64,000 bases of DNA, taken from positions 99,788 through 163,787 of the IMG/VR virus record IMGVR_UViG_3300019124_000001; one strand, given 5' to 3'. Origin of the DNA: a virus. The notes under the pieces were generated by a model, which was given only the letters and a program-made list of their open reading frames with translations, ran no database searches and was not told where the DNA came from. Of this stretch, positions 1 through 64,000 are shown in pieces; within the stretch, counting starts at the first letter, position 1, and the number at the start of each line of letters is the position of its first letter. A program made the position numbers and the translations under genes.

Positions 1-1
1 T

Positions 2-64
2 GTTTTCGAAGAACTTATGAAAAAGAAATTTCTTGTACCTATTGACGAAGCCGCCAATAGATGA
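2..64 (+). CDS. C-terminal end of an unknown gene (partial)
   Basis: An open frame enters from the left edge and stops with TGA at 62-64, leaving about 20 residues (ending PIDEAANR). The next gene has its own promoter overlapping this 3' end, so this is the last gene of an upstream unit. No function can be assigned from so short a piece. Confidence 0.5.
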   Translation, partial: VFEELMKKKFLVPIDEAANR

Positions 65-70
65 TAGAAT
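42..70 (+). promoter_or_regulatory. Promoter for the first gene
   Basis: TTGACG (42-47), a 17-base spacer ending in TGA, and TAGAAT (65-70) form an extended -10 sigma-A-like promoter. Predicted transcription starts near 77, about three bases before the shared intergenic element at 80-98, which would therefore lie at the very 5' end of the transcript. Confidence 0.6.
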
Positions 71-79
71 AGGGACATA

Positions 80-98
80 ACAAACAACAACTATGTCT
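80..98 (+). repeat. Shared intergenic element, copy 1 (divergent 3' end)
   Basis: Matches the 12-copy element up to CAACTATGT, then diverges to CTGAGG, which runs into the ribosome site (GAGGTGA) of the gene at 112. It lies about 10 bases downstream of a promoter -10 box. Confidence 0.7.
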
Positions 99-111
99 GA
101 GGTGACAGGTA

Positions 112-486
112 ATGACGAAAAGTTGGCTAGGAAGTTTGATTCATCAGCACTCACACTTAGACAATGATGCTCTACGAGCAATGATCGAATATGTCAAAAG
201 ACACGATGATCATTTGCCACAAGTAGACGTTGACTTTGAAATTGCTGATAGGGACGCGATATTATCGGTGACTGAAATGAATTTTCGCCCCATTCGCCTA
301 AGCGACTTCTCCTCCGAGCACGAACTGACGGATCAGGACATTGCTAGAATCAAACACTCTACGAAGATACATTGTGTTTTAGAGCAAATCAAAAACCAAA
401 AACGCATTGTGGCAAACGAAGAGAACATGCTTAAACAACTATACAATAAGCTAGACAAACTTAAGGAAGAGGGGCTACAGTTGTAG
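112..486 (+). CDS. Unknown protein, 124 aa, coiled-coil C-terminus
   Basis: The start ATG follows a GAGGTGA ribosome site at good spacing. No recognisable domain. Roughly residues 80-124 are rich in K, E and L with heptad-like spacing (EQIKNQKRIVANEENMLKQL), suggesting a coiled coil. It is the first gene after a clear promoter and lies upstream of three kinase-like paralogues, each with its own copy of the shared element, so it is probably expressed early. The function is unknown. Confidence 0.75.
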   Translation: MTKSWLGSLIHQHSHLDNDALRAMIEYVKRHDDHLPQVDVDFEIADRDAILSVTEMNFRPIRLSDFSSEHELTDQDIARIKHSTKIHCVLEQIKNQKRIVANEENMLKQLYNKLDKLKEEGLQL

Positions 487-488
487 CC
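473..488 (+). terminator. Weak terminator-like hairpin
   Basis: GGCTAC-AGTT-GTAGCC is a perfect 6-bp stem with a 4-base loop over the stop codon of the first gene, followed by a pyrimidine-rich TTCTAATTCTCTCT. There is no proper U-run, so it may only attenuate or protect RNA ends. Confidence 0.35.
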
Positions 489-502
489 TTCTAATTCTCT
501 CT

Positions 503-523
503 ACAAACAACAACTATGTATGG
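503..523 (+). repeat. Shared intergenic element, copy 2
   Basis: Full match to the core AACAACAACTATGTATGG. Its last bases run into GGTGGTGA, the apparent ribosome site for the TTG start at 535, so element and ribosome site are fused here. Confidence 0.8.
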
Positions 524-534
524 TGGTGAATGAT

Positions 535-1266
535 TTGCGTATCGGTGGACGCGGAATGCGAGTAGTTAACGATATGCCCTTTAATGACATCTTAAAAATC
601 ACGCAGATGGCAGTTAATAGGTTTAAGCATTGCGGATTGCAACGTCTTGGCGGTGGAGAGTATGGCAACGTATACCTCTACATTGATACCAACGGCAAGA
701 AGTATGCGATTAAGGTGTGGAATGATAGGCATATCAATCATGACGCAGACATTGATTTTCTGCTGAAACTTCAGGGTAGCGAATATTTTCCAAAGGTCTA
801 CATGTATAAACGTAAGGGTTTTCTGGTCATGGAATTTTTCGAAGGAAGAACACTGAAAGAGATTTATGATCCCATTAGCAGAGAAATTGCAGATAATACT
901 GGTAAAACTCGAATCAAAAATATTCACAATGGAATCCAACACATCGAAAAGGCATTTCGATTTGCTATGTCGCGTGGACTCTTGCCATTCGACACTCACG
1001 GCAATAACATTGTTGCAACGCCAGATGGCAGACTGAGATTTATAGATGTTGGCTTGTTTGAAGAACTTAAAGTAAAATACAAAATTCTTCGCTGGAAAAA
1101 CTCTGTAAGGCTCAGAAGCAACAAAGACTTCATTCGTCAGGTTAGTCGCGATCTTAATTACTACAACGAATTCAACAAAGCTAAAAGTGCTTTTGAGGAA
1201 GCGAAGAAAGCTATTGTTGAGGAAGCAACGCAAGCTATCATTAAGGAACGACAGAGGATATGTTAA
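535..1266 (+). CDS. Protein kinase-like protein, paralogue 1 (243 aa)
   Basis: A small protein with the eukaryotic-like kinase fold signature. It has a glycine loop GGGEYGNV (residues 39-46), YAIKV with ATP-binding Lys60, a hinge region FLVMEFFEGRTL (96-107), a catalytic loop DTHGNNI with Asp153 and Asn158, and the DFG equivalent FIDVG (Asp171). Catalytic residues look intact, but the loop is the DxHGxN type seen in atypical kinases and aminoglycoside phosphotransferases, not HRDLKPEN. I place the start at TTG 535, after GGTGGTGA; an in-frame ATG at 520 lies inside the repeat with no ribosome site before it. First of three tandem paralogues. The substrate is unknown. Confidence 0.8.
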   Translation: MRIGGRGMRVVNDMPFNDILKITQMAVNRFKHCGLQRLGGGEYGNVYLYIDTNGKKYAIKVWNDRHINHDADIDFLLKLQGSEYFPKVYMYKRKGFLVMEFFEGRTLKEIYDPISREIADNTGKTRIKNIHNGIQHIEKAFRFAMSRGLLPFDTHGNNIVATPDGRLRFIDVGLFEELKVKYKILRWKNSVRLRSNKDFIRQVSRDLNYYNEFNKAKSAFEEAKKAIVEEATQAIIKERQRIC

Positions 1267-1272
1267 CTTTCT

Positions 1273-1293
1273 ACAAACAATAACTATGTATGG
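1273..1293 (+). repeat. Shared intergenic element, copy 3
   Basis: One change from consensus (AACAATAAC for AACAACAAC). It runs into GGCGGTGA, the ribosome site of the second kinase paralogue. Confidence 0.8.
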
Positions 1294-1304
1294 CGGTGAA
1301 CTTA

Positions 1305-2024
1305 ATGAGAATCGGTGGACGCGGAATGAAGGTAGTTAATCATATGCCATTTAAGGATATCTTGAAGATTACACAAATGGCAGTTAGTCGGTTTCGGGAT
1401 TGCGGTCTGACTAGAATTGGAGGTGGGAAGTTCGGAGATGTATATCTGTATATCGACAGCAATAGTCAGAAATATGCAATCAAAGTATGGAAAGTATACT
1501 ACGACAATGAAGATCACGACATCGAAAATTTGCTTCGTCTTCAAGGTAGTAAGTATTTTCCTAAGATTTACATGTACAAGAAGAGAAGTTTTCTCGTAAT
1601 GGAGTATTTTGATGGCAGAACTTTAGCGGAAATTTTCAGCAAACATGATAGAGAGAGGGCTGACAAAATCGGCAAACCTGCAATCAAATACATTCATGAT
1701 GGCAACAAGTCTATCGAAGAAGCATTTAAGTTTGCGGTTTCTCGTGGGCTTGCACCAAACGATACTCACGGCAATAACATTATAGTTACGAAAGAAGGAG
1801 AACTAAAATTTATAGACGTTGGCTTATTCGAGGAACTTAAAGTTAGATACCACAGATGGCACGACTATAATGGCAAGGTGGTTTATAATAACAATAAGGA
1901 TCTCGTTGAAAGCATAAAACGGGACATTACAAACTGCTTCGAGCTTGAATACGCAAAAGGCCAATATCAATCAGCGTTTAATGCATTAGTTGAACAACAA
2001 GCAAAAGAGCTAGCCTCTATTTAA
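1305..2024 (+). CDS. Protein kinase-like protein, paralogue 2 (239 aa)
   Basis: Closely related to its left neighbour over the full length, including the N-terminal RIGGRGM..VVN block. It has the glycine loop GGGKFGDV, Lys60 in YAIKV, catalytic DTHGNNI (Asp153, Asn158) and IDVG. The start is ATG 1305 after GGCGGTGA; this aligns with TTG 535 of paralogue 1 and supports both choices. Residues 190-239 diverge most and could set partner specificity. All catalytic positions are kept, so it is unlikely to be a decaying copy. Candidate roles are modification of host proteins or antagonism of host defence; neither is shown by the sequence. Confidence 0.8.
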   Translation: MRIGGRGMKVVNHMPFKDILKITQMAVSRFRDCGLTRIGGGKFGDVYLYIDSNSQKYAIKVWKVYYDNEDHDIENLLRLQGSKYFPKIYMYKKRSFLVMEYFDGRTLAEIFSKHDRERADKIGKPAIKYIHDGNKSIEEAFKFAVSRGLAPNDTHGNNIIVTKEGELKFIDVGLFEELKVRYHRWHDYNGKVVYNNNKDLVESIKRDITNCFELEYAKGQYQSAFNALVEQQAKELASI

Positions 2025-2028
2025 CTAT

Positions 2029-2048
2029 CAAACAACAACTATGTATGG
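2029..2048 (+). repeat. Shared intergenic element, copy 4
   Basis: Full core match, followed by TAGGTGAT, the ribosome site for the TTG start at 2062. Confidence 0.8.
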
Positions 2049-2061
2049 TAGGTGATAGGCA

Positions 2062-2787
2062 TTGAAACAAGATAAAGGAATGCAGATACTTGGAGACATT
2101 GATCTGATAGATGCTACTATGATCATGAAAATGGCTATCAGTCGATTTTCAGATTGTGATCTTAAATGTATTGGAGAAGGTGTCTATGGTCGCGTTCTGC
2201 TTTATGTGGGACGAGAGGGTCGGAAGTATGCCATAAAGGTATTCAAGAGCAACTATTCGATGCTCGATATGGATGACATAGACAAACTCTTGGCTTTGCA
2301 AGGTTGTGAACACTACCCAAAAGTATTTATGTATCAACGCGGATCGTTTATGGTGACTGAATTTATTGATGGTCGCACTCTTTATGAAATTCACTGCATT
2401 CAAGAGCGCTCTTTTGCAAACAGACTTCGCAAACCAATCATAGACAAAATGGAAAATCCTATTGAACAATACAAAAATGCATACAAATATGCTTTATCTC
2501 GTGGATTCGCACCTTATGATACGCATGGTGATAACATTATGGTAACTCCGCATGGTAGACTTGTAATCGTTGATGTTGGCTGTTTTGCTAAGTTTCACCG
2601 TAAACTAATTATCCCAATGTGGGCTTCTGAAAACAAGAAGAAGTTTTCTCAATCGGAACTTCTTCAAGCTCTGAAAGCTGATAAAGGAAATTTTTGGGGA
2701 TACCACAATGGTGTGGAAGCCATCAAAGAGTGCGAGATTCATTTAAAAACACACAAAACAAATGGACAGGAGTTGCAACCAGCATGA
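2062..2787 (+). CDS. Protein kinase-like protein, paralogue 3 (241 aa)
   Basis: More diverged member of the tandem set. It has a glycine loop GEGVYGRV, Lys59 in YAIKV, catalytic DTHGDNI (Asp153, Asn158) and the DFG equivalent VDVG. The N-terminal RIGGRGM block of the other two is absent. The start is TTG 2062, placed by AGGTGAT. Its stop overlaps the next start (ATGA), so the following gene is probably translationally coupled. Conserved catalytic spacing across three diverged copies suggests selection for kinase or phosphotransferase activity. Confidence 0.78.
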   Translation: MKQDKGMQILGDIDLIDATMIMKMAISRFSDCDLKCIGEGVYGRVLLYVGREGRKYAIKVFKSNYSMLDMDDIDKLLALQGCEHYPKVFMYQRGSFMVTEFIDGRTLYEIHCIQERSFANRLRKPIIDKMENPIEQYKNAYKYALSRGFAPYDTHGDNIMVTPHGRLVIVDVGCFAKFHRKLIIPMWASENKKKFSQSELLQALKADKGNFWGYHNGVEAIKECEIHLKTHKTNGQELQPA

Positions 2788-3080
2788 TCGTAAACTTTGA
2801 AAACATCTCCGCAGAAAAGAAAAAGGTATACGCAGAAGATATCGTTCTCTTTGCAGAAGAAGTATTTGGAATGGATGGACGTGTCATGACCATCTCTGAA
2901 GGACATACCATTCAGCGAGTCAAACTACAGACATGGGAACGTGTTCGACTTCGTAATTACCAAGAGTACACAACCACCGCAACATCGTACCATGCGTATG
3001 TTCGACCAACAAATATCGAAAATGACTATCTCCGCGAAGTTTACGAAGCGCACCAAAGTCTGCTGAAAGAGGTGACTTAA
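2784..3080 (+). CDS. Unknown protein, 98 aa
   Basis: ATG 2784 overlaps the stop of the third kinase-like gene by four bases and follows AGGAG, giving translational coupling. The product (MIVNFENISAEKKKVYAED...) is soluble and mixed in charge, with no motif I recognise. Longer upstream readings of this frame run antisense to good sense inside the kinase gene and have no ribosome site. Confidence 0.7.
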   Translation: MIVNFENISAEKKKVYAEDIVLFAEEVFGMDGRVMTISEGHTIQRVKLQTWERVRLRNYQEYTTTATSYHAYVRPTNIENDYLREVYEAHQSLLKEVT

Positions 3081-3190
3081 TGCAAAATAATAAGGAGTTG
3101 TTGGCTAATGCTATGGAAGCAATAGCAAAAATTGACCTTGATCAAGAAAGTTCTGCATTCGAATGTCATCTGAAACTTGCCCTAGAATAA
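3080..3190 (+). CDS. Unknown small protein, 36 aa
   Basis: ATG overlaps the previous stop (TAATG) and follows AGAGGTGA at 4-5 bases. The product is a short acidic helical peptide (MQNNKELLANAMEAIAK...). It is included because the ribosome site and overlap geometry match its neighbours. Function unknown. Confidence 0.55.
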   Translation: MQNNKELLANAMEAIAKIDLDQESSAFECHLKLALE

Positions 3191-3282
3191 TTGGAAGATT
3201 GTTACAGATGGGCTAATGAAGGTTAGATGAAAATGCACTTGTTTAATAAAATATCGGTTTGATAGACAGAAGGGGGACAAGT

Positions 3283-3489
3283 ATGTATACCGATTGGGAG
3301 CTTGAAAACACCGTAAAAACGATGGAAAGTAACTTTATTGACAGAGGTTGTGTCAATATCGTCAATCTCGATGAAGCAAAGAAGTTTTCCACTTATCTCA
3401 AAATCAAAGGTTATCAAGTAGAGATCAAAGACAGCAACCTTTATTTTCCTGTTGCTAGAAGCTACGATGTAATCAAAGTAGACCGATAA
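3283..3489 (+). CDS. Unknown protein, 68 aa
   Basis: ATG 3283 follows AGGGGGA. An in-frame TTG at 3259 lacks a ribosome site. The product (MYTDWELENTVKTMESNFID...) is predicted alpha/beta with a strand-rich C-terminal half. No family recognised. The region 3191-3282 before it carries no gene. Confidence 0.7.
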   Translation: MYTDWELENTVKTMESNFIDRGCVNIVNLDEAKKFSTYLKIKGYQVEIKDSNLYFPVARSYDVIKVDR

Positions 3490-3504
3490 AACGAAAATTT
3501 CATC
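3485..3504 (+). promoter_or_regulatory. Leader hairpin, family GATRAAA..TTTYATC, copy a
   Basis: GATAAAA...TTTCATC can form a short stem with an A.C mismatch at the fourth pair, followed at once by TAAAGGAGGTGA, the ribosome site of the gene at 3523. The same arrangement recurs at 3955, 4289 and 20916, and on the minus strand at 54044. Confidence 0.45.
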
Positions 3505-3522
3505 TAAAGGAGGTGAGCTACA

Positions 3523-3606
3523 GTGAAAAAACGAAGAACCAATCCGCTTGCTTTGGGTCTTGGAGTTTTTGTTGGCTTTGTAGTTTATCACATCTTGACA
3601 AAATAG
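3523..3606 (+). CDS. Tiny single-pass membrane protein, 27 aa
   Basis: GTG start after a near-perfect AAAGGAGGTGA ribosome site. The product begins MKKRRTNP and continues with a hydrophobic segment (LALGLGVFVGFVVYHIL), so it is a short N-in transmembrane peptide. Function unknown. The strong ribosome site and tight packing argue that it is real despite its size. Confidence 0.65.
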   Translation: MKKRRTNPLALGLGVFVGFVVYHILTK

Positions 3607-3618
3607 GGAGTGTTCGCA

Positions 3619-3957
3619 ATGTCCTTGCGAATTTTGGATGGCATTATTGCAGAAAAGGTACACGGATGGGAGTGGCACCAAGTCACTGAGAACCGAAAAA
3701 TCTTAGTGCCACCGATTAACGATCATCGTAGCACTTGGGCGGCAATGTGGGACGAGAATGGTTTTCCGCATTGGTTGCCAGAATATCGACATGAAGCAAT
3801 TGGGATTCGATTCGACTCGACATATGAATCTGGTCGGGTGACTGGATTTGACGAAGATGGAGACATTTTCGTTGAGATTTTCTTAAAATCGACTGGTCAG
3901 ACCTATACTGAGCTTTGGTTTAAGGAATCTTTGCTCAATAGAGAACTACTAAGGTAG
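3619..3957 (+). CDS. Phage ABA-sandwich-like protein, 112 aa
   Basis: Begins MSLRILDGIIAEKVHGWEWH with a PPINDH segment and W-rich middle. This pattern (LD.LIAEKVMGW...VPP) is typical of the phage ABA-sandwich family of small accessory proteins of unknown function. The start is ATG 3619 after AGGGAG; an in-frame GTG at 3610 lies inside that site. Assignment is by pattern only. Confidence 0.65.
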   Translation: MSLRILDGIIAEKVHGWEWHQVTENRKILVPPINDHRSTWAAMWDENGFPHWLPEYRHEAIGIRFDSTYESGRVTGFDEDGDIFVEIFLKSTGQTYTELWFKESLLNRELLR

Positions 3958-3978
3958 ACAAAACTTAGTTTTCATCTA
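3955..3978 (+). promoter_or_regulatory. Leader hairpin, family GATRAAA..TTTYATC, copy b
   Basis: TAGACAAAAC-TTAG-TTTTCATCTA forms an imperfect stem over the stop codon of the previous gene and leads directly into AAAGGGGAG, the ribosome site for the gene at 3994. Confidence 0.4.
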
Positions 3979-3993
3979 AAGGGGAGTACAAAA

Positions 3994-4293
3994 ATGTACA
4001 AAATTGGTGATGCAGTAATGATTTCGAGGAACTTGGCAGAACGTTATAATATCAATCATGAACATAGGAATGGAATTGTAACAAGTGTAGAGGGTTATAT
4101 GCTAAAGATTTCAAATCCATTATGGAAAAATCAAGAAGGTTGTTTGATTGGTAGTTTCAATGAATCAGATTTCGATGTCATTAACTCCCATAGTGTTATT
4201 ATAGGCAAAGATATACTTGATCATCTTCTTAATTTGCCTATTGTTGAAATTTCCGCTAAATTATCGAACGGAAAGCAGATTGAAATTCGATAA
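3994..4293 (+). CDS. Unknown protein, 99 aa, possible SH3/KOW-like barrel
   Basis: ATG after AAAGGGGAG. The N-terminal region (YKIGDAVMISRNL...HRNGIVTSVEGYMLKI) reads like a small beta-barrel that starts with a G-D-V turn, as in KOW or SH3-like domains. The C-terminal third ends in a predicted helix and strand. No family can be named with confidence. Confidence 0.65.
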   Translation: MYKIGDAVMISRNLAERYNINHEHRNGIVTSVEGYMLKISNPLWKNQEGCLIGSFNESDFDVINSHSVIIGKDILDHLLNLPIVEISAKLSNGKQIEIR

Positions 4294-4308
4294 AACTACG
4301 ATTTCATC
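4289..4308 (+). promoter_or_regulatory. Leader hairpin, family GATRAAA..TTTYATC, copy c
   Basis: GATAAAA...TTTCATC again, with the A.C mismatch at the fourth pair, leading into TAAGGAGGA, the ribosome site for the TTG start at 4325. Confidence 0.45.
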
Positions 4309-4324
4309 TAAGGAGGAACAACCA

Positions 4325-4504
4325 TTGGAGATGTTGACAGATGTAATGGGAATTGCAAATACTGCACTTGGTTTCTACGTGTTTGGCAAGCTGTCTGAGC
4401 GTAAAAGAACTAAGCATGTTAAATTGTACCCCTTGTTGGTGGTCTGTGTGATTGGTACTATTGTTCTTGATTTTCTGCATTTCGTTATTAAAGTAGATTT
4501 CTAA
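4325..4504 (+). CDS. Small membrane protein, 59 aa
   Basis: TTG 4325 lies 7-8 bases after AAGGAGGA; an ATG at 4331 is the alternative. The product has a first hydrophobic stretch (GIANTALGFYVFG), a basic loop (KLSERKRTKHVK) and a second strong transmembrane stretch (LYPLLVVCVIGTIVLDFLHF). A two-pass inner-membrane protein is likely. Function unknown. Confidence 0.65.
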   Translation: MEMLTDVMGIANTALGFYVFGKLSERKRTKHVKLYPLLVVCVIGTIVLDFLHFVIKVDF

Positions 4505-4522
4505 ACCAAGGAGCATACAATA

Positions 4523-5584
4523 ATGTCAAATACCGCCAATTCCGTGCTGTTCGAAGATTATAATGCAAAACTCGAAAAGTTTGAAGTGTACAACTCGGAT
4601 GGAATCTCTGTACTTGGTTTCTATCCAATTAAAACGATTCTTGCAGAAGACCTTGGCAATGCGCTCCGCAAATACGTTATCGAGTCTGGTTTCAAGTATT
4701 GGAAATCGTATCGCAATGAGTTTGGGAAAAACATTCTCGTAGGGCTTCGAAAGGGCAATAGACGCCATCATAAGAACAATCAGGTGTTCGTTTACATATC
4801 GAAGGTAGACGATGCATTTGACTTTATTGTTGAAGACGCTCGTACACGTACACTGATGGCAGAAATTAGAGCAAGCAACATTCAAAGTGCGGCAATAGAA
4901 TTCGCAAAAATTGCCAAAAAGGATGTAGTAAAATTCCATTCCAAGAACACCTTGGCAACAATCTACGAGATTGGAGGAGAGCTTTACCTATTCCGCATTA
5001 AACCATTCATGAACGATGAAGGACAGAATAAACCGCAGAATCAAGCACCGATGGAGGAAATTTATTGGGGCGAAAGCCAAATTGATGGATCATGTTCAGA
5101 AATCATTGAAGGGATTATTGATGCGGCTGACAAGGCTGGTATTCTAGAAGACATTCCCGTTGAAGATGGAATGTTCAAACTTCATGCGACAGTAAATACC
5201 TCTATCTACCAAGAACTACAAGACGTTGTTCTTAAAGTTCAGTCAGGACAAAAGATTCGTTCTTCTCGAACCGAACGCGAACTTCTGCTTGGAGAAGATG
5301 GTGACTTCAGAGAGGTATTGCATTTCTCAAAATCGCAAATTCGACCGTACAATCTTTATACTAATCGAGTTAATTTCTCTGCATCGTTGTTTGAAGAAAA
5401 ATGGACAATCGTTTCTCAACCATGCAGTTTCGTAGATGCTATGCGTCATATGCAAGCTGGATGCACGATCTACTGTATCAATGATGGTTTGATGTATAAA
5501 GCCGAAACGTCAATCGGAATGTCTCTTAACGCATTTGCTTCCGCTAAGTGGTTCTATGAACCAGTAGAACTTCCGTTCGAATAA
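4523..5584 (+). CDS. Unknown protein, 353 aa
   Basis: ATG 4523 follows AAGGAGCATACAATA. It is the largest unknown gene of the first 6 kb, with no signal peptide, transmembrane segment or catalytic motif that I recognise. It looks like a soluble alpha/beta protein with an acidic middle (GSCSEIIEGIIDAADKAGIL) and a C-terminal part resembling small phage domains that report expected values (GCTIYCINDGLMYKAE). It sits within a run of small accessory genes. Function not assigned. Confidence 0.75.
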   Translation: MSNTANSVLFEDYNAKLEKFEVYNSDGISVLGFYPIKTILAEDLGNALRKYVIESGFKYWKSYRNEFGKNILVGLRKGNRRHHKNNQVFVYISKVDDAFDFIVEDARTRTLMAEIRASNIQSAAIEFAKIAKKDVVKFHSKNTLATIYEIGGELYLFRIKPFMNDEGQNKPQNQAPMEEIYWGESQIDGSCSEIIEGIIDAADKAGILEDIPVEDGMFKLHATVNTSIYQELQDVVLKVQSGQKIRSSRTERELLLGEDGDFREVLHFSKSQIRPYNLYTNRVNFSASLFEEKWTIVSQPCSFVDAMRHMQAGCTIYCINDGLMYKAETSIGMSLNAFASAKWFYEPVELPFE

Positions 5585-5608
5585 GATGGATCAAGAAAGG
5601 AAATTATC

Positions 5609-5794
5609 ATGAACAACCAAGATGATCCAATCTTTGACAAATTAAGTCGTATTCAGAAATATATTGTCGAGCGATTCAATGGTGTTCATGTAGACATATA
5701 TTATTCTGAAGGTCATCAAGGCGCATTGGTGGTTCAAGCAGGAAAGCCACTTATTTTGCAGAACGTAATTCATGTAGTCAAAGTGCGAATTTAG
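5609..5794 (+). CDS. Unknown protein, 61 aa
   Basis: ATG after AAGAAAGGAAA. A short soluble protein (MNNQDDPIFDKLSRIQKYIV...) with a C-terminal beta-strand-rich half. No family recognised. It is tightly spaced between the 353-aa gene and the next small gene, in one transcription unit. Confidence 0.65.
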   Translation: MNNQDDPIFDKLSRIQKYIVERFNGVHVDIYYSEGHQGALVVQAGKPLILQNVIHVVKVRI

Positions 5795-5807
5795 GGAGGA
5801 TACCAAG

Positions 5808-5999
5808 ATGAAAATTCAAGTTGTTGGCTTGCGCTTTAATAGTGCTGATGAATGCGCTACTGCTCTTTTTGAGGCGCATTTGAAAATTGGATTTATTAAG
5901 GGCGAAATTGAACTGCCTTCCGAATTAAGGTATTGCGGAAATCAAACTGTGATATCCGAATATATTAAACGTGCCCTTAAATCAGAATTAATTTACTGA
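5808..5999 (+). CDS. Unknown protein, 63 aa
   Basis: ATG after TAGGGAGGATACCAAG. Small alpha/beta protein (MKIQVVGLRFNSADECATAL...). No motif recognised. It lies 16 bases upstream of the RecJ-like gene and probably belongs to its operon. Confidence 0.65.
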   Translation: MKIQVVGLRFNSADECATALFEAHLKIGFIKGEIELPSELRYCGNQTVISEYIKRALKSELIY

Positions 6000-6015
6000 A
6001 AGGTAGTTGAAAATT

Positions 6016-7704
6016 ATGGCTTGGAAGAAACGTTCTCCGCAAATCGCATATTTAGAATCTGACCATGTTATCACAAAACTTGCCAAGATTAGAGGTATCA
6101 AGTCTACAGAGCTTGACAGATACATGAACCCAACATCGAAAGAACTTCATTCGCCATTCCTAATGAAGAATATTGAAATTGCTTCCGAAAGAATTGTAGA
6201 GGCTATTCGCAAAAATCAACGTATCGCAATCAGCAATGATTGTGATACGGATGGTGTTTGCGGAATGGCTCAGTTTGTCAGATACCTTCGTGATTGTGAA
6301 CATAAAAATTATTACGTAACACATAATGAACGTTCACGAGGTCACGGTGTGCATAATCAGCTTGACAAAATCGAAAATGGCACCGAACTTTTGGTCATTA
6401 TTGACTCATCATCGACAGAAGATTCTAAGGATGCTATTTTTTCGATAATTTCTCGTGGTATTGACGTAATCATTCTTGATCACCATGATGTTGAAGTAGA
6501 TTATCACGATTTGATTCCAAGAGTAATCATGGTTAACCCACAACAAATTGATTGCTTTTATCCAAACAAGCATATCTCCGGTTCTACCGTTGTCTACAAA
6601 ACATTACAAATGGTAGACGACATTATTGGTATGGGAACTGTTGACGATTACCTTGATCTTGTTGCGGTTGGCATGTATGCAGACGTTATGCGTGTAGATG
6701 TGCTTGAAAACCGATATTTGATCATGCAGGGAATGAAAAATATTCGAAATATTGGCTTAATGTCTATTCTGAAAGTGAATGACAAATTAAAGGAACCAGT
6801 CACGTCTCAAACCATTGGATTCACTTTGGCTCCTTCTATCAACGGAACCATGCGATTAGATAAGATCGAGTACGTAATAAAACTCCTCTTGGAAGATGAC
6901 GCATTAGTAGCGTACAATATTGCCAAAGACATTAAAAAATTCAACGATCAACGAAAGGCAGAGCAAAAGGAGATTGTCGAACGTTATCTGTCTCATTATG
7001 TTAACCCTGATAACAAGGTTGTCGTAGTCATTGACAAAGATGCTTCCAAAGGTTATAACGGCTTGGTGGCGACAACTTTGGCTGAAAAGTTTAAGCGTCC
7101 TGCTATCGTTATGCATGTCAATCAAGATGGCGAATGCGCTGGTTCTTTCCGTGCTTACGGAGACTTTAAAATGAAAAAGTTTCTCGTAAGTAATTTTAAA
7201 TTTGGGAAATATGCCAACACGATCAAATACGCTGTTGGTCACGAACAAGCTGGCGGTATTGGTGTACATGTATCCAATCTTAACGCACTCGTTAGTGGCA
7301 TGAATGCTGAACTTGCGAATGTTCATTTTGACACTGATTTAGAGTATGATCTTGAAATTGCGGCTGACGATCTTACTACGTCATTCATCCAACAAGTAGA
7401 AAAGTTTAACTTCTTGACAGGCAAGGGGTTTCCTACAGCCACATTCAAAGTGACAGGTTGTACCGTTTTGAAGCGTGACGTACTAGGCAAAGAACGGAAG
7501 GACACCGTAAAGATCACGTGCGATAACAATCTTGCTTTAATGAAGTTTCGAACTGACTCAGATTGGGGATTAGACATCATTGATGAAGATGCTTGGGTTA
7601 ATACTGTAGATGTAATCGGGCAGTTAAATGTTAATGTTTTTGTAACCCGATCTGGTCGGCGTGTAACCAATCAGGTTTTTGTTGAGGACTACAAAAAAGT
7701 TTGA
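6016..7704 (+). CDS. RecJ-like single-strand DNA exonuclease (DHH/DHHA1), 562 aa
   Basis: Metal-dependent 5'-3' exonuclease of the DHH superfamily, acting in phage DNA replication or recombination. The N-terminal catalytic motifs are NDCDTDGV (motif I), VIIDSSST (II), LDHHDV (III, the DHH signature) and GMYADVM (IV). The DHHA1 part carries GSFRAYG and AVGHEQAGGIGVH, the substrate-binding GGH-type motif. The length matches RecJ. SPbeta-type phages encode a RecJ-like exonuclease near their polymerase; here the polymerase is 20 kb downstream. ATG 6016 is preferred to TTG 6007, which abuts the ribosome site GAAAGGTAG. Confidence 0.92.
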   Translation: MAWKKRSPQIAYLESDHVITKLAKIRGIKSTELDRYMNPTSKELHSPFLMKNIEIASERIVEAIRKNQRIAISNDCDTDGVCGMAQFVRYLRDCEHKNYYVTHNERSRGHGVHNQLDKIENGTELLVIIDSSSTEDSKDAIFSIISRGIDVIILDHHDVEVDYHDLIPRVIMVNPQQIDCFYPNKHISGSTVVYKTLQMVDDIIGMGTVDDYLDLVAVGMYADVMRVDVLENRYLIMQGMKNIRNIGLMSILKVNDKLKEPVTSQTIGFTLAPSINGTMRLDKIEYVIKLLLEDDALVAYNIAKDIKKFNDQRKAEQKEIVERYLSHYVNPDNKVVVVIDKDASKGYNGLVATTLAEKFKRPAIVMHVNQDGECAGSFRAYGDFKMKKFLVSNFKFGKYANTIKYAVGHEQAGGIGVHVSNLNALVSGMNAELANVHFDTDLEYDLEIAADDLTTSFIQQVEKFNFLTGKGFPTATFKVTGCTVLKRDVLGKERKDTVKITCDNNLALMKFRTDSDWGLDIIDEDAWVNTVDVIGQLNVNVFVTRSGRRVTNQVFVEDYKKV

Positions 7705-7712
7705 TAGAGTAG

Positions 7713-7742
7713 TTGACAAACAACAACTATGTATGGTACTAT
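7713..7742 (+). promoter_or_regulatory. Promoter built on the shared element (copy 5)
   Basis: TTGACA (7713-7718), an 18-base spacer AACAACAACTATGTATGG and TACTAT (7737-7742) with an extended TGG. The shared element supplies the end of the -35 box and the whole spacer. The gene at 7789 has a separate ribosome site further down, so this copy is a DNA-level element. Confidence 0.7.
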
Positions 7743-7788
7743 AAAAATGTGAGTTACGACAAATACGAACGAGAGGGGAACATTTAAG

Positions 7789-8064
7789 ATGGACTCGAAA
7801 TTTTTGTTAAAAGGCGAAGAAACAACCATCACCCTGCAAGACGAAGATGGCAAAGATTTGGTATGTACGATGATTTGCACCTTTGAAAATGAAGGCAATA
7901 TCTATGCTGTTCTAGTTGTTAACGATGACAACTCTGACGATGGATATATGTTGCGTATTGACAATGACGGAGAACACGATTACCTTGTTGAAATTGAAGA
8001 CGAAGAAGAGTGGCAACGTGCGGTGGACGCATACAGCGTCATTGCAACGCTCGACGAAGCATAA
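7789..8064 (+). CDS. DUF1292-like acidic protein, 91 aa
   Basis: ATG after GAGAGGGGAA. The product is strongly acidic, with the pattern ITLQDEDGKDLVCTMICTF ... YLVEIEDEEEWQRAVDAY, which resembles the DUF1292 family (Bacillus YrzB type) of small unknown proteins. It is the first gene after the promoter at 7713. Function unknown; the family name rests on pattern memory. Confidence 0.65.
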   Translation: MDSKFLLKGEETTITLQDEDGKDLVCTMICTFENEGNIYAVLVVNDDNSDDGYMLRIDNDGEHDYLVEIEDEEEWQRAVDAYSVIATLDEA

Positions 8065-8078
8065 AGGAGGAAACAAAA

Positions 8079-8522
8079 ATGTATTTTGCAAAAATCGCAA
8101 TCCTTTCCCTATTCTGCGGAGGAGTTGCTTGGTACATGATTGCACGTTGGTTTAAACTGAAGCACAAGAAGAAAGTATCCGAAATTCATGCGAACCAATT
8201 AAAAGAACTTGACGAAGAAGTTCGGGACACGGTGCCTCAATGGGATGTTTCAACCAAGAAACAAGATCAGCCGAAGTCCACAGAAGTCTCTATTGTAGCT
8301 CTAAACACGAACATTCAACCAGTCCAACAATATGCTCGAAAACAAGCAAATCCCAAGGTAAAAACTTCTGTGTCGATTAACGACAACACATACTATGGCG
8401 AATCGCCATCGAAGCCTTCAAGTTACCGCAGTGGTTCGTCGTCGTGGTCTTCTGATTCTTCATCGTCTTCCGATTCGTGGTCTTCGTCTTCTGATTCTTC
8501 ATCGTCGAGTTCGTGCGACTAA
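8079..8522 (+). CDS. Membrane-anchored protein with Ser-rich tail, 147 aa
   Basis: ATG after AAAGGAGGAAAC. One N-terminal transmembrane segment (IAILSLFCGGVAWYMIARWF), a basic stop-transfer KLKHKKK, a hydrophilic linker, then roughly 40 residues made almost only of S, D and W (SSSWSSDSSSSSDSW-type repeats) ending in CD. The topology suggests an N-out or membrane-anchored cytoplasmic tail. The tail codons are TCT/TCG/TCC mixed, so it is not a simple nucleotide repeat. Function unknown. Confidence 0.7.
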   Translation: MYFAKIAILSLFCGGVAWYMIARWFKLKHKKKVSEIHANQLKELDEEVRDTVPQWDVSTKKQDQPKSTEVSIVALNTNIQPVQQYARKQANPKVKTSVSINDNTYYGESPSKPSSYRSGSSSWSSDSSSSSDSWSSSSDSSSSSSCD

Positions 8523-8533
8523 CAACAACTATG
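8520..8533 (+). repeat. Shared intergenic element, truncated copy 6
   Basis: TAACAACAACTATG directly overlaps the stop codon of the Ser-rich gene, but the 3' half is replaced by a terminator hairpin. It may be a relic or a half-site. Confidence 0.5.
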
Positions 8534-8535
8534 CT

Positions 8536-8565
8536 AGAAGAGGGCTTTTGCCCTCTTCTTTCTAT
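8536..8565 (+). terminator. Rho-independent terminator
   Basis: AGAAGAGGGC-TTTT-GCCCTCTTCT, a perfect 10-bp stem with a 4-base loop followed by TTCTATT. It closes the short unit that starts at the 7713 promoter. Confidence 0.8.
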
Positions 8566-8580
8566 TGAGGAGGAAACATT

Positions 8581-9240
8581 TTGAACGAAATTACCGAACT
8601 TCAAGAGCTTGATCTTCCTGCTGAAATCTATTTCATGCGTGGCTTTGCTTTGGGCAGTGGGTACAATGAACTTTATAGGTCTATTAGTTGTGCGCTCATC
8701 GAACACCGCAAACAAGCTCGTAATGGTGGTCAACCGTATGCAACACACCCGATTCGATGTGCCCACATGTTGGTAACTCACGGTGTTCGCGATGAGCGTA
8801 TCCTGTCTACAGTTGTTCTGCATGATGTACCTGAAGATTGTGGCGCAAGCAAAGAAGACCTGATTCATATGTATGGAATCAGTGAAGATGTTGCTTACTT
8901 AGCAACAGTGCTCGACAAAAGACGGTACAAATCCACTGAGGATTACTACTTGTCTCTTCGACAGTACATTGAAACTATTCTTACAAAAATTGTAGACCGT
9001 TGTCATAATCTTGCTACAATGGTTAACGTTTTCTCTGAAAAAAGGATGAAGAAATATATCGAGGAGACAGAAGAGTATGTGATTCCCCTCTGTCAATATG
9101 CAGTTCTCCATCATCCCGAATATTCGAACGTAGTATTTGCATTAAAGCGTCATATCGTTGATATGCTCACCATTCTAAAAGCCCTTCTTCCAAAGGATCA
9201 TTTGGACGAAGAAATGATAGGAGCGACATGTTCATTATGA
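8581..9240 (+). CDS. HD-domain alarmone (ppGpp) hydrolase-like protein, 219 aa
   Basis: TTG start after GAGGAGGAAAC. The sequence follows the hydrolase half of RelA/SpoT proteins: RKQARNGGQPYATHPIRCAHML (metal-binding His region), VVLHDVPEDC (the HD dyad at 81-82) and KIVDRCHNLATM (Asp139). No synthetase domain is present, so it resembles small alarmone hydrolases that cleave (p)ppGpp. In infection this could counter the host stringent response and keep nucleotide pools available; that role is inference. It follows a terminator, so it must have its own or readthrough transcription. Confidence 0.78.
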   Translation: MNEITELQELDLPAEIYFMRGFALGSGYNELYRSISCALIEHRKQARNGGQPYATHPIRCAHMLVTHGVRDERILSTVVLHDVPEDCGASKEDLIHMYGISEDVAYLATVLDKRRYKSTEDYYLSLRQYIETILTKIVDRCHNLATMVNVFSEKRMKKYIEETEEYVIPLCQYAVLHHPEYSNVVFALKRHIVDMLTILKALLPKDHLDEEMIGATCSL

Positions 9241-9413
9241 TTTGGGTTTTATATCGAAACGGCGAACTGTTCGGAAATGGCTCAAACATTCGTGCCTATG
9301 CTTCCGAAAAGAGGGCAATGGCAAACGCATTGGCTATTGTTCGTAATGGAATTGGGACATATAAGATTGAAGAATTTAAGGCTGTACCCTATATGCCTAA
9401 AGAGGTGAAATAG
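9228..9413 (+). CDS. Unknown protein, 61 aa
   Basis: Overlaps the end of the HD gene by 13 bases; ATG 9228 or ATG 9237 (ATGA overlap) can serve after ATAGGAG. The product (MIWVLYRNGELFGNGSNIRAYASEKRAM...) resembles a small alpha/beta protein with no known motif. Translational coupling to the HD gene is likely. Confidence 0.6.
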   Translation: MFIMIWVLYRNGELFGNGSNIRAYASEKRAMANALAIVRNGIGTYKIEEFKAVPYMPKEVK

Positions 9414-9416
9414 CAT

Positions 9417-9626
9417 ATGCCGCTAATCCTGCTGATTGTTTCAATTGGTTTGGCATTTGTGCCAATGTGGTTCTTTATTTTGGTTGCGTGTATAGCAACA
9501 GTCTACGTTGTTATTATTGCATCTCAACTGAACTGCATATTGGAAGCATTCATTGCAATGGTGTTCGTATGGATTATCCTTTATGGATTAAGATACCTAA
9601 TTCATCACTTGCAATGGGTGAACTAG
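9417..9626 (+). CDS. Small hydrophobic membrane protein, 69 aa
   Basis: ATG after AAGAGGTGAAATAG. Almost entirely hydrophobic, with about three membrane segments (LILLIVSIGLAFVPMWFF, ILVACIATVYVVIIAS, FIAMVFVWIILYGLRYL). No family recognised. It is far from the lysis cassette, so a holin role is not supported by context. Confidence 0.65.
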   Translation: MPLILLIVSIGLAFVPMWFFILVACIATVYVVIIASQLNCILEAFIAMVFVWIILYGLRYLIHHLQWVN

Positions 9627-9644
9627 AAGGAGCGAAAAACAAAC

Positions 9645-10388
9645 ATGGAACGAAAACCTGTAGCAAAAATGCTTGTTGGTTCACACAACTACAACTTGCA
9701 TAATGAGAATTCTGACCGTGATTATAAGCTATTCGTCCTACCAACGTATGACGACTTATATCATGGAACTACCGATCACTTTAAAACCAAGTCTTCGATT
9801 ACGAATACAGAGGATGTAGAAGTCCACGATGTTCGCAGATTGCCGCATTTGCTGGACAAGGCAAATGTGAACTTCATCGAAACTCTTTTCTCTGTATCTC
9901 GTACAACGTGGGACGAAACCACCTACTACACCGATCAATTGTTCGCAATGCGCGAAGAACTTGCGCGTATGAATCTGCCGTATTTGTACAATGCTTCTTT
10001 CGGCATGTTTATCGAACAGAAGAAAAAGTGGGAGAAAGGCGACTACACCGACCATAAGAAAGCGTATCAAGCCCTTCGAATTCTTGATTTTCTTGTTCGA
10101 TACGAGCGCAACAAGTTTGAATCTTTTGGTCAGGCCATCTATTACGAAGCAAGCGACCCAATGCGTAGCTATCTCTTGAAAGCAAAAGCAGGGGAAGTTT
10201 CAATGGGCGATATGAACGTATCTTTGGCTAATTACGAGAACCACGTCAAACTAATTCGTACATCCTACATGTCTCACGAGCGGAATGAAGAAACAAAAAA
10301 GCGTCTTGATAAACTTGTCTACGAAATGGTTGCAATCGAGATCGAGAACGAGTTTATGCGAAAAAAAGACGAAAGCATTTTGTTCTAA
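9645..10388 (+). CDS. Predicted nucleotidyltransferase, RlaP-like, 247 aa
   Basis: Nucleotidyltransferase superfamily signature near the N-terminus: VGSHNYNLHNENSDRDYKLF matches G-S-x(n)-S-D-x-D, where the two Asp residues bind metal for NTP transfer. The rest resembles the RNA-ligase-associated (RlaP-type, polymerase-beta-fold) family often found in phages. No RNA ligase gene lies nearby. The substrate is unknown. ATG 9645 follows AGAAGGAGCG. Confidence 0.75.
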   Translation: MERKPVAKMLVGSHNYNLHNENSDRDYKLFVLPTYDDLYHGTTDHFKTKSSITNTEDVEVHDVRRLPHLLDKANVNFIETLFSVSRTTWDETTYYTDQLFAMREELARMNLPYLYNASFGMFIEQKKKWEKGDYTDHKKAYQALRILDFLVRYERNKFESFGQAIYYEASDPMRSYLLKAKAGEVSMGDMNVSLANYENHVKLIRTSYMSHERNEETKKRLDKLVYEMVAIEIENEFMRKKDESILF

Positions 10389-10471
10389 TACCACGCGTAA
10401 GACCTCTGTTTGGATGACATACATTTTGAAATAACTCTGTAAATTGTTGTAGCTCTCGTCAAAGATCGTTG

Positions 10472-10501
10472 TTGCGCAAGGTTGCCGCCAGATGGTATCA
10501 T
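10472..10501 (+). promoter_or_regulatory. Promoter of the deoxynucleotide operon
   Basis: TTGCGC (10472-10477), an 18-base spacer ending in TGG, and TATCAT (10496-10501). It gives a 5' leader of about 65 bases that can form an imperfect hairpin (TTGTA...TACAA, 10515-10545) overlapping the start of the shared element at 10542. Confidence 0.5.
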
Positions 10502-10541
10502 AGTAGAGTATCAATTGTACAGAAGGTCTTCGTGTCTCTTT

Positions 10542-10562
10542 ACAAACAACAACTATGTATGG
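10542..10562 (+). repeat. Shared intergenic element, copy 7
   Basis: Full core match downstream of a promoter, fused to GGTGGTGGA, the ribosome site of nrdI. Confidence 0.8.
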
Positions 10563-10573
10563 TGGTGGACATC

Positions 10574-10948
10574 TTGATAGTGGCATATGATTCGAGGACG
10601 GGCAACGTAAAGAGGTTCGTTTCTAAGCTCGATATGGATTCTATTCAAATAACAGAAGATTCTGTCATTAATGAGCCGTTTGTGTTGATCACGTTTACAA
10701 CAGGCTTCGGTCAAGTCCCACCTAAAACTGCCAAGTTTTTAGAAAGAAACCATCGTAACCTTATTGCTGTTTCTGCGAGTGGGAACAAAAACTGGGGAGA
10801 CTCTTTCGCAAAGAGTGCAGATATTATTTCAGAATCGTTTGGCGTTCCAGTTATCCTGAAGTTTGAATTGTCTGGAACGCCAAACGATGTAGTTTTCTTC
10901 AAAGAGAGGGTGCAAGAAATTGGCAAGCAGACACATCGAACTAAATAA
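10574..10948 (+). CDS. nrdI: NrdI flavodoxin-like ribonucleotide reductase activator, 124 aa
   Basis: Flavodoxin-fold protein that supplies oxidant for assembling the dimanganese tyrosyl radical cofactor of NrdF. It begins LIVAYDSRTGNVKRF (phosphate-binding loop for FMN) and has TFTTGFGQVP and VSASGNKNWGDSF, the NrdI family signatures. The start is TTG 10574 after GGTGGTGGA inside the shared element; longer readings run into the leader. Its end overlaps nrdE by 29 bases. Confidence 0.92.
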   Translation: MIVAYDSRTGNVKRFVSKLDMDSIQITEDSVINEPFVLITFTTGFGQVPPKTAKFLERNHRNLIAVSASGNKNWGDSFAKSADIISESFGVPVILKFELSGTPNDVVFFKERVQEIGKQTHRTK

Positions 10949-13004
10949 TGAAATCATGGTGAAGCTAAATGGCTTCTATCAAATCGAGAAAGACAAAGAA
11001 GCTGTAAGAGAATTCGAAAAAGAAGTTAAAGAAAAGATGGTTACGTTTAAGTCATTGCATGACAAACTTCGCTATCTAATTGAAAACGACTTCTATTATG
11101 ATGTCCTAGCTGACTACAGCATAAAAGACATTCAGGAAGTATGGGCGATTCCTTACTCTTACAATTTCAAGTTTCAATCTTATATGGCGATTTCAAAATT
11201 CTATAAAGATTACGCCATGAAGACGAATGACAAACAGAAATATCTTGAAACTTACGAAGACCGAATTGCAATAGTTGCTCTTTACTTGGCTCGTGGCGAA
11301 GTATGGAGGGCGAAATTCTATGCGACACAAATGATCAAACAGAATTATCAGCCAGCAACACCAACGTTTCTAAACGCAGGAAAAGCAAGACGGGGAGAGA
11401 TGGTTTCGTGTTTCTTGTTGGAAGTTGACGATTCATTGAACGCGATTACGTTCCATGAAGGAGTTGCACAGCAACTTTCAAAAATTGGCGGCGGTGTGGC
11501 GATCAATTTGTCTCTACTACGAGGAGAACGCGACCCAATCAAAGGAATCAAAAACGTTGCAAAAGGTGTCTTGCCGATTGCGAAGAAGCTCGAAATGGCA
11601 TTCGCATACGCTGATCAAATGGGACAGCGCAAAGGTTCTGGTGCGGCTTATCTAAATATCTTCCACATCGACTCTCCTGCATTCTTGGATACAAAGAAAA
11701 TCAATGCAGATGAGCGTATTCGCCTAAAAACTCTATCAATCGGTCTTATTATTCCGTCGAAGTTCATGGAGCTTGCAGAGCGTGGAGAAGATTTCTATAC
11801 GTTCTCGCCGTATGATGTTTTCAAAAAATACGGCATCCATTTGGATAATATGGACATGGACATTTGGTATGATCGTCTAGTAGAAGACGAAGATATTCGC
11901 AAGGAACAACTGAGTGCTCGTGACTTCATGACAAAAATTGCTCAAACGCAAATGGAATCTGGATATCCGTATATTATGTTCAAAGATAATGCAAACAAGT
12001 GGCATTCTTTGAAAGATATTGGCATGGTCAAAATGTCCAATTTGTGTACTGAAATCTTCCAATTGCAGGAGACTTCCATTATCAATGATTACGGAATTCC
12101 CGATGAAATCAAGCGCGATATCAATTGCAACCTTGGCTCCTTGAACATCGTTAACATAATGGAGAATAAAGAGATCAAGGAAGCAGTATTTGCTGGCATG
12201 GATATGTTAACGGCTGTGTCCGACATGACAAGCATTGCGAACGCTCCTTCTGTCAAGAAAGCCAATGATGAGCTACACTCCGTTGGACTTGGTTTGATGA
12301 ATTTACATGGTTTCTTTGCTAAAAATCGCATTTACTACGAGAGCAAAGAGGCAATCGACTTTGTTCGTGCGTTAGGTATGACCGTAAACTATTATTCAAT
12401 TTTACGTTCTATGACAATAGCTAAGGAACGTAAACAGAAATTTAAAGATTTTGAAAAATCTGCATATGCAGATGGGCGATACTTCAGGATGTATTTTGTC
12501 GAAGACTTCTCTCCAAAGACAGACAAGATCAAAAAGTTGTTCGAAGGCATTTATATTCCAACTATCGAAGATTGGAAACGACTTGCCAATGAAGTAGCAG
12601 TACATGGATTGTATCATGCCTATCGACTTGCCGTGGCACCTACGCAGTCGATTTCGTATATTCAGAATGCGACTTCCTCTGTTATGCCAGTAGTTGAAAT
12701 CATTGAAGAACGCAAATACGGTAACGCAACTACGTTTTACCCGATGCCGTTCCTGTCTCCTGAAACTGTATTCTTCTACAAATCAGCATACGATGTCAAC
12801 ATGTTCAAGCTGATTGATCTGATTGCTGAACTACAGCGCCACATCGACCAAGGAATCTCGACGATCTTGTACGTGAATAGCAACACCAGCACGTATGACT
12901 TGGCTCGTTACTACATCTATGCACATAAGCGCGGATTAAAGTCGCTATACTATACGCGTACACGCAATTTATCAGTAGAAGAATGTACATCTTGTGCGGT
13001 TTAA
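10920..13004 (+). CDS. nrdE: Ribonucleotide reductase class Ib alpha subunit, 694 aa
   Basis: Catalytic subunit that reduces ribonucleoside diphosphates. Full length for NrdE (about 700 aa), uninterrupted by intein or intron, unlike the SPbeta homologue. Visible parts: substrate-region cysteine in EMVSCFLLEVDDSL, glycine-rich KIGGGVAINLSLLRG, NLCTEIFQLQ with the thiyl-radical Cys region, and the C-terminal redox pair in EECTSCAV, which passes electrons from glutaredoxin. TTG 10920 lies inside nrdI after GAGAGGGTG, which implies coupling. Confidence 0.95.
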   Translation: MASRHIELNNEIMVKLNGFYQIEKDKEAVREFEKEVKEKMVTFKSLHDKLRYLIENDFYYDVLADYSIKDIQEVWAIPYSYNFKFQSYMAISKFYKDYAMKTNDKQKYLETYEDRIAIVALYLARGEVWRAKFYATQMIKQNYQPATPTFLNAGKARRGEMVSCFLLEVDDSLNAITFHEGVAQQLSKIGGGVAINLSLLRGERDPIKGIKNVAKGVLPIAKKLEMAFAYADQMGQRKGSGAAYLNIFHIDSPAFLDTKKINADERIRLKTLSIGLIIPSKFMELAERGEDFYTFSPYDVFKKYGIHLDNMDMDIWYDRLVEDEDIRKEQLSARDFMTKIAQTQMESGYPYIMFKDNANKWHSLKDIGMVKMSNLCTEIFQLQETSIINDYGIPDEIKRDINCNLGSLNIVNIMENKEIKEAVFAGMDMLTAVSDMTSIANAPSVKKANDELHSVGLGLMNLHGFFAKNRIYYESKEAIDFVRALGMTVNYYSILRSMTIAKERKQKFKDFEKSAYADGRYFRMYFVEDFSPKTDKIKKLFEGIYIPTIEDWKRLANEVAVHGLYHAYRLAVAPTQSISYIQNATSSVMPVVEIIEERKYGNATTFYPMPFLSPETVFFYKSAYDVNMFKLIDLIAELQRHIDQGISTILYVNSNTSTYDLARYYIYAHKRGLKSLYYTRTRNLSVEECTSCAV

Positions 13005-13019
13005 GGAAGGTGAATGAAT

Positions 13020-14021
13020 ATGGGAAACGTTAAAGCGGTTAATTGGAATATTCCTGACGATGATTTTACTTTAGATTTCTGGCAAATAAATATTCGCCAA
13101 TTTTGGGTAGACACAGAGATACCGATTTCTGATGATAAGCTATCTTGGAAAAATGATCTAACAGAACTAGAACGCATGACTTATATGCGCATTCTTGGTG
13201 GTCTGACAGGTCTTGATACCGAACAAGGTGGAGTGGGTATGCCTTTAATTGCGCAGTACACACAAGGTCTGCAACGCAAAGCTACTCTGATTTTCCAAGG
13301 AGCAATGGAACAGATTCACGCGAAATCCTATTCGACGATCTTCACGACTCTGGCTACTACAGAAGAGATCAACGAAACGTTCGAGTGGGTTGAGCAGAAC
13401 AAGTATATCCAAAAGAAGATTGAATTGATTTCAGAATACTACAACAATATTCGAAAGCCGCGTGACTATTACATGGCTATGGTTGCTTCAGTCTTCTTGG
13501 AGAGTTTCTTGTTTTATAGTGGATTCTTCTATCCGTTATATCTTGCTGGTCAGGGTAAAATGGTAGCTTCTGGCGAAATCATTAACCTGATTATTCGCGA
13601 CGAGAGCATTCATGGCACATACATTGGCACTCTTGCACAGGAAGAGTTTGCTAAGTTTAGCAAACGAACGCAGGAGAAATTGAAGTCAGAAGTTTACGAA
13701 TTGCTGGAAGAACTGTATGTAAACGAATGTGCGTACACGGATGAATTGTATACTCCGATTGGCTTGCAAGAGGAAGTAAAAAAGTTCATTCGATACAACG
13801 CCAACAAAGCGTTGATGAATCTTGGATACGAACCGTTTTTCCCTGAAGAAGCGGTTAACCAAATCGTTCTTAATGGTTTGCGCACAGAAACAAAAAACCA
13901 CGACTTCTTTTCTACCAAGGGTAACGGATACGTTAAAACTCTTAACGTAATTCCGCTGGACGATGAAGCATTCAAGTTCGAATGGCTTGAAGAACAACAA
14001 GCATTTCCAGTCTATTTCTAA
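13020..14021 (+). CDS. nrdF: Ribonucleotide reductase class Ib beta subunit, 333 aa
   Basis: Carries the metal-tyrosyl radical. Metal ligands are visible in NDLTELERMTY, GAMEQIHAKSYS (E and H), VASVFLESFLFYSG and IRDESIHGTYIG (E and H). The length matches NrdF. ATG 13020 has better spacing from AAGGAAGGTGA than ATG 13014. It follows nrdE by 15 bases and pairs with NrdI in the same operon. Confidence 0.95.
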   Translation: MGNVKAVNWNIPDDDFTLDFWQINIRQFWVDTEIPISDDKLSWKNDLTELERMTYMRILGGLTGLDTEQGGVGMPLIAQYTQGLQRKATLIFQGAMEQIHAKSYSTIFTTLATTEEINETFEWVEQNKYIQKKIELISEYYNNIRKPRDYYMAMVASVFLESFLFYSGFFYPLYLAGQGKMVASGEIINLIIRDESIHGTYIGTLAQEEFAKFSKRTQEKLKSEVYELLEELYVNECAYTDELYTPIGLQEEVKKFIRYNANKALMNLGYEPFFPEEAVNQIVLNGLRTETKNHDFFSTKGNGYVKTLNVIPLDDEAFKFEWLEEQQAFPVYF

Positions 14022-14035
14022 GGAGGATAACTAAA

Positions 14036-14290
14036 ATGAAAATCGTCAAATTTGAAAAAGACCATTGCCCTTATTGCGTAATGGCAACAAATCACCTGAA
14101 GAATGCTGGCGTAGAAGCTGTTTCGAAACGTCCCTACGACAACGAAGATGACCTTAATGAATTTATCCCCTATGGCGTGATGGCGTTTCCTTTGATCGTT
14201 TTGCTTGATGACAACGGTCAGGCTATAAAACAGTCCGTTGGATACAACGTAAAAGAACTTGACGAAATGATCGACGCTGTGAAGTCCTAA
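14036..14290 (+). CDS. Glutaredoxin/NrdH-like redoxin, 84 aa
   Basis: Thioredoxin-fold redox protein with the active site CPYC (residues 11-14) and a cis-proline region AFPLIVLLDD. It probably reduces the C-terminal cysteines of NrdE. It sits 14 bases after nrdF with AAGGAGGAT as ribosome site. NrdH and glutaredoxin cannot be separated from this alone. Confidence 0.88.
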   Translation: MKIVKFEKDHCPYCVMATNHLKNAGVEAVSKRPYDNEDDLNEFIPYGVMAFPLIVLLDDNGQAIKQSVGYNVKELDEMIDAVKS

Positions 14291-14339
14291 TGGACTTCCA
14301 GCGTTATTAAAATTACCGAATAAACGGAGGATAAACAAA

Positions 14340-15071
14340 ATGGCAAAGCGTTACTATAAAGTTGGAGAGCGAGTTTGGCTTAAAGGTTTGAATGTAGAAG
14401 GAGTTATTAAAGGGTTGGACATTCCTAGCCTGACTGCCTTCGTTGATTTTGTATCTAAGACCACTGGTAAAACAAATCAGAATGTTCCGTTTAAATTTAT
14501 GGACATCGACAAACTTCGCAAGAAGAAACCAGCATCTAAAAAATCATCTTTTACTGTTGATTCTATTGGTAACACCATTACCAGTGGCACAATGAAAGCG
14601 AATAAACAGGCTCATGGTCTTGACTATGCTTTCGAACAAGTGAAGCAGTTCCATTCGACCTTCGGACATCCAGTAGCGACAGTTCCAACTTCCATGTCTT
14701 TTGCAGAAGCAATGAACCGCTACAAATTTATGAAGGAAGAAATTGACGAATTCTTGCTTGCATCAGAAGGAAGAGACAAACATGGAAATAAGCTAGATGA
14801 AATCCAGAAGATTGCCGCACAAGCAGATGCAATGATTGACAACATCTATTTTTCGCTTGGAGTTCTCGTCATGATCGGCGTTCTTCCGCAACCTCTAATG
14901 GATATTGTGCAACATGCCAATATGTCTAAATTGTGGGCTGATGGAAAGCCGCATTATGATCCTGTTACCAATAAGATTCTAAAACCTGAAGGTTGGAAAG
15001 ACCCTGCTCCGTTCTTAGAGGCAGAAGTTATGCGCCAGAAAGCGAACGCCGTGTTGTCCAATCGCAAATAG
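14340..15071 (+). CDS. MazG/PRA-PH-like nucleotide pyrophosphohydrolase, 243 aa
   Basis: The C-terminal domain (about 85-235) has the all-alpha NTP pyrophosphohydrolase pattern: QFHSTFGHPV, KFMKEEIDEFL (ExxE metal site), QADAMIDNIYFSLG (second acidic pair), HANMSKLWADGKPHYDP and KPEGWKDPAPFL. The N-terminal 60 residues form a separate small barrel-like region (KVGERVWLKGLNVEGVIKG). A role in clearing abnormal or excess NTPs fits the neighbouring nucleotide genes. The exact substrate is unknown. Confidence 0.8.
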   Translation: MAKRYYKVGERVWLKGLNVEGVIKGLDIPSLTAFVDFVSKTTGKTNQNVPFKFMDIDKLRKKKPASKKSSFTVDSIGNTITSGTMKANKQAHGLDYAFEQVKQFHSTFGHPVATVPTSMSFAEAMNRYKFMKEEIDEFLLASEGRDKHGNKLDEIQKIAAQADAMIDNIYFSLGVLVMIGVLPQPLMDIVQHANMSKLWADGKPHYDPVTNKILKPEGWKDPAPFLEAEVMRQKANAVLSNRK

Positions 15072-15078
15072 TAAAAAC

Positions 15079-15098
15079 GGGTGGGTTTCGGCTCACCC
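15079..15098. other. Hairpin between genes
   Basis: GGGTGGG-TTTCGG-CTCACCC, a 7-bp stem (one G.T pair). On the plus strand it is followed by AAAAC, not U-rich; on the minus strand by GTTTTTACT. It could stop antisense transcription or act as an RNA stability element. Confidence 0.4.
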
Positions 15099-15123
15099 AA
15101 AACTTCCAAAAGGAGCAACTAGT

Positions 15124-15357
15124 GTGAATATTGGACTAGCAAATTCAATCATTGTGGATATGCATGAGAGAACACGTGAAAGTAAAGACACAATTGTCTC
15201 ATCATTAGCGGCAATATCAATAAATTGGGAAAAACTTTCAAATCAAGAAAAATACTATATTTCGAAAAAGCTAGGTGGTCACTGCCACCAAGCAAGATTA
15301 TTGGTTTTGTTCGAAGCGATTTTTAATAATTTAAATTGGGAAAAAGGAGACAATTAA
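15124..15357 (+). CDS. Unknown protein, 77 aa
   Basis: GTG start after AAAAGGAGCAACTA. A helical soluble protein (MNIGLANSIIVDMHERTRES...) with a HCHQAR segment near residue 52. No family recognised. Spaced three bases before the Gp157-like gene. Confidence 0.65.
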   Translation: MNIGLANSIIVDMHERTRESKDTIVSSLAAISINWEKLSNQEKYYISKKLGGHCHQARLLVLFEAIFNNLNWEKGDN

Positions 15358-15360
15358 ACG

Positions 15361-15855
15361 ATGGCAACTTTGTACGAAATCACTGGCACTATGGCAGACC
15401 TGCAAGCCTTACTAGAAGATGAAACCGTAGATAACGAAATGATTCTTGATACCTTGGAATCAATGGAAGTTCTTCTGGAAGAAAAAATGGAGGGTATCGC
15501 AAAATATTTAAAAAACCTTACTGCCGAAGCTGAGATGTTTAAAGCAGAAGCGGATCGACTAGCTCAACGTTCTAAGGCTATCCAAAATCGTGTTGAAAGT
15601 TTGAAGACATACGCTCAAAATTGCTTGGAATCTGCTGGCATTGATAAAGTGAAAGCTGGCATGTTCACTGTACGCCTACAAAAGAATCCTCCGTCTATTA
15701 GAAAGACAGATGAACTCGCTGTTGTTCCTGCAAAATATCTTATTCCACAAGAACCGAAAGTAGATAACAAGCAAATGCTTGCAGACCTTAAAGCTGGCGT
15801 TGAAATCGAAGGTTTTGCACTCGAAACTGATAAGAAACACTTGCGCCTTGCGTAA
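15361..15855 (+). CDS. Gp157-like phage protein, 164 aa
   Basis: Matches the layout of the siphovirus Gp157 family: N-terminal MATLYEITGTMADLQALLED, a long coiled coil through residues 40-95 (IAKYLKNLTAEAEMFKAEAD), then a conserved C-terminal part VRLQKNPPSIRKTDELAVVPAKY. Family members lie in early or replication regions; their biochemical role is not settled. ATG follows AAAAAGGAGAC. Confidence 0.85.
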   Translation: MATLYEITGTMADLQALLEDETVDNEMILDTLESMEVLLEEKMEGIAKYLKNLTAEAEMFKAEADRLAQRSKAIQNRVESLKTYAQNCLESAGIDKVKAGMFTVRLQKNPPSIRKTDELAVVPAKYLIPQEPKVDNKQMLADLKAGVEIEGFALETDKKHLRLA

Positions 15856-15883
15856 GTGTTTCAATTTTTGGAGGTAAACTAAT

Positions 15884-16897
15884 ATGCAAGTAAAAATGAT
15901 CTATCATACACCTAACTACCACAAGCTCGTAGAGGCTCTTGCAAGAAACTGCTACCAATCTTACGAACGTTGCACTGAAACATCTCATAATATGCTTAAA
16001 GGAATTATGGCGAAAGGACATTTGAGTGTTGCTAGCGTAGGGAATATTGTTTTTAAGTTGCAAGCTGACAACTATGCTGAACTTGTAAGTTTGTATGGCG
16101 ACCTTATTGCATTTAAAGAGATTACACCTTTTATTCGTTGGACATTTCCAAACAAACAGAACCAAGTAGATCGCATTGTGGTATCTATGAACGTATTGAC
16201 GTTAATGGACATAAATAACAATTATGTTTCGTTTCATGACGACAACGATCATCCATCTGCCTTGTTGCCACAAATAATCGAACAGATTAAGGCTGTCCCG
16301 TATCTCCATTGGTTCCTAGATCATACAGTTGATGTGCCGTCAGCGCCAAATGAGTATCTTGTCACACCTGATTGGTCGAATCCAATCGTTTTGACTCAGG
16401 ATTATACGGCACTTAAAGAGCTTGGATTTACGGACTATGAACTTGACACACATGCTACTGTTACCGTAGACCTTGTTACAGATCGTGCGACAGGCTTACA
16501 AATGTGGAGACATGTAGCGTATCAAGGTGGAACGGAGCTATCGCAAAGATATGTTGACCGTTCAAATGCATCTTTCCGTGTACCTGTGGGTTTGGAACAA
16601 TTGAATACGGAAACCGAAGATTGGGTAGAATGGTTTAAAGACCTTATGAATTCACATTTGTCTAATTATAATATAGTCAAAGAGGAATTGGAAAATGCTG
16701 GAATTGGCAAAATGAGAGCTAAAGAAATGGCTCGAAACCTGCTCCCGAATATCCAGACCCGAATCATTCAATGTCGCCCATTAAAATATTGGAAACATTA
16801 TATCAATCTGCGGAATACTCCACACGCACAAGCAGAGATTCGGGAGGATACAAAAGCTCTTATCTCATCTTTCCAAAATGCAGGTATTGAAATTTAA
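15884..16897 (+). CDS. thyX: Flavin-dependent thymidylate synthase, variant ThyX, 337 aa
   Basis: Makes dTMP from dUMP using FAD and methylene-THF. Family landmarks: early CYQSYERCTE and HLSVASVGNIVFKL, then WRHVAYQGGTELSQRYVDRS and the C-terminal LPNIQTRIIQCRPLKYWKHYINLRN. The usual signature RHRx7S is changed here to RHVx8S, with Arg to Val and one extra residue. It is longer than typical ThyX (about 220-250 aa) owing to insertions near 90-180. It is the last gene of the nucleotide operon and is followed by a strong terminator. Confidence 0.85.
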   Translation: MQVKMIYHTPNYHKLVEALARNCYQSYERCTETSHNMLKGIMAKGHLSVASVGNIVFKLQADNYAELVSLYGDLIAFKEITPFIRWTFPNKQNQVDRIVVSMNVLTLMDINNNYVSFHDDNDHPSALLPQIIEQIKAVPYLHWFLDHTVDVPSAPNEYLVTPDWSNPIVLTQDYTALKELGFTDYELDTHATVTVDLVTDRATGLQMWRHVAYQGGTELSQRYVDRSNASFRVPVGLEQLNTETEDWVEWFKDLMNSHLSNYNIVKEELENAGIGKMRAKEMARNLLPNIQTRIIQCRPLKYWKHYINLRNTPHAQAEIREDTKALISSFQNAGIEI

Positions 16898-16898
16898 A

Positions 16899-16940
16899 AT
16901 ACAAAAAGCGGCTATCAAAAATGATAGCCGCTTTTTGTAT
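16899..16940. terminator. Strong bidirectional terminator
   Basis: A 19-bp perfect stem (arms 16899-16917 and 16922-16940, AAAA loop) with A-runs on the left and T-runs on the right. It ends the thyX operon on the plus strand and the tRNA-like ncRNA on the minus strand. Confidence 0.92.
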
Positions 16941-16943
16941 AAT

Positions 16944-17216
16944 TGGTGTGGGTGAGGGGATTCGAACCCCCAAGGATGTTTTTGCTGATCCGCAAATAGG
17001 GGCATAACCTCTTCGAAGCAACGAAACCTGATAATTCTCTGCATGGAGAGCGTATCGTGCACTCAATAGCATCGTGCCCGTTGGTACGATGCTTACCATC
17101 GGAGAATAAAAATCAAAGAAGTTATGTACTTTTACCGCAATTGCAGAATCGCTAGTCACAGAGCCTACGAATCGCACCCCTGCGTTTCGCCGTATGCCGT
17201 TTTCTGGTACACCCAC
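16944..17216 (-). ncRNA. tRNA-like-ended ncRNA, tmRNA candidate (273 nt)
   Basis: On the minus strand the 5' GTGGGTG (17216-17210) pairs perfectly with CACCCAC near the 3' end, followed by an A discriminator and an encoded CCA (16946-16944). A canonical T-arm (5-bp stem, loop TTCGAAT) precedes it. The 5' part has a D-loop-like AAAACGGCATA but no good D-stem, as in tmRNA. Long-range CGCA/GGGG pairs with CCCC..TGCG near both ends. Internal hairpins include AGCATCGT/ACGATGCT. A possible tag frame starts after ATAACT and stops eight codons later (TGG TAA). A TATAAT box lies 12 bases upstream and a terminator directly downstream. The tmRNA assignment is tentative. Confidence 0.6.
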
Positions 17217-17228
17217 ATTGTCTTGTAT

Positions 17229-17257
17229 ATTATAGCTTATTCGATTATGATACTAAT
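17229..17257 (-). promoter_or_regulatory. Minus-strand promoter of the ncRNA
   Basis: A perfect TATAAT (17234-17229 on the minus strand), with a weak ATTAGT at 17-base spacing. The predicted start is about 17222, some six bases before the acceptor stem of the ncRNA. Confidence 0.6.
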
Positions 17258-17320
17258 ATTCTTAATATTATTCGACAATAAACGACAATCATAATTCCTC
17301 GGTCATAATCTAGGAACTTG

Positions 17321-17350
17321 TTGACAAACAACAACTATGTATGATAGACT
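17321..17350 (+). promoter_or_regulatory. Promoter built on the shared element (copy 8)
   Basis: TTGACA (17321-17326), the 18-base element spacer AACAACAACTATGTATGA and TAGACT (17345-17350), with an extended TGA. It drives the gene at 17408. A small palindrome CAGGATAAATCCTG follows in the leader. The segment 17217-17407 holds only this promoter and that of the ncRNA. Confidence 0.7.
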
Positions 17351-17407
17351 AACGGTAACAGGATAAATCCTGCAATTGATTTTGGTGTATAGGGAGAGTG
17401 CTAATCT

Positions 17408-18145
17408 ATGAAACTCGGCTTGGGGCTGGCAAGACTTCTAAAACCTAATCCGATTGAAGAATTGATCAAAAAGGTCAATCGGGGAGATGTGGTCGTAGAC
17501 GTTAATACTGGAAACCTAGTGGAAACGAAGCATCTAGAGAGCAAAGAGGATGTGGTTGATCCTGTTATTGACAATGAGCTTTCACAATCCACCGAACCTA
17601 ATGAACCCACTGAAATAGAACAAAATCACGAAACCCTTGGCATTGTTTTGTCGCAAGACGTAGCAATGATGGCTGAAGAATTGAATGCGGACGATGGTGC
17701 TAATCCTTACTCAACCGCACAAATGGATATGTCTGCGTATCGTCCCAATCGTGTTGCAGAACTTGTGCAATCCATCTGCGATACCATGAATGAACTATCT
17801 GTTGTTAAAACCCAAATTAACAAAAAAATGAGCAATGTCGATAAAGAACTGAGTAACATTTATCATAATGCAGAAGTGCATCTTATGACCGATGAACAAG
17901 CTATTTCTGCATGGAGATATTTGCAGGATGTAGTTCGTACTCGCCGCCAAGTGAAGCACGAAAATGAGCTAATTAGTCATCTAGAAAGCAAATTTAAGTT
18001 CGAAACGTTTCTTCCACAACTTACTAATGCTAATAGCGGCGTTCAGAAGCGATACCGAGATCAGCAGAATTTTTGGGATAAAATAGAAGATGAAACTCCT
18101 ACTATCAATGGTACCAAAAAATCGTGGAAGAAGATGTACAAATAG
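17408..18145 (+). CDS. Unknown protein, 245 aa
   Basis: ATG after TAGGGAGAG. The N-terminus is basic and hydrophobic (MKLGLGLARLLKPNPIEELI), followed by an acidic low-complexity part (DNELSQSTEPNEPTEIEQNH) and a helical C-terminal half with coiled-coil character (NELSVVKTQINKKMSNVDKE). No domain recognised. It is monocistronic or nearly so, between two element-type promoters, which suggests tight separate control. Confidence 0.75.
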   Translation: MKLGLGLARLLKPNPIEELIKKVNRGDVVVDVNTGNLVETKHLESKEDVVDPVIDNELSQSTEPNEPTEIEQNHETLGIVLSQDVAMMAEELNADDGANPYSTAQMDMSAYRPNRVAELVQSICDTMNELSVVKTQINKKMSNVDKELSNIYHNAEVHLMTDEQAISAWRYLQDVVRTRRQVKHENELISHLESKFKFETFLPQLTNANSGVQKRYRDQQNFWDKIEDETPTINGTKKSWKKMYK

Positions 18146-18175
18146 TTGACAAACAACAACTATGTATGGTAAACT
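18146..18175 (+). promoter_or_regulatory. Promoter built on the shared element (copy 9)
   Basis: TTGACA (18146-18151), spacer AACAACAACTATGTATGG and TAAACT (18170-18175). It overlaps the end of the preceding gene and precedes a GTG start at 18196. Confidence 0.7.
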
Positions 18176-18195
18176 GAATTTACAGAGGTGGAGTT

Positions 18196-18297
18196 GTGAT
18201 CAAGTACGAAATTATCGAACGACTGCCTAATGATGAAATTCGAGTTAGAGCTACGGAAGGTTTGACAACGTGGATTTTTAAGAGGCTGGTGAAATAA
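18196..18297 (+). CDS. Unknown small protein, 33 aa
   Basis: GTG start after AGAGGTGGAG. The product is MIKYEIIERLPNDEIRVRAT followed by a short amphipathic end (WIFKRLVK). First gene after the promoter at 18146. Function unknown. Confidence 0.55.
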   Translation: MIKYEIIERLPNDEIRVRATEGLTTWIFKRLVK

Positions 18298-18465
18298 TTG
18301 GCTGAGTCAAAAGCTAAACGTTTGCGTAAAAAAATGAGTCGCGAAGGAAAACTAGACCCGTCAATTAAGCGACATGGCTGGAACGGCGTAAATCCCGTAC
18401 AGCGTGTAAAACATCATTCAAAGCGGCGTCTGATTGAAGAAGCTCAAAAGAGAGATGAGTACTAA
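18298..18465 (+). CDS. Small highly basic protein, 55 aa
   Basis: TTG start directly after the previous stop, with GGCTGGTGA as ribosome site. Rich in Lys and Arg (MAESKAKRLRKKMSREGKLD, RHGWNGVNPVQRVKHHSKRR). The charge suggests nucleic-acid binding. The RKxMxREGKLDPS pattern looks like a recurring small phage protein, but I cannot name a family. Confidence 0.65.
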   Translation: MAESKAKRLRKKMSREGKLDPSIKRHGWNGVNPVQRVKHHSKRRLIEEAQKRDEY

Positions 18466-18542
18466 GGTAACCGATGTGAATTTTTCAACATAGAACTAAC
18501 CGTTGTCGGAGTCTCCCAATATATTAGCAGAGGTGAACAATT

Positions 18543-18836
18543 GTGGAAGAAAAACTCGTTGACATTAACCTGCATCAAGATACCACTGGATTCACTCTTT
18601 CTTTATGGTTTGATGATGAATTTATGCCCAAGATAGATATAGCGGAAATTCTTGGCGTAAACATGCCTTTTGGTGATGAATATGTACATTTCATTGGCGA
18701 AGTGATCCGCAGAAATATGGTTGCTTGCGTTGATGGTGGCAAACCAAAAGTAATGGATGTTAAGTACGTCAACAGTCAACGCGCATTCACGATCAATGTT
18801 GATGGGAAAAAAGTTGGCGGCTATATTTTGAACTAA
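18543..18836 (+). CDS. Unknown protein, 97 aa
   Basis: GTG start after AGAGGTGAAC. Soluble alpha/beta protein (MEEKLVDINLHQDTTGFTLS...GKKVGGYILN). No motif recognised. The gap 18466-18540 before it shows no gene. Confidence 0.65.
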   Translation: MEEKLVDINLHQDTTGFTLSLWFDDEFMPKIDIAEILGVNMPFGDEYVHFIGEVIRRNMVACVDGGKPKVMDVKYVNSQRAFTINVDGKKVGGYILN

Positions 18837-18837
18837 T

Positions 18838-18856
18838 AAACAACAACTATGTATGG
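18838..18856 (+). repeat. Shared intergenic element, copy 10
   Basis: Core match fused to GGAGG, the ribosome site for the tiny gene at 18868. It begins right at the stop codon of the previous gene. Confidence 0.75.
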
Positions 18857-18867
18857 AGGTTTTGATC

Positions 18868-18930
18868 TTGGAGTTGAATTATGAAAAAGAAGCGGAAGCG
18901 CAATCCGAAATAGAGGAGTTTGAATACTAA
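18868..18930 (+). CDS. Tiny acidic peptide, 20 aa (tentative)
   Basis: TTG start after GGAGGTTTTGATC, reading MELNYEKEAEAQSEIEEFEY, stop overlapping the next ATG (TAATG). A second reading in another frame, ATG 18881 after GGAG, gives the basic decapeptide MKKKRKRNPK, so which is used is unclear. Its main function may be coupling translation from the element to the gene at 18930. Confidence 0.4.
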   Translation: MELNYEKEAEAQSEIEEFEY

Positions 18931-19262
18931 TGGCACGTTACCGAAAACTGTTGGGCAAGATTCTTAGAGCAGAGTTCGGCATGAATCAAAATGGAGAGAT
19001 GGGCTATTGTCTCTTTCTCCATTTTGGTAATCGTGGTTCGTTGGTATATGGGCTGTATGACGATAGCAGTACAATTGGATCAGAGATTCCGCAAATCTGG
19101 TACAATATGCAAAGATTTCTGACGGACGCAAAGGTTCAATACGTATCTCAACTGACTGGCATCCCCGTTGAAGTAGAACAATACGAAGATGGAACTGTCA
19201 GAAATATCAGAATCTTGACAGAAGTCATGGAGGAGAAACCAAGATGGCTAAACTCACGCTAA
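18930..19262 (+). CDS. Unknown protein, 110 aa
   Basis: ATG overlaps the tiny ORF stop, with AGAGGAG upstream. The product (MARYRKLLGKILRAEFGMNQ...GYCLFLHFGNRGSLVYGLYD) looks alpha/beta with a central beta hairpin. Its end overlaps the next gene by 19 bases. Function unknown. Confidence 0.7.
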   Translation: MARYRKLLGKILRAEFGMNQNGEMGYCLFLHFGNRGSLVYGLYDDSSTIGSEIPQIWYNMQRFLTDAKVQYVSQLTGIPVEVEQYEDGTVRNIRILTEVMEEKPRWLNSR

Positions 19263-19639
19263 TTTGTGGCAAGGCGAGAAAAGCAGATTTCATGCAACAA
19301 CTATATCGTGGCGATAAAACAAAAGACAAATTACTTCTTGACCTTGTAGGTTATCACGCATTTGAAGTAGATCGCTATTTCGGTGGGAGATTTGAAACTC
19401 TTGAAGACGTTAAGGCAATTTTGGAAGAATTGTCTAAATATTCTTCAGTACATGGCAATAAGATCGAGACATTATACATCTATGGAAACTTCCCTGCTGA
19501 CTGGAAGCAAGAGTTGAGAGAAATTTTAAGCAAAACATATCATATTCGAAACTTCGTTGTTACTATTCAAGAAGACGTGACAAATGTCAACATGGATAGC
19601 GATTATGAGTTTCGGGTAGAAAATTACTATCATATCTAG
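19244..19639 (+). CDS. Unknown protein, 131 aa
   Basis: ATG after ATGGAGGAGAAACC inside the preceding gene. It starts MAKLTLICGKARKADFMQQL, with a YIYGNFPADWKQELREIL segment. No catalytic motif recognised. Part of a close-packed operon with its neighbours. Confidence 0.7.
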   Translation: MAKLTLICGKARKADFMQQLYRGDKTKDKLLLDLVGYHAFEVDRYFGGRFETLEDVKAILEELSKYSSVHGNKIETLYIYGNFPADWKQELREILSKTYHIRNFVVTIQEDVTNVNMDSDYEFRVENYYHI

Positions 19640-19647
19640 GAGAAACC

Positions 19648-19959
19648 ATGATGGCTAAAAAACAATTAGAGATTCCTTTCGATAGGAACGGAAATCCGCT
19701 TTCTTATGATGATCGACTTAAAGTGCATGACTACCGTGCGAACTACGAATTTGTAACTACTATGCGAGTCGTTGATATGAGTCGTGGTCGAAGTGCGGCA
19801 AACTTCACGCTTAAAGACGAAAAAGGAATTGAATACAATATGTTTATGAAAGACATGTTATATCTGATTCAAAATTGCATTATTGACAAGGGTGTAGTCT
19901 CTGGTAAGTGGACTTTTGTCAAGCGTGGCAATAATTATGGAATTATGCTTATTGAATAG
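19648..19959 (+). CDS. Unknown protein, 103 aa
   Basis: ATG 19648 (or the adjacent ATG 19651) follows TAGGAGAAACC. The C-terminal half (MRVVDMSRGRSAANFTLKDE...GVVSGKWTFVKRGNNYG) has the look of a small beta-rich fold that may bind nucleic acid, by weak similarity of pattern only. It is directly upstream of the methyltransferase homologue. Confidence 0.68.
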   Translation: MMAKKQLEIPFDRNGNPLSYDDRLKVHDYRANYEFVTTMRVVDMSRGRSAANFTLKDEKGIEYNMFMKDMLYLIQNCIIDKGVVSGKWTFVKRGNNYGIMLIE

Positions 19960-19970
19960 GGGCGGAAAAA

Positions 19971-20924
19971 ATGAAAGAAATTAAAATAGTCAGCCTATTC
20001 TCTGGTGTAGGAGGGTTGGACTACGGTTTTCATAAATATCCACAAGCAAAATTTGTTTTCGCAAATGATATAAACGAGTTTGCATGTTACACATATCACT
20101 CGTACTTCGGTTTCAAGCCTATGTGTGCTGATATTGAACACGTGGACATCAACATGATTCCAGAGTGCGATCTTGTGATTGCAGGAAGTCCAAACAATGG
20201 ATTTAGCGTCGAAAATCAGATTAACAACTCTGTCAATCATCCATCCAATAAGTTGGTTGCCAAATTTGTTGAGATAGTCAAAATCAAAAATCCAAATGTG
20301 TTCATATTTGAAAATGTACCAGAGATTATGACAGTTGGTGGCGGCAAATACGCTCGATTCATCACAGAATCACTGTCCGATTATCATATTGAAATATATG
20401 AGGTCAACGCTTTGAATTATAGTGTTCCACAAAAACGAACAAGCGTCTTATTTGTTGGAAGCAAGATTGGACGGATTGAACGTCCAGTTCAAGATACTGT
20501 GACGTATACTGTCAGAGATGCCTTCGAAGGAATTCATAGCGGCATTCCAAATCAATCTGACGTAAATCCACATCGGAAGATTACTCTTGAACGAATGTCT
20601 TATGTACCAGCAGGGGGAAACATTAACGACATTCCAGAGGAGTTGCGACCGAAAGGCAATCACAGCGACCGCTATCGTCGATTAGAGTATGATAAGCCAA
20701 GCATAACAATTGCCAATCCACGAAAAGCTGTTATATTGCATCCCTTGCATGACAGAATCTTAACTGTTAGAGAATGTGCGAGAATCCAATCTTTCCCTGA
20801 CGATTTCTTGTTCTACGGTAGCTTGGATGAAAGACAGCAATTTGTCGCGAATGCATTTCCTCCGCGTCTCAGTGTTAAAATTGCTGATGTAGTGATGAAA
20901 GCATTTAATGAGAAATTAGATTAA
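19971..20924 (+). CDS. Cytosine-C5 DNA methyltransferase homologue lacking catalytic Cys, 317 aa
   Basis: Clear C5-methyltransferase architecture: SAM-binding motif I LFSGVGGLDYGF (9-20), motif VI FENVPEI (113-119), motif VIII QKRTSVLFVG (154-163), a target-recognition region (about 185-240) and motif X ANAFPPRLS. Motif IV, normally GxPCQ, reads AGSPNNGFS: the nucleophilic cysteine is Asn75. On family knowledge this enzyme should not methylate cytosine by the standard mechanism. It could be a DNA-binding decoy or regulator, or have altered chemistry. The gene is otherwise intact, so it is not simple decay. Confidence 0.85.
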   Translation: MKEIKIVSLFSGVGGLDYGFHKYPQAKFVFANDINEFACYTYHSYFGFKPMCADIEHVDINMIPECDLVIAGSPNNGFSVENQINNSVNHPSNKLVAKFVEIVKIKNPNVFIFENVPEIMTVGGGKYARFITESLSDYHIEIYEVNALNYSVPQKRTSVLFVGSKIGRIERPVQDTVTYTVRDAFEGIHSGIPNQSDVNPHRKITLERMSYVPAGGNINDIPEELRPKGNHSDRYRRLEYDKPSITIANPRKAVILHPLHDRILTVRECARIQSFPDDFLFYGSLDERQQFVANAFPPRLSVKIADVVMKAFNEKLD

Positions 20925-20941
20925 ACAAAAATTTTATCTAA
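20916..20941 (+). promoter_or_regulatory. Leader hairpin, family GATRAAA..TTTYATC, copy d
   Basis: TTAGAT...ATCTAA inverted repeat spanning the stop of the methyltransferase homologue and leading into AAGGAGAG, the ribosome site of the TTG start at 20954. Confidence 0.45.
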
Positions 20942-20953
20942 GGAGAGATCAAC

Positions 20954-21292
20954 TTGAAGGCTCACGAGGCTATTTTTCAAGTCAAATGCGTCAATCAAGG
21001 CAATAATTCCTCTATCTATGTCAACGGAATTTATGATGTTTTCAAAGAAGTCGGTGGATACTACTTAATTATCAATGCACGTGGCAATATGTGCGAGTAT
21101 CCAAAAGAGTTGTTCGAACGAATAAAAATTACGCCTAACGTTGACACGATTGGTCTACTGATCGAGCAAGCATTTCAGCAAAGCCGAAACGAACTTATTC
21201 GCATTCTGGAAAGCGAAACACTAGATGGTATCCAAAAAGCAACTGATGACTTTGTTTATCTCCACAAACTTCGCCAATCTGCGAAGAGATAG
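20954..21292 (+). CDS. Unknown protein, 112 aa
   Basis: TTG start after AAGGAGAGATC. The N-terminal half is strand-rich (IFQVKCVNQGNNSSIYVNGI) and the C-terminal half is helical (IEQAFQQSRNELIRILESET). No family recognised. It is bounded by leader hairpins on both sides. Confidence 0.68.
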   Translation: MKAHEAIFQVKCVNQGNNSSIYVNGIYDVFKEVGGYYLIINARGNMCEYPKELFERIKITPNVDTIGLLIEQAFQQSRNELIRILESETLDGIQKATDDFVYLHKLRQSAKR

Positions 21293-21295
21293 TTA

Positions 21296-21315
21296 GATGA
21301 AATCTCACTTTTATC
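21296..21315 (+). promoter_or_regulatory. Leader hairpin, family GATRAAA..TTTYATC, copy e (variant)
   Basis: GATGAAA-TCTCAC-TTTTATC, a 7-bp stem with a G.T pair at the position that is A.C in other copies. Unlike them, it is not fused to the ribosome site; 35 bases separate it from GGGGAGA before the gene at 21354. Confidence 0.4.
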
Positions 21316-21353
21316 AAATAGTAAAACTATAGAATACATCACAGGGGAGAATA

Positions 21354-22781
21354 ATGTTGGCAACCAAAAGTGAACTCGCGCATTTTTGCGTCACATTCAT
21401 CGACAAAAATAATATTGCGCATGTTATATGTTCTTGTGGAGCAGAGCAACCATGCGCCAATATCAAGACTTACCATATCTTTGATAAAAAGTCTAAATCA
21501 TTCGTTCATCTGCAACTAATTGAAAAATCTCGCTACCATTTTAAGATGTTGCGCGTTCGTGTAATGGTCAACGTAAATCGTATTAAGAACACGATTTCAT
21601 GGAAAACTGAGCGAGAATTTGTTTTGAATTACAACTTCTCTGATCGAAGTATGACTTTGTTTCTAGATAACGAAGAGATCGAATGTGACATTGACAACTT
21701 GAACAAGTTCTTCGTTGGTGTTGTCGAAAACGATTTCTACAGAGTGCTTGACGATCAGCGAATGGAAGAATTGATTCGATTCGCTTTTAACCATTTGGTT
21801 TCCAATGAATATGCTTATCGCAGAGATCGTTGGGGATACCAGCGGCGAGTTTTGGTACAGCGAGTTCCTACTGTAGCAAAAGCGTTGATAAAATTCATGA
21901 GCCAGCACAGAACGAAGGCAATCGAAATCTTACATGCTTGTGGATTTAATGCCAGAACTGTTGATCTTGTAAGTGGTGAACTTGACTTAAACGCAAGCAA
22001 GCCGCACGAAATCTTCAATACTCCGAAATATCTCGTTTCTCTTTTTAAAGATTTGGGTAGTCATCTGACTAAAAAGACCATCAATTCATTGCGTCAATTA
22101 GATAGTATTTTTGATGGCAACACCGTCAAACAATTGGTGCAAATTGCAAGCGAAGAAGCCAACGGGATTCCGACTCTGGTAGGCTTAACGCCTAATTTGC
22201 TAGAATTGCGCGATTTGGGATACAGGGATGTTCGTCGCCTGTTCTTGTATCTAGTGCGCGAAGTAAAGTTGTCTCAGGGGATTAGTGACCCAATACATGC
22301 GGCAAATCTTTTGCATGATTACGTTCGCATGATGCGTGATATGGAGCTAAATTATAGCAAATACAGTAAGAGCTTAAAATTACATCATGACGTAGCTATG
22401 ATGAACCACAATGTATTATTGGACGCTCAGACGATGCAAGCATTTTTGGATTCCGTAGAGAGTTACAAGCACCTTGAGTTCCATAAAAAGTCAGAAGACC
22501 TGTGCATTCTTGTTCCTAAGAGCGCGAAAGACATCATTGACGAAGGAAGTTCATTGAACCACTGTGTTGCATCGTATGTAAATGATGTCGTCAAAAACAA
22601 GTGTCAAATCCTCTTTTTGCGACATAAGAAGTTTCCGAAACAGTCTCTTGTGACAATCGAGGTTCGTGATCACAGTATTCGTCAAGTGCGTGGACAGCAA
22701 AACCGCAGAGCAACAAATTCCGAGATGAGTTTTGTTCGAATGTGGGCAGACGAACGAAATCTTGTTTTAGCTTGTCATTAA
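21354..22781 (+). CDS. PcfJ-like protein, 475 aa
   Basis: The C-terminal 130 residues carry the PcfJ-type pattern: EGSSLNHCVASYVNDVVKN, ILFLRHKKFPKQSLVTIEV and RQVRGQQNRRATNSEMSFVR. PcfJ-like proteins occur on mobile elements; their activity is not well defined. The N-terminal part has cysteines (HVICSCGAEQPCANI) that might bind metal. ATG after CAGGGGAGAATA. The role in the phage is unknown. Confidence 0.75.
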   Translation: MLATKSELAHFCVTFIDKNNIAHVICSCGAEQPCANIKTYHIFDKKSKSFVHLQLIEKSRYHFKMLRVRVMVNVNRIKNTISWKTEREFVLNYNFSDRSMTLFLDNEEIECDIDNLNKFFVGVVENDFYRVLDDQRMEELIRFAFNHLVSNEYAYRRDRWGYQRRVLVQRVPTVAKALIKFMSQHRTKAIEILHACGFNARTVDLVSGELDLNASKPHEIFNTPKYLVSLFKDLGSHLTKKTINSLRQLDSIFDGNTVKQLVQIASEEANGIPTLVGLTPNLLELRDLGYRDVRRLFLYLVREVKLSQGISDPIHAANLLHDYVRMMRDMELNYSKYSKSLKLHHDVAMMNHNVLLDAQTMQAFLDSVESYKHLEFHKKSEDLCILVPKSAKDIIDEGSSLNHCVASYVNDVVKNKCQILFLRHKKFPKQSLVTIEVRDHSIRQVRGQQNRRATNSEMSFVRMWADERNLVLACH

Positions 22782-22805
22782 AATAAACAAAGGGGATAAC
22801 CAACA

Positions 22806-23066
22806 ATGAAAATCGAAATTCCTGACAACTCTTTCATTACTGAAATTGAATTCGGTGATATTGTCGAAATTTTGAATGGCGGTGTTTATATTGTCATGAA
22901 AGAACATGATGGAATGGCTTCCTTGCGTTCTTTCGACGGTGTACATTATTACTGCGAACCGCTTCCATTAGAACGACTCTTCTCCAAGTTGTCTCATCGT
23001 ACTCGTGGTATTAACATCCTGAAAGCGAACCAGTTCAAGCTCAAACTCGTTCCGATCAACGAATAG
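22806..23066 (+). CDS. Unknown protein, 86 aa
   Basis: ATG after AAGGGGATAAC. The product (MKIEIPDNSFITEIEFGDIV...) is beta-rich, resembling a small barrel. No family recognised. It lies between the PcfJ-like gene and a set of small overlapping genes. Confidence 0.68.
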   Translation: MKIEIPDNSFITEIEFGDIVEILNGGVYIVMKEHDGMASLRSFDGVHYYCEPLPLERLFSKLSHRTRGINILKANQFKLKLVPINE

Positions 23067-23080
23067 AAAGTTGGTGCGCA

Positions 23081-23446
23081 ATGCACATCACAGTTGAACC
23101 AAATCTGAACAAAGGCGAAACGCGGTTGTCCATGTATCGTGTTACGGTATTGGACGACCAATCTAATATGACAACTTGCTTCGTGCCTATCTGTTACCTA
23201 AAAGAACAATATGCTAGTTATAAAAGTGGATACGCAGGAGCGACGATATTTGAAGCACCTCTGGAATGGGAAAACCCCGATGCAGTTCGAACGTGGTTGC
23301 TAGACGACCCTGTTGGCAAAGCATATCTCGAAGAAATTCTGCCAATTTTTGCTTGGAATGGCGAACCCGAAGAATTCGAAGATAGACTCAGACGTATCGA
23401 AAAATCTCTCGAAGAAGTCGAAAAATGGGAGGACTTAGAGTGGTAA
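23081..23446 (+). CDS. Unknown acidic protein, 121 aa
   Basis: The ribosome site is weak (AAAGTTGGTGCGCA). The product (MHITVEPNLNKGETRLSMYR...) ends in a strongly acidic amphipathic helix (FEDRLRRIEKSLEEVEKWED). No catalytic motif is seen. Its end overlaps the next gene. Confidence 0.68.
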   Translation: MHITVEPNLNKGETRLSMYRVTVLDDQSNMTTCFVPICYLKEQYASYKSGYAGATIFEAPLEWENPDAVRTWLLDDPVGKAYLEEILPIFAWNGEPEEFEDRLRRIEKSLEEVEKWEDLEW

Positions 23447-23880
23447 AAGCATTGAAACAATTTCGTATTGTGAATGCAGACGGAAAGGTACATGCCAAGG
23501 GTGTTGTACTTCCGTCTGGACGAACTTTGCACGAGACGCTTGGCGCTATGCCGCAACAGATTCGCACACAAAACCTCGAAGCAGTTCGAATCATCGAATC
23601 AGAATACGGAAGAACTGTTGAACTGATCGAGGACGAACAGGCTATCCGAGAATATTACTTCGAACGCATTAAGGATATTTCTGGTCAATCTGGAATCGGT
23701 GTCGTTGTACGAGGCGGTGTATTTCCGTCTGGCGTAGCAATGCACGAGTGGATTCCGTCTGGTGCACAGTCTGTCAATATTTACGATAATGCCAAGCAAG
23801 CACAAGAAACGCATGGACACAATGGAGCAACACTTATGAAATTTGTTGACAAAGATGGCTTGCCGCCAATCGAAGAATAG
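23440..23880 (+). CDS. Unknown protein, 146 aa
   Basis: GTG 23440, seven bases after GGGAGG, overlaps the previous stop; the upstream ATG 23425 lies before that site. Two similar segments, KGVVLPSGRTLHETL and GGVFPSGVAMHEWI, suggest an internal repeat of a VxPSGxxxHE unit. This may be a small duplicated domain. Function unknown. Confidence 0.65.
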   Translation: MVKALKQFRIVNADGKVHAKGVVLPSGRTLHETLGAMPQQIRTQNLEAVRIIESEYGRTVELIEDEQAIREYYFERIKDISGQSGIGVVVRGGVFPSGVAMHEWIPSGAQSVNIYDNAKQAQETHGHNGATLMKFVDKDGLPPIEE

Positions 23881-23892
23881 GAGATGCACAAA

Positions 23893-24117
23893 ATGCGCAA
23901 TAAAATGATTGCAACCATAGTTGGCGCAGGGTTGATAGGTTCAATTGTATTTTTGTCGATGATTAAAGCAATGGGGGTAGCATTATTCTTTATTCTTGTT
24001 GCGATATTAGGCGTTCTAATCTCTTATTTGGTAGGTTTTTTAGCTTGCGTTATCCTTGTTTTGATCTTTGATGGAACGAGATTTGCACGTTGGATTACGG
24101 AAAATATTTTGGATTAA
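23893..24117 (+). CDS. Small membrane protein, 74 aa
   Basis: ATG 23893 after ATAGGAG; ATG 23884 is too close to it. Two to three hydrophobic spans (ATIVGAGLIGSIVFLSMI, ALFFILVAILGVLISYLVGF, ACVILVLIF) end in an amphipathic tail. No holin partner lies nearby. Function unknown. Confidence 0.65.
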   Translation: MRNKMIATIVGAGLIGSIVFLSMIKAMGVALFFILVAILGVLISYLVGFLACVILVLIFDGTRFARWITENILD

Positions 24118-24136
24118 AGGGAGGCTAGAAGCAAAT

Positions 24137-25447
24137 ATGAATGACGCACATGTAGAAATGGCTTTTGCTGTAATTGATCAGCTTTTATCTACGCGTTCTG
24201 GAAAACAGAAACAAGGTATTCTTGCGCAACATATCCCGAAAAACAGGGTACTTATGAGTCTGCTGTTTATGGGTTTTAATGAATTCTTGACTTACAATAT
24301 TAAACAGAAGCCAAAAGTTGCGCCACAGGGGACAGGATTGAGTATCGCTCGTTTCATAGAATTCATGCACTTACTTGCCGATCTTGACCAGCGTGTTATT
24401 ACTGGCAACGAAGCGAAGAAAGTGGTCGCAGAATACTTTTCAAAATGTTCCGAACAAGAGTTTAATGTCTATTGGGCAATCATGAAAAAAGACTGGAAGA
24501 TTGGTCTATCTGCTAAAACCGTTAATGAGGTATACGATTTCATTCCATTTTACGAGTGCATGTTGGCTCATCCGTTTGAAGAAAAACGTTTGAATAAGGG
24601 TAGGCAGTATATTCTAGACAAGAAGCTGGACGGCTTTCGGATTAACGCATACCACGATCTAGATGGAAAAATCTACCTATTATCCCGCAATGGTCACAAG
24701 ATTGAGGGCTTCGATGGAGTAGAAATGGCGCTCAGTCATCTCCCGAAAGGGTATATGTATGATGGAGAACTTATGGCTCCTTCTGGTAAATTTAACGACA
24801 TGCAGACTCTTGCGTTTAAGGATGAACGCAATAAAGAGGCTGTGTTTCACATCTTTGATGTATTGCCTATTGAAGAATTTAAAGCTGGAAAATCAAAACA
24901 TACATTGCGTCAACGAAAAGAATTTCTTGAAGACAAAGGAGTTACAGGTGCAATATTTCAATCTGCGATTAATACGCTTGCAAAGTATGACTTAGTATGT
25001 ATTGAATTGGTCGAATATCAAGTCATAACCTACGAAGGACAAGAAACACTTGACAAAATCATGGCTATCTATCATCAACATCTGTCCGAAGGACTAGAGG
25101 GGACAATGGTCAAGGATGCCGATAGCTATTACCAATGCAAACGAAGTCACTCAATTCTGAAAATAAAGCCAAGCGAATCAATCGACGTTATTGTAGTTGA
25201 TATGTATGAAGGCAAGCAGGATTCCAAGTATGAAGGTATGCTTGGAGGTCTGATTTGTGATTGGAATGGCGTTCGCGTCAAAGTTGGCGGTGGGTTTAGC
25301 GACAAACAACGTTCGGACTGGTGGAAAAATCCAAATCTAATAGTAGGTAAGACCATTGAGGTTCTAATTACCGAATATACTCAAAACAAGGAAGGCAACA
25401 ATAATTTGCGTTTCGGACGCTTCAAAAAGGTGCGTCTCGACAAATGA
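24137..25447 (+). CDS. ATP-dependent DNA ligase, 436 aa
   Basis: Seals nicks using ATP. Nucleotidyltransferase motifs in order: KKLDGFRIN (motif I, adenylated Lys), SRNGHKIEGF (Ia/II area), YMYDGELMAP (III), GLEGTMVKDAD (IV) and ILKIKP (V), then an OB-fold C-terminal domain (GGLICDWNGVRVKVGGGF). The helical N-terminal region is like that of larger phage ligases. ATG 24137 follows AAGGGAGG, though with a long 12-base gap; readings further upstream overlap the membrane protein gene. Confidence 0.93.
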   Translation: MNDAHVEMAFAVIDQLLSTRSGKQKQGILAQHIPKNRVLMSLLFMGFNEFLTYNIKQKPKVAPQGTGLSIARFIEFMHLLADLDQRVITGNEAKKVVAEYFSKCSEQEFNVYWAIMKKDWKIGLSAKTVNEVYDFIPFYECMLAHPFEEKRLNKGRQYILDKKLDGFRINAYHDLDGKIYLLSRNGHKIEGFDGVEMALSHLPKGYMYDGELMAPSGKFNDMQTLAFKDERNKEAVFHIFDVLPIEEFKAGKSKHTLRQRKEFLEDKGVTGAIFQSAINTLAKYDLVCIELVEYQVITYEGQETLDKIMAIYHQHLSEGLEGTMVKDADSYYQCKRSHSILKIKPSESIDVIVVDMYEGKQDSKYEGMLGGLICDWNGVRVKVGGGFSDKQRSDWWKNPNLIVGKTIEVLITEYTQNKEGNNNLRFGRFKKVRLDK

Positions 25448-25644
25448 GAGTCTTTGCAAACATCGTAGCTTTCGTACTCTTGCTAATTGTGGCTTTTCCG
25501 CTATTCATTGCGGCAATTTACAGCTATCGCGACCCTTTGCCGCAAATCATTTCGATAGGTATTGCAATCACAATCATCATGTTGTTGTATCTTTCATACG
25601 ATCTGACGATTGGAAAAGCGATTGACAGACGAATGAAAAGATGA
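25444..25644 (+). CDS. Small two-pass membrane protein, 66 aa
   Basis: ATG overlaps the ligase stop (ATGA). Two hydrophobic segments (FANIVAFVLLLIVAFPLFIA and IISIGIAITIIMLLYLSY) with a basic C-terminal tail (DRRMKR). Translationally coupled to the ligase. Function unknown. Confidence 0.65.
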   Translation: MRVFANIVAFVLLLIVAFPLFIAAIYSYRDPLPQIISIGIAITIIMLLYLSYDLTIGKAIDRRMKR

Positions 25645-25650
25645 TATACT
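25622..25650 (+). promoter_or_regulatory. Promoter of the thymidine kinase unit
   Basis: TTGACA (25622-25627), a 17-base spacer ending TGA, and TATACT (25645-25650): the best-matching classical promoter in the window. Predicted start near 25657, at the base of the leader hairpin. Confidence 0.75.
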
Positions 25651-25657
25651 GATAGTA

Positions 25658-25685
25658 GTGGGGGAGGTCTTTCGATCTTTCCCAC
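25658..25685 (+). promoter_or_regulatory. 5'-terminal leader hairpin of the tdk transcript
   Basis: Arms 25658-25669 and 25674-25685 pair over 12 bp (with G.T pairs) around a TTTC loop. It starts within a base or two of the predicted transcript start and its last bases overlap the shared element. It may protect the 5' end or expose the ribosome site conditionally. Confidence 0.55.
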
Positions 25686-25704
25686 AAACAATAACTATGT
25701 ATGG
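25684..25704 (+). repeat. Shared intergenic element, copy 11
   Basis: Variant AACAATAACTATGTATGG (as in copy 3), fused to GGTGGTGA, the ribosome site of the thymidine kinase gene. Confidence 0.8.
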
Positions 25705-25715
25705 TGGTGAACAGG

Positions 25716-26288
25716 TTGGCGCAGTTATATTTCAGATATGGAGTTGTAGAAGCGGGGAAGTCTTTTGACACTCATAAAGTCCACTACAGCTATAGTAAGC
25801 GCGGCAAAAAGGTACTTCTGTTTGTTCCTGACGAAGCAGGAGAAGTAGTTTCCACTAGATTTATGGGACTTGAATTGGAAGCGAATATCATAAATCACGA
25901 CATTGTTAGCGTGGTATGGTCTGAACAGCCAGAATGTGTGATAGTAGACGAGGCTCAATTCTTGACCAAGGATGATGTACTTCGATTGACTCTAATTGCT
26001 GACGAATATAACATCCCCGTAATCTGTTATGGACTGTTGACAGACTTCAAGGCAGAATTATTTGACGGAGCCAAGGCTTTGATCGAGTATGCAGATAAGC
26101 TAGAAGAAATCAAGTCTGTTTGCGCATACTGCAACAAAAAGGCAAGATTCAACATGAGAACGTTAAATGGCAAGCCTGTATTCGAAGGTGAAGTGATTTC
26201 GAAAGATAAGAGTCAATATGTTCCTGTATGCAGGAAGTGTTATCGAAAAGCATGTCAACATGGAAGGGTGAAAAATTTTGAACAATAA
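25716..26288 (+). CDS. tdk: Thymidine kinase, 190 aa
   Basis: Type II thymidine kinase that salvages thymidine to dTMP. It begins MAQLYFRYGVVEAGKS, with a P-loop variant GVVEAGKS (Lys15), then CVIVDEAQFL (Asp78-Glu79, Walker B and catalytic region) and a zinc site with CAYCNKKARF and later CRKCY. Lasso-loop residues MRTLNGKPVFEGEVI are present. The start is TTG 25716, since family proteins begin MAQLYFRYG and GGTGGTGA precedes it. Confidence 0.93.
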   Translation: MAQLYFRYGVVEAGKSFDTHKVHYSYSKRGKKVLLFVPDEAGEVVSTRFMGLELEANIINHDIVSVVWSEQPECVIVDEAQFLTKDDVLRLTLIADEYNIPVICYGLLTDFKAELFDGAKALIEYADKLEEIKSVCAYCNKKARFNMRTLNGKPVFEGEVISKDKSQYVPVCRKCYRKACQHGRVKNFEQ

Positions 26289-26646
26289 AATGGAGTTTCG
26301 AATTAATGACTTGGTGATGTACGCTGGCAGAAGTGAGTTCTTCAAAGTAGTTGGTCAAGCCTACCACGAGCGCGTATCCAATCCGTCAGACGGAATCAGC
26401 GGTAAAAAAGAGCGAGTATACCATCTAATAGCGATTGGGAACGATTTGCCATTCGTCGGCAAACCAGAACACATGATCCTATTGCTGTCCAATGAAACAA
26501 ATTTTGAAAAGAACTATATGAAAGCCGTTGATCAGCTTTTAGACACCTACAATTTGTATTTGTCGATCTACGAACAGTTTCAAGATGAAAAGTATAAGCG
26601 AGGAGCGGAAGGAATCATGTGCTTACTTCGCTCCAATGTTAGGTAG
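26278..26646 (+). CDS. Unknown protein, 122 aa
   Basis: TTG start after GGAAGGGTGA, overlapping the end of tdk. The N-terminal half reads like a small beta-barrel (MEFRINDLVMYAGRSEFFKV); the C-terminal half is helical (KAVDQLLDTYNLYLSIYEQF). No family recognised. Coupled to tdk. Confidence 0.65.
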   Translation: MNNKMEFRINDLVMYAGRSEFFKVVGQAYHERVSNPSDGISGKKERVYHLIAIGNDLPFVGKPEHMILLLSNETNFEKNYMKAVDQLLDTYNLYLSIYEQFQDEKYKRGAEGIMCLLRSNVR

Positions 26647-26776
26647 CACAATGTCATGTATAATAACAAGGAAAATATCCGAACAGTAGAAAAGGTTTAT
26701 GTGCCAATGTGGTCGTCTCTAAATGGAGCTACTATGATTTATTTGGATATTTGGCACGAAGACCTTTATTCTCATA

Positions 26777-26800
26777 TTGACAAACAACAACTATGTATGG
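26777..26800 (+). repeat. Shared intergenic element, copy 12, with TTGACA
   Basis: TTGACA plus the full core, as in the promoter-type copies, but followed by AGGACACC instead of a -10 box. GGAGGA serves as ribosome site for ATG 26809. It combines features of both arrangements. Confidence 0.75.
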
Positions 26801-26808
26801 AGGACACC

Positions 26809-27462
26809 ATGCCCATTGTAAACTTACGAGTTAAGCGTTCTATCGAAGAACAAAAACAATTAGATGCAAAATTGATCGCAGAGAATAAGAAAAATGAGAC
26901 GAACGCCGTTTTCAAGGGAAAAAAGAAGATCGAACAGATTGCTCAAACATTTGAAAATGAACGCCTTTCGCATGAACGCAAATATACTCGTATCCAAATT
27001 TGGACTGACGGTGCTGTGTCTGGAAACGGCAAACAAAACGTTGGTGGTGGTGGATATGGCGCAGTTCTCTTATACGGTGGAATAGAGCAAGAATTGTATT
27101 ACTACGATACAAGCCATGACGCTACAAATCAGACAATGGAAATGTATGCAGTAATTATGGCTTTGTCCGAACTGAAGACAAAGAACATCCCTGTAGACAT
27201 TTATTCTGATTCTGGATACATTGTCGATTGTTTTAACGAAAAATGGTATGTATCTTGGCAACTGAACGGTTGGATGAACAGCCAAAATAAACCTGTTGCC
27301 AATCAAGAATTATGGGAATTAATGATAGCTCTCGTAAACGAACAGAAAGAGGTCACTTGGAATAAAGTGAATGGTCATATTGGGTGTGCACTCAACGAAC
27401 GTGCAGATAGATTGGCAGTAATGGGTAAAAAGATGGCTTTGGAGGTTGGCAATGATGTATAG
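26809..27462 (+). CDS. Ribonuclease HI, 217 aa
   Basis: Cleaves the RNA strand of RNA-DNA hybrids, for primer removal. The C-terminal domain (about 60-215) has the four carboxylates in TDGAVSGNG (D), TMEMYAVIMAL (E), YSDSGYIV (D) and LNERADRLA (D), with the catalytic His in NGHIG. The N-terminal 60 residues are charged and helical, unlike the N-terminal hybrid-binding domain of some RNases H1. ATG 26809 follows GGAGGA inside the shared element. An in-frame ATG at 26656 would add 51 residues and translate the element. Confidence 0.9.
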   Translation: MPIVNLRVKRSIEEQKQLDAKLIAENKKNETNAVFKGKKKIEQIAQTFENERLSHERKYTRIQIWTDGAVSGNGKQNVGGGGYGAVLLYGGIEQELYYYDTSHDATNQTMEMYAVIMALSELKTKNIPVDIYSDSGYIVDCFNEKWYVSWQLNGWMNSQNKPVANQELWELMIALVNEQKEVTWNKVNGHIGCALNERADRLAVMGKKMALEVGNDV

Positions 27463-27592
27463 AGCATGGTTGATTTTTGCATTAATTTTTAGCGTATGCG
27501 CCACGATTTTTACTTGGGGTACTTTATGGTGCTACGTCTGTATGCTATGTATTGTCTCTAATGCAAGTGCATTAGTATTCGATCAAGACTAA
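27452..27592 (+). CDS. Small membrane protein, 46 aa
   Basis: ATG 27452 overlaps the RNase H stop and follows TTGGAGGTTGG. The product is hydrophobic with Cys and Trp (WLIFALIFSVCATIFTWGTL, then WCYVCMLCIV), probably two short membrane spans. Function unknown. Confidence 0.55.
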   Translation: MMYRAWLIFALIFSVCATIFTWGTLWCYVCMLCIVSNASALVFDQD

Positions 27593-27632
27593 ACCCAGAA
27601 TAAAATAGAAATTCGGAATACAAGTGACAACG

Positions 27633-27663
27633 GGGCTGTCATGAGATAGCCCTTCTTTTGTCT
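27633..27663 (+). terminator. Rho-independent terminator
   Basis: GGGCTGTC-ATGA-GATAGCCC (8 bp, one G.T) followed by TTCTTTTGTCT. It separates the RNase H unit from the polymerase gene. Confidence 0.75.
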
Positions 27664-27689
27664 GCCGATGAAAGGAAGATTTCAGAATT

Positions 27690-30600
27690 ATGTGTCAAAA
27701 TCATTCCCCTTTTGTAAACCTTCATGTCCACACAGCGTACTCCCTCTTGGATTCCATTTCCAAACCGCAAGATATTATGAACAAGGTTAAAGCTATGGGA
27801 CAGCCAGCAGTCGCAATTACGGAGCATGGGAACGTGTTTTCGGCTGTTAAAGCGACGAAATTGGCAAAAGCACTAGGAGTTAAGCACATCTACGGTTGTG
27901 AATTCTACACATGCGACAATCGTTTCGAGAAGAATAAAGATCGTGCATATTACCACATGACTATTCTTGCTAAGAACGAATCTGGTCGTATCAACATCAA
28001 CAAACTGGTATCCATTGCAAATATCGAAGGATTTTACCGCAAGCCCCGTATTGACTTCGAACTGCTTCAGCAGTACGGAGAAGGCTTGATCATCTTGTCA
28101 GGGTGTATGGCTTCCGAGCTTCAGCAAACGCTTGCAGGGGGCAAGATTGGAGATAGGGATGTAGTCGTAACACCAGAAAACTACAGACGAGCAAAGCAAG
28201 TTGCCGCTCGTTACAAGAAGCTCTTTGGCGACGATTACTATATCGAAGTTCAGTCTCACCGTGATCATCGTCAACAAACCCTTAACCGCTATCTCGTAAA
28301 CATTGCGAAAGAGCTTGGTATTAAATGGGTTGCTACTGCTGACTCGCACTTCGTAGAAGAGAGCGACATGGAGCTTCATGGTATCTTCGTGCAAATCGGT
28401 CAGTCTCGCGAAGTAGGGGAGACGTATCACGACACACAATTGCAATCCGAAGAAGAAGCTCGTGTTCGTCTGAAACCAGCATTGACGGACGAAGAGATCG
28501 ACGTGGCAATTTCAACTACGATGGAAATTATGGAAAAATGTAACGCTAAAATTCCATTGTCTGCACCGCTGATCCCGCACGTAGAGGTTCCCGAATACTA
28601 CAACGGTATAAAAATCGAAGACGAAGATGATTTTCTTCAAAAGCTGTGCAATGAGGGTTGGAAAAAACGTGGTATCCACTTGAAGCGCAATCAGAAAGTT
28701 TTGCGATACAAAGACGGTTCTTGGATTCATATTCAAGGTGCTAACGAATCTGGAAGAATTCTATTGGCAAAATATGAAATCGAACAAGGAAACGCCGAGC
28801 TAGTCCCATTGACAGACATCTATAAGGAACGTCTGCTTTACGAATATAATGCCGTATCTAAAATGGGCTTCACTGGCTACTACCTCATGGTTCGCTCCTA
28901 CGCCAACTCAGTGCGTAGACGTGGTATTGCGCGTGGCTCTGGTGGGGGTTCCCTTATTGCGTACCTCTTGAACATCGTCAACATCGACCCTGTGCGGTTC
29001 AACTTGAAATTTGAACGCTTTATTGATGTGGCGCAACTTGAACTTCTTCAGAATGGACAAATTACGCCAGAAGAATTGAAAATTCCAGACTTCGATCTCG
29101 ACTTTGGAACAGAGGAACGAGAGAAGGTTATCCAATATATTGTTGAAACCTACGGCAAGGATCGAGTGGCTTCCATCGGTACGTTTATGAACATGAAAGA
29201 CAAGTCTGCCGTCAAAGACGTTGGTCGCGTTCTAAATATTCCTTTTAACGTAACTAATGAAATTACCAAGATAATGGACGAAGATTCAATCGAAGAGTGC
29301 ATTAAGGATGGACGTTTAGCTGTCTTTGCTCAAAAATATCCTAAATTATTTGAGTATGCCCAAAAGCTCTCTGGTTTGCCGCGTTCATTCTCCATGCATC
29401 CATGCGGCAAGGTAATCACCATTGATGAACTGAATCACTATACTGGTCTTTCGGTCAACGAAGGTGAATTAGTGTTCCACTTGGACATGAAGGACTGCGA
29501 AGCATTGGGGCTTGTTAAGATCGACACCCTTGGTCTTCGAACAGTAGACGTGGAGTACGATACTATCGACATGATTTTGGATGATCAAAATCTTTTGCCC
29601 ATTCTTTTAGAATGGGGCGATGCGAAGGGCATCAACTATAATGTTAATGACCGTCAATCACTGGAACAGCTTGCAGAGAAATTACTTGATCCTGATTACA
29701 TGGATTTCGAAGACCCAAAAGTTCTCGAAGTATTCCAGAATGGTTTTACTGATGGCGTATTTCAATTCGAATCCGAAGGCATGAAGAAGACGCTGAAAGA
29801 AATGAAGCCAACAGGCATTGACGATCTTGCAGTTGCGAATGCTTTGTACAGACCCGGAAGTTTGAAGTATATTCCGAACTACATTGCTCGTAAGCATGGC
29901 TTAGAGAAATATAGTTATCTTCATCCAACTCTGAAACCGATCTTGGAGAAATCGTTCGGGATCATTGTTTTCCAAGAACAGTTGATTGACATTGGTCGAA
30001 TGGCTGGACTTCGGAATCCTGACAAACTTCGTATCGCAACAGGCAAAAAGATTCAGTCTGTCATGGACGAAGTTCGCCCTGAATTGCTAGAGGGTTTGTT
30101 AAAAATGGGATGGACTAAAGAGCAATTCGAGCAACTTTGGGCAGATATGTTGGAGTTTGCAAAATACTCCTTCAATGCTTCCCACAGTTACGCATACGCA
30201 ATCATTGCCTTTGCATGTGCATATCTGAAAACGTACTTCCCTGTGCAATTCATGACTGCCCTCTTTAACTCCTACGAGGGCAAGCACGACCGTATGGATG
30301 TGTGTTATCGTGAAGCTCGTCGTCTTGGCGTTGAAATCAAACCGTTGTCGATTGTGCATCCTTCTGCCACCTGTGAAGTAGTTAACGGTAAAATTAACTA
30401 CGGTTTGACGCTAATCAAACACTGTAACCGCCAGATTGCTAGAGAACTTAAAGAGATCGGTTGGGGCTACAAGGACTTCACAGAAATGCTTGTAGCAATC
30501 AAAGAGAAAACCTCTGTTAATGCAAGGCAATTGCAAATCTTAATCAAACTCGGTTTCTTCGACTTGTTCGGGAAGCGCGAACGTTTGATTAAGGTGTGGC

Positions 30601-31118
30601 AATTGTTTGACAAACGTTACAAAACAACCCATAAGGAAAAGACGAAGGTAGCACGTATTGCAGAAATTCGTGAGTTCGAACATTCGTTTGACAACGAAAT
30701 CGGAAAGGCATTGCACGAGCTTTCGGCCAAGGAAGCATATGATGCAATCAGTGAAACCATCAGAAATGAACGAGAATACTATGGTTATGCAATGACCAAC
30801 TACTGCAACATCAATGAAAATTTGTATATGGTCGTTGGCATCGACACCAAGTACACTCCGAAGATCACGCTTTTGAATTTGAAATATGGCGTTGAAGAAG
30901 AAGTGAAGATGAAGAAAGCATTTTTCTTCAAGAAAGAAATTGATGGTTCGATGGTTGAAACAATGTTTGTTAACGACATCATTGAAGTCAGCAAGTTTGC
31001 AACTCGCGCCAAGCAGACGATGGACGCAAGTGGCAACTGGGTTCCAACTGGCGAATTGGACAAGTATATCGAAGTTGCAAAACTAAAACACAGGATGGTG
31101 GATAAAGTTGATGAATAA
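27690..31118 (+). CDS. dnaE: DNA polymerase III alpha subunit, DnaE type, 1142 aa
   Basis: Replicative C-family polymerase of the phage. It starts with a PHP domain (NLHVHTAYSLLDSISKPQDI, ITEHGNVFSAVKA, CEFYTCD), so it is DnaE-like rather than PolC-like. Palm-domain catalytic acids are in PDFDLDFGTEERE, and the fingers/thumb region has RGSGGGSLIAYLLN and the C-family block KYSFNASHSYAYAIIAFA. The length is close to E. coli DnaE. No exonuclease insertion seen. ATG follows AAAGGAAGA. The downstream gene overlaps its stop. Confidence 0.95.
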   Translation: MCQNHSPFVNLHVHTAYSLLDSISKPQDIMNKVKAMGQPAVAITEHGNVFSAVKATKLAKALGVKHIYGCEFYTCDNRFEKNKDRAYYHMTILAKNESGRININKLVSIANIEGFYRKPRIDFELLQQYGEGLIILSGCMASELQQTLAGGKIGDRDVVVTPENYRRAKQVAARYKKLFGDDYYIEVQSHRDHRQQTLNRYLVNIAKELGIKWVATADSHFVEESDMELHGIFVQIGQSREVGETYHDTQLQSEEEARVRLKPALTDEEIDVAISTTMEIMEKCNAKIPLSAPLIPHVEVPEYYNGIKIEDEDDFLQKLCNEGWKKRGIHLKRNQKVLRYKDGSWIHIQGANESGRILLAKYEIEQGNAELVPLTDIYKERLLYEYNAVSKMGFTGYYLMVRSYANSVRRRGIARGSGGGSLIAYLLNIVNIDPVRFNLKFERFIDVAQLELLQNGQITPEELKIPDFDLDFGTEEREKVIQYIVETYGKDRVASIGTFMNMKDKSAVKDVGRVLNIPFNVTNEITKIMDEDSIEECIKDGRLAVFAQKYPKLFEYAQKLSGLPRSFSMHPCGKVITIDELNHYTGLSVNEGELVFHLDMKDCEALGLVKIDTLGLRTVDVEYDTIDMILDDQNLLPILLEWGDAKGINYNVNDRQSLEQLAEKLLDPDYMDFEDPKVLEVFQNGFTDGVFQFESEGMKKTLKEMKPTGIDDLAVANALYRPGSLKYIPNYIARKHGLEKYSYLHPTLKPILEKSFGIIVFQEQLIDIGRMAGLRNPDKLRIATGKKIQSVMDEVRPELLEGLLKMGWTKEQFEQLWADMLEFAKYSFNASHSYAYAIIAFACAYLKTYFPVQFMTALFNSYEGKHDRMDVCYREARRLGVEIKPLSIVHPSATCEVVNGKINYGLTLIKHCNRQIARELKEIGWGYKDFTEMLVAIKEKTSVNARQLQILIKLGFFDLFGKRERLIKVWQLFDKRYKTTHKEKTKVARIAEIREFEHSFDNEIGKALHELSAKEAYDAISETIRNEREYYGYAMTNYCNINENLYMVVGIDTKYTPKITLLNLKYGVEEEVKMKKAFFFKKEIDGSMVETMFVNDIIEVSKFATRAKQTMDASGNWVPTGELDKYIEVAKLKHRMVDKVDE

Positions 31119-31431
31119 ACTTCTATTGCCTGAACATCTACTGCCACAACGCCCCAAATACGGGTGGTTTGGATTAACGGCAGAAAGCATCTTTGCTCCT
31201 TTGGTTGACATAATTAAAGAATCTGGCGTTCATTTGAAGTCATATCACCAAGAAGATACTTTATATCAGCATATTCCTTCAATGAGCCATAAGTACTATT
31301 TAATATATCCGCGACAAAATATGAAGATAGACCTTTTAAAAATTCTAAAAAGCATGAGTCCAGAAATGCGCATAGCGTACTTAGACAAATATGGTGTAAA
31401 ACATTTTGTGAGAGGAAATAACAAACAATGA
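31111..31431 (+). CDS. Unknown protein, 106 aa
   Basis: ATG 31111 (or TTG 31108) overlaps the polymerase stop, with AGGATGGTGG upstream. The product (MNKLLLPEHLLPQRPKYGWF...) has no motif I recognise. Position between polymerase and resolvase suggests a replication accessory, but nothing in the sequence proves it. Its end overlaps the next gene (ATGA). Confidence 0.7.
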   Translation: MNKLLLPEHLLPQRPKYGWFGLTAESIFAPLVDIIKESGVHLKSYHQEDTLYQHIPSMSHKYYLIYPRQNMKIDLLKILKSMSPEMRIAYLDKYGVKHFVRGNNKQ

Positions 31432-32039
31432 GTTACTTGTATGGGTTTGATTTATCCTTAAATTCTTCTGGCGTAGCGATCTTCGATATGAAGACGCTAC
31501 GACCAGTGTATGTGTCAATCATTCCAACTGATGATAAAATGTCAGACGGAAAAAGGCTTTATTGGATTGCGAAATATATTTCTGACCTTCGCCGTCAGTA
31601 CCCGCCAACAGCTATTGCCATAGAAGATACGTTCTTAGCTACAGGTGCACAAAAGAATGTACAGTCAAAAGCAAAGTTAGATAAGGTTCACGGTGTAATC
31701 AATTTTCTATTCCACGATGTAAACCAAAGGTATTATACAGCATCCGAATGGAAGGCTAAGGTTTTAGCTGGTAACGCAACGAAGAAGATGATTCGTGATG
31801 TGGTATCAGCAAAATATCCAGAAGTAATATTCAATTCTGAAGCAAAAGGCAAGGACGGATACGACGATAGTGACGCATTTGGGATTTGCCTAGCTTGGTT
31901 AATTGAAAATAAACTGATAGAATGGGAAAAAACTGTAAGACCACAAAAGTCTAAACCTATCAAGAAGCCTTTGCCAAAAAAATCTGCCAAAAAGAAACCA
32001 TCAAAGGAAGCAATGCAATCTTTGAAAGGGAAAAAATGA
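31428..32039 (+). CDS. RuvC-like Holliday junction resolvase, 203 aa
   Basis: RNase H-fold nuclease expected to resolve branched replication intermediates before packaging. Acidic residues are visible in LYGFDLSLNSSGVAIF (D), TAIAIEDTFL (E) and YDDSDAFGICLAW (D/D), the RuvC pattern. The last 35 residues are Lys/Pro-rich (KPIKKPLPKKSAKKKPSK), a likely DNA-binding tail. ATG overlaps the previous stop. Followed by a strong terminator. Confidence 0.85.
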   Translation: MSYLYGFDLSLNSSGVAIFDMKTLRPVYVSIIPTDDKMSDGKRLYWIAKYISDLRRQYPPTAIAIEDTFLATGAQKNVQSKAKLDKVHGVINFLFHDVNQRYYTASEWKAKVLAGNATKKMIRDVVSAKYPEVIFNSEAKGKDGYDDSDAFGICLAWLIENKLIEWEKTVRPQKSKPIKKPLPKKSAKKKPSKEAMQSLKGKK

Positions 32040-32055
32040 TATGCCTAGAACTTAC

Positions 32056-32101
32056 AAAGCAAGAGGGAACACTTGTTCCCTCTTGCTTTGTTTTGATTTT
32101 T
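32056..32101 (+). terminator. Strong rho-independent terminator
   Basis: A 15-bp perfect stem (arms 32056-32070 and 32075-32089, loop ACTT) followed by TGTTTTGATTTTT. The right arm also holds the -35 box of the next promoter. Confidence 0.92.
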
Positions 32102-32111
32102 GAAGTATAAT
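32083..32111 (+). promoter_or_regulatory. Promoter of the SprT-like gene
   Basis: TTGCTT (32083-32088), a 17-base spacer and a perfect TATAAT (32106-32111). The -35 box lies within the terminator stem, so termination and initiation share sequence. Confidence 0.65.
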
Positions 32112-32152
32112 ATTCAATAAGGACGGACAACATAGTATTGGGGGTGTAAATA

Positions 32153-32821
32153 GTGGCAACAGCCGAGATTTTAAGAAGTGATATGGAACGTGCGATTGTC
32201 GAGTTACATAAGATTTTTCGCTATCTGAATAAGACCTATTTCAATAATGTTCTGATCGAACCAGTTATCTTAATTCAGCATCAAGGCAATCGCAGAGCGA
32301 ACGTATTAGGTTGGTGTACTGTCGGTAAGATATGGAGAGACAAGGAGAATAAAATATCGAACTACGAAATCACAATCACGGCAGAGTATGCCAACCGCCC
32401 TTACGAAGAGATTGCGGAAACGATGCTTCATGAGATGGTACACCTGTATTGCGCCATGAGGGAAATAAAAGACACCAGCAGAGGAAACACATATCACAAC
32501 AAACGATTCAAGGAGCAAGCAGAGCGCGTTGACTTGAAAGTCGAGCACAACGATAAATACGGATGGGCATTTACGTCTCCTACCGAGAAGCTATTGAACA
32601 CTCTATTGCGTATGCCTGACCGCAACCTTGAAGCCTTCACAATGGCTAGAACATTCGGTGGTAGGGGGTACAGAAGCGGAGAAGATCAAAGTGAAAACGA
32701 GGGAAAGCGCAAAACATCTTGGAAGTATCAGTGTCCAAATTGTGAAATGAGCATCAGAGCATCGAAGGTCGTCAATGTAAAATGTGGCGATTGTGACAAA
32801 ACAATGGAGGAGGTGATATGA
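32153..32821 (+). CDS. SprT-like zinc metalloprotein, 222 aa
   Basis: GTG start after GGGGGTGT. The zinc-metallopeptidase signature HEMVHLYC follows a beta-strand pair (YEITITAEYANRP), as in SprT-like domains; a third ligand His probably lies in NTYHNKRFKEQAE. The C-terminus has a zinc ribbon (CPNC ... CGDC). Bacterial SprT relatives are linked to DNA-protein crosslink processing only by analogy with eukaryotic SPRTN. It has its own promoter after a terminator. Confidence 0.8.
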   Translation: MATAEILRSDMERAIVELHKIFRYLNKTYFNNVLIEPVILIQHQGNRRANVLGWCTVGKIWRDKENKISNYEITITAEYANRPYEEIAETMLHEMVHLYCAMREIKDTSRGNTYHNKRFKEQAERVDLKVEHNDKYGWAFTSPTEKLLNTLLRMPDRNLEAFTMARTFGGRGYRSGEDQSENEGKRKTSWKYQCPNCEMSIRASKVVNVKCGDCDKTMEEVI

Positions 32822-33115
32822 TTGACCGTCAAGAAGTGGTGCCTTGATATACAAAATTGGATTCGCTATCTACAAGGTCAATGGGTTACTTCTTATCGAA
32901 ACGAAGAGTTTGATTCAGACGATAAGATTATTGGCGCATTAAACTTATTAAATTCTATGCTATGGAATAAAAAGATGGAACCAAGAGTAAGAGCAGAATC
33001 TTTTGTAATGTACGAAAAACTTGAAAAACAAATAGCCATAATGAAAGAGCATAACGGACACGTAAACAAGGAGGAATTGTGGTCTATTTGGAATTCAATA
33101 CAAATAGAAGAATAA
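32822..33115 (+). CDS. Unknown protein, 97 aa
   Basis: TTG 32822 after GGAGGAGGTGATATGA, coupled to the SprT-like gene. The product (MTVKKWCLDIQNWIRYLQGQ...) is helical with several Trp residues, soluble. Last plus-strand gene before the convergent terminator. Function unknown. Confidence 0.65.
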   Translation: MTVKKWCLDIQNWIRYLQGQWVTSYRNEEFDSDDKIIGALNLLNSMLWNKKMEPRVRAESFVMYEKLEKQIAIMKEHNGHVNKEELWSIWNSIQIEE

Positions 33116-33153
33116 AAAAGAAACCACTACCTTAATTGGTAGTGGTTTCTTTT
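33116..33153. terminator. Convergent bidirectional terminator
   Basis: A 16-bp perfect stem (arms 33116-33131 and 33138-33153, loop TTAATT) with A and T runs on the two sides. It stops both the plus-strand early region and the minus-strand late region. The last late gene ends inside the loop. Confidence 0.93.
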
Positions 33154-33458
33154 CGTGTTTCTGGCAACAGATTGACCGCAGATTCAATTGCGATCTCAAT
33201 TGCACGTTTTGTCGTTTCGTTGACATTAATTTTCATATCTCTCAATATTTGCACTACTGCATCGACAGCAAAACGCTTCTTGTGTTCGTTAGACTCTAGC
33301 TTATATACCTGTTCAACGTATCGAACAGCGTGTTCAGCTATTGTCGCCACGACACCGAAATCAACTTTCCCCTTTCGGAAGTGTCCGACAATCATATATA
33401 TGCCAATTGCTAATACCGCAAGGCATGTAATGATGCTGAGAACCGTGTAGTCCATCAT
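33132..33458 (-). CDS. LL-H-type holin candidate, 108 aa
   Basis: One N-terminal membrane span (YTVLSIITCLAVLAIGIYMI) and an amphipathic body ending in polar residues (VDFGVVATIAEHAVRYVEQV..., ETRKETTTN). The domain order (TM, then about 75 residues with AVRYVEQ and HKKRFAVDAV) matches the LL-H holin family. Holins open the membrane for the endolysin. It lies directly after the lysozyme gene. The minus-strand ribosome site is AAGGGGAAAG. Confidence 0.75.
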   Translation of the reverse strand: MMDYTVLSIITCLAVLAIGIYMIVGHFRKGKVDFGVVATIAEHAVRYVEQVYKLESNEHKKRFAVDAVVQILRDMKINVNETTKRAIEIAIESAVNLLPETRKETTTN

Positions 33459-33481
33459 CTTTCCCCTTCTCCCCTATCATA

Positions 33482-34417
33482 TTAGGTAGTTGGTAATCCA
33501 GCCTTAGTGCGCAGAAAGTTAGCTGACTGGTGTAGAACTTCTTGAACGTTTTGATCATTTGTAGCACTGTAAATACTTCCAAGAATCGCAATTACCTTTT
33601 GGATTGCATCTTTATCCATTTGAACTTCATCCTTCTTGACTTGCTTGTAGTTGTCCCAAATCCACTCATTATCAGAGATGCGAACAACGGAAGCATTTTC
33701 CCACTGTTTTGCGTAACTTACTGCATCTGCTTGATTTACAAATGATCTAAGGAATTTGTCATTCTGATAAACATTGAATTGAGGTTTTAGCGACTGACGT
33801 ATAGCGTCCAGAGAACGTGCATAGTTCATATCCACTCCACCATTTACGCCAACTACAGCCCCCTTATCTGTAAATTGCCAAATTGTCCAATCTGTCCAGC
33901 CACCGAAATTGGGCAATTGTACAGTTGCGAGGTTCCCACTTGTATAGTTAGCATACCACAATGGCATATCCGCAAGAGCATTATTGAAGCCATTTTTCAT
34001 GTCTGCAAACCATTTTCCCGTATATAATATTACGCGCATTTGAAGTTCATTTTCAACAATTTCACGGAATCGCTTAATCCACCCGACTAATGCATTTGCT
34101 CCAATTGTTCCAACTTCAATATCAAGTACTGGACAAAGGTCTAATTTTAAGCCCTTAATTACAGACAAATACCATTGAGCCTCCTTGTCAGCACTGTTAT
34201 TGTCGGGACGAGCGAAGTGATACGCTCCCACTGGAATACCAGCCGCATTCGCTTTTGTCACGTTGTTAACAAGATATGGGTCTTTGAACGTTGAACCTTC
34301 GGACGCTTTAACGTAGACAAACTGAATGCCTTGTGCTTTGAACTTAGAGAAATCAACATTTCCTTGATGATTACTTATGTCAACACCCATAATATTATGA
34401 GCTTGAAGTGCTTGCAT
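33482..34417 (-). CDS. GH25 lysozyme endolysin, 311 aa
   Basis: Peptidoglycan muramidase for host lysis. The catalytic domain (about 8-205) has MGVDISNHQGNVDFSKF, FVYVKASEGSTFKDPY, GAYHFARP and CPVLDIEVG (the DxE acid pair), typical of the GH25 fold. A C-terminal part (about 215-311) contains FNVYQNDKFLRSFVNQADAV, probably a wall-binding region. No signal peptide, so export depends on a holin. Confidence 0.95.
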   Translation of the reverse strand: MQALQAHNIMGVDISNHQGNVDFSKFKAQGIQFVYVKASEGSTFKDPYLVNNVTKANAAGIPVGAYHFARPDNNSADKEAQWYLSVIKGLKLDLCPVLDIEVGTIGANALVGWIKRFREIVENELQMRVILYTGKWFADMKNGFNNALADMPLWYANYTSGNLATVQLPNFGGWTDWTIWQFTDKGAVVGVNGGVDMNYARSLDAIRQSLKPQFNVYQNDKFLRSFVNQADAVSYAKQWENASVVRISDNEWIWDNYKQVKKDEVQMDKDAIQKVIAILGSIYSATNDQNVQEVLHQSANFLRTKAGLPTT

Positions 34418-34419
34418 TT

Positions 34420-34713
34420 CTAAAATCCTCCTTTTTGCGTATGATCATATTGAATTGGTTCGCCAGAGGTAGGTGAAAATGGGCTATTTGAAATGTCACC
34501 CCTATTACTGCGAATAACACTGGAAATACTGCCGACAACATTAACGCCAGCAATAGACATGATTATGGTTTCTAGTAGAGTCAACCAATTGTTCGTGATG
34601 TCTCCGTACTTAAAGTAAGCGTAGCATCCAAACCCCGTTATTACAAATAGACAGATCACTAGAGAAGACACCTTCATTTCATCTATAGAAAAACCATCTT
34701 TCAAAAACTTCAT
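34420..34713 (-). CDS. Two-span holin-like membrane protein, 97 aa
   Basis: Two hydrophobic stretches (VSSLVICLFVITGFGCYAYF and WLTLLETIIMSIAGVNVVGS) followed by a polar C-terminal tail. The size, topology and position immediately before the lysozyme gene fit a holin of the BhlB type. With the LL-H-type gene this makes two holin candidates. The minus-strand ribosome site precedes ATG 34713. Confidence 0.7.
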   Translation of the reverse strand: MKFLKDGFSIDEMKVSSLVICLFVITGFGCYAYFKYGDITNNWLTLLETIIMSIAGVNVVGSISSVIRSNRGDISNSPFSPTSGEPIQYDHTQKGGF

Positions 34714-34747
34714 TGAAATTCACCTCCCCTAGCTCCAATTCTATACT

Positions 34748-35116
34748 TTAATTTGCTTGGAAATACATCGTACCAATACCAATGCAAATTGTGACAAGAC
34801 CGCCAATAATCCATTGAAAGACTCTGTTTCTGTCGTCAATAAATTGCCTAAAGTCTTTGAGTTGGTTCTGGAAATCCAATTTGGCAACTTCCAAGTCTTT
34901 TTCATTATCTTTGCATTGCAACAGAGCTTCGCTTGCTTTGCGTTCAGCCTCATAAGCGACCTGCTCAGTCTTTTCTGCTCGTTTTATCTGATCCTCCTGT
35001 CGTGTTTCCATCCTCACGACACGCTCCTTAATTTCGTTCATTGTATCTGCTAGTTTGTCCAACTTGTCAGACAAATTTGAATCAATGACACGTCTATCTT
35101 GACCTTCCCAAGACAT
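34748..35116 (-). CDS. XhlA/BhlA-like lysis protein, 122 aa
   Basis: A coiled-coil body (LSDKLDKLADTMNEIKERVV, RAEKTEQVAYEAERKASEAL) followed by one C-terminal membrane span (VFQWIIGGLVTICIGIGTMY). This is the layout of hemolysin XhlA-type proteins found in Bacillus lysis cassettes. ATG 35116 follows GGGGAGGTG; a longer reading to 35134 starts inside that site. First gene of the lysis cassette. Confidence 0.78.
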   Translation of the reverse strand: MSWEGQDRRVIDSNLSDKLDKLADTMNEIKERVVRMETRQEDQIKRAEKTEQVAYEAERKASEALLQCKDNEKDLEVAKLDFQNQLKDFRQFIDDRNRVFQWIIGGLVTICIGIGTMYFQAN

Positions 35117-35313
35117 TTGACTACACCTCCCCATTGTTTTACCAAATAATATAAGCCTACATAGAAATTACCTCCTTTGATAAATATTTATCTTATTTTA
35201 ACTTATTGGTGCTAATAAATATATCCATTATTACATGCTTAGTTTAATGCAAAGAATATAAATATATAGTGGGATTTTCTGCCTATTTTATTTTCATAAA
35301 ATGCCAATTTCAT
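35117..35313. other. AT-rich intergenic region before the lysis cassette
   Basis: About 200 very AT-rich bases between the lysis genes and the tail genes. A GGAGGT at 35171-35176 (minus strand) is followed by ATG TAG, so no product comes from it. I see no convincing promoter, though AT content would allow one. Confidence 0.4.
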
Positions 35314-35568
35314 CTATGCAATTACAATACCTTGCGTGTAGTCAAACAGTCGAAGATCGTATTCAACACCTTGAAAATGAATATGATCGCCACGGTCAAG
35401 CGTGATATACAGTTCTCCAATCGTCTCACTCAGCAAGCCCTCGATTACATCTTGCAATCTAGTTATATCATTAACTAGTATAACGGTAGCATAATGAGCA
35501 TTTCCCATTTCGCCCATTAACATAAGATATTGGCCTTCATAAAATCTTTTTAACATTTCGTTCAACAT
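35314..35568 (-). CDS. Unknown protein, 84 aa
   Basis: The minus-strand start follows GGAGGTGTAACT. The product (MLNEMLKRFYEGQYLMLMGE...) is soluble, with ITLDRGDHIHFQGVEYDLRL near the end. It lies between tail fibre accessory genes and the lysis cassette. Function unknown. Confidence 0.65.
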   Translation of the reverse strand: MLNEMLKRFYEGQYLMLMGEMGNAHYATVILVNDITRLQDVIEGLLSETIGELYITLDRGDHIHFQGVEYDLRLFDYTQGIVIA

Positions 35569-35589
35569 AGTTACACCTCCAATGTGAGT

Positions 35590-35609
35590 GAGGGTACAAA
35601 TGTACCCTC
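35590..35609 (-). terminator. Terminator-like hairpin
   Basis: GAGGGTAC/GTACCCTC, an 8-bp perfect stem with a 4-base loop just after the stop of the next gene on the minus strand. No U-run follows on the minus strand, so efficiency is uncertain. Confidence 0.5.
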
Positions 35610-35612
35610 AGA

Positions 35613-35876
35613 TTAATCCGCGCTGTCTGTTGGCGTAGTCTCTGGCATGTCTGGATTATAAGCAAGTGTTTGATCGTATTCTTCTTGTGTAATCCATGTT
35701 TTTACAAGTGCATTGTCGATAACACTCTTATAAAAGTTGTTTGCCGCATATTGTTTTACTGGCTCATGATATTCAAGAGGAATACCAGAGTATCCGTCTC
35801 TTGCCGTAAAACGCTGTGTTCCTTGACAATAAATTGTATTCGCATAGTTTGATGTTTTAAAAGTGTAAATTGGCAT
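35613..35876 (-). CDS. Unknown tail-region protein, 87 aa
   Basis: A small protein (MPIYTFKTSNYANTIYCQGT...) with an aromatic-rich N-terminus and a C-terminal helix with TWITQEEYDQTLAY. Small genes here often encode XkdX-like or fibre accessory proteins; the ITQEEYxxTL segment recalls these. Assignment is weak. The minus-strand ribosome site is GGAGGGGCAAGCC. Confidence 0.6.
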   Translation of the reverse strand: MPIYTFKTSNYANTIYCQGTQRFTARDGYSGIPLEYHEPVKQYAANNFYKSVIDNALVKTWITQEEYDQTLAYNPDMPETTPTDSAD

Positions 35877-35892
35877 GGCTTGCCCCTCCTGA

Positions 35893-36318
35893 TTATAAAA
35901 TTCCAGCTTCCGTCATATAGGCAATCAAACCGTCTACAGTGTCGGACAACGCTTTATTGGAAGATTCTAAATTTCTATTTCTTTCAGACAATTCAGAAAT
36001 TTTTGCTTCCGAAGTAGCCTTGTCAAATTCCAATTTTGAAATTCTTTCTTTGTTAGTCAGAGGTTTTTGACCTACCTCATACCACAACTTTACCTCTGAA
36101 TAGATGGTATTAGCGTCTGGCTCTTGCGGCAGGGTCGCAGGATCAACAAATAAGCCAACTAAAGATTCATTGGCACTAACCACTGGTTCCTGCGGCAGAG
36201 AATCAACAAGAATTCCGTCCGCTTTGTCTTCTTCAGATAGTATTGAAGGGTCAAAACATTGATAGTTCACCAAATATTTCCCACTAGGTACTTCGATCCA
36301 TCTAATGAAAATCGCCAT
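35893..36318 (-). CDS. Fibre accessory protein with coiled coil, 141 aa
   Basis: Begins MAIFIRWIEVPSGKYLVNYQ. The C-terminal third is a coiled coil (ISELSERNRNLESSNKALSD). Such proteins with a short beta domain and trailing coiled coil follow tail-fibre genes and often act in fibre assembly or replace phage Mu-type Gp N-terminal parts; that is inference. ATG 36318 is preferred over TTG 36324, which is very close to the GGAG site. Confidence 0.6.
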   Translation of the reverse strand: MAIFIRWIEVPSGKYLVNYQCFDPSILSEEDKADGILVDSLPQEPVVSANESLVGLFVDPATLPQEPDANTIYSEVKLWYEVGQKPLTNKERISKLEFDKATSEAKISELSERNRNLESSNKALSDTVDGLIAYMTEAGIL

Positions 36319-36341
36319 TATCAATTACTCCTTCACTTTTG

Positions 36342-37805
36342 TTATTTTAACGTCACTCTTACCTTACACTTTATTATTGCACTGTTGCCATTCCAAAGAT
36401 AGAGGTTTCCATTGTAAAATCCTTGGGTAGTTCCATTAAAGCCGTCACTTTGAGATATCCTCGTAACCGTCGAATCCATCGCTCCACTTGACGGATTTAC
36501 TTTCTTTAATCCATCATTTCTTCCAATTGCGTAGATATACCCATCCGTAGAGTCAATTCCAGCCATAAATTGACTATTGCTTGAAGATGAGTCTGAATTT
36601 AGGTTTACGCTCCAAAAAACATTTCCTGAGTCTGGAAAAAGCCTATAAAGTATGCTTCCTCCATTTTGCAAGGCATATAGTTCACCGTTGGCACTAACTC
36701 TCAATACAGTGTTTCCTAATGTAGAATTCTTCCAAACGAACCCACCGTTTGGACCTAATTTTACGATATTACCTGCTAAATCGCTATAATAAATTCCACC
36801 AAAATTATCTACAACAATGGAATTTATTTGCGAATTTAGTCCAGAAGATATATACTGCCAGATTGCAGAAAGTGCCGAATCTCGCTTATAAATATAGCCA
36901 TTAGTATTACCATATATTACAGTATTATCGTAGGAACTATAAGCCAATGCTGTTAAATCCCAACTAGTGCCACCTATAGTAGCGCTCGCCACGTGACCGC
37001 CAGTTGCATTTAACGCTTTTGCAAAACCACTAGTCATTCCAAGATATGCTGTACCATTAGCACCCAAACACATTTTAACGCTACTGTAGGTCGTCCCTGG
37101 CTCCCATGTCCAAGCAACGCTGGTAACGTCATTTGCGGATATGGTATATCTGGAAGTATAATATCCGCTACATGTTCTCCAATCTGTTTCAGTTACCATG
37201 TATGTGTTTGCACCACGCGCTGGATAGGTTTTTTCCACAACGGCAACAACACCGATCTTCGTAGCAGAGATGGTTTCACCAATCGAATAATCTCCTACTG
37301 GAATAGAATTGACTCCATCTGCTAGCTGTTGAAAGGTATGAGGGGCAGTTCCAGATACCGTGCCCCCTTTTCCAGTAATGGCGGTAGCTACTTGTGCCTT
37401 CCCATTACTTACAGAGTTGAAAAGCGTATCGTAATCACGTTGGTCAAGAATCTTCCTCCAAGGACTCCACGTTCCTCCGCTTCCATTGCCAATTTTTTGT
37501 CGTTCATACTTAGCTCCGCCAGCAAAATCCCACATCGTTTGAGTAACCCAATTAGTCCCATTCGCGCTATGATTATGGACTACGCAATAACGCCAAGTAT
37601 GATTCGTTTCACTAGGACATGCATTTGCCATATTTTGACCGTCATAAAGCCCATTGGTTATAACATTGTTCCAATCTCCTATGCTTGTAGCGTTTTGCGT
37701 CCCCTTAACTGCATAATAAGACGGTAGCTGACCTCCTAGTTTATCTGCATTAGTGGCATCAATTTCAATCCAAACTCCATTGTTTAAAATTTTTCCCTTT
37801 GCCAC
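36342..37805 (-). CDS. Receptor-binding/fibre protein with pyocin-knob-like and beta-propeller regions, 487 aa
   Basis: GTG start after GGAGGAAAG. Residues 25-130 match a pyocin-knob-like pattern (GDWNNVITNGLYDGQNMANA ... WSPWRKIL), common at the tips of tail fibres. From about 230 on there are repeated short beta motifs around G.IY and W/Y (NGYIYKRDS, GGIYYSDLAGNIVKL, GELYALQNGGSILYRL, GYIYAIGRNDGLKKV), which read as blades of a beta-propeller. It probably binds a wall carbohydrate or surface receptor. Confidence 0.7.
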   Translation of the reverse strand: MAKGKILNNGVWIEIDATNADKLGGQLPSYYAVKGTQNATSIGDWNNVITNGLYDGQNMANACPSETNHTWRYCVVHNHSANGTNWVTQTMWDFAGGAKYERQKIGNGSGGTWSPWRKILDQRDYDTLFNSVSNGKAQVATAITGKGGTVSGTAPHTFQQLADGVNSIPVGDYSIGETISATKIGVVAVVEKTYPARGANTYMVTETDWRTCSGYYTSRYTISANDVTSVAWTWEPGTTYSSVKMCLGANGTAYLGMTSGFAKALNATGGHVASATIGGTSWDLTALAYSSYDNTVIYGNTNGYIYKRDSALSAIWQYISSGLNSQINSIVVDNFGGIYYSDLAGNIVKLGPNGGFVWKNSTLGNTVLRVSANGELYALQNGGSILYRLFPDSGNVFWSVNLNSDSSSSNSQFMAGIDSTDGYIYAIGRNDGLKKVNPSSGAMDSTVTRISQSDGFNGTTQGFYNGNLYLWNGNSAIIKCKVRVTLK

Positions 37806-37824
37806 GCTTCTTTCCTCCATTCTG

Positions 37825-40029
37825 CTAATTAGTGTCAAACCAAATGTCGCCTTCGCTTGGTGAAGCAGGTGCAACTTTTCCCACAGTAATTTTAACACCA
37901 TTTACTCGCTCTGAGTTTAGATTTGCTACCAACGTTTTTGATAAAACGCTAAATGGAGCAGTACCGTCAGCGACTTTCGATGAAATTTTACCAAATTGAT
38001 CTATCAAAAGAACGTCTGTTCCATTTTCATTCTGCACAACCAGATTTCCAGTTTCATCGACAAACAATTTTGTTGTTTTCAATACTGCATTTGAGCCATC
38101 CCAAATAGAGCGATAATATGATAAACTTGGAGAACCGACACTTAATATTTCAGAAGTCGCCATGCCAATTGGCTTTAGGTAAACTCCTGCTGAACTTGTA
38201 ATTGTTTCACCTCGCAAATCGAAGAACTCTGCTATTCCAGTTACATTCAAATCGCCACTAATAGTTTGACCACCAGCAGTTGTAATAACGTCCGTCAGCC
38301 AACCAGAAGCGACCGTAGGCTTGTCGGCAATGCTAGCCCAAGGAATAGAACCTATAAAGTTGGTAGCTGTAACTGAACCGCCAAATACGGCGTTACCACT
38401 TTTGTCTAATGTTAACATAGTATTACTTTCGGTTTCATTAACATCCTGAATCTTGAAAGTTCCAGTGGGATCAGTATAAATAAATGTGTTAATTATTTCC
38501 TCAGTAGAATTTTGTGAATTCCAATTCGAACGCTTCAATATCAAATTATATGAGCCATAATTTGTAGATGAAGTAGCTGTTCCCGAATTCTTTATAATAA
38601 TACCGTAAGCATGAACCTTCCCAGAAAGATTGATATCTCCTCTGCTATCTGTTTTCAAAATTTTATTTGCGCCAGATGTTGCAGAATTAAGAGTCAATAC
38701 TGGATTAGTGGTAGAATTGCTGACAATAATGTCTCCGTTTGCGGAAGTAACGCTAGTAACTGTGCCAGTGCCAGTGCCATCTACCCCGTCAAGAGCAAGG
38801 ATAGCCCAAACAGCTTGATTTATGTCTGGTTGCATGTTAGTGTTGTCCGACAAAGCAATATAGGTTGCCGTTCCATATCGAACAATATTTCTCTGACTAT
38901 ATGATACGGAAGATGACCAATTCCCAACTTGTGTTAAGTTATTGATTGCATTTTGTCTTGCAATCTCATTAGCTTGACGTACATCTTCGTTAAATTGTCT
39001 TGTTTCTTCATTGGTCACACGAATAGATTCGGCATCGACGCGCAAGATTTCAGACATTTCTCTTGACAATTCAGAGTTAATGCGATCGTTTTCAGATTCT
39101 ACGCGATCTTGTTCTGCTTGCACCCGTGCAATTTCAGATTGAATACGTAACAATTCTGCATTCGCACGTTCGCTCTCCGTTGATATGCGTTCGCTCTCTG
39201 CCAATACACGCGATTCTTCGGCGCTTACACGTCCAGTTTCAGCGGTCGAACGAGCGGATTCAGCAGTCACACGTTCAGCTTCGGCTATTGACCTATTTGT
39301 TTCGGCTGTTTCTCTGCTAGCTTCTGAAGCTACACGATTATTTTCTGCCAGTATACGATTCGATTCAGCAGAAACACGATTATTTTCTGCTGTAACACGT
39401 TCCTGTTCAGCATTCGAAATATTCGTGTTTGTCGTATTAGCGTTTGTAGCGGCATCATTCGCGGATTGTGCCGCAGTATTTGCATTTGCAGTTGCTTCAT
39501 TTGCCTGATCTATAGCTACATTCGTGTTTTCAGTAGCAGTAATTGCGTTTGTCGTCGCTGTTTGTGCTTCAATAGTAGCCTGTCGCGCATTTGCTATCGC
39601 CTCATCTGCTTCAGCCTTGATTTCGGATAAAGTTTGTTCTGTCTCAATAACATCTGCGTGATTATTGATTATATCCTGTAATGACAAATAAACCGTATTA
39701 TTATTTGGGTCTTGCACAATAATACGGCTGGCTGGATACTTAATAACACCTCTACCCTTATATTCGAACACTGGGGTTTTATTATTTTCTGATGTGTTAA
39801 ATTGTACAATGCCATTCTGATAGTTGACGCAAAATTCATTCGACTTCGGGGTTGTTGATTCAGTTTCAAAATAACCATTTACCGTAACACGAGTTACATG
39901 ATCTGGAATCTCTGATAGCGTAGCAATACCATTGATAATCGCCACAGGTTCCGAAATATCGACATACGGGTCTTGAATGGTTCCTTGTCGCCAAATAACA
40001 TAAATTCTATCTTGTTGTGGAGATGACAT
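37825..40029 (-). CDS. Tail fibre protein with long Arg-Glu heptad coil, 734 aa
   Basis: The N-terminal domain (1-110) is a beta-rich tail-attachment part (IYVIWRQGTIQDPYVDISEP). Residues 130-205 are an Ala/Thr/Asn-rich helix. Residues 211-357 are 21 consecutive heptads of form RxxxExx, a trimeric coiled-coil shaft. After it come a carbohydrate-binding-like segment (GNWSSSVSYSQRNIVRYGTA), beta-helix-type sequence with G-V-T-S-V-T-S, and a C-terminal DIWFDTN end. The minus-strand ribosome site is AGGAGGATAATTC. Confidence 0.78.
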   Translation of the reverse strand: MSSPQQDRIYVIWRQGTIQDPYVDISEPVAIINGIATLSEIPDHVTRVTVNGYFETESTTPKSNEFCVNYQNGIVQFNTSENNKTPVFEYKGRGVIKYPASRIIVQDPNNNTVYLSLQDIINNHADVIETEQTLSEIKAEADEAIANARQATIEAQTATTNAITATENTNVAIDQANEATANANTAAQSANDAATNANTTNTNISNAEQERVTAENNRVSAESNRILAENNRVASEASRETAETNRSIAEAERVTAESARSTAETGRVSAEESRVLAESERISTESERANAELLRIQSEIARVQAEQDRVESENDRINSELSREMSEILRVDAESIRVTNEETRQFNEDVRQANEIARQNAINNLTQVGNWSSSVSYSQRNIVRYGTATYIALSDNTNMQPDINQAVWAILALDGVDGTGTGTVTSVTSANGDIIVSNSTTNPVLTLNSATSGANKILKTDSRGDINLSGKVHAYGIIIKNSGTATSSTNYGSYNLILKRSNWNSQNSTEEIINTFIYTDPTGTFKIQDVNETESNTMLTLDKSGNAVFGGSVTATNFIGSIPWASIADKPTVASGWLTDVITTAGGQTISGDLNVTGIAEFFDLRGETITSSAGVYLKPIGMATSEILSVGSPSLSYYRSIWDGSNAVLKTTKLFVDETGNLVVQNENGTDVLLIDQFGKISSKVADGTAPFSVLSKTLVANLNSERVNGVKITVGKVAPASPSEGDIWFDTN
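38959..39399 (-). repeat. 21 tandem degenerate heptads (RxxxExx) in the fibre gene
   Basis: Every seventh residue from 211 to 351 is Arg and every fifth position of each unit is Glu (RVTAENN, RVSAESN, RILAENN ... RQANEIA). At DNA level the 21-base units have diverged, so the period is held by selection on the protein. Confidence 0.85.
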
Positions 40030-40098
40030 GAATTATCCTCCTAACATTCTAAATATTCTAAATATTCTAATAAATACCCATATTCCCGAACTGAAATA

Positions 40099-40122
40099 GA
40101 CGTGAAACAGTAGTCTCACGTC
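40099..40122 (-). other. Hairpin in the fibre-gene leader
   Basis: GACGTGA/TCACGTC, a 7-bp stem with a 10-base loop, a few bases downstream of the predicted start of the minus-strand promoter at 40134. It may also be a terminator for the preceding gene. Three direct repeats of TTAGAATAT (minus strand) lie between it and the fibre start. Confidence 0.45.
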
Positions 40123-40133
40123 CTCTTAATTCT

Positions 40134-40163
40134 ATAATACAACATAAATGTATGCCGTGTCAA
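40134..40163 (-). promoter_or_regulatory. Internal late-region promoter
   Basis: On the minus strand: TTGACA (40163-40158), an 18-base spacer and TATTAT (40139-40134). It would drive the fibre and lysis genes separately from the rest of the late operon. Confidence 0.6.
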
Positions 40164-40245
40164 CAATGAATTTAATACATTATTATTTATATTTATTTAT
40201 ATGCTTTTATTCCTGCTGTGATCTTAATTAAGTTTAGCGCAATAA

Positions 40246-41349
40246 TCAGGTTATAGAGTTCATTTTGTTGACAAGAGTGTTTAAGTCGTTTGCATTTACG
40301 GGATCATTTCTGCTCTTGTTTGAAATACCAGTGGAAATCATAGCATTGATCGCATTGTTTGCTTCATTAAACATAAAAGCATCAAATTTTCCTCCTGAAA
40401 TTGCGGTAGTAAAATTGACACTAGTTAATGACTTCATCTTCCTCCATTCATTAATTCGTGAAGTAAACTTATTCCAATCGCTGGCAAGCAGATTAAAGGT
40501 TGATCGACTTGACACATTAGTAGACCAACTAAATTGTGCTGGTTTCGCGTTCGTAATCGTAATCCTAGATTCATTGTAACTCCAAATCGTCGTTCCGCTT
40601 ATATCAAAATAAGATTGAACGCCAAGTATATAGGTTGTTCCAGCATTAACGTTAAATCCGCAAACTGAAGAGGTTTGTGTGCTAGAATTTAAGTATCCTC
40701 CCCATTGATCATAAAGAATAAACTTAAATCCAGTATAGTTTCCAGACATGCCAGATGCATATACTTCTATATATCCAGCTTCGTTCTTATTTTGATTAAT
40801 AAATGGGGTCTTTGGTGCTGTCGTTAAGGTCGATTCGCTCGAATAGCTGGAACTTCCGTAATTATTAATTGCTTGAACAGAAAGAAAGTAAGAAACACCG
40901 TACTCTAATCCACCAACATATCTTGATGTACTGGACGTTGTATAGTAAGAACTTCCAGCGTAGTTTCTTACTCTAAGTTGGTATGATGTAGCATCTGGAA
41001 CAGAATTCCATTGTACATAAATCTCACCTTCCCCCGTTCTCGAACCCAATGGGGGGCTTGGCGTTGACGGGGCTGGTGGGGACAATGTAGTCGCAGATGC
41101 AGAACCAGTTGAATAGTTAGTTCCTTCGTAATTGGCAAACGTTGAGAAACTATATGTCGTATTTGGACTCAATCCTGTCAAGGTAATAGAAGTTGAAGTC
41201 GATGTTGAGCTATCAGTCCAAGTATGAACAGTTCCAAGTGTGTTGTTGTTAACCTGAAACTGCACGTAGGCATTTGCGGGATTAGATAAGCCTGAAATAG
41301 TTACCCTAATTGAACTTGAACTAAGGGCTGTTGCTGATGTTGATGCCAT
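40246..41349 (-). CDS. Fibronectin-III-repeat tail protein, 367 aa
   Basis: Two or more FN3-like domains: residues 10-90 (VTISGLSNPANAYVQFQVNN ... LTGLSPNTTYSFSTFANYEG) and 95-180 (YVQWNSVPDATSYQLRVRNY ... LEYGVSYFLSVQAINNYGSS), joined by a Pro-rich linker. A helical C-terminal domain (ASDWNKFTSRINEWRKMKSL) may anchor it. FN3 domains on tail proteins are thought to touch carbohydrates on the cell surface. Confidence 0.8.
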   Translation of the reverse strand: MASTSATALSSSSIRVTISGLSNPANAYVQFQVNNNTLGTVHTWTDSSTSTSTSITLTGLSPNTTYSFSTFANYEGTNYSTGSASATTLSPPAPSTPSPPLGSRTGEGEIYVQWNSVPDATSYQLRVRNYAGSSYYTTSSTSRYVGGLEYGVSYFLSVQAINNYGSSSYSSESTLTTAPKTPFINQNKNEAGYIEVYASGMSGNYTGFKFILYDQWGGYLNSSTQTSSVCGFNVNAGTTYILGVQSYFDISGTTIWSYNESRITITNAKPAQFSWSTNVSSRSTFNLLASDWNKFTSRINEWRKMKSLTSVNFTTAISGGKFDAFMFNEANNAINAMISTGISNKSRNDPVNANDLNTLVNKMNSIT

Positions 41350-41419
41350 TTACGTCTTCACCTCGCTTGAAATCACAATATTCTAAAAAATCATCTAACA
41401 AACAAATGGGGTAGACTGA

Positions 41420-41731
41420 TCAACAATCTACCGCATCTGCAAGTTCTGATTGAGTTTTCAGGAAATTGTACGCCTGACCTATTGGATTTACACCTTCGGC
41501 AGAAATAACATTTATGCCGAAAAATCTGTCAAAATCTTCATCCTTGACGAATTTGAATTCATTATAGATTATCGGTTCATTGTCGTTATTTCGGGCATCT
41601 TGGCTAACATAAGTAACATATGCAATTCTTGCAATTTTTAAATTATAATCACATGATACTTCCAAAATGCGAATATACGCCTGATCGCAGACAATTCCAC
41701 GATATTCAATTGATAGTTGAATTGCCATCAT
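41420..41731 (-). CDS. Unknown tail-region protein, 103 aa
   Basis: ATG after AAGGAGGAATT on the minus strand. Begins MMAIQLSIEYRGIVCDQAYI, beta-rich, like small tail proteins that carry one strand-rich domain. It lies between the tail-tip and FN3 genes, so a minor structural role is likely. No family recognised. Confidence 0.65.
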   Translation of the reverse strand: MMAIQLSIEYRGIVCDQAYIRILEVSCDYNLKIARIAYVTYVSQDARNNDNEPIIYNEFKFVKDEDFDRFFGINVISAEGVNPIGQAYNFLKTQSELADAVDC

Positions 41732-41740
41732 AATTCCTCC

Positions 41741-44680
41741 TTATCCAAATACTGCCACTGGTTGTTGATCGAGTCTAAACGTTCCACCTGAACCAACAGC
41801 GTATACCCCTCCACCTTGATTATTCTGAATAAACATTGCCTTAGAGATTTGGTCAATAGTAATGTTGGCTAGATTGTTGCTTCCCCACTGGATTCCAGAA
41901 CTGAATGTGCTCGGATTTAAATATATCATATTGCCAACATTAACGTTTGTCGCAACATTTACTGTTACGCCAGACAAGACTCCACCGTTAATGTAGTTTG
42001 CAGAAATTGTACCAGCGCGAATATAGTCTGCACTCAAATACAATGTACCATTAACATTGACGAATCCCCTGATTCCAGAATTGTACAACAACTCACTATA
42101 CGTGTTGTTGGCATCTGTTGGAGGTTTAGTTCCTGTAATTTGACTATAACTTGGTGCCGCAACGTTACCCCAAGTAATAGAACCACTTGTCATATTAATA
42201 TTTCCACTGATAGATGCATTTCCAGCAATTGTTACGTTTCCGTTCACATCTACAGAGAACGTTGTTACACCATTCGCATCTTTAACGACTACACCCTTTA
42301 AAGCTGAATCTTTGCCATTGATTACTGTAAACTTCGAGAAATCAATGGTCTTGGTGCTTGCATCAATCAATGTGACGGTTCCAGTGCCATCTTTAATAAT
42401 CAAATTGTTTGTCGTTAGATTATTCGCGACCAGATTTCCATTAGCATCAACATAGAACGATTTTACCCAAGTTGGATTTGAAGATGTTCCAGTGTTTTGT
42501 TCAATCTTTAAACCAGAGAATCCATCAGGCGAAGTGCCAGCGAGAGTGATTTTCGCCTTCATGTCCGATCTTGTAACAACAAGTCCGTTCGCAGAGTCAA
42601 TGACGATACCATTGTATGCTGTGCCAAGATTTACTAAACCATTTGCAAAACTTGGGTCAAGCTGACTTGGCGGCAAACCACCTGTGATTGTTAATTTGGT
42701 TCCTGAAATCGTCACACCGTTTCCGTCAACTGTGAACAGCTTTGTGCCTTGTGCATCGGAAGCATCTATTACCAAATTTACGCCAGCCAATAGTTTACCA
42801 TAAATACGTTCACCAACTATTCCATTTTTGGTAATAGCATGATTCCATGTATTACCGCCATCTGGCGTAATTGCAAGAACTCCGTGTTGCATTACAAGGT
42901 ACGTGTTTGGGTCGGTCGAGTCTCGAACGATAATACCTCTTCTGCTAATGTCAACTGATTCATTTGCTCCTGCAAGGATCGTTTGCTTTGTTGCATCGAG
43001 CGTACCGTTGATATAGTTATTGACCGTACTCCTCAAATCACCGATTGCATTCCATCCGTATTTCGAGATATTCACAGTAGCAGACGTTGATGCAGAGTTA
43101 TTTAAAATTTTAATCAACTTCTGACCATCGTCGGAAATATCTTTGGTGTTAGCAATAGTTATATCAATTCGTCCGTCTTCAAAGCTGATCTTCACTTCAA
43201 TAATCTTGGCTTGCACATCAATGCCAAATCTTTCATGTTGGATCGTTACATAATCTCCAAGATTTAGTTTTCCCCAATCTCTTTGCGCTTCAACCAATTC
43301 TAAAAAGTTGACCACTTCAATATCAATCTTCATGGCTGGTTGTTTCATTTCGGCAAAACGCTTTAAGGCTTCGTCATACAAATCCTGAGCATGGGTAAGA
43401 TTAGAATCTGACCACTCACGCTCAATGATATAGTACGAAAGTTCGTTAATAAGTTCACTTGAGAAATGATTTTCCATTTTAAGGTCATTTCTAAGTTGCG
43501 CTATACTCGCAACAACGGCATCAATTTGAAGATCAATACCATCTACGATAGCCTTCTGTGAATTGAATTGTTGTTGCAATGTTGCTTGTTGTTGTCGCAA
43601 TGTAGTTGTATCATTATTTGTAGATAACGCGATATCAATCTGAGCTTGGATTGTATCGAGCTTCCCCTGTAATTCTTGCAATTTAGCGTCTTCCGTGTCA
43701 AATTGTGCTGTAAGCAATGTTTTTTGCTCCAACAAGCTCTTAAATTCGCCAGATCGGGAATTCACATACTGTTGATAGTCAAGTATCGCATGGCACAAAT
43801 CATCATCCATATAATTACTATGCTGAATAACCACTCTGTTTTCGTCTCTCTCGAACGGAAACATAAAGAAGGAGAAGTCTTCGATGTAATTTTGACCAGT
43901 TATATTGACTTCGTTAAATGTTAACTCGTCCTTACCATATGCCTTCAGTCTCGTTACCATTTCATCAGCATTCGATTCTTTAGAAATAGAAGATAGATAT
44001 TTTCCATAACTAAAACGTAATCCGCGATCAATCCCATATTTTAAAGGATCGTAGAAATTAATCTTACGATTGTGCGTGTCCCATACAATCAGCGCATTGA
44101 ATGAATTTGCAACTTCAAAAACATATTCAAGCAAGGTGGATGAAGAAACCTCGAAAGCACGAAACGTAGTATCAAAAATAGCGTCTACATATCCGACTGA
44201 CCAAAGAGAAGATCCAAGTGCGCTATCAATAATAATTGGATTTTGGCCATTCCTATCAAGAGCAATGCCACCCATCAACGCTGTCGTTAGTTTAACGGAT
44301 GTCGCCTTGAACTTGCGCAACGTTTTATCCTTCAATTCATATGAAAGCAAAAACGCATGTACCTCTATGGAATCCGCTCCTTCTTCCCCCTTTTCGGTAA
44401 GAGCGGAAATTACGTACCAGTCAGAAATGTTTCCACACACGAGCTTAACAAGAAACTTTTCTTTGATCATGTCTACAACAGGATTTTTAACCAATTCATG
44501 CTTTACATCAATATACAGCGGCAACTCAAAAGTCAATTCAAAAATATTTCCTAATTTCATATTTAAGTTCACGTTGTATGCAGATTTAAGTTTAGCAATC
44601 GTTGACTTATTTGGCTTTGCAAGAAACATATCTACGCCAGAAGGAATCTTTCGTAAATCCAAATCAATAAATGACGACAT
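41741..44680 (-). CDS. Tail-tip protein, Gp37/endopeptidase-like, 979 aa
   Basis: The N-terminal 500 residues resemble siphovirus tail-tip hub proteins: LGNIFELTFELPLYI, DWYVISALTEKGEEG, a central coiled coil (EDAKLQELQGKLDTIQAQID) and LNLGDYVTIQHERFGIDVQA with FEDGRIDITIAN. The C-terminal half is repetitive beta structure (VDGNGVTISGTKLTITGG, VDVNGNVTIAGNASISGNIN), which may form a stalk. It follows the distal tail gene as expected. No protease active site could be identified by eye. Confidence 0.8.
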   Translation of the reverse strand: MSSFIDLDLRKIPSGVDMFLAKPNKSTIAKLKSAYNVNLNMKLGNIFELTFELPLYIDVKHELVKNPVVDMIKEKFLVKLVCGNISDWYVISALTEKGEEGADSIEVHAFLLSYELKDKTLRKFKATSVKLTTALMGGIALDRNGQNPIIIDSALGSSLWSVGYVDAIFDTTFRAFEVSSSTLLEYVFEVANSFNALIVWDTHNRKINFYDPLKYGIDRGLRFSYGKYLSSISKESNADEMVTRLKAYGKDELTFNEVNITGQNYIEDFSFFMFPFERDENRVVIQHSNYMDDDLCHAILDYQQYVNSRSGEFKSLLEQKTLLTAQFDTEDAKLQELQGKLDTIQAQIDIALSTNNDTTTLRQQQATLQQQFNSQKAIVDGIDLQIDAVVASIAQLRNDLKMENHFSSELINELSYYIIEREWSDSNLTHAQDLYDEALKRFAEMKQPAMKIDIEVVNFLELVEAQRDWGKLNLGDYVTIQHERFGIDVQAKIIEVKISFEDGRIDITIANTKDISDDGQKLIKILNNSASTSATVNISKYGWNAIGDLRSTVNNYINGTLDATKQTILAGANESVDISRRGIIVRDSTDPNTYLVMQHGVLAITPDGGNTWNHAITKNGIVGERIYGKLLAGVNLVIDASDAQGTKLFTVDGNGVTISGTKLTITGGLPPSQLDPSFANGLVNLGTAYNGIVIDSANGLVVTRSDMKAKITLAGTSPDGFSGLKIEQNTGTSSNPTWVKSFYVDANGNLVANNLTTNNLIIKDGTGTVTLIDASTKTIDFSKFTVINGKDSALKGVVVKDANGVTTFSVDVNGNVTIAGNASISGNINMTSGSITWGNVAAPSYSQITGTKPPTDANNTYSELLYNSGIRGFVNVNGTLYLSADYIRAGTISANYINGGVLSGVTVNVATNVNVGNMIYLNPSTFSSGIQWGSNNLANITIDQISKAMFIQNNQGGGVYAVGSGGTFRLDQQPVAVFG

Positions 44681-44694
44681 ATTTTCACCTCCTA

Positions 44695-45456
44695 TTAAAT
44701 AAACATAAATTGATATCGAACCATAATTTTCGCGCCACCCGTTACATTAAATACGTTTCTGCCAGTAACCAATTCCAACCAATTGTTGTTGAAATTTGTG
44801 TACCTGAAGATGTTCACAAGGTTTGTTTCAATATGTTCCCAATGATTATCAACATAAATGACTTCATCATTTTTCAAGGAAACAAATTTGAATTCCTTCC
44901 CTGAGTTAGTTGTATTGATAATGCTTATGTCGCCGTCACCAATCTTAGTAATCCCAATCTCAGGTCGAATTGGCAAGTCACCAAGATTGTCAATTACAAA
45001 TGATGATTGCTCTGTAGTGTCAATCTCGTCAGTTGTATAATACGGAGAGTAAGCGTAAGAACCATCGCAACGCATCTTTAATTTAATGTAACCTTGCTTT
45101 AATCCATTGTGAATGAATCTAATGTCTTCTACTGGCATACAATAGTAGATTCGATCAGGATTATTCAAGAAATACAATGGTTTGTAGTATGATGGTGTAA
45201 GCCAACGTGCCACCTCTCGCAATTTGTTGTCATCGTAAGCTCCCAAAAATGCAAATTCAAGTTCAAATTCAAGAGGCTCAGTATCGACGAATTGAAAGTG
45301 TGGTTTATGCCAACCTCGAACCTTTACTTCTTGAATTGTTCTCGTGCTTCCGAAAGGCTCGTCATACATGCCATCTTCCACCCTTACATTAATAAGTCCC
45401 AGATCATAGCTGAAACGACCATCGTAACAAAAATCCAATGACTCATAGATCGCCAT
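44695..45456 (-). CDS. Distal tail protein (Dit-like), 253 aa
   Basis: Forms the hexameric ring between tail tube and tip in the siphovirus baseplate. Begins MAIYESLDFCYDGRFSYDLG, with STRTIQEVKVRGWHKPHFQF and EPLEFELEFAFLGAYDDNKL, matching the sipho-tail (Dit) family, and a C-terminal beta-sandwich. ATG 45456 after AGAGGTGACTGTT; readings to 45465 start inside the ribosome site. Position between tape measure and tail tip is canonical. Confidence 0.85.
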   Translation of the reverse strand: MAIYESLDFCYDGRFSYDLGLINVRVEDGMYDEPFGSTRTIQEVKVRGWHKPHFQFVDTEPLEFELEFAFLGAYDDNKLREVARWLTPSYYKPLYFLNNPDRIYYCMPVEDIRFIHNGLKQGYIKLKMRCDGSYAYSPYYTTDEIDTTEQSSFVIDNLGDLPIRPEIGITKIGDGDISIINTTNSGKEFKFVSLKNDEVIYVDNHWEHIETNLVNIFRYTNFNNNWLELVTGRNVFNVTGGAKIMVRYQFMFI

Positions 45457-45476
45457 AACAGTCACCTCTTGTCTGA

Positions 45477-45923
45477 TTAATCTTTATACACAATCTGTTC
45501 TACAAGTTCGCACCAACGATCATAAACCAGCGCTTCTTGTGCGCTAAACAAACGATCACACTTATTCAATACGATGTCTCGCAAAGCAACAAGCATTTCT
45601 TTGTTGGGTTCGTTAAGTTCAATAATATAGTCCTCATTGAACAACTCTTCCATGTCACGATGAAATGCGTTAACGTCATTTACTTTGATCATTTCATTTC
45701 CACGCTCATCAATGTCCACCATGATCGAACCGTCTTCATTGAACTCTGCATAACGACGAATAATATCGACGCGCTCTTGATTAAATTCTGCAATCTGTGT
45801 CTTCAGATGTCTATTTACAAAACGTCCAAGCATCCTCGACTCCTTCGCTTGTAGATTTGTGAATGTCATAAGAAAATTACAAAAAGGCTCCATTTCATAT
45901 CGCTTAATCTTCATAAATAACAT
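45477..45923 (-). CDS. DUF1617-like tail protein, 148 aa
   Basis: Contains MKIKRYEMEPFCNFLMTFTN near the start and a helical body with VLNKCDRLFSAQEALVYDRW. The pattern (MKIKxxEM...F L...L... K.SR...R) is that of small DUF1617-type proteins next to Dit. ATG 45923 follows AGGAAAGGG; a longer frame back to 45965 has no ribosome site. Function in tail assembly is presumed from position only. Confidence 0.65.
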   Translation of the reverse strand: MLFMKIKRYEMEPFCNFLMTFTNLQAKESRMLGRFVNRHLKTQIAEFNQERVDIIRRYAEFNEDGSIMVDIDERGNEMIKVNDVNAFHRDMEELFNEDYIIELNEPNKEMLVALRDIVLNKCDRLFSAQEALVYDRWCELVEQIVYKD

Positions 45924-46010
45924 TTGTTGCCAACCCTTTCCTAAATATTCTGATACTTCAATCATACCACGGACATTAAATGATATGCAACAACGATTAA
46001 ATTAAGTAGG

Positions 46011-46034
46011 AGTGGGGAATTTAGATTCCCCACT
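46011..46034 (-). terminator. Terminator-like hairpin after the tape measure gene
   Basis: AGTGGGGAAT-TTAG-ATTCCCCACT, a 10-bp perfect stem abutting the stop codon. The minus-strand tail CCTACTTAATTT is only moderately U-rich, so partial termination is likely. Confidence 0.65.
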
Positions 46035-49000
46035 TTAAATGTTAAGACCAAGTTTTTTAGTACCTTTGACAATTTCCCCTAATAGGTAGTCGGCATCTTT
46101 CTTTGTTCCATTCAAATTGTCAATATGGATAGTTAGATGGAACGTCTTATTGGCTTCAACGGCTACGGCGTTTGAGGACGATTTCAGCATGTTTTTAATG
46201 TTAGGAATAAAGTTTTTGGTTACATTTTCTTCTGGTGCAAAAAGCTCTCCCTTTAGGGCTTTCACGATCCTTTCGTTCGGCTTAACGTTGAACAAGCTGT
46301 TGACAGCCCTCATAATGCTAGAGCCTGAACCGTTGCTACCCCCATCAACCAAGCCCCCAGTGTGATAGCTTTCAAGCCGTCTCAGATACGCTTCTTGCTC
46401 TGAAATGTCCATCTTGTTCTTCTTTCGATATTCAATTACAGACTTTACACGCTGAATCTCTTTGTCTCGTGCCGCTTTGTCTCGTTTATACAATTCTTGG
46501 CTCGATTTCCAATTTGGATTGTAGCCAGTACCTACACCATCAGTCCAAGAAGGAGGGAGTTCTTTGCCATTCGAATCCTTCTTATCTGATTTGTTAATTT
46601 CCTCCATAAGTTTTTTTGCATTGTTTAGTTTATCTATCAAGTTGTTTGATAACGAAGTTCCGATAATGCCAGATAGGTCTTTAAGTGTTTGAGTCATCGT
46701 GCCAAAGTTTTCTTGGATGTCTTTAAAATTTTGATCAAGAATTTGTTTTCGAACTTCTGACCAATGACGATCATCATTGATTAGTTCTTCGTATTTCTTC
46801 TTGGACGCTTCTAATTGTTTTCTAATGGAATCTTCTTCGTTTTTATTGCGTCTATCTTCTTCTTCTTTGGCCTTATCCGTTCGTTTTTTCATTGAATCGA
46901 GATCATCTTCCAATTGTCGTTTTGTTTGTTCGCGGTTATGTTTTGTAATATTTTTCTGAATTTCCTCGCGCTTTTCTGCAAGTTGTCGTTCTAATTCTTC
47001 GCGTTTTGCTTTTGCTTCGAAGCTGTTATCGAGCGCCAAAACGTCAATCTGACGTTGCAACTCCTGAGCTTCTTTTTGGTCTTTCTTTAATTGATCTTGG
47101 AAGTCTTCCTCGTTTGCTTTATCTTCTAACAATCTGATTTTCTTGTTTGTCGCATCTTCAAAAGCCTTATATTCGTCATCAATACGTTTCAACTCTTTTT
47201 CGTGACGATCTCTTTCGTCTTGTTCGCGCTTCTTAAAGGCTTCTTCTTCGACTTTTTGCAAGTCTTGATAATATTCCTTCCAAGCTGAAATTACGTCATC
47301 GGCTAAGGTATTCAAGACTCCCTTTAATTCATCCTGTGTTTTCTTAATACTGCCAGCATAATCCCACCATGCAATCTGAAGTTCGTTTAGACGTTTTTTC
47401 ATTTGGTCTGTCTGTTCTTGCGACAAAGTACCAGAATTCATGAGAGCGCGTATAGCATTTGCTTCTTCATGAACTGCTCGTTGCTGTGTTTGATACATAG
47501 CAATCGCTTCTTGCAATCCGACTCGGTAATCTTGTGAAGTTTTGTCCATCGTAGCAACACGTTTTTGCAGAAGTTGCAGACTAGATTCGACCGAAGTCAC
47601 ATTTAAATGCAATTCATCGAGATAACTGATTTGCTTGTCCCAATCTAGTTGTTCAATCTTTCTGGCAGTATCCATATAACTATTGCCAAGTTGAGCAATC
47701 TTATTATTATTTTCCTCGATTTTCTTTGCAAGTTCATTCGCTCGTCTGATTGTTTCATTGTCCTGCTTGTAAAGCGTTCGCAAATTATAGAGGGTATCGT
47801 TATACGTTTTGTTTTGAGCGCGATAATGATTCGCTTCTGCATGAAAGTTTTGCTGTTGTTGTTTCATTACTGCTATTTCTTGATCAATAACGCCTCTATA
47901 TTCTTTGGATGTATTGACCATTTCTTGCTTCCGATCATCCAAACGCTTTAGTTGACCTTCTAATTCGGTAGCTTTTGCCTTATAGACATCCATCTGGTAA
48001 ACATCCACAGGTTCTATGCTTGCACCGCTTGCTGATTTACCTTTCGATTCTTTCGGATTAAGGTCGCTCGAACTTAGTCCTGATTGTTTTAACGAAACTC
48101 CTGCCATACCTTTAAGACTTTCAATCTGCTGGTAATAGCTCATTACATCAAGGACTTCGCTCTTTGTTTTCAGATAATCCATGTCGATATAGTCAAAATT
48201 GTAACCGTCTTGCCCTGCTTTGGCTTTAGCCAAATCGCTTGCATGACGTGCGTCCATTTGTGCCAATGCTGTTTTAGCATCTGCAACAGATTGGATTGCT
48301 TGGATTTCTACACCATACATTTTTAACTTTTGCATCAAAGCAGAAGAAGAGTTGGCTAGGTCTGCATTCTGTGCCGCAATTGAATCTTGGAATGCTTTAA
48401 TTTTAGCATTTCTCCAAACTTCAATTGCCTGTTGATTAATCTTTACTTGACCACTCTCAATTGTGAAAGCATTGGCAAGTTCTTTCTCTTTCATAATCAA
48501 CTTCATGGCTTCGTCTGCACTAATTTGTTTGCCTTGCGCAGAATCATTTAGCAGTTTGTTCACAGTGCCCAAAGAATCCGTTAATTCATCGTAACGACTT
48601 GCAAGATCAGCAATACGAGATTCGTTAGCTCCGAGTTGCGAAGCGTTCTCGTTTGACACATCGCCTTGCTCCATCAATGCGGCATTCGCACCTCTTATTA
48701 CTGGTTCTGCCTGACTATTGGCATTGGTCAAATCGTTTATTGCCTGAAGTTGCTTTCTTGTTAAATCAACAGCACCTTGCGCTTCTTGATACTTTTGTTG
48801 TTTTTCTCCGAATTTACTATTAAAGTCAGTAAAACTTGACTCAATTTCTCGAATCCAGCGCTTTCTTTCTTCAACGGCTCTGATCTCCTGAGAGCTAACT
48901 TTGATTCCTTGAATCATTTTTCCGCTAAGTTCTTTTAGTTCTGCGTCTACTTTTTGTTTAATTTCTTGGATGTCTTCTGTGTTATATGCCTTTTGAAGTT

Positions 49001-51845
49001 CTCGCACACGATTCAGGTATCTTGAATCCATTTCGGATGAAGTGCTATCCAATTCATCTTTCGCTTCTTTTGCTTCTTGTTCTTGTTTGCTTAGTTGAAT
49101 TTGTAATATAGTTCTAGCTCTTTCTTTTTCTGCATCACTAGCACTACGCATTGATTCTGCATAAGCCTTAGCTTTTTGGCTTGCTTCGTCTAAATTGTCG
49201 GCATTTTTCTTAAAAGCATCAGCAACAGTTGGGGCGATTCTTTCCAATTCTTGCATAACACTTTTTAACTCTTGCTGTTCTTGTGTTGTTTTTCCAACTT
49301 TTTCTGAAAGTTCTACATAACGGTCTGACAATTTTGTTACTTGATTCGCAACAGTTTCGTGTTCTTTCGCGCTATCAATCAATTTTTGCGCATCATCACT
49401 AACTGCCTGAGAACTTCCTATTAGAGCTGACGTGAGCAAAGAAACGCCAGTAGCGATTACGCCAATCCATCCAAACGACAATTGCAATCCTTTTGCCGCA
49501 ATACCCATAGCTCCCATAGAAGCGGTTACGCTATTAAATACTGCGCGAAGACCAATGAAAGTTCCAGCAAGAACAGGAACCCATACGTTCAATCCGTAGG
49601 TTGCTTCTGTCAATTTGGTAAAACCGTTCGCCATAACGGTTAAAGTTTTAACGATAGCACCAAATGCTTGCCCTAGTCCGTTTTCGCCAATGGTTACAGA
49701 CAATGCTTCCCATGCAGTCTTTAACTTACTAATCTCTGCTTCTAGCGACTTTTGATAACGAGCATTTTCCTGCATAGCAGAACCAGTCGAATGTAAAGCA
49801 GTATTAGTTGCCTCTGCTCCCATTTGCCAGTTCGTCATTAGTGCCAAGAATCTAGTCAATTGATATCTGCCAGCTAGAACTACGCCAAGCTGTTGTTGTT
49901 GGGTATTCGAAAGGTTATCCCATTTCGTAGCAAGTTCGCCCAATACGTCAGAAACTGACCTTGCTTCTCCGTTCAGTTTGTAGTATTCAATACCTACAGA
50001 TCGCAATGCAGAAACTTGATCGTCACCGCCAAGTCGGGAGTAGATTGTTTTTAAGCCGTTACCAACCACATTGCCACTCTCACGAGTCGCGGCAGAAATC
50101 GCCGTGATGTGTCCAATCAATTCGTCTAGCGTAACGCCATAAGTCTTTGCTGATGAACCAGCTTTATGGATACCTTCTGCCAAAGTTTTCGTTGTAACAG
50201 CAAAATTGTTGTCAACTTCATTTAATTTATCGACAATGGTGATCGAGTCTTTTGCCGCAATGTTAAATTGTATCATTGCAGACGTTAGATCACTCGCCGC
50301 TTGTTGTGCCGTCAAATCAGAAACGTTGGCGGCAACAATAGCTGTCCGTGTTACATCTCCCAATTGATACTGATTGAAACCTTGTTGAGCAAAGTCTGCC
50401 ATAGTCTTTTGAACATCCGACAGATCGCGTCCAAGTTGTCCTGCTAGGTCAATTGACTTTTCTAGCATTGCATCAAAGTCAGTTTCTTCGTCCATTACAC
50501 GCTTTAATTGCGTCATGTTCGCGTCTACTTCTATGATTGTTTGAATCATTTGTTCGAGAGCGTGTTTTGTACCATAAATCGCAGTAGTAGCAATTGCCCA
50601 TGTCGGAACCCTTTCAAGAGCAATTTTTAATTCTTCTAACATGCCAAGTTTTCCGCGTGGAGCATCTTTCATGTTTTGGTCAAATTCATACAAAGACCTA
50701 GTTGCTTTGTCGATACTGCCCGAAAGGACTACCATCTTTCCGTTTCCTTCGGCAACTCTTGTAGACCATTTATAAATTTCGTTTCCGTTTGCATCAATGA
50801 CGCGAGTCAAATTGATCATGTCTGCACTGATGCCCTTTAGTCGAGATTGATACTGACTTGCAATCAAGTCTTGCATTGCAGACTTATTATTGAAGATGCC
50901 TAGCGGAAGATCAGATTGAAGAACAGTCCCCATTCTGGACACTCGAAGATTTTCATTTTGGCGACTCATTTCGAGCTGATATTGCTGTTGCTCAGTCAAA
51001 CGCTTAATTCTTTCTGCTTCGCGTTGAGCGGCGCGTTCTTGTTCAATTTGTTGCTGACGGAATAATCGTTCCAACATCTCTTGATAACGTTGATGTTCGC
51101 GGGCTGTTTGTGCACGTTCGCGCTCGACAGCCAACAATTGACGCTGAAGTTCAATAATTTCCTTATAGTATGTTTTTGCGTATTTTAATTCTTCAAGATT
51201 TGTACTTCCGCGAACTACGCTTTCCAGATTATCAATTGTTTTTTGCGGAACCACACCGTTTGCACGTAGCTGTTGCACCTGTTGCAACATCTTATATTGT
51301 TCAAGGTTTACTCGATGCAACATCTTCTCTGCCTTATCGAGTTCACCAACATTTACGATTTGAAATGATCTACGAAGATCGCCTTGTGCATCTCTAATAT
51401 GGATCAATTCACCACGGAACTTGCGCATGTAACCGTTGGCTTCTTCTATTTTTATCGTAAATCCTTGTAGTTCGTTAGTTAGTGGATGCAGAGAAGTAGA
51501 AGAAGATACTCGTCCATCACCAAATTGCTTACGAAGTTGAGCTACCGCATGTCCAAGACTTTCGGCAGTACGAATTTGACCTTTAATATCTGCTTCGTCA
51601 AATACACGAATCCTATTAGAGACATTGCGACCAAATCCATTTTGCACGATTCGTTGTGCTTGCTGAATTTGTTTTAATACCTCGTTTAATTGCTTGCTAT
51701 CGAATTCGGCACGAATACGCAAGGGCTGGATTCTTTGTGCAATTAGACTAACTTGTGCGTTTAGATCGGTGATAGCATCTCTCGAAGTATCCAAACTGGC
51801 ACGAATTACAATATTAAGATCACGATTACCTCTACCAGTACCCAT
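46035..51845 (-). CDS. Tape measure protein, 1936 aa
   Basis: Sets tail length and occupies the tube. The N-terminal 380 residues are helical, rich in Q and R (AQREAERIKRLTEQQQYQLE). The region about 400-720 is the conserved phage tail tape-measure core (LSDVQKTMADFAQQGFNQYQ, KTLAEGIHKAGSSAKTYGVT, RESGNVVGNGLKTIYSRLGG). A hydrophobic segment follows near 760-830, then long coiled coils (EFQKREQDER-type KEE repeats) to the C-terminus. I see no lysozyme or M23 motif. At about 1.5 angstrom per residue it predicts a tail near 290 nm. Confidence 0.93.
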   Translation of the reverse strand: MGTGRGNRDLNIVIRASLDTSRDAITDLNAQVSLIAQRIQPLRIRAEFDSKQLNEVLKQIQQAQRIVQNGFGRNVSNRIRVFDEADIKGQIRTAESLGHAVAQLRKQFGDGRVSSSTSLHPLTNELQGFTIKIEEANGYMRKFRGELIHIRDAQGDLRRSFQIVNVGELDKAEKMLHRVNLEQYKMLQQVQQLRANGVVPQKTIDNLESVVRGSTNLEELKYAKTYYKEIIELQRQLLAVERERAQTAREHQRYQEMLERLFRQQQIEQERAAQREAERIKRLTEQQQYQLEMSRQNENLRVSRMGTVLQSDLPLGIFNNKSAMQDLIASQYQSRLKGISADMINLTRVIDANGNEIYKWSTRVAEGNGKMVVLSGSIDKATRSLYEFDQNMKDAPRGKLGMLEELKIALERVPTWAIATTAIYGTKHALEQMIQTIIEVDANMTQLKRVMDEETDFDAMLEKSIDLAGQLGRDLSDVQKTMADFAQQGFNQYQLGDVTRTAIVAANVSDLTAQQAASDLTSAMIQFNIAAKDSITIVDKLNEVDNNFAVTTKTLAEGIHKAGSSAKTYGVTLDELIGHITAISAATRESGNVVGNGLKTIYSRLGGDDQVSALRSVGIEYYKLNGEARSVSDVLGELATKWDNLSNTQQQQLGVVLAGRYQLTRFLALMTNWQMGAEATNTALHSTGSAMQENARYQKSLEAEISKLKTAWEALSVTIGENGLGQAFGAIVKTLTVMANGFTKLTEATYGLNVWVPVLAGTFIGLRAVFNSVTASMGAMGIAAKGLQLSFGWIGVIATGVSLLTSALIGSSQAVSDDAQKLIDSAKEHETVANQVTKLSDRYVELSEKVGKTTQEQQELKSVMQELERIAPTVADAFKKNADNLDEASQKAKAYAESMRSASDAEKERARTILQIQLSKQEQEAKEAKDELDSTSSEMDSRYLNRVRELQKAYNTEDIQEIKQKVDAELKELSGKMIQGIKVSSQEIRAVEERKRWIREIESSFTDFNSKFGEKQQKYQEAQGAVDLTRKQLQAINDLTNANSQAEPVIRGANAALMEQGDVSNENASQLGANESRIADLASRYDELTDSLGTVNKLLNDSAQGKQISADEAMKLIMKEKELANAFTIESGQVKINQQAIEVWRNAKIKAFQDSIAAQNADLANSSSALMQKLKMYGVEIQAIQSVADAKTALAQMDARHASDLAKAKAGQDGYNFDYIDMDYLKTKSEVLDVMSYYQQIESLKGMAGVSLKQSGLSSSDLNPKESKGKSASGASIEPVDVYQMDVYKAKATELEGQLKRLDDRKQEMVNTSKEYRGVIDQEIAVMKQQQQNFHAEANHYRAQNKTYNDTLYNLRTLYKQDNETIRRANELAKKIEENNNKIAQLGNSYMDTARKIEQLDWDKQISYLDELHLNVTSVESSLQLLQKRVATMDKTSQDYRVGLQEAIAMYQTQQRAVHEEANAIRALMNSGTLSQEQTDQMKKRLNELQIAWWDYAGSIKKTQDELKGVLNTLADDVISAWKEYYQDLQKVEEEAFKKREQDERDRHEKELKRIDDEYKAFEDATNKKIRLLEDKANEEDFQDQLKKDQKEAQELQRQIDVLALDNSFEAKAKREELERQLAEKREEIQKNITKHNREQTKRQLEDDLDSMKKRTDKAKEEEDRRNKNEEDSIRKQLEASKKKYEELINDDRHWSEVRKQILDQNFKDIQENFGTMTQTLKDLSGIIGTSLSNNLIDKLNNAKKLMEEINKSDKKDSNGKELPPSWTDGVGTGYNPNWKSSQELYKRDKAARDKEIQRVKSVIEYRKKNKMDISEQEAYLRRLESYHTGGLVDGGSNGSGSSIMRAVNSLFNVKPNERIVKALKGELFAPEENVTKNFIPNIKNMLKSSSNAVAVEANKTFHLTIHIDNLNGTKKDADYLLGEIVKGTKKLGLNI

Positions 51846-51901
51846 AGTTAATTCACCCCTTTTAAAGATGCAAAGATCGCAGGGATGAGTTCCCTACGAT
51901 C

Positions 51902-52879
51902 TTAAATTTCAAACTTCTTATTCGATTCTTTTAACTTTTTGTTGTTACGCTTAATATAATGGTCTTGTGTAACTTGTGTGCCACTGTGATTCAGCAGAGC
52001 CGAAACCTCTTCCAAAGGCATACCCATTTGATATTTCAAATTACTTCCAGAATGTCGCAAATCGTGACAATGCAATTCTGGAATATTGATCATTGCACCA
52101 ATTTTCTTAATCCAACTACCCTGCAAAGTGCCTTTTTCGACCTTTTTCCATTCACCCTTGTACTTGGTGATAAAAAGATATTCCGATTCAATCTTTTCCT
52201 TTTTTCGATATGCAAGCCACTTTTTAATAAGTTCAAACGTATATTCAGAAGGGAATAGATCAACAGTTTTGCCTTCTTTTTCAAGTACCCCGTTAACTTC
52301 TTTCTCTTCAAAGTTGATTTGTTCAATGCGAATATTCGAAATTGCATTTGCACGCGCCATCGTAGATAGACCAAATTCGAAGAACAATTCTAGTTGTAAA
52401 TTTCCTTCCTTCTTCAAGCCACTACGAATCATTGCGATTTGTTCTTCTGTCAAATAAGTCTGTTTCACTTGCAATTTCTCGTCTTTTCGTACTTTAGGGC
52501 GTTCAATGTATTCCATTGGGTCTTCGGTCATTTTTCTCTTCTTACGTAGAAGTTTGAAGAAAGAAGATATACAACTTAAACGTCTTTGTATGCGTCTTTC
52601 GTTATTGCCCAAAGTATCTCGACAGAATGCTACAAACGCTTCGAGCATTTCAGAAATTTCTTCTGCATCAAATGACATTAAATCTTGATTGTCATACTCT
52701 TCCAATATGAATACTAACCACTGATTAAAATCTGATTCATATGAGTACTTCGTAGAGTCCGAAAGTGTCATCGCCTTTGAGTTAAAGTAATTTTTTATAT
52801 GACGTTTATTTTTAGGATTTACTTGATCCAGCTTTTCAGGAGTAGCGTAATGTACGTACTTTCGTTTATTTCCCGACAT
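51902..52879 (-). CDS. Tyrosine recombinase (integrase family), 325 aa
   Basis: The N-terminal SAM-like DNA-binding region (about 30-125) is followed by a catalytic domain with the full tyrosine-recombinase set: Arg176 in MARANAISNIR, His272 and Arg275 in HDLRHSG, His298 in LLNHSGTQVTQ and Tyr308 in DHYIKR. It therefore looks active. It lies inside the late tail operon, directly before the tape measure gene. SPbeta carries a recombinase-like gene (yomM) in its late region, so a parallel is possible. No attachment site was recognised here. Confidence 0.85.
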   Translation of the reverse strand: MSGNKRKYVHYATPEKLDQVNPKNKRHIKNYFNSKAMTLSDSTKYSYESDFNQWLVFILEEYDNQDLMSFDAEEISEMLEAFVAFCRDTLGNNERRIQRRLSCISSFFKLLRKKRKMTEDPMEYIERPKVRKDEKLQVKQTYLTEEQIAMIRSGLKKEGNLQLELFFEFGLSTMARANAISNIRIEQINFEEKEVNGVLEKEGKTVDLFPSEYTFELIKKWLAYRKKEKIESEYLFITKYKGEWKKVEKGTLQGSWIKKIGAMINIPELHCHDLRHSGSNLKYQMGMPLEEVSALLNHSGTQVTQDHYIKRNNKKLKESNKKFEI

Positions 52880-52880
52880 C

Positions 52881-53372
52881 TTATGTCACCTCAACCTTAT
52901 AGCCCTGTGAACGAAGATAGTTTGCCAAGGACTTCACGTGTCGCCCACTACTTTGTAGTTCTTTGAAAGCGTTATCCATATATGGACGGGGTTTCGTCCA
53001 AAAGCCCTGACCGAAAATATGACCACTTGTACCGTCATTTACAGTCTGTGCAACATATTGACTATAGTCTTGCGGAGTATAGCTCTTAACTGCGCTGTGG
53101 TGTTGGTAATACGGTCTTCCAACCGCATGTATCATATCAGTATTATGGTCAATGACTACAACAGCTTCCTTACCTTCGATACTAGGTTCAAAATCTACAC
53201 TTTCGCGTAATTCTCTTGTACGTTGGTAAACACTTGGGTCGAATGAATAGACATCCTTATCCAAGCGTTCCTGCACCACTTTCTTTGCAACCTGACCGAC
53301 ACCCATCATGCCACGCTCCAAGTCGTTCAATAAATGTCTAGCCAGATCATCAAGATTATTAAATGTCGGCAT
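52881..53372 (-). CDS. HK97-gp10-like tail-completion protein, 163 aa
   Basis: ATG 53372 after AAGGGTGATAAA. Features of the gp10-like family: an N-terminal helical region (RHLLNDLERGMMGVGQVAKK), a central beta part with YSFDPSVYQRTRELRESVDF, and a C-terminal end with RPYMDNAFKELQSS. Members join head and tail or finish tail tubes. It lies one base before the recombinase gene, within the tail genes. Confidence 0.72.
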   Translation of the reverse strand: MPTFNNLDDLARHLLNDLERGMMGVGQVAKKVVQERLDKDVYSFDPSVYQRTRELRESVDFEPSIEGKEAVVVIDHNTDMIHAVGRPYYQHHSAVKSYTPQDYSQYVAQTVNDGTSGHIFGQGFWTKPRPYMDNAFKELQSSGRHVKSLANYLRSQGYKVEVT

Positions 53373-53862
53373 TTTTATCACCCTTATTCAAAAGTAACCT
53401 AGCCACTTCTTCGTTTTCGATGTCCAGTTTTGCCGCTTCGCGTTCAAATTCGTCGAGAGTGTCCAATGCCGACTGACCAAGATCAACTATGCGCTGACCG
53501 ATCTTATACATTTCATCTTCAGGCATTTCGTTGACGATCTTGTCAAATAACTTCAAGTCAAGCAACAAATTCATTACTTCCATTTGACCATCCAAATCAT
53601 TGGGAATATCTAGAGATGTAAAATACTTCATTGTCAAAAGTATTGCATATGGCGACAAGATTGTTTCCAGTTTTGCGCCATTTTTTCGAAATTTATCACC
53701 AGCATTGATCAGTTCGTATACCATTTGTTCAATTTTTGTATCACGGAAAATCGAATCAATTTCCAGTGTGAAACCATCAATGACTACCTTTCTCGTGCCC
53801 CCGAACAGCTTTTTGTCTTCTTTGCGAAGATTAGCAACTGTAAGTTTTGATTGTTTTGCCAT
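53359..53862 (-). CDS. Possible tail assembly chaperone, 167 aa
   Basis: ATG 53862 after AAAGGAGGAAAGC. A helical acidic protein (MAKQSKLTVANLRKEDKKLF...) located between the major tail protein and the tape measure, the usual place for tail assembly chaperones. I did not find a convincing frameshift site, so the assignment rests on position. It overlaps the next gene by 14 bases. Confidence 0.6.
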   Translation of the reverse strand: MAKQSKLTVANLRKEDKKLFGGTRKVVIDGFTLEIDSIFRDTKIEQMVYELINAGDKFRKNGAKLETILSPYAILLTMKYFTSLDIPNDLDGQMEVMNLLLDLKLFDKIVNEMPEDEMYKIGQRIVDLGQSALDTLDEFEREAAKLDIENEEVARLLLNKGDKNADI

Positions 53863-53863
53863 T

Positions 53864-54025
53864 TTAGCTTTCCTCCTTTTGTACTTCGTAAACATAATCC
53901 CGTTGCAAACCACACTTATTGCAGGCCATTATTATTACTCTTAATCCGTCTTTTGTGGTGTGGTCATATACCTTGTCGCAGAAACAATGAACGTGACCAT
54001 CATTTCTAAATAAAAACTTGAACAA
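53864..54025 (-). CDS. Small Cys-rich zinc-ribbon-like protein, 53 aa
   Basis: TTG start after AGAAGG, directly behind a leader hairpin of the GATRAAA family. The product (MFKFLFRNDGHVHCFCDKVY...) has two cysteine pairs, CFC and CNKC, about 20 residues apart, so it may bind one zinc ion. It sits between the major tail protein terminator and the chaperone gene. It could be a regulator of the downstream tail genes; that is inference. Confidence 0.6.
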   Translation of the reverse strand: MFKFLFRNDGHVHCFCDKVYDHTTKDGLRVIIMACNKCGLQRDYVYEVQKEES

Positions 54026-54043
54026 ATGAAGCCCTTCTTTCTA

Positions 54044-54063
54044 GATGAAAGTCACATTTTATC
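54044..54063 (-). promoter_or_regulatory. Leader hairpin, family GATRAAA..TTTYATC, copy f (minus strand)
   Basis: On the minus strand GATAAAA-TGTGAC-TTTCATC followed by TAGAAAGAAGG, the ribosome site of the small Cys-rich gene. It has the same A.C mismatch as copies a and c, and is the only copy in the late region. Confidence 0.45.
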
Positions 54064-54083
54064 TAAGGTATAAATATAAAAAG

Positions 54084-54120
54084 AAAAAGGGGAAGAGATG
54101 CTGAATCTCTTCCCCTTTTT
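54084..54120 (-). terminator. Strong terminator after the major tail protein
   Basis: A 16-bp perfect stem (arms 54084-54099 and 54105-54120) with A and T runs on both sides; the minus strand reads CTTTTTATATTT after it. A strong hairpin after the major tail gene lets that abundant protein be made in excess. Confidence 0.9.
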
Positions 54121-54127
54121 CACCCCA

Positions 54128-54925
54128 TTACGCTTCAGGGTAGTGGATGAATTGAAGCAACTTCGAATTACCGTCTTTGAATAGCTCCAAGTTGAAGTCG
54201 AATACAGTTGGGTCGCCAGATGGGTTCAATTCTAGACTGAATTCTGGCATTAGCTTCGCCTTCGGAATGAAAACTTGGAACGGCTCGTCTTGACCTGTAC
54301 GTTCGTTTCGAATTACAGTGTCTCCGATCACTCGATAGTAGCCAGGGAAGTTTGTGGCATCCAAAGTAATTACCGAAGCTGTGTTCTGGCTCATGAATTG
54401 ATAGTAAACAATTGCTTTATGACCAGCATTAATTGCGTCAGTCGTCAACTTCGTTACTCCTCCTGAAGTAGACACCGTATACTCTGTTGCCGAAGCTACA
54501 CCACCACCGCCAGCGGCATTCGCATCAGTAATTTCGTCGTCATGCGATCTTCCGTTAGTTGTGCTATATACAGTAATAGTACCTGCAATAGCTTGCTTGG
54601 TAAGCGTCAAAACCCCTGCGTTGTCGAATGTCAACACTTCGCGCTTATAAATCGGAACCGCCACGCCAGTCTGAAGCGGATTTCCAGTTTGCATAGCAAG
54701 CGCTGTCGGATCAAGCAATGCGTTCTGAATAGTCAATTGAGCGGTTTTGTTGCTATCCCAAGCAAGAATTCGACCTGCACCTTCGCCACCAGTCGCATAC
54801 TTTACATCGGCTGTAGACTCAAAGTTGGTCATTTTTAGCGTGTCCAAATAAAGAACGGGCTTATTGGTAATAAGGTCAAAAAAGGTAAGGTTTGCCACCT
54901 CAAATACACCAAAACGTTCTGCCAT
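54128..54925 (-). CDS. Major tail protein, 265 aa
   Basis: The tube subunit, expected as many stacked hexamer rings. N-terminal MAERFGVFEVANLTFFDLIT ... LDTLKMTNFESTADVKYATG and C-terminal PEFSLELNPSGDPTVFDFNL are typical of beta-sandwich tube proteins. A central part (about 95-175) with TITVYSTTNGRSHDDEITD looks like an inserted domain. It is flanked by a strong terminator, as usual for this highly expressed gene. The minus-strand ribosome site is AGGAGG. Confidence 0.85.
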   Translation of the reverse strand: MAERFGVFEVANLTFFDLITNKPVLYLDTLKMTNFESTADVKYATGGEGAGRILAWDSNKTAQLTIQNALLDPTALAMQTGNPLQTGVAVPIYKREVLTFDNAGVLTLTKQAIAGTITVYSTTNGRSHDDEITDANAAGGGGVASATEYTVSTSGGVTKLTTDAINAGHKAIVYYQFMSQNTASVITLDATNFPGYYRVIGDTVIRNERTGQDEPFQVFIPKAKLMPEFSLELNPSGDPTVFDFNLELFKDGNSKLLQFIHYPEA

Positions 54926-54956
54926 GTTATAAACCTCCTAAATGGATAGTGATATA

Positions 54957-54983
54957 TCAAAATGACCTTTCGGTCAATTTTGA
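54957..54983 (-). terminator. Terminator-like hairpin
   Basis: TCAAAATGACC-TTTC-GGTCAATTTTGA, an 11-bp stem with one bulged base, just after the stop of the gene at 54993. It may limit readthrough into the major tail gene or protect an mRNA end. Confidence 0.55.
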
Positions 54984-54992
54984 GCAATACTT

Positions 54993-55745
54993 TTAAATTT
55001 GTGAAGACCAATGTTTTAGGTCAACTTTTGCACCATTGACGCTTGCGAGAATCCCAACTTCGTAACTCGAAATTTTCTCTAGTCTTTTGTACGCGTTATA
55101 AAATTGTGGAAGAGTTAGTGTCCATATGTCTAGCAACGTATAACTATTACTCTTTGCCGCAACAGCGCTAATGATATCTACAAATCGAATTTCGTCTGTG
55201 GACTTCTTCGTGTGTTTGTCAACAATCTCTCTGCCTTTATTGATTTTTTCAATGATCTCCTGTGCTTTGGCATTCGATGCCTTGTAAGTCGTATTTTTAA
55301 GGGAGCCATTCATACCACATTGCAGTTTGATTATTTCGACAATTTCAGCGAAATTCTTTTTGTCTATCAGTCTAACTTGGTCTATACTTTCTTCGATTCC
55401 ACCATAAACTAGACCGAAATCTGGTACATACGACAGATCGTTTGGGTCTTCACCAAGAAACCATGACAGGCCATTAACAAACAATTCCAATAATTCCTCA
55501 TTGTTCGAATGAACATAAATATCGTAAAGCGCGTACTCCTTTACGATTTCGGGGTCAACAGAAGAATCCAGTATATCCTTGATTTCTGCCGTAACAACCC
55601 CAAGATAAGAACTGAAATTTCGATACCCAATGTCTACAATACGGTTTAACGTTACAGGATGAACGACGAACTTGCCAACTTGGAACGCATCACCACGCAA
55701 TAGCTTTAAGTCAATATCTTCTTGCGATAGGTTTAGAAGAGACAC
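54993..55745 (-). CDS. Tail-region protein, 250 aa
   Basis: GTG 55745 after GGTAGGTGATAATA; a reading from 55754 starts inside that site. Begins MSLLNLSQEDIDLKLLRGDA, with FVVHPVTLNRIVDIGYRNFS and a helical C-terminal half (YTLLDIWTLTLPQFYNAYKR). The last segment resembles regions of tail-assembly Gp15-like proteins. It lies directly upstream of the major tail protein. Exact role unknown. Confidence 0.68.
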   Translation of the reverse strand: MSLLNLSQEDIDLKLLRGDAFQVGKFVVHPVTLNRIVDIGYRNFSSYLGVVTAEIKDILDSSVDPEIVKEYALYDIYVHSNNEELLELFVNGLSWFLGEDPNDLSYVPDFGLVYGGIEESIDQVRLIDKKNFAEIVEIIKLQCGMNGSLKNTTYKASNAKAQEIIEKINKGREIVDKHTKKSTDEIRFVDIISAVAAKSNSYTLLDIWTLTLPQFYNAYKRLEKISSYEVGILASVNGAKVDLKHWSSQI

Positions 55746-55750
55746 TATTA

Positions 55751-56245
55751 TCACCTACCGATTGTAAACATCTCTGCCTCAAGACGAATCAAATCAAACT
55801 GGTCATTAACATATAGATGTGTTGCTCTTTCGAATTTTAGCTTACCTACCGTACCAATCGTTTTTCCACGAAAGGTTCTAATAATCTCTTTCATTATCTC
55901 AATTGGTCGAATTACTGAAGAACCAGTATTTGCTAGCCACAATGTCCGTTTCGCGCACACTATGTCAAAATTTACCGTCACTCCTGCGATTGTTTCGTCT
56001 TCTGAGAAGTAGATAAGTGGAGTATATACGCGCAATTGTGTAGCATCTTCTGTTTGCAATTGAGCGTCAAAAGGATATGGAAAAACTCTGTCGAACATTA
56101 GAGAAATAGAATTTGTCACGTCAGGCTGTGCCAATGGGTTTAGATCGTCGTATTGGAGCCACTTTACCAAAATCTGATTATCCAATATTTCTTTTAAGAT
56201 AATCGTCAGATTTGGAGAAATGTAATTTACATTCATAGGATTCAT
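55751..56245 (-). CDS. Head-tail connector/completion protein, 164 aa
   Basis: ATG 56245 overlaps the preceding stop. The product (MNPMNVNYISPNLTIILKEI ... YVNDQFDLIRLEAEMFTIGR) is beta-rich with a C-terminal strand. Position and size fit a tail terminator or connector between portal side and tail. No family can be named with certainty. Confidence 0.65.
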   Translation of the reverse strand: MNPMNVNYISPNLTIILKEILDNQILVKWLQYDDLNPLAQPDVTNSISLMFDRVFPYPFDAQLQTEDATQLRVYTPLIYFSEDETIAGVTVNFDIVCAKRTLWLANTGSSVIRPIEIMKEIIRTFRGKTIGTVGKLKFERATHLYVNDQFDLIRLEAEMFTIGR

Positions 56246-56979
56246 CACCACAGATCGCCACCCCCGTTCGACATTTCGACATTACCCGTATGTGGTTGTG
56301 CCTTCTTATAAATCGCTGAATTATCAGCAATTTTACCTGCTAAATCATCTTTTTCGGTTTTTAAGGAATTACGGAGTATAATCTGAATTACACCATTGAA
56401 TGTGCTTTCATCTAAACCAGACACTTCGAATACTTGATTTCCAAAGATAAATCTTTGACTCGCTACAATCGAGAGAGTATAGGGATTCATTGACACAAAC
56501 ACAAACAAACCGTTGTCTAGAGAGTCGATTCCGTACTTATTATTATCAATGCGATAACGAATAAGATTTAAACTGCTTGCAACACAAGGGAATGACCTAA
56601 TAGTCCCATCTTTTTCTGCCCATTGAAGATTGTCGTTGCAAAGTTGGGCAGATGCCCTAGGCGCTAGTTGATCTTTGAAAACGTCAAATAACAGCCATTT
56701 TTGATCGTCAAACTCTAAAATGGAACCAGAAGACACATTCGTATTTGGTCTGAATAAGACATTTCTTTTTCGAGAACCCAAGCTATCTTTTGTCGCTTGA
56801 CTATCAAAAGTTACTCGAATATCGAGATCGACACCATTTAACTTTGCCTTTCTGTATGATGGCGCATTGGAGAACTGCTCGTTAATAAAGTCGCTTGTTG
56901 CCTGATTGTACGCATCAATCTCGTCAATACCACTAGCTTCTAAACGTTTTCTGTATTTGTCCAAGTATCCCACAAACAT
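56245..56979 (-). CDS. Unknown structural protein, 244 aa
   Basis: ATG 56979 after AAAAGGGGTTGTG, overlapping the previous stop (TGATG). Residues 80-190 look like a small beta-barrel (SGSILEFDDQKWLLFDVFKD, LIRYRIDNNKYGIDSLDNG). This may be an OB-like or head-closure protein; assignment is by position among connector genes only. Confidence 0.65.
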   Translation of the reverse strand: MFVGYLDKYRKRLEASGIDEIDAYNQATSDFINEQFSNAPSYRKAKLNGVDLDIRVTFDSQATKDSLGSRKRNVLFRPNTNVSSGSILEFDDQKWLLFDVFKDQLAPRASAQLCNDNLQWAEKDGTIRSFPCVASSLNLIRYRIDNNKYGIDSLDNGLFVFVSMNPYTLSIVASQRFIFGNQVFEVSGLDESTFNGVIQIILRNSLKTEKDDLAGKIADNSAIYKKAQPHTGNVEMSNGGGDLW

Positions 56980-57311
56980 CACAACCCCTTTTGTTTGGTG
57001 GTTGTTTCGAGAATGCGTTTTGTTACGGTAATACACTTGAACACTTCGCGCTTAACAACTTCATTGCTTGCGTCAAAATTAAAACATTCATCCGACAATG
57101 CTTCAAAAGTTGCCAAAAGTGTAATATAGTCTGCATTTGCGTCCAACATTTCGAACACTTTGCCAAGACCTTTAAGTTCAAGAAGTAAGGAGTCTACATA
57201 TTTAGAGACTCCTTTATTCTTTTCTTCATACAAAGGGAGAATCTTATAGATTTTCTTGTTGGCTAGTACCGAAATGTAGTCGCGGAATGCTTTTTCGTCC
57301 ATCGACATCAT
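56979..57311 (-). CDS. Unknown connector-region protein, 110 aa
   Basis: ATG after AGGTGATCTGAA, overlapping the preceding stop. Helical and charged (MMSMDEKAFRDYISVLANKK...). The position between capsid and tail genes suggests a head-completion role. No motif recognised. Confidence 0.62.
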   Translation of the reverse strand: MMSMDEKAFRDYISVLANKKIYKILPLYEEKNKGVSKYVDSLLLELKGLGKVFEMLDANADYITLLATFEALSDECFNFDASNEVVKREVFKCITVTKRILETTTKQKGL

Positions 57312-57736
57312 TTCAGATCACCTAAATTCCCTTTCGCATATGAATAGTCTACAATTAACTTACTTGCTTCCGACTTCATCTTGTCGTATAGATCGGAAAT
57401 CGCACTTAGATGGTTAGCTTGGGAATAAATTTTAAAATCCGCATCCGTCAACTGTTGGCGAATCAATTGCATCTTAACAATTTCTGGTTTCAAATATTCA
57501 ACGACCATCAAAGTCGCGATTACTTCCACCTCGAAATCTGTTAGAGTCTTATTGAACTGCTTTAAGGTGTCATCTCTATCACTAAGATCAATTTTAGACT
57601 TATAAAATTTCACAATTGATGATTTCATGAAACCTAACAGTTCTTCTTCGAGGTCTTCTTGCGACAACTTCAGAAAATTATAGTCGGTTACTTTCATAAG
57701 AAAGGAGTCGAATACCGCACTGTACGGCGTTGCCAT
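57308..57736 (-). CDS. Putative head-tail connector, 142 aa
   Basis: ATG 57736 after AAAAGGAGGTTGC. Helical throughout (MATPYSAVFDSFLMKVTDYN ... IVKMQLIRQQLTDADFKIYS), the usual architecture of head-tail connector adaptors that bind below the portal. Pattern and position support this; no family match can be claimed by eye. Confidence 0.65.
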   Translation of the reverse strand: MATPYSAVFDSFLMKVTDYNFLKLSQEDLEEELLGFMKSSIVKFYKSKIDLSDRDDTLKQFNKTLTDFEVEVIATLMVVEYLKPEIVKMQLIRQQLTDADFKIYSQANHLSAISDLYDKMKSEASKLIVDYSYAKGNLGDLK

Positions 57737-57758
57737 CGTTAGCAACCTCCTTTTCAAA

Positions 57759-58334
57759 TTACAATTCTAGCAAATCAAGAAGATCAATTGACAATTCGCG
57801 CTCTAGGGTTTTGATGGTCAAAACGTTTACAAGTTGGCGATTACGGACAAGCTCTGCCGCCTTGTCACCGATTAGCTTACGCGTTCCTTGCGGAGCTACG
57901 CGCAAGAATTGCTCAATTTCTTTGGGAGCCTTCATAAAGAATTGATCAAGCTCATCAGCAGGAACTAGCTTTTCGTAAACCGATTTCAGCCCAAGATTTT
58001 CAACTGCATCCTCATCCATGATTTCTACCCAAGGCTCATTGGTAAAGCGTGGTTGAGAAGACTTCATATTCATAACTTCTTGCCATTCCATGTATTGCAC
58101 GTCACCAAGTTTCTCCCATTCGGTGATCAAACCTGTACGCTTGGATACATAAATTAGTGATCCGCTAGTCAAATTCTTCAACGGAATCATTTCATTTAAA
58201 TCAATCTTTTTCTTTTCCTTCCGTTGTGGAGCTTGGTGAGATGCTTCCAATTCCGTTTCGGCAGTTGCCGCTTTTACTTCCTTCATTTCCGTTGCTACAA
58301 CTTCTTCTGTTGCTTTCGATTTTGATGTTGCCAT
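57759..58334 (-). CDS. Capsid-region protein, 191 aa
   Basis: ATG after GGAGGTCACATAA. A charged low-complexity N-terminus (TEMKEVKAATAETELEASHQ) is followed by a structured part with GSLIYVSKRTGLITEWEKLG. It lies directly after the major capsid gene and may be a head-completion or accessory capsid protein. Function unknown. Confidence 0.62.
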   Translation of the reverse strand: MATSKSKATEEVVATEMKEVKAATAETELEASHQAPQRKEKKKIDLNEMIPLKNLTSGSLIYVSKRTGLITEWEKLGDVQYMEWQEVMNMKSSQPRFTNEPWVEIMDEDAVENLGLKSVYEKLVPADELDQFFMKAPKEIEQFLRVAPQGTRKLIGDKAAELVRNRQLVNVLTIKTLERELSIDLLDLLEL

Positions 58335-58375
58335 TTATGTGACCTCCATTTATCCCTTATGATGTAATAAGATTA

Positions 58376-58395
58376 GGGGATAGAAAACTATCCCC
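58376..58395 (-). terminator. Terminator-like hairpin after the capsid gene
   Basis: GGGGATAG-AAAA-CTATCCCC, an 8-bp stem just after the capsid stop, with TAATCTTATT following on the minus strand. It probably attenuates, letting some transcripts continue into the connector genes. Confidence 0.65.
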
Positions 58396-58403
58396 GCAAT
58401 CAA

Positions 58404-59417
58404 TTATGAAACAGTGTAGACACCGTATGCGTTGTTAAACACAGTCGCAACACCATACTGAGTTAAGAACATGTGTTCAATGCTCATATCCAAGTTTTCA
58501 GTACCACTAGATACTTCCTTAATCATGGATTGACCTTCGCGAACAACCTTGACAGGCTTGTTGTCAGTAGCTAGTACCATCAGAACGTTATCATCCAACT
58601 TGAAGTCAAAAGTGTTACGCTTGAACACTTGTGGAATTTCAAGCAAAGGAACGCCGTCGAATACGTTCAAGTAGCCTTGCTGGTTCAGAATGTCAAGCAT
58701 GTTCTGAGAAGCCATGAACGGTGTGCCCGTATAAGAACCAGTAATTTTCTTCAACGCATTACGTGTACCAGCAATAACTAAAGGCTTGTAGTTATTAGCT
58801 ACAGATACGTGTTGGATCAAGTCGCTCATAGCGTTTGCGTCGAATGAGCCAGTTTTCTTGAACTGCGTTGGCAAGTATTGCGTTGCGCCCAAGAAACCAG
58901 TGTAAATATCTTCTGCCAACTTCAATTGAACTGCTTCTTGCAGTTTGTTTACAAGACCTGCCCAATCCAAACGTCCAGTTACAAAACGAAGGAAGTCGCC
59001 ATATACAGCCGCACCATAGACCTTAGTGTCTACGTGGAAGGACTGACCTACGTTCAACTTCTGACGACGCAGATTCCAGTGTCCATGTGCCACTTCGGAA
59101 ATGAATAGAGTTGTACGGTCTTCTACGTAAAACTCATTACGATCACCCAGATTTAGATCACGATATTCAACAAACTGATCGAAAAATCGAGTCTGCGTGA
59201 TGCCTTTGGTGATCAAGTCATCCAGAACTTCTTCCAGAATTGCATAGATTTGCGGAGCATGTGCGCGAAACTCTCGTGGATTTGGCTTGTCTGTTCCCAT
59301 CAATTCAATAAACTCTTTGCGAATAACTTCGGAAACTTCGCCAACCGAATACTGCGTTACGTTTCCTTTATAGCCATCGACGCAAAGTTTAACCAATGCT
59401 TCTTTTTCGAATGCCAT
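58404..59417 (-). CDS. Major capsid protein, HK97-like, 337 aa
   Basis: The shell subunit. Size, position after protease and minor capsid genes, and beta-rich sequence fit the HK97 fold: a long N-terminal helix region (EVSEVIRKEFIELMGTDKPN), a likely E-loop (DRTTLFISEVAHGHWNLRRQ), and P/A-domain segments (TPFMASQNMLDILNQQGYLN). A strong terminator-like hairpin follows. The minus-strand ribosome site is AGGAGGTACAC. Confidence 0.8.
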   Translation of the reverse strand: MAFEKEALVKLCVDGYKGNVTQYSVGEVSEVIRKEFIELMGTDKPNPREFRAHAPQIYAILEEVLDDLITKGITQTRFFDQFVEYRDLNLGDRNEFYVEDRTTLFISEVAHGHWNLRRQKLNVGQSFHVDTKVYGAAVYGDFLRFVTGRLDWAGLVNKLQEAVQLKLAEDIYTGFLGATQYLPTQFKKTGSFDANAMSDLIQHVSVANNYKPLVIAGTRNALKKITGSYTGTPFMASQNMLDILNQQGYLNVFDGVPLLEIPQVFKRNTFDFKLDDNVLMVLATDNKPVKVVREGQSMIKEVSSGTENLDMSIEHMFLTQYGVATVFNNAYGVYTVS

Positions 59418-59468
59418 TGTTGTGTACCTCCTAGTCGGAAAATTCCGTAAATTATTGACGTACCAGAA

Positions 59469-60008
59469 TTAGTTCTGGATAACGTCAACTACAACAAACT
59501 TGTTAATACGTGCAATAGTTCCATTGGAACCAATCACAGTCGAAGTGCCCCATTGTTCGAGATCAGCGATCTTACCAACAAATCCTTCTGTACCATCCAA
59601 CGTAGTTACTTCCTTCAACTTGAAAGAACCAGCTTGTGTTACAAGGTAGTTATTTTTCGTTGGTGTAGCACCGATCAAATCAACTACATCGTAAGTGATA
59701 GAGAACATATCTCCACGAGCCAAACGATAAGCACGTGCCGCTTTGCCAGCCTTAATGAAGAAGTTCTCCAACGCATAATCTGTGCGTAGGTACTCCGAGT
59801 AGTTAATTTCAGGGTTTGCGATCAAAACGATCTTTGCAGTTCTGTCGGTTGGTTGTGTCAAAACGCGAAGTTCGCGTTCGCCAGCTTTTAGGTCGCCTGC
59901 CACCCCAACGAAACCGTTCTGCAAGTCTCCTGCTTCGTAAACAACAGATTCGATTTCACCAGTACGCACTGCACGTACTTTATCAAGACGAACGATACCG
60001 TATGCCAT
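59469..60008 (-). CDS. Capsid decoration or minor head protein, 179 aa
   Basis: A beta-rich protein (MAYGIVRLDKVRAVRTGEIE ... VIGSNGTIARINKFVVVDVI) encoded between protease/scaffold and major capsid genes, the common place for decoration proteins. It contains repeated short hydrophobic strands around G-x-V. No family identified. ATG follows TTGGAGGTAACAAG. Confidence 0.65.
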   Translation of the reverse strand: MAYGIVRLDKVRAVRTGEIESVVYEAGDLQNGFVGVAGDLKAGERELRVLTQPTDRTAKIVLIANPEINYSEYLRTDYALENFFIKAGKAARAYRLARGDMFSITYDVVDLIGATPTKNNYLVTQAGSFKLKEVTTLDGTEGFVGKIADLEQWGTSTVIGSNGTIARINKFVVVDVIQN

Positions 60009-60049
60009 TACTTGTTACCTCCAATTGGTATTTATATTTTCTGAAAACA

Positions 60050-61708
60050 TTATAAGCGTTTGCCTAAATGTTTTTCTAGAATATGAGAGTATGGTTTATC
60101 GGCGTTGATGGTTACTGATACACCCATTACGCCACTCTTAGCAAAGGTTGTTTCTGGCTTCTGTGCTGTGAAATTGCCATTTCCAGCAATTGCCTTCGCT
60201 CCAAAGATAGCCAAAAGTTCCTTTCGGACATCATCAGCAGACATTTCTGCGCTCGATTCACGAACTTGCGCGATTTCTTCTTCAGATAGTCGAGTTGCAA
60301 ATTCTGTGAACACTGCCTCGCGCTCTTGTTCTATAATTTTAGCTTTAAACGAACGAAGTTCATTTAATTCTGCTTCCAAATTAGAAACAGATTCTCGCAA
60401 AACAGTAATTTCATTGTCTGCTGTAAAACTGGAACGCACTTCATTTTCGCGTCGAGCCAACATGTATTCCATGTGTTCTCTCGTCACAAAATCTGTTCCA
60501 ACAGGCGCTTCTTCCGAATTCTGCATTGGAACCCATTCTGCTTTATAGCGTTGCACTGCATCAAAATTGATAGCAACAGCATCACCATTTACTGAAAAGT
60601 CGATTCCAACATAATAATCGTTGTCAACGTCATAGCAAATAACCTTATTTGACTCTGGCAAACTATCAACATACCAAAAAGCCTGATATGTGATATTTAC
60701 ATCGTCTTGATATGCTTTGCGGAAGTCACGCAAAACACGACGAAGTTCTTCCGTCATCTGCGAAGAAGATAGTGAGAACTCCGTTTGAACTTCCTCTTCG
60801 CCTTCGGCTATTACTGTTTTATCTTCTTCATCATCAGCAGTAAATTCAACGTTGTCTTCCATTGAAGCCTCTTCATCCTGAATTGCAACTTCGGAATTGT
60901 CCTTAAATTCTTTTAATTTTGCTTCCAGTTCTTCGACAGAAATGGCTTCAAGGTCAATCCCCTTTTCGGCAATCATTTCTTCTGTGAAGGAGAACTTTTG
61001 CAATAGTTCTAATTTTTCTGGCATTTGTCCAACCTCCTCTTTTGTATTAGTCATGGAAGAAAACAGCACTTCTTTCAACTCGCGCATTTGCTCTTGTACG
61101 AATTCCATAAAGCGACTCATTGTAAAATAGATTTCACCAGTAGACGAATTCATTGCTGGCAAAACACCAGTTCCAAGCAAACATGCCCCATCAAATTCAA
61201 AGCGCGAGAAGTGGAACAAGCCATCGTTTTTATATTCACCCGAGAACACGTCTGAAAGTTCCATACTATGATTTTTAACTTTGTCGCGCTCAATAATATC
61301 AACTGCGTCTGAAAATTTCTTCCAAACAAGCCCTTCAACGGTTAAATACTCTCGTTCGATACCATCGTCTCCGATTCTCATTTCCCACTTCGGGTTACAA
61401 GATTCAGGTATAATCCCAAACGCCTGACCGATGTACTTGATTTTGTACTGCCCATCTTCTTTCACTACTATGCTTCGATGATCGGTGAAATCTTTGTTAC
61501 CATATTTGTCTTCTTCAATAAATCCCAAAATAGGAGTGTTGTAAAGTGTTGGCAACGCTTGTTCCACGACTTCTTTCGTGAAATAGCTTTTGTTTCGATT
61601 TTTCCCAGTATGCATCAACCAAAACTTCATTCGAATAAAACGAGAGTCTTGATGACTAACACCTTGGGACTCGAAATATACAGGAATCGACCTACATACC
61701 GCATTCAT
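60050..61708 (-). CDS. Prohead protease fused to scaffold-like region, 552 aa
   Basis: The N-terminal 200 residues look like an XkdF-type prohead serine protease: FIRMKFWLMHTGKNRNKSYF, TPILGFIEEDKYGNKDFTDH, and the His-Ser-bearing KVKNHSMELSDVFSG. The rest is acidic (EAKLKEFKDNSEVAIQDEEA), ending in a coiled coil (NEITVLRESVSNLEAELNEL), which fits a scaffold. Cleavage activity on capsid assembly is inferred. ATG 61708 follows GGGAGGTGA; readings to 61717 start inside that site. Confidence 0.72.
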   Translation of the reverse strand: MNAVCRSIPVYFESQGVSHQDSRFIRMKFWLMHTGKNRNKSYFTKEVVEQALPTLYNTPILGFIEEDKYGNKDFTDHRSIVVKEDGQYKIKYIGQAFGIIPESCNPKWEMRIGDDGIEREYLTVEGLVWKKFSDAVDIIERDKVKNHSMELSDVFSGEYKNDGLFHFSRFEFDGACLLGTGVLPAMNSSTGEIYFTMSRFMEFVQEQMRELKEVLFSSMTNTKEEVGQMPEKLELLQKFSFTEEMIAEKGIDLEAISVEELEAKLKEFKDNSEVAIQDEEASMEDNVEFTADDEEDKTVIAEGEEEVQTEFSLSSSQMTEELRRVLRDFRKAYQDDVNITYQAFWYVDSLPESNKVICYDVDNDYYVGIDFSVNGDAVAINFDAVQRYKAEWVPMQNSEEAPVGTDFVTREHMEYMLARRENEVRSSFTADNEITVLRESVSNLEAELNELRSFKAKIIEQEREAVFTEFATRLSEEEIAQVRESSAEMSADDVRKELLAIFGAKAIAGNGNFTAQKPETTFAKSGVMGVSVTINADKPYSHILEKHLGKRL

Positions 61709-61729
61709 CACTTTCACCTCCCTTTGCCG

Positions 61730-63202
61730 TTATGACTGTTGCTTATTGCGACTCTTAATACCTTCGGTGCTCAATTTGTCATCTGGTTTCTTCGGTGCAC
61801 CACCATCTTTTCCATTTTGAGTGTGGCTAGATTGAAGTGGAACTAAAGTCTCATGAAGGTTAAGGACATCGTTTTCAAGGAAAGTCATATTCAGCATTGC
61901 GGATGGAGAAAGACCTAAAACTGCCACTGCCATCATTTTAACAGGCAATCCAACGGTTGCACCTTCCAGAATCATTTCAAATGTTTCTTTCTGATTGTGG
62001 TGTGTCACGTTAAGCAGTTGAGTCTTGAATGGCGCGTTTTTTAATGAATTTTCCTTCTTAGCGCGTCGATTCAACCAACGTTCGACTTGAGTCAACCATG
62101 CAAATACAAGTGCTTCGTCTGTAATTAGAGAAGCCCCAACTCCCACTGCTGTAGATGAGTCTGTATTGAACAAAATTTGACTTACGCCAATCTTCGTATA
62201 TAAGTCTCGTTCTGCGGCGGCAACGTTATCCACATCAATCTTATCTTTACTGAAAGAAAAACTCTGGATTTTCATTGGAGAAGTAATAAGTCCAACATGT
62301 TCTGGTAACGCTTCAGTTGCCTTGTTGTGGAATTGCATTGCTGTATCCAAGTCGATCTTAAAGTCGTTGGCGTTCTGCGACTTTTCATCCATTGGAATTT
62401 GTTGAGCCAAAACAGCATAGTTACTAATTTCTTCCTTAATTTTACGCAAGTTTTTAAAGTCTTCAATTTCAAAAAGTTCTTCAAAAATACCCACAAATGG
62501 CGGAAGACCATAAATTCTATCTTCATTGACTTTAAGTACAATTTGACGATCTGTACTTAGCTCTTGCCAGCGATAATTTATCGGGTCTTGCGCGAACAAT
62601 TGGTAGCGAGCCTGAAACTCTTCGGGAAACATGTGTAGCTTCATCTCATATGGACGAGAACCAAAATAGTTGAAGTCGAATGCGAAGTTAAAAACTCCAT
62701 CTTCCATGCTACTAATAGCACAGTAATCAGGGTCTAGCATCATGAATTGCATCGAATCTCCATTACGAACTTCGTAACCATAGAATACATCATCTCTCCA
62801 TGCAACAAGCGATGCCTTTTTAAACTCATGCTTCAAATTGAATGTTTCGATGAAATCAGCAAAACGTTGGAATTGGGTTTTCATGGTCTTCGGCTTGACC
62901 TTGGATGTATCGACACCAGTAGGAACAACTATATAAGACCACGTAGGCATTAGTGCAAAGTGTTCAACCAAGCGCATATAGTGTGTACTACGCGCATACA
63001 AGAATTGACTTAACTGTCGAAGCTGACGTTCATATGAATGCGGATTCTTCAGCATTCTTCGAACATCTTCACGCGTATAGTTCGCAACGAAGTTATTATA
63101 AACTTTGCTACGTTTCAAGTCTTTAACTACCATTCTGGCAATCGCTTTGTAATCCAATGGAACCGTACTGTAAATATTGTTCTTTGCTTTCTTGCCCCTC
63201 AA
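61730..63202 (-). CDS. Portal protein, 490 aa
   Basis: Forms the dodecameric DNA gateway. Helical and acidic segments are typical of portals: SERQLRQLSQFLYARS-like wing region, IEDFKNLRKIKEEISNYAVL, and FSFSKDKIDVDNVAAAERDL with KIGVSQILFNTDSSTAVGVG, the conserved part near the stem. The length fits (400-550 aa). It sits between terminase and protease. TTG start after GGAGGTGA. Confidence 0.85.
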   Translation of the reverse strand: MRGKKAKNNIYSTVPLDYKAIARMVVKDLKRSKVYNNFVANYTREDVRRMLKNPHSYERQLRQLSQFLYARSTHYMRLVEHFALMPTWSYIVVPTGVDTSKVKPKTMKTQFQRFADFIETFNLKHEFKKASLVAWRDDVFYGYEVRNGDSMQFMMLDPDYCAISSMEDGVFNFAFDFNYFGSRPYEMKLHMFPEEFQARYQLFAQDPINYRWQELSTDRQIVLKVNEDRIYGLPPFVGIFEELFEIEDFKNLRKIKEEISNYAVLAQQIPMDEKSQNANDFKIDLDTAMQFHNKATEALPEHVGLITSPMKIQSFSFSKDKIDVDNVAAAERDLYTKIGVSQILFNTDSSTAVGVGASLITDEALVFAWLTQVERWLNRRAKKENSLKNAPFKTQLLNVTHHNQKETFEMILEGATVGLPVKMMAVAVLGLSPSAMLNMTFLENDVLNLHETLVPLQSSHTQNGKDGGAPKKPDDKLSTEGIKSRNKQQS

Positions 63203-63215
63203 TTCAACTCACCTC

Positions 63216-64000
63216 CTACCTGTCGAAAATAGACCTTGGCTTACGGACAGCGAAATATTTCCAAGCATCTCCACGCTCTTGTCGTCTAATCTGATTTTCC
63301 CGTTCTAATGTGTAGATGTACCACAGGCAATACTCGAATGCAGAGAATTTGTCTTTTTGAATCTTCTTGGAAATCTGCTCTACTATGATCTGATTATTGT
63401 TCTGTTTGTGTTCAAGGTTCATAATCTCTTCGCATAGAAGATCGACCATGCGGAATCCTTGAACTTCTTTAACCATCAATTCTGCATCCTTTTTCACGCT
63501 GTTCGGTAATGCCGCTATTGCTTGCGACTCACTGTATGGCATCTTGATTCGTTGTTGCGATATAGCCTGAATAAACACGCTATGAATGTCAGAAGCCTTC
63601 ATTTCACGTTTATTGGTGGACATTGCATAAATCAGAGGTAAGCTATTCTCCAACTTCCATCTATCCCAAGTTTCATCATTTACAACGCTGTAGGGAGGGT
63701 TTTCGTCAATTTCAAGAACCAAGTAGTCAACTAAGCCTTTACCGACACCGTTGGCATCGACTACAAGCATACGAGCTTTGAAGTCATTGACTTTTCGCTT
63801 CAAGAATAATGCTTGCTCACGGAAGTGCGAACCCTTGAAACTGTAAATATTAACTAAGTGTTGTACATAAGTGCCATCTCCACGTGGTTTGATTTTGATT
63901 ACACATAAAGCACAACTTGCCGCTTGTGCGCCTTCAGCACGAGCAACGTCATATGATAAGATGTAATCGACATCTTTTTCTCCACTATGCTTGTTTTCAG
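63216..64000 (-). CDS. terL: Terminase large subunit, C-terminal nuclease domain (partial)
   Basis: The frame is open to the right edge. The visible part is the RNase H-like nuclease domain that cuts concatemers: Asp in LSYDVARAEGA, then the second acidic site in ARMLVVDANGVGKGLVDYLV, and a helical C-terminal tail (QISKKIQKDKFSAFEYCLWY). The ATPase domain lies beyond the window. An in-frame Met at 63803 is internal, not the start. Confidence 0.88.
   Translation of the reverse strand, partial: ENKHSGEKDVDYILSYDVARAEGAQAASCALCVIKIKPRGDGTYVQHLVNIYSFKGSHFREQALFLKRKVNDFKARMLVVDANGVGKGLVDYLVLEIDENPPYSVVNDETWDRWKLENSLPLIYAMSTNKREMKASDIHSVFIQAISQQRIKMPYSESQAIAALPNSVKKDAELMVKEVQGFRMVDLLCEEIMNLEHKQNNNQIIVEQISKKIQKDKFSAFEYCLWYIYTLERENQIRRQERGDAWKYFAVRKPRSIFDR

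Follow-up and report, generated by a model that had tools for sequence, protein, structure and literature searches.

A conserved tyrosine recombinase gene in the tail operon of SPbeta-like and Tyrovirus-like phages, and dispersed, addressed 28-bp sites as a candidate substrate

The tail operon of a 163,787-bp virus contig encodes a tyrosine recombinase that, judged by its sequence, is very probably an active and conserved enzyme of the Xer type. SPbeta-like and Tyrovirus-like phages carry about 7 to 25 dispersed 28-bp sites each (11-bp arms, 6-bp core), with arms common within a phage group. These look like addressed recombination sites at which genes have apparently been swapped between phages. 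The window analyzed here is the last 64 kb of the contig (G000); loci elsewhere are given in contig coordinates and marked as such. The contig appears to be complete, and circular or permuted, since its end ORFs match one and the same gene in the related genomes G001 and G004. The recombinase gene and its late position are already in print, as gp50 of the Tyroviruses (PMC9703825). What is new is not the gene itself but the system of addressed sites in the phage group to which the recombinase belongs.

The gene (51902-52879, minus strand) starts with ATG and encodes 325 amino acids, of which residues 142 to 313 match the Pfam Phage_integrase family (4.6e-20); PHROG families labeled "integrase" match with values up to 1.5e-40. 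The first-pass annotation had described an apparently active tyrosine recombinase with Arg176, His272, Arg275, His298, and Tyr308. All five residues are found at these positions and, together with the hairpin lysine K201, make the predicted catalytic set complete (R176, K201, H272, R275, H298, and Y308). An AlphaFold2 model (mean pLDDT, 91) contains the core-binding and catalytic domains only, so that a two-domain fold lacking an arm-binding domain is predicted with confidence. The best fold matches in the PDB include XerA, XerH, the integron integrase IntI, lambda Int, and Cre. The R-K-H-R-H/W-Y active site and the two-domain make-up are the marks of a simple (Xer-like) recombinase. XerC/XerD, XerA, XerH, and Cre of P1 are built from the same two domains with the same catalytic set, but the G000 protein is encoded by a phage late gene. 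According to PMC8138268, simple tyrosine recombinases serve dimer resolution, integrons, or mobilization, and 27 of the phages counted there have simple recombinases versus 410 with an arm-binding domain.

Upstream of the recombinase, a gene with a weak tail completion/Neck1 match (52881-53381, minus strand; phrog_5, 6.9e-7; phrog_19892, 1.9e-10) stops one base short of the recombinase start codon, and the tape-measure gene (46035-51845, minus strand; phrog_4211, 1.3e-261) lies directly downstream. The recombinase is co-directional with the late structural genes, which bears out the earlier placement within the tail operon, one base from a tail gene. The position between a neck-type gene and the tape measure is that of Tyrovirus gp50. 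PMC9703825 describes the Tyroviruses as Bacillus phages of 160 to 170 kb in which three tyrosine recombinases are conserved: gp19, next to plasmid-maintenance genes; gp50, between the neck protein and the tape measure; and gp175. The place of gp50 is called "especially curious" there and recurs in Perkons and in Lactococcus 949-type phages; a palindrome after gp50 is proposed as attP, and the function of gp50 was left open in 2022 ("Further work is required"). G000 shares this slot and a matching recombinase trio with Thrax1-5, Tsamsa, and their relatives. The likeness is drawn from position; no record named Tyrovirus was present among the 56 matches of one search or among the 25 listed of the 57 matches of another, the seven Bacillus phages counted in the latter being among the other 32. 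The two systems differ in that PMC9703825 treats all three recombinases as Xer-type, whereas in G000 the second has an HxxK motif and the third is MrpR-like.

A recombinase-like gene in the late region of SPbeta, named in the first-pass annotation, is indeed present: yomM (NC_001884, 40301-41302) occupies the same slot upstream of the tape-measure gene. There, yomJ, yomK, and yomL lie between yomM and the tape measure, whereas the window gene directly precedes it. YomM is only about 16% identical to the window protein, was found by profile only (2.3e-14), and forms a long branch in the tree beside a distant post-lysis group. Zero to three genes separate the relative from a tape-measure gene, or one of similar length, downstream of it in Brevibacillus phage Sundance, KKP_3916, SPbeta, LC76P1, and five phage-sized plasmids; the slot before the tape measure thus recurs in other phages more than by chance. 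It is not universal in the wider family, where a same-strand ORF of at least 700 aa lies within 4 kb downstream in 19 of 48 clusters, some of the others being cut by contig ends. In Clostridioides difficile phages, the relative sits after the holins and a separate integrase is present, and in Enterococcus phage 9183, Lactobacillus phage P1, and Leuconostoc phage phiLM33, a distant relative sits after lysis or tail genes.

Two local features were seen beside the gene. A gene of 140 to 162 aa follows the tape measure in the window (45477-45965) and lies between recombinase and tape measure in G001 (160724-161146) and G004, a local rearrangement beside the recombinase. Just after the recombinase stop codon and ahead of the next late gene, G001 and G004 carry a good promoter sequence of the sigma-70 type (TTGACA/TATAAT).

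Conservation of the family was assessed on 116 profile hits, of which 89 passed the score and length limits (27 dropped) and formed 48 clusters at 90% identity. Two truncated clusters were set aside, KKP_3916 (split between frames) and L132 (contig end). The residues R, K, H, R, and H occupy the aligned columns in all 46 full-length clusters; the catalytic Tyr is at column 308 in 37 of them and one column earlier in the nine most distant. Only 10 columns are invariant in a 23-member alignment, and six of these are catalytic. In the tree, all 24 late-type rows fall into a single clade (support, 99/96), separate from a YopP-like clade that holds 15 of the 18 second recombinases. The family of late recombinases is an old one and CATALYTICALLY kept. 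There are exceptions: in SPbeta YomM, Lys replaces the second catalytic Arg (R275), and the gene of Alicyclobacillus phage KKP_3916 is split between two frames (11995-12964). Recombinase activity may therefore be dispensable in some phages.

One alternative reading is a noncatalytic regulator of late genes acting in the manner of MrpR, a protein which, according to PMC10516654, shows that a recombinase fold can turn into a repressor; the loss of the second Arg in YomM points the same way. Dimer resolution and regulation, both named by the first-pass annotation, count among the possible roles. Regulation is nonetheless the less likely because the catalytic residues are invariant in the full-length clusters, and we regard a noncatalytic regulator as very improbable.

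Another reading, suggested in PMC9703825, is that of a lysogeny integrase in an unusual late position that integrates via the palindrome after the stop codon. Its active site is complete, no serine recombinase match was found in the G000 genome, and a palindrome lies directly downstream both here and in Thrax1. The G000 palindrome (51874-51902) is imperfect, follows the stop codon immediately, and reads AAGATCGTAGGG-AACTCAT-CCCTGCGATCTT on the coding strand, a 12-7-12 arrangement as opposed to the 11-6-11 of PMC9703825. The first-pass annotation had stated that the gene is not near an attachment site. A palindrome does occupy the slot of the "putative attP," against that statement, but it is not distinctive: palindromes of like quality are present in 29 of 125 intergenic gaps of G000 and in three of 10 late-operon gaps. 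Applied to 17 other recombinase copies, the same criterion (arms of at least 10/11, spacer of 3 to 9, no more than 100 bp from the stop) yields no palindrome in 16 and a terminator-like one in the 17th, that of Enterococcus phage 9183. Looser palindromes (at least 9/11) follow the copies in G004 and L015. The palindrome was accordingly rejected as a distinctive feature.

The other recombinases and maintenance genes bear on integration as well. As for an integration module elsewhere in the genome, a point raised by the first-pass annotation, G000 yielded no serine recombinase but two further proteins with a recombinase fold. The second recombinase (contig 19637-20680) is YopP-like, has an HSFK motif, and lies near a TubZ-like gene (contig 16676-17806) and a RecD2 gene (contig 14096-16453). 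The third (contig 64220-65197) is MrpR-like (PF22822, 1.9e-18). Of the three, only the late protein thus has the complete canonical set, given the HxxK of the second and the MrpR-like nature of the third. In the YopP-like clade, 12 of 15 rows (two of these rows identical) have Lys for the second catalytic Arg, as YomM does, a rare natural variant. The stretch at contig 16676-20680, in which the Tubulin/TubZ-like GTPase is accompanied by a small neighboring ORF, perhaps TubR, and by the YopP-like recombinase, is conserved in G001 and G004 and is probably a plasmid-maintenance module; in other relatives, ParM-like or ParA genes lie near the YopP-like second recombinase. The MrpR-like protein is followed by an HTH/TPR protein, possibly AimR-like (contig 64220-66704), and together they may form a lysogeny switch of the arbitrium type in a plasmid-type phage.

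Among recombinase-bearing records, large serine integrases were found in none of nine, two of 12 (SPbeta and plaBV1), and one of 18 (G009), depending on the set. TubZ matches occur in three of nine records, ParA matches in five of 21 (four above the cut-off), and ParM-like matches in nine of 21 (eight above the cut-off). No tyrosine recombinase other than the distant relative was found in Enterococcus 9183, Lactobacillus P1, and Leuconostoc phiLM33, nor was a large serine integrase, ParA, or ParM-like match obtained there. A lysogeny integrase would be expected to have no other integrase alongside, but in plaBV1 and G009 a relative of the late gene occurs together with a large serine integrase. 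Because the gene is seen in phages that have a serine integrase, in phages that have partition genes, and, as distant relatives, where neither was found, integration is unlikely to be its main task, and the late-timed integration proposed earlier loses ground. With its coexistence with both kinds of gene, the lack of the palindrome in nearly all other copies, and a fold without arm-binding domain, the integrase reading is quite unlikely.

Cre-lox of P1 offers the model for a further role, in which multimers or terminally repeated linear genomes would be converted to monomer circles at one site. The Xer/Cre-like domain make-up agrees with such multimer resolution or circularization, as do the best matches in the plasmid collection, since 19 of 21 are records of 122 to 148 kb, i.e., phage-sized plasmids, and five of the six opened are annotated as circular. 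Headful or short-DTR packaging also leaves repeats, according to PMC9703825 and PMC8270828. Resolution should, however, be needed most while the prophage is a plasmid, a state in which silent late genes are expected. In eight of the 15 records with both (G000-G005, Sundance, and pPLP3), no more than about 4 kb separates a second recombinase from a partition gene, and no single conserved site was found. We hold this role possible but doubtful.

The sequences show that the active site is complete and conserved, the place by the tape measure recurrent, and the occurrence of the gene independent of the mode of phage maintenance. We infer its timing, from its position, as late, and likewise its activity and phage DNA as its substrate. 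A likely role in the lytic cycle fits best. The recombinase would be made alongside the tail proteins, while many phage genomes are present, and would act on short dif-like sites on phage DNA, with two arms of about 11 bp and a core of about 6 bp, either to separate genome multimers or to exchange gene cassettes at dispersed sites. That the protein is an active Xer-type recombinase of the lytic cycle recombining dif-like sites on phage DNA, not a lysogeny integrase, is in our estimate evenly balanced.

The first-pass annotation had proposed a search for inverted repeats that the enzyme could use. A search for palindrome families with an 11-bp arm on either side of a 6-bp spacer revealed a dispersed 11-6-11 family. 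G000 has 13 sites with at least 16/20 identity to TTAGATGAAA-N6-TTTTATCTAA, 11 of them intergenic; the reversed pattern gives none, and arm-permuted patterns give a mean of 0.7 (maximum, 3). In the window, one site with the core GTCACA lies in the late operon (54041-54066). A site with 18/20 of the arm consensus (3954-3979) precedes an ORF of 99 aa, and another follows it (4286-4311). An ORF of 112 aa is similarly preceded by a site with the core CAAAAA (20916-20941) and followed by one with the core TCTCAC (21293-21318). Two weaker sites (17/20) were seen at 35292-35317 and at 3482-3507, the latter inside an ORF call and doubtful. Just upstream of the late-operon site, a strong terminator-like hairpin (54083-54121, minus strand) follows the gene at 54128-54925 (minus strand), and G001 and G004 have a dispersed site in a similar place.

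Scored against their own consensus, G001, G004, Sundance, G003, and G005 have 11, 11, 10, 8, and 11 sites, with 1, 2, 0, 0, and 0 matches to the reversed pattern; owing to low-complexity arms, single arm permutations reach 9, 12, and 10 in G001, G004, and G005, and other spacers reach 10 and 16 in G001 and G004. Families of seven sites are present in plaBV1, a Limosilactobacillus reuteri plasmid, and a 148-kb Bacillus velezensis plasmid (shuffles, 0), and a family of 10 sites is present in Vagococcus (shuffles, 0). SPbeta, Goe11, phi3T, and BUCT083 have 25, 25, 17, and 25 sites, with one reversed-pattern match each. In SPbeta, 21 of the 25 lie outside any ORF call. Sites sit at gene boundaries and sometimes on both sides of one gene, as for mtbP and yoqY of SPbeta and the 99- and 112-aa ORFs of the window. 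No site family was found in LC76P1 or KKP_3916. Counts are not clearly above shuffles in phiCDIF1296T (6 versus up to 5) and in the partial sequence of LIBA6276 (6 versus up to 4), and the four sites of Paenibacillus larvae pPLP3 fall inside the permuted control (mean, 2.7; maximum, 7). Ligilactobacillus salivarius pMP1046B has a family of another, ill-defined motif. A pattern scan of viral_contigs gave 22 stretches for the G000 arms, each on another contig with one match apiece, and 38 for the G001 arms, 11 of them in G001 and G004 and the rest on single-site contigs, one of which is G002. In the open-access literature, no paper with yomM as a gene and none describing the dispersed sites was found.

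Gene exchange at the sites was examined in the four SPbeta-like genomes, in Sundance, G003, and G005, and in G001 and G004. Of the 42 distinct cores in the SPbeta-like genomes, 25 are shared by two or more genomes, and no genome has the same core twice, save one reverse-complement-equal pair in BUCT083. Of 84 same-core pairs, which are not independent events, 26 have homology on both flanks, 27 on one, 27 on neither, and four in part, compared to 187, 31, one, and 21 for 240 control noncoding 28-mers with a match. Of the 25 SPbeta sites, 13 have a homology breakpoint no more than 12 bp away, versus three of 29 other hairpins. Random noncoding windows give a mean of 4.1 (maximum, 10) and gene-end windows one of 5.2 (maximum, 12); none of 1,000 draws of either kind reaches 13. 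Counted by breakpoint, the signal is weaker, with 17 of 166 near sites and random windows giving means of 5.9 and 7.2 (maximum, 18 in both). At the core TTCTAA, phi3T has a left flank like that of BUCT083 and a right flank like that of SPbeta, and there are similar chimeras at TGTAAG and TTAAAG. Between the cores GATCAA and TTTGTC, SPbeta (mtbP) and phi3T (3177-5571) have a DNA methyltransferase gene; a different small ORF lies between the same two cores in BUCT083. In Sundance, G003, and G005, a common core is found in 10 of 240 site pairs, nine of them without a flank match over 30 bp, while letter-shuffled cores give 0.16 (maximum, 3 in 5,000). Five of the six cores shared by G001 and G004 have homology on one flank only, although divergence may hide the other flank.

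Homologous recombination in short shared sequence drives gene exchange at the promoter/stem-loop cassettes of T4. By analogy, the dispersed sites could be operators of a regulator, unrelated to recombinases, with gene changes arising by homologous recombination in short shared sequence. Their location between genes, often at a stop codon or ribosome-binding site, agrees with this, and the 17 breakpoints near sites do not exceed every random draw. The lab-made hybrid Hyb2 also agrees, its two large switches lying in identical stretches of 1,405 and 4,896 bp that would include sites only by chance. Of two tiny SPbeta-like pieces in Hyb2, one has no nearby site and the other is uninformative. The phi3T record used, KY030782, is not the exact parent phi3Ts. 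Operators would not account for cores that are unique within a genome and recur between genomes, nor for the excess of same-core pairs with neither flank homologous. MrpR was considered for SPbeta, with nine of the 10 targets in the ChAP-seq list of PMC10516654 (all but yosX). The best-shared word upstream of them is AAAAATATGTATATA (8/9), one of the nine, yorE, is preceded by a site at a distance of up to 300 bp, and none of the 25 sites lies within 40 bp of the SPBRE word, so that the sites were rejected as MrpR operators (SPBRE) in SPbeta. We give the operator reading limited credence and consider it somewhat probable that the dispersed sites do serve some phage recombinase as sites of recombination. 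The orientation of the sites relative to genes varies in G000, which bears on a reading as RNA hairpins. Host dif sites were rejected as well: against a B. subtilis dif consensus, the best match exceeded shuffles in only one of five genomes (Sundance, 21 versus at most 20).

The late recombinase is one of two candidate users of the sites, the other being the YopP-like protein, and either or both may act. Evidence from the arms points in both directions. By sites with up to five mismatches, plaBV1 has 16 SPbeta-type sites (reversed, 0), 10 of the Sundance type (control, 1), and two of the G001 type (control, 0). The late recombinase of plaBV1 resembles that of G000 (60%), and a search of plaBV1 gave no YomM match; SPbeta-type arms there despite such an enzyme point away from the late recombinase as the one that sets the arms. 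Conversely, phi3T and BUCT083 have SPbeta arms in common even though their YopP-like proteins are only 31 to 32% identical to SPbeta YopP (YomM, 98 to 100%), which points away from YopP. XerC and XerD act as a pair on unlike arms, and a similar enzyme pair would suit G000 and Sundance, whose arms are asymmetric. A part for the late enzyme at the dispersed sites is a tentative proposal.

Tyrosine recombinases need matching cores. If each of the roughly 7 to 25 sites of a genome combined the common arms with its own 6-bp "address," only corresponding slots of two genomes would recombine, giving a slot-by-slot swap between co-replicating phages. The late recombinase, alone or paired with the YopP-like protein as XerC is with XerD, would exchange cassettes in this way during the lytic cycle; its production alongside the tail genes would thereby be explained. 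We put forward such recombinase-mediated cassette exchange in SPbeta-like and Tyrovirus-like phages, with the late recombinase as its lytic-cycle agent, as a speculative possibility.

A close parallel is with the dif modules (pdif) of Acinetobacter plasmids, which consist of many 28-bp 11-6-11 sites with common arms flanking exchangeable genes. They resemble the phage sites in their shared arms and variable 6-bp spacer. Many such 28-bp sites are found in the phages, and gene content changes at them in the four SPbeta-like phages, less clearly in G001 and G004. The phage sites differ in that the phages encode their own tyrosine recombinases, the arms (TAAAA-N6-TTTTA) are unlike dif, and the cores of SPbeta-like phages are unique within a genome and recur between genomes. 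The dispersed addressed sites are a concrete candidate substrate for the late recombinase or its partner. If the proposal is true, they would represent a dedicated site-specific route to mosaicism among phages of the SPbeta group, where homologous or illegitimate recombination is usually invoked, and a phage counterpart of the gene-shuffling dif modules on Acinetobacter plasmids.
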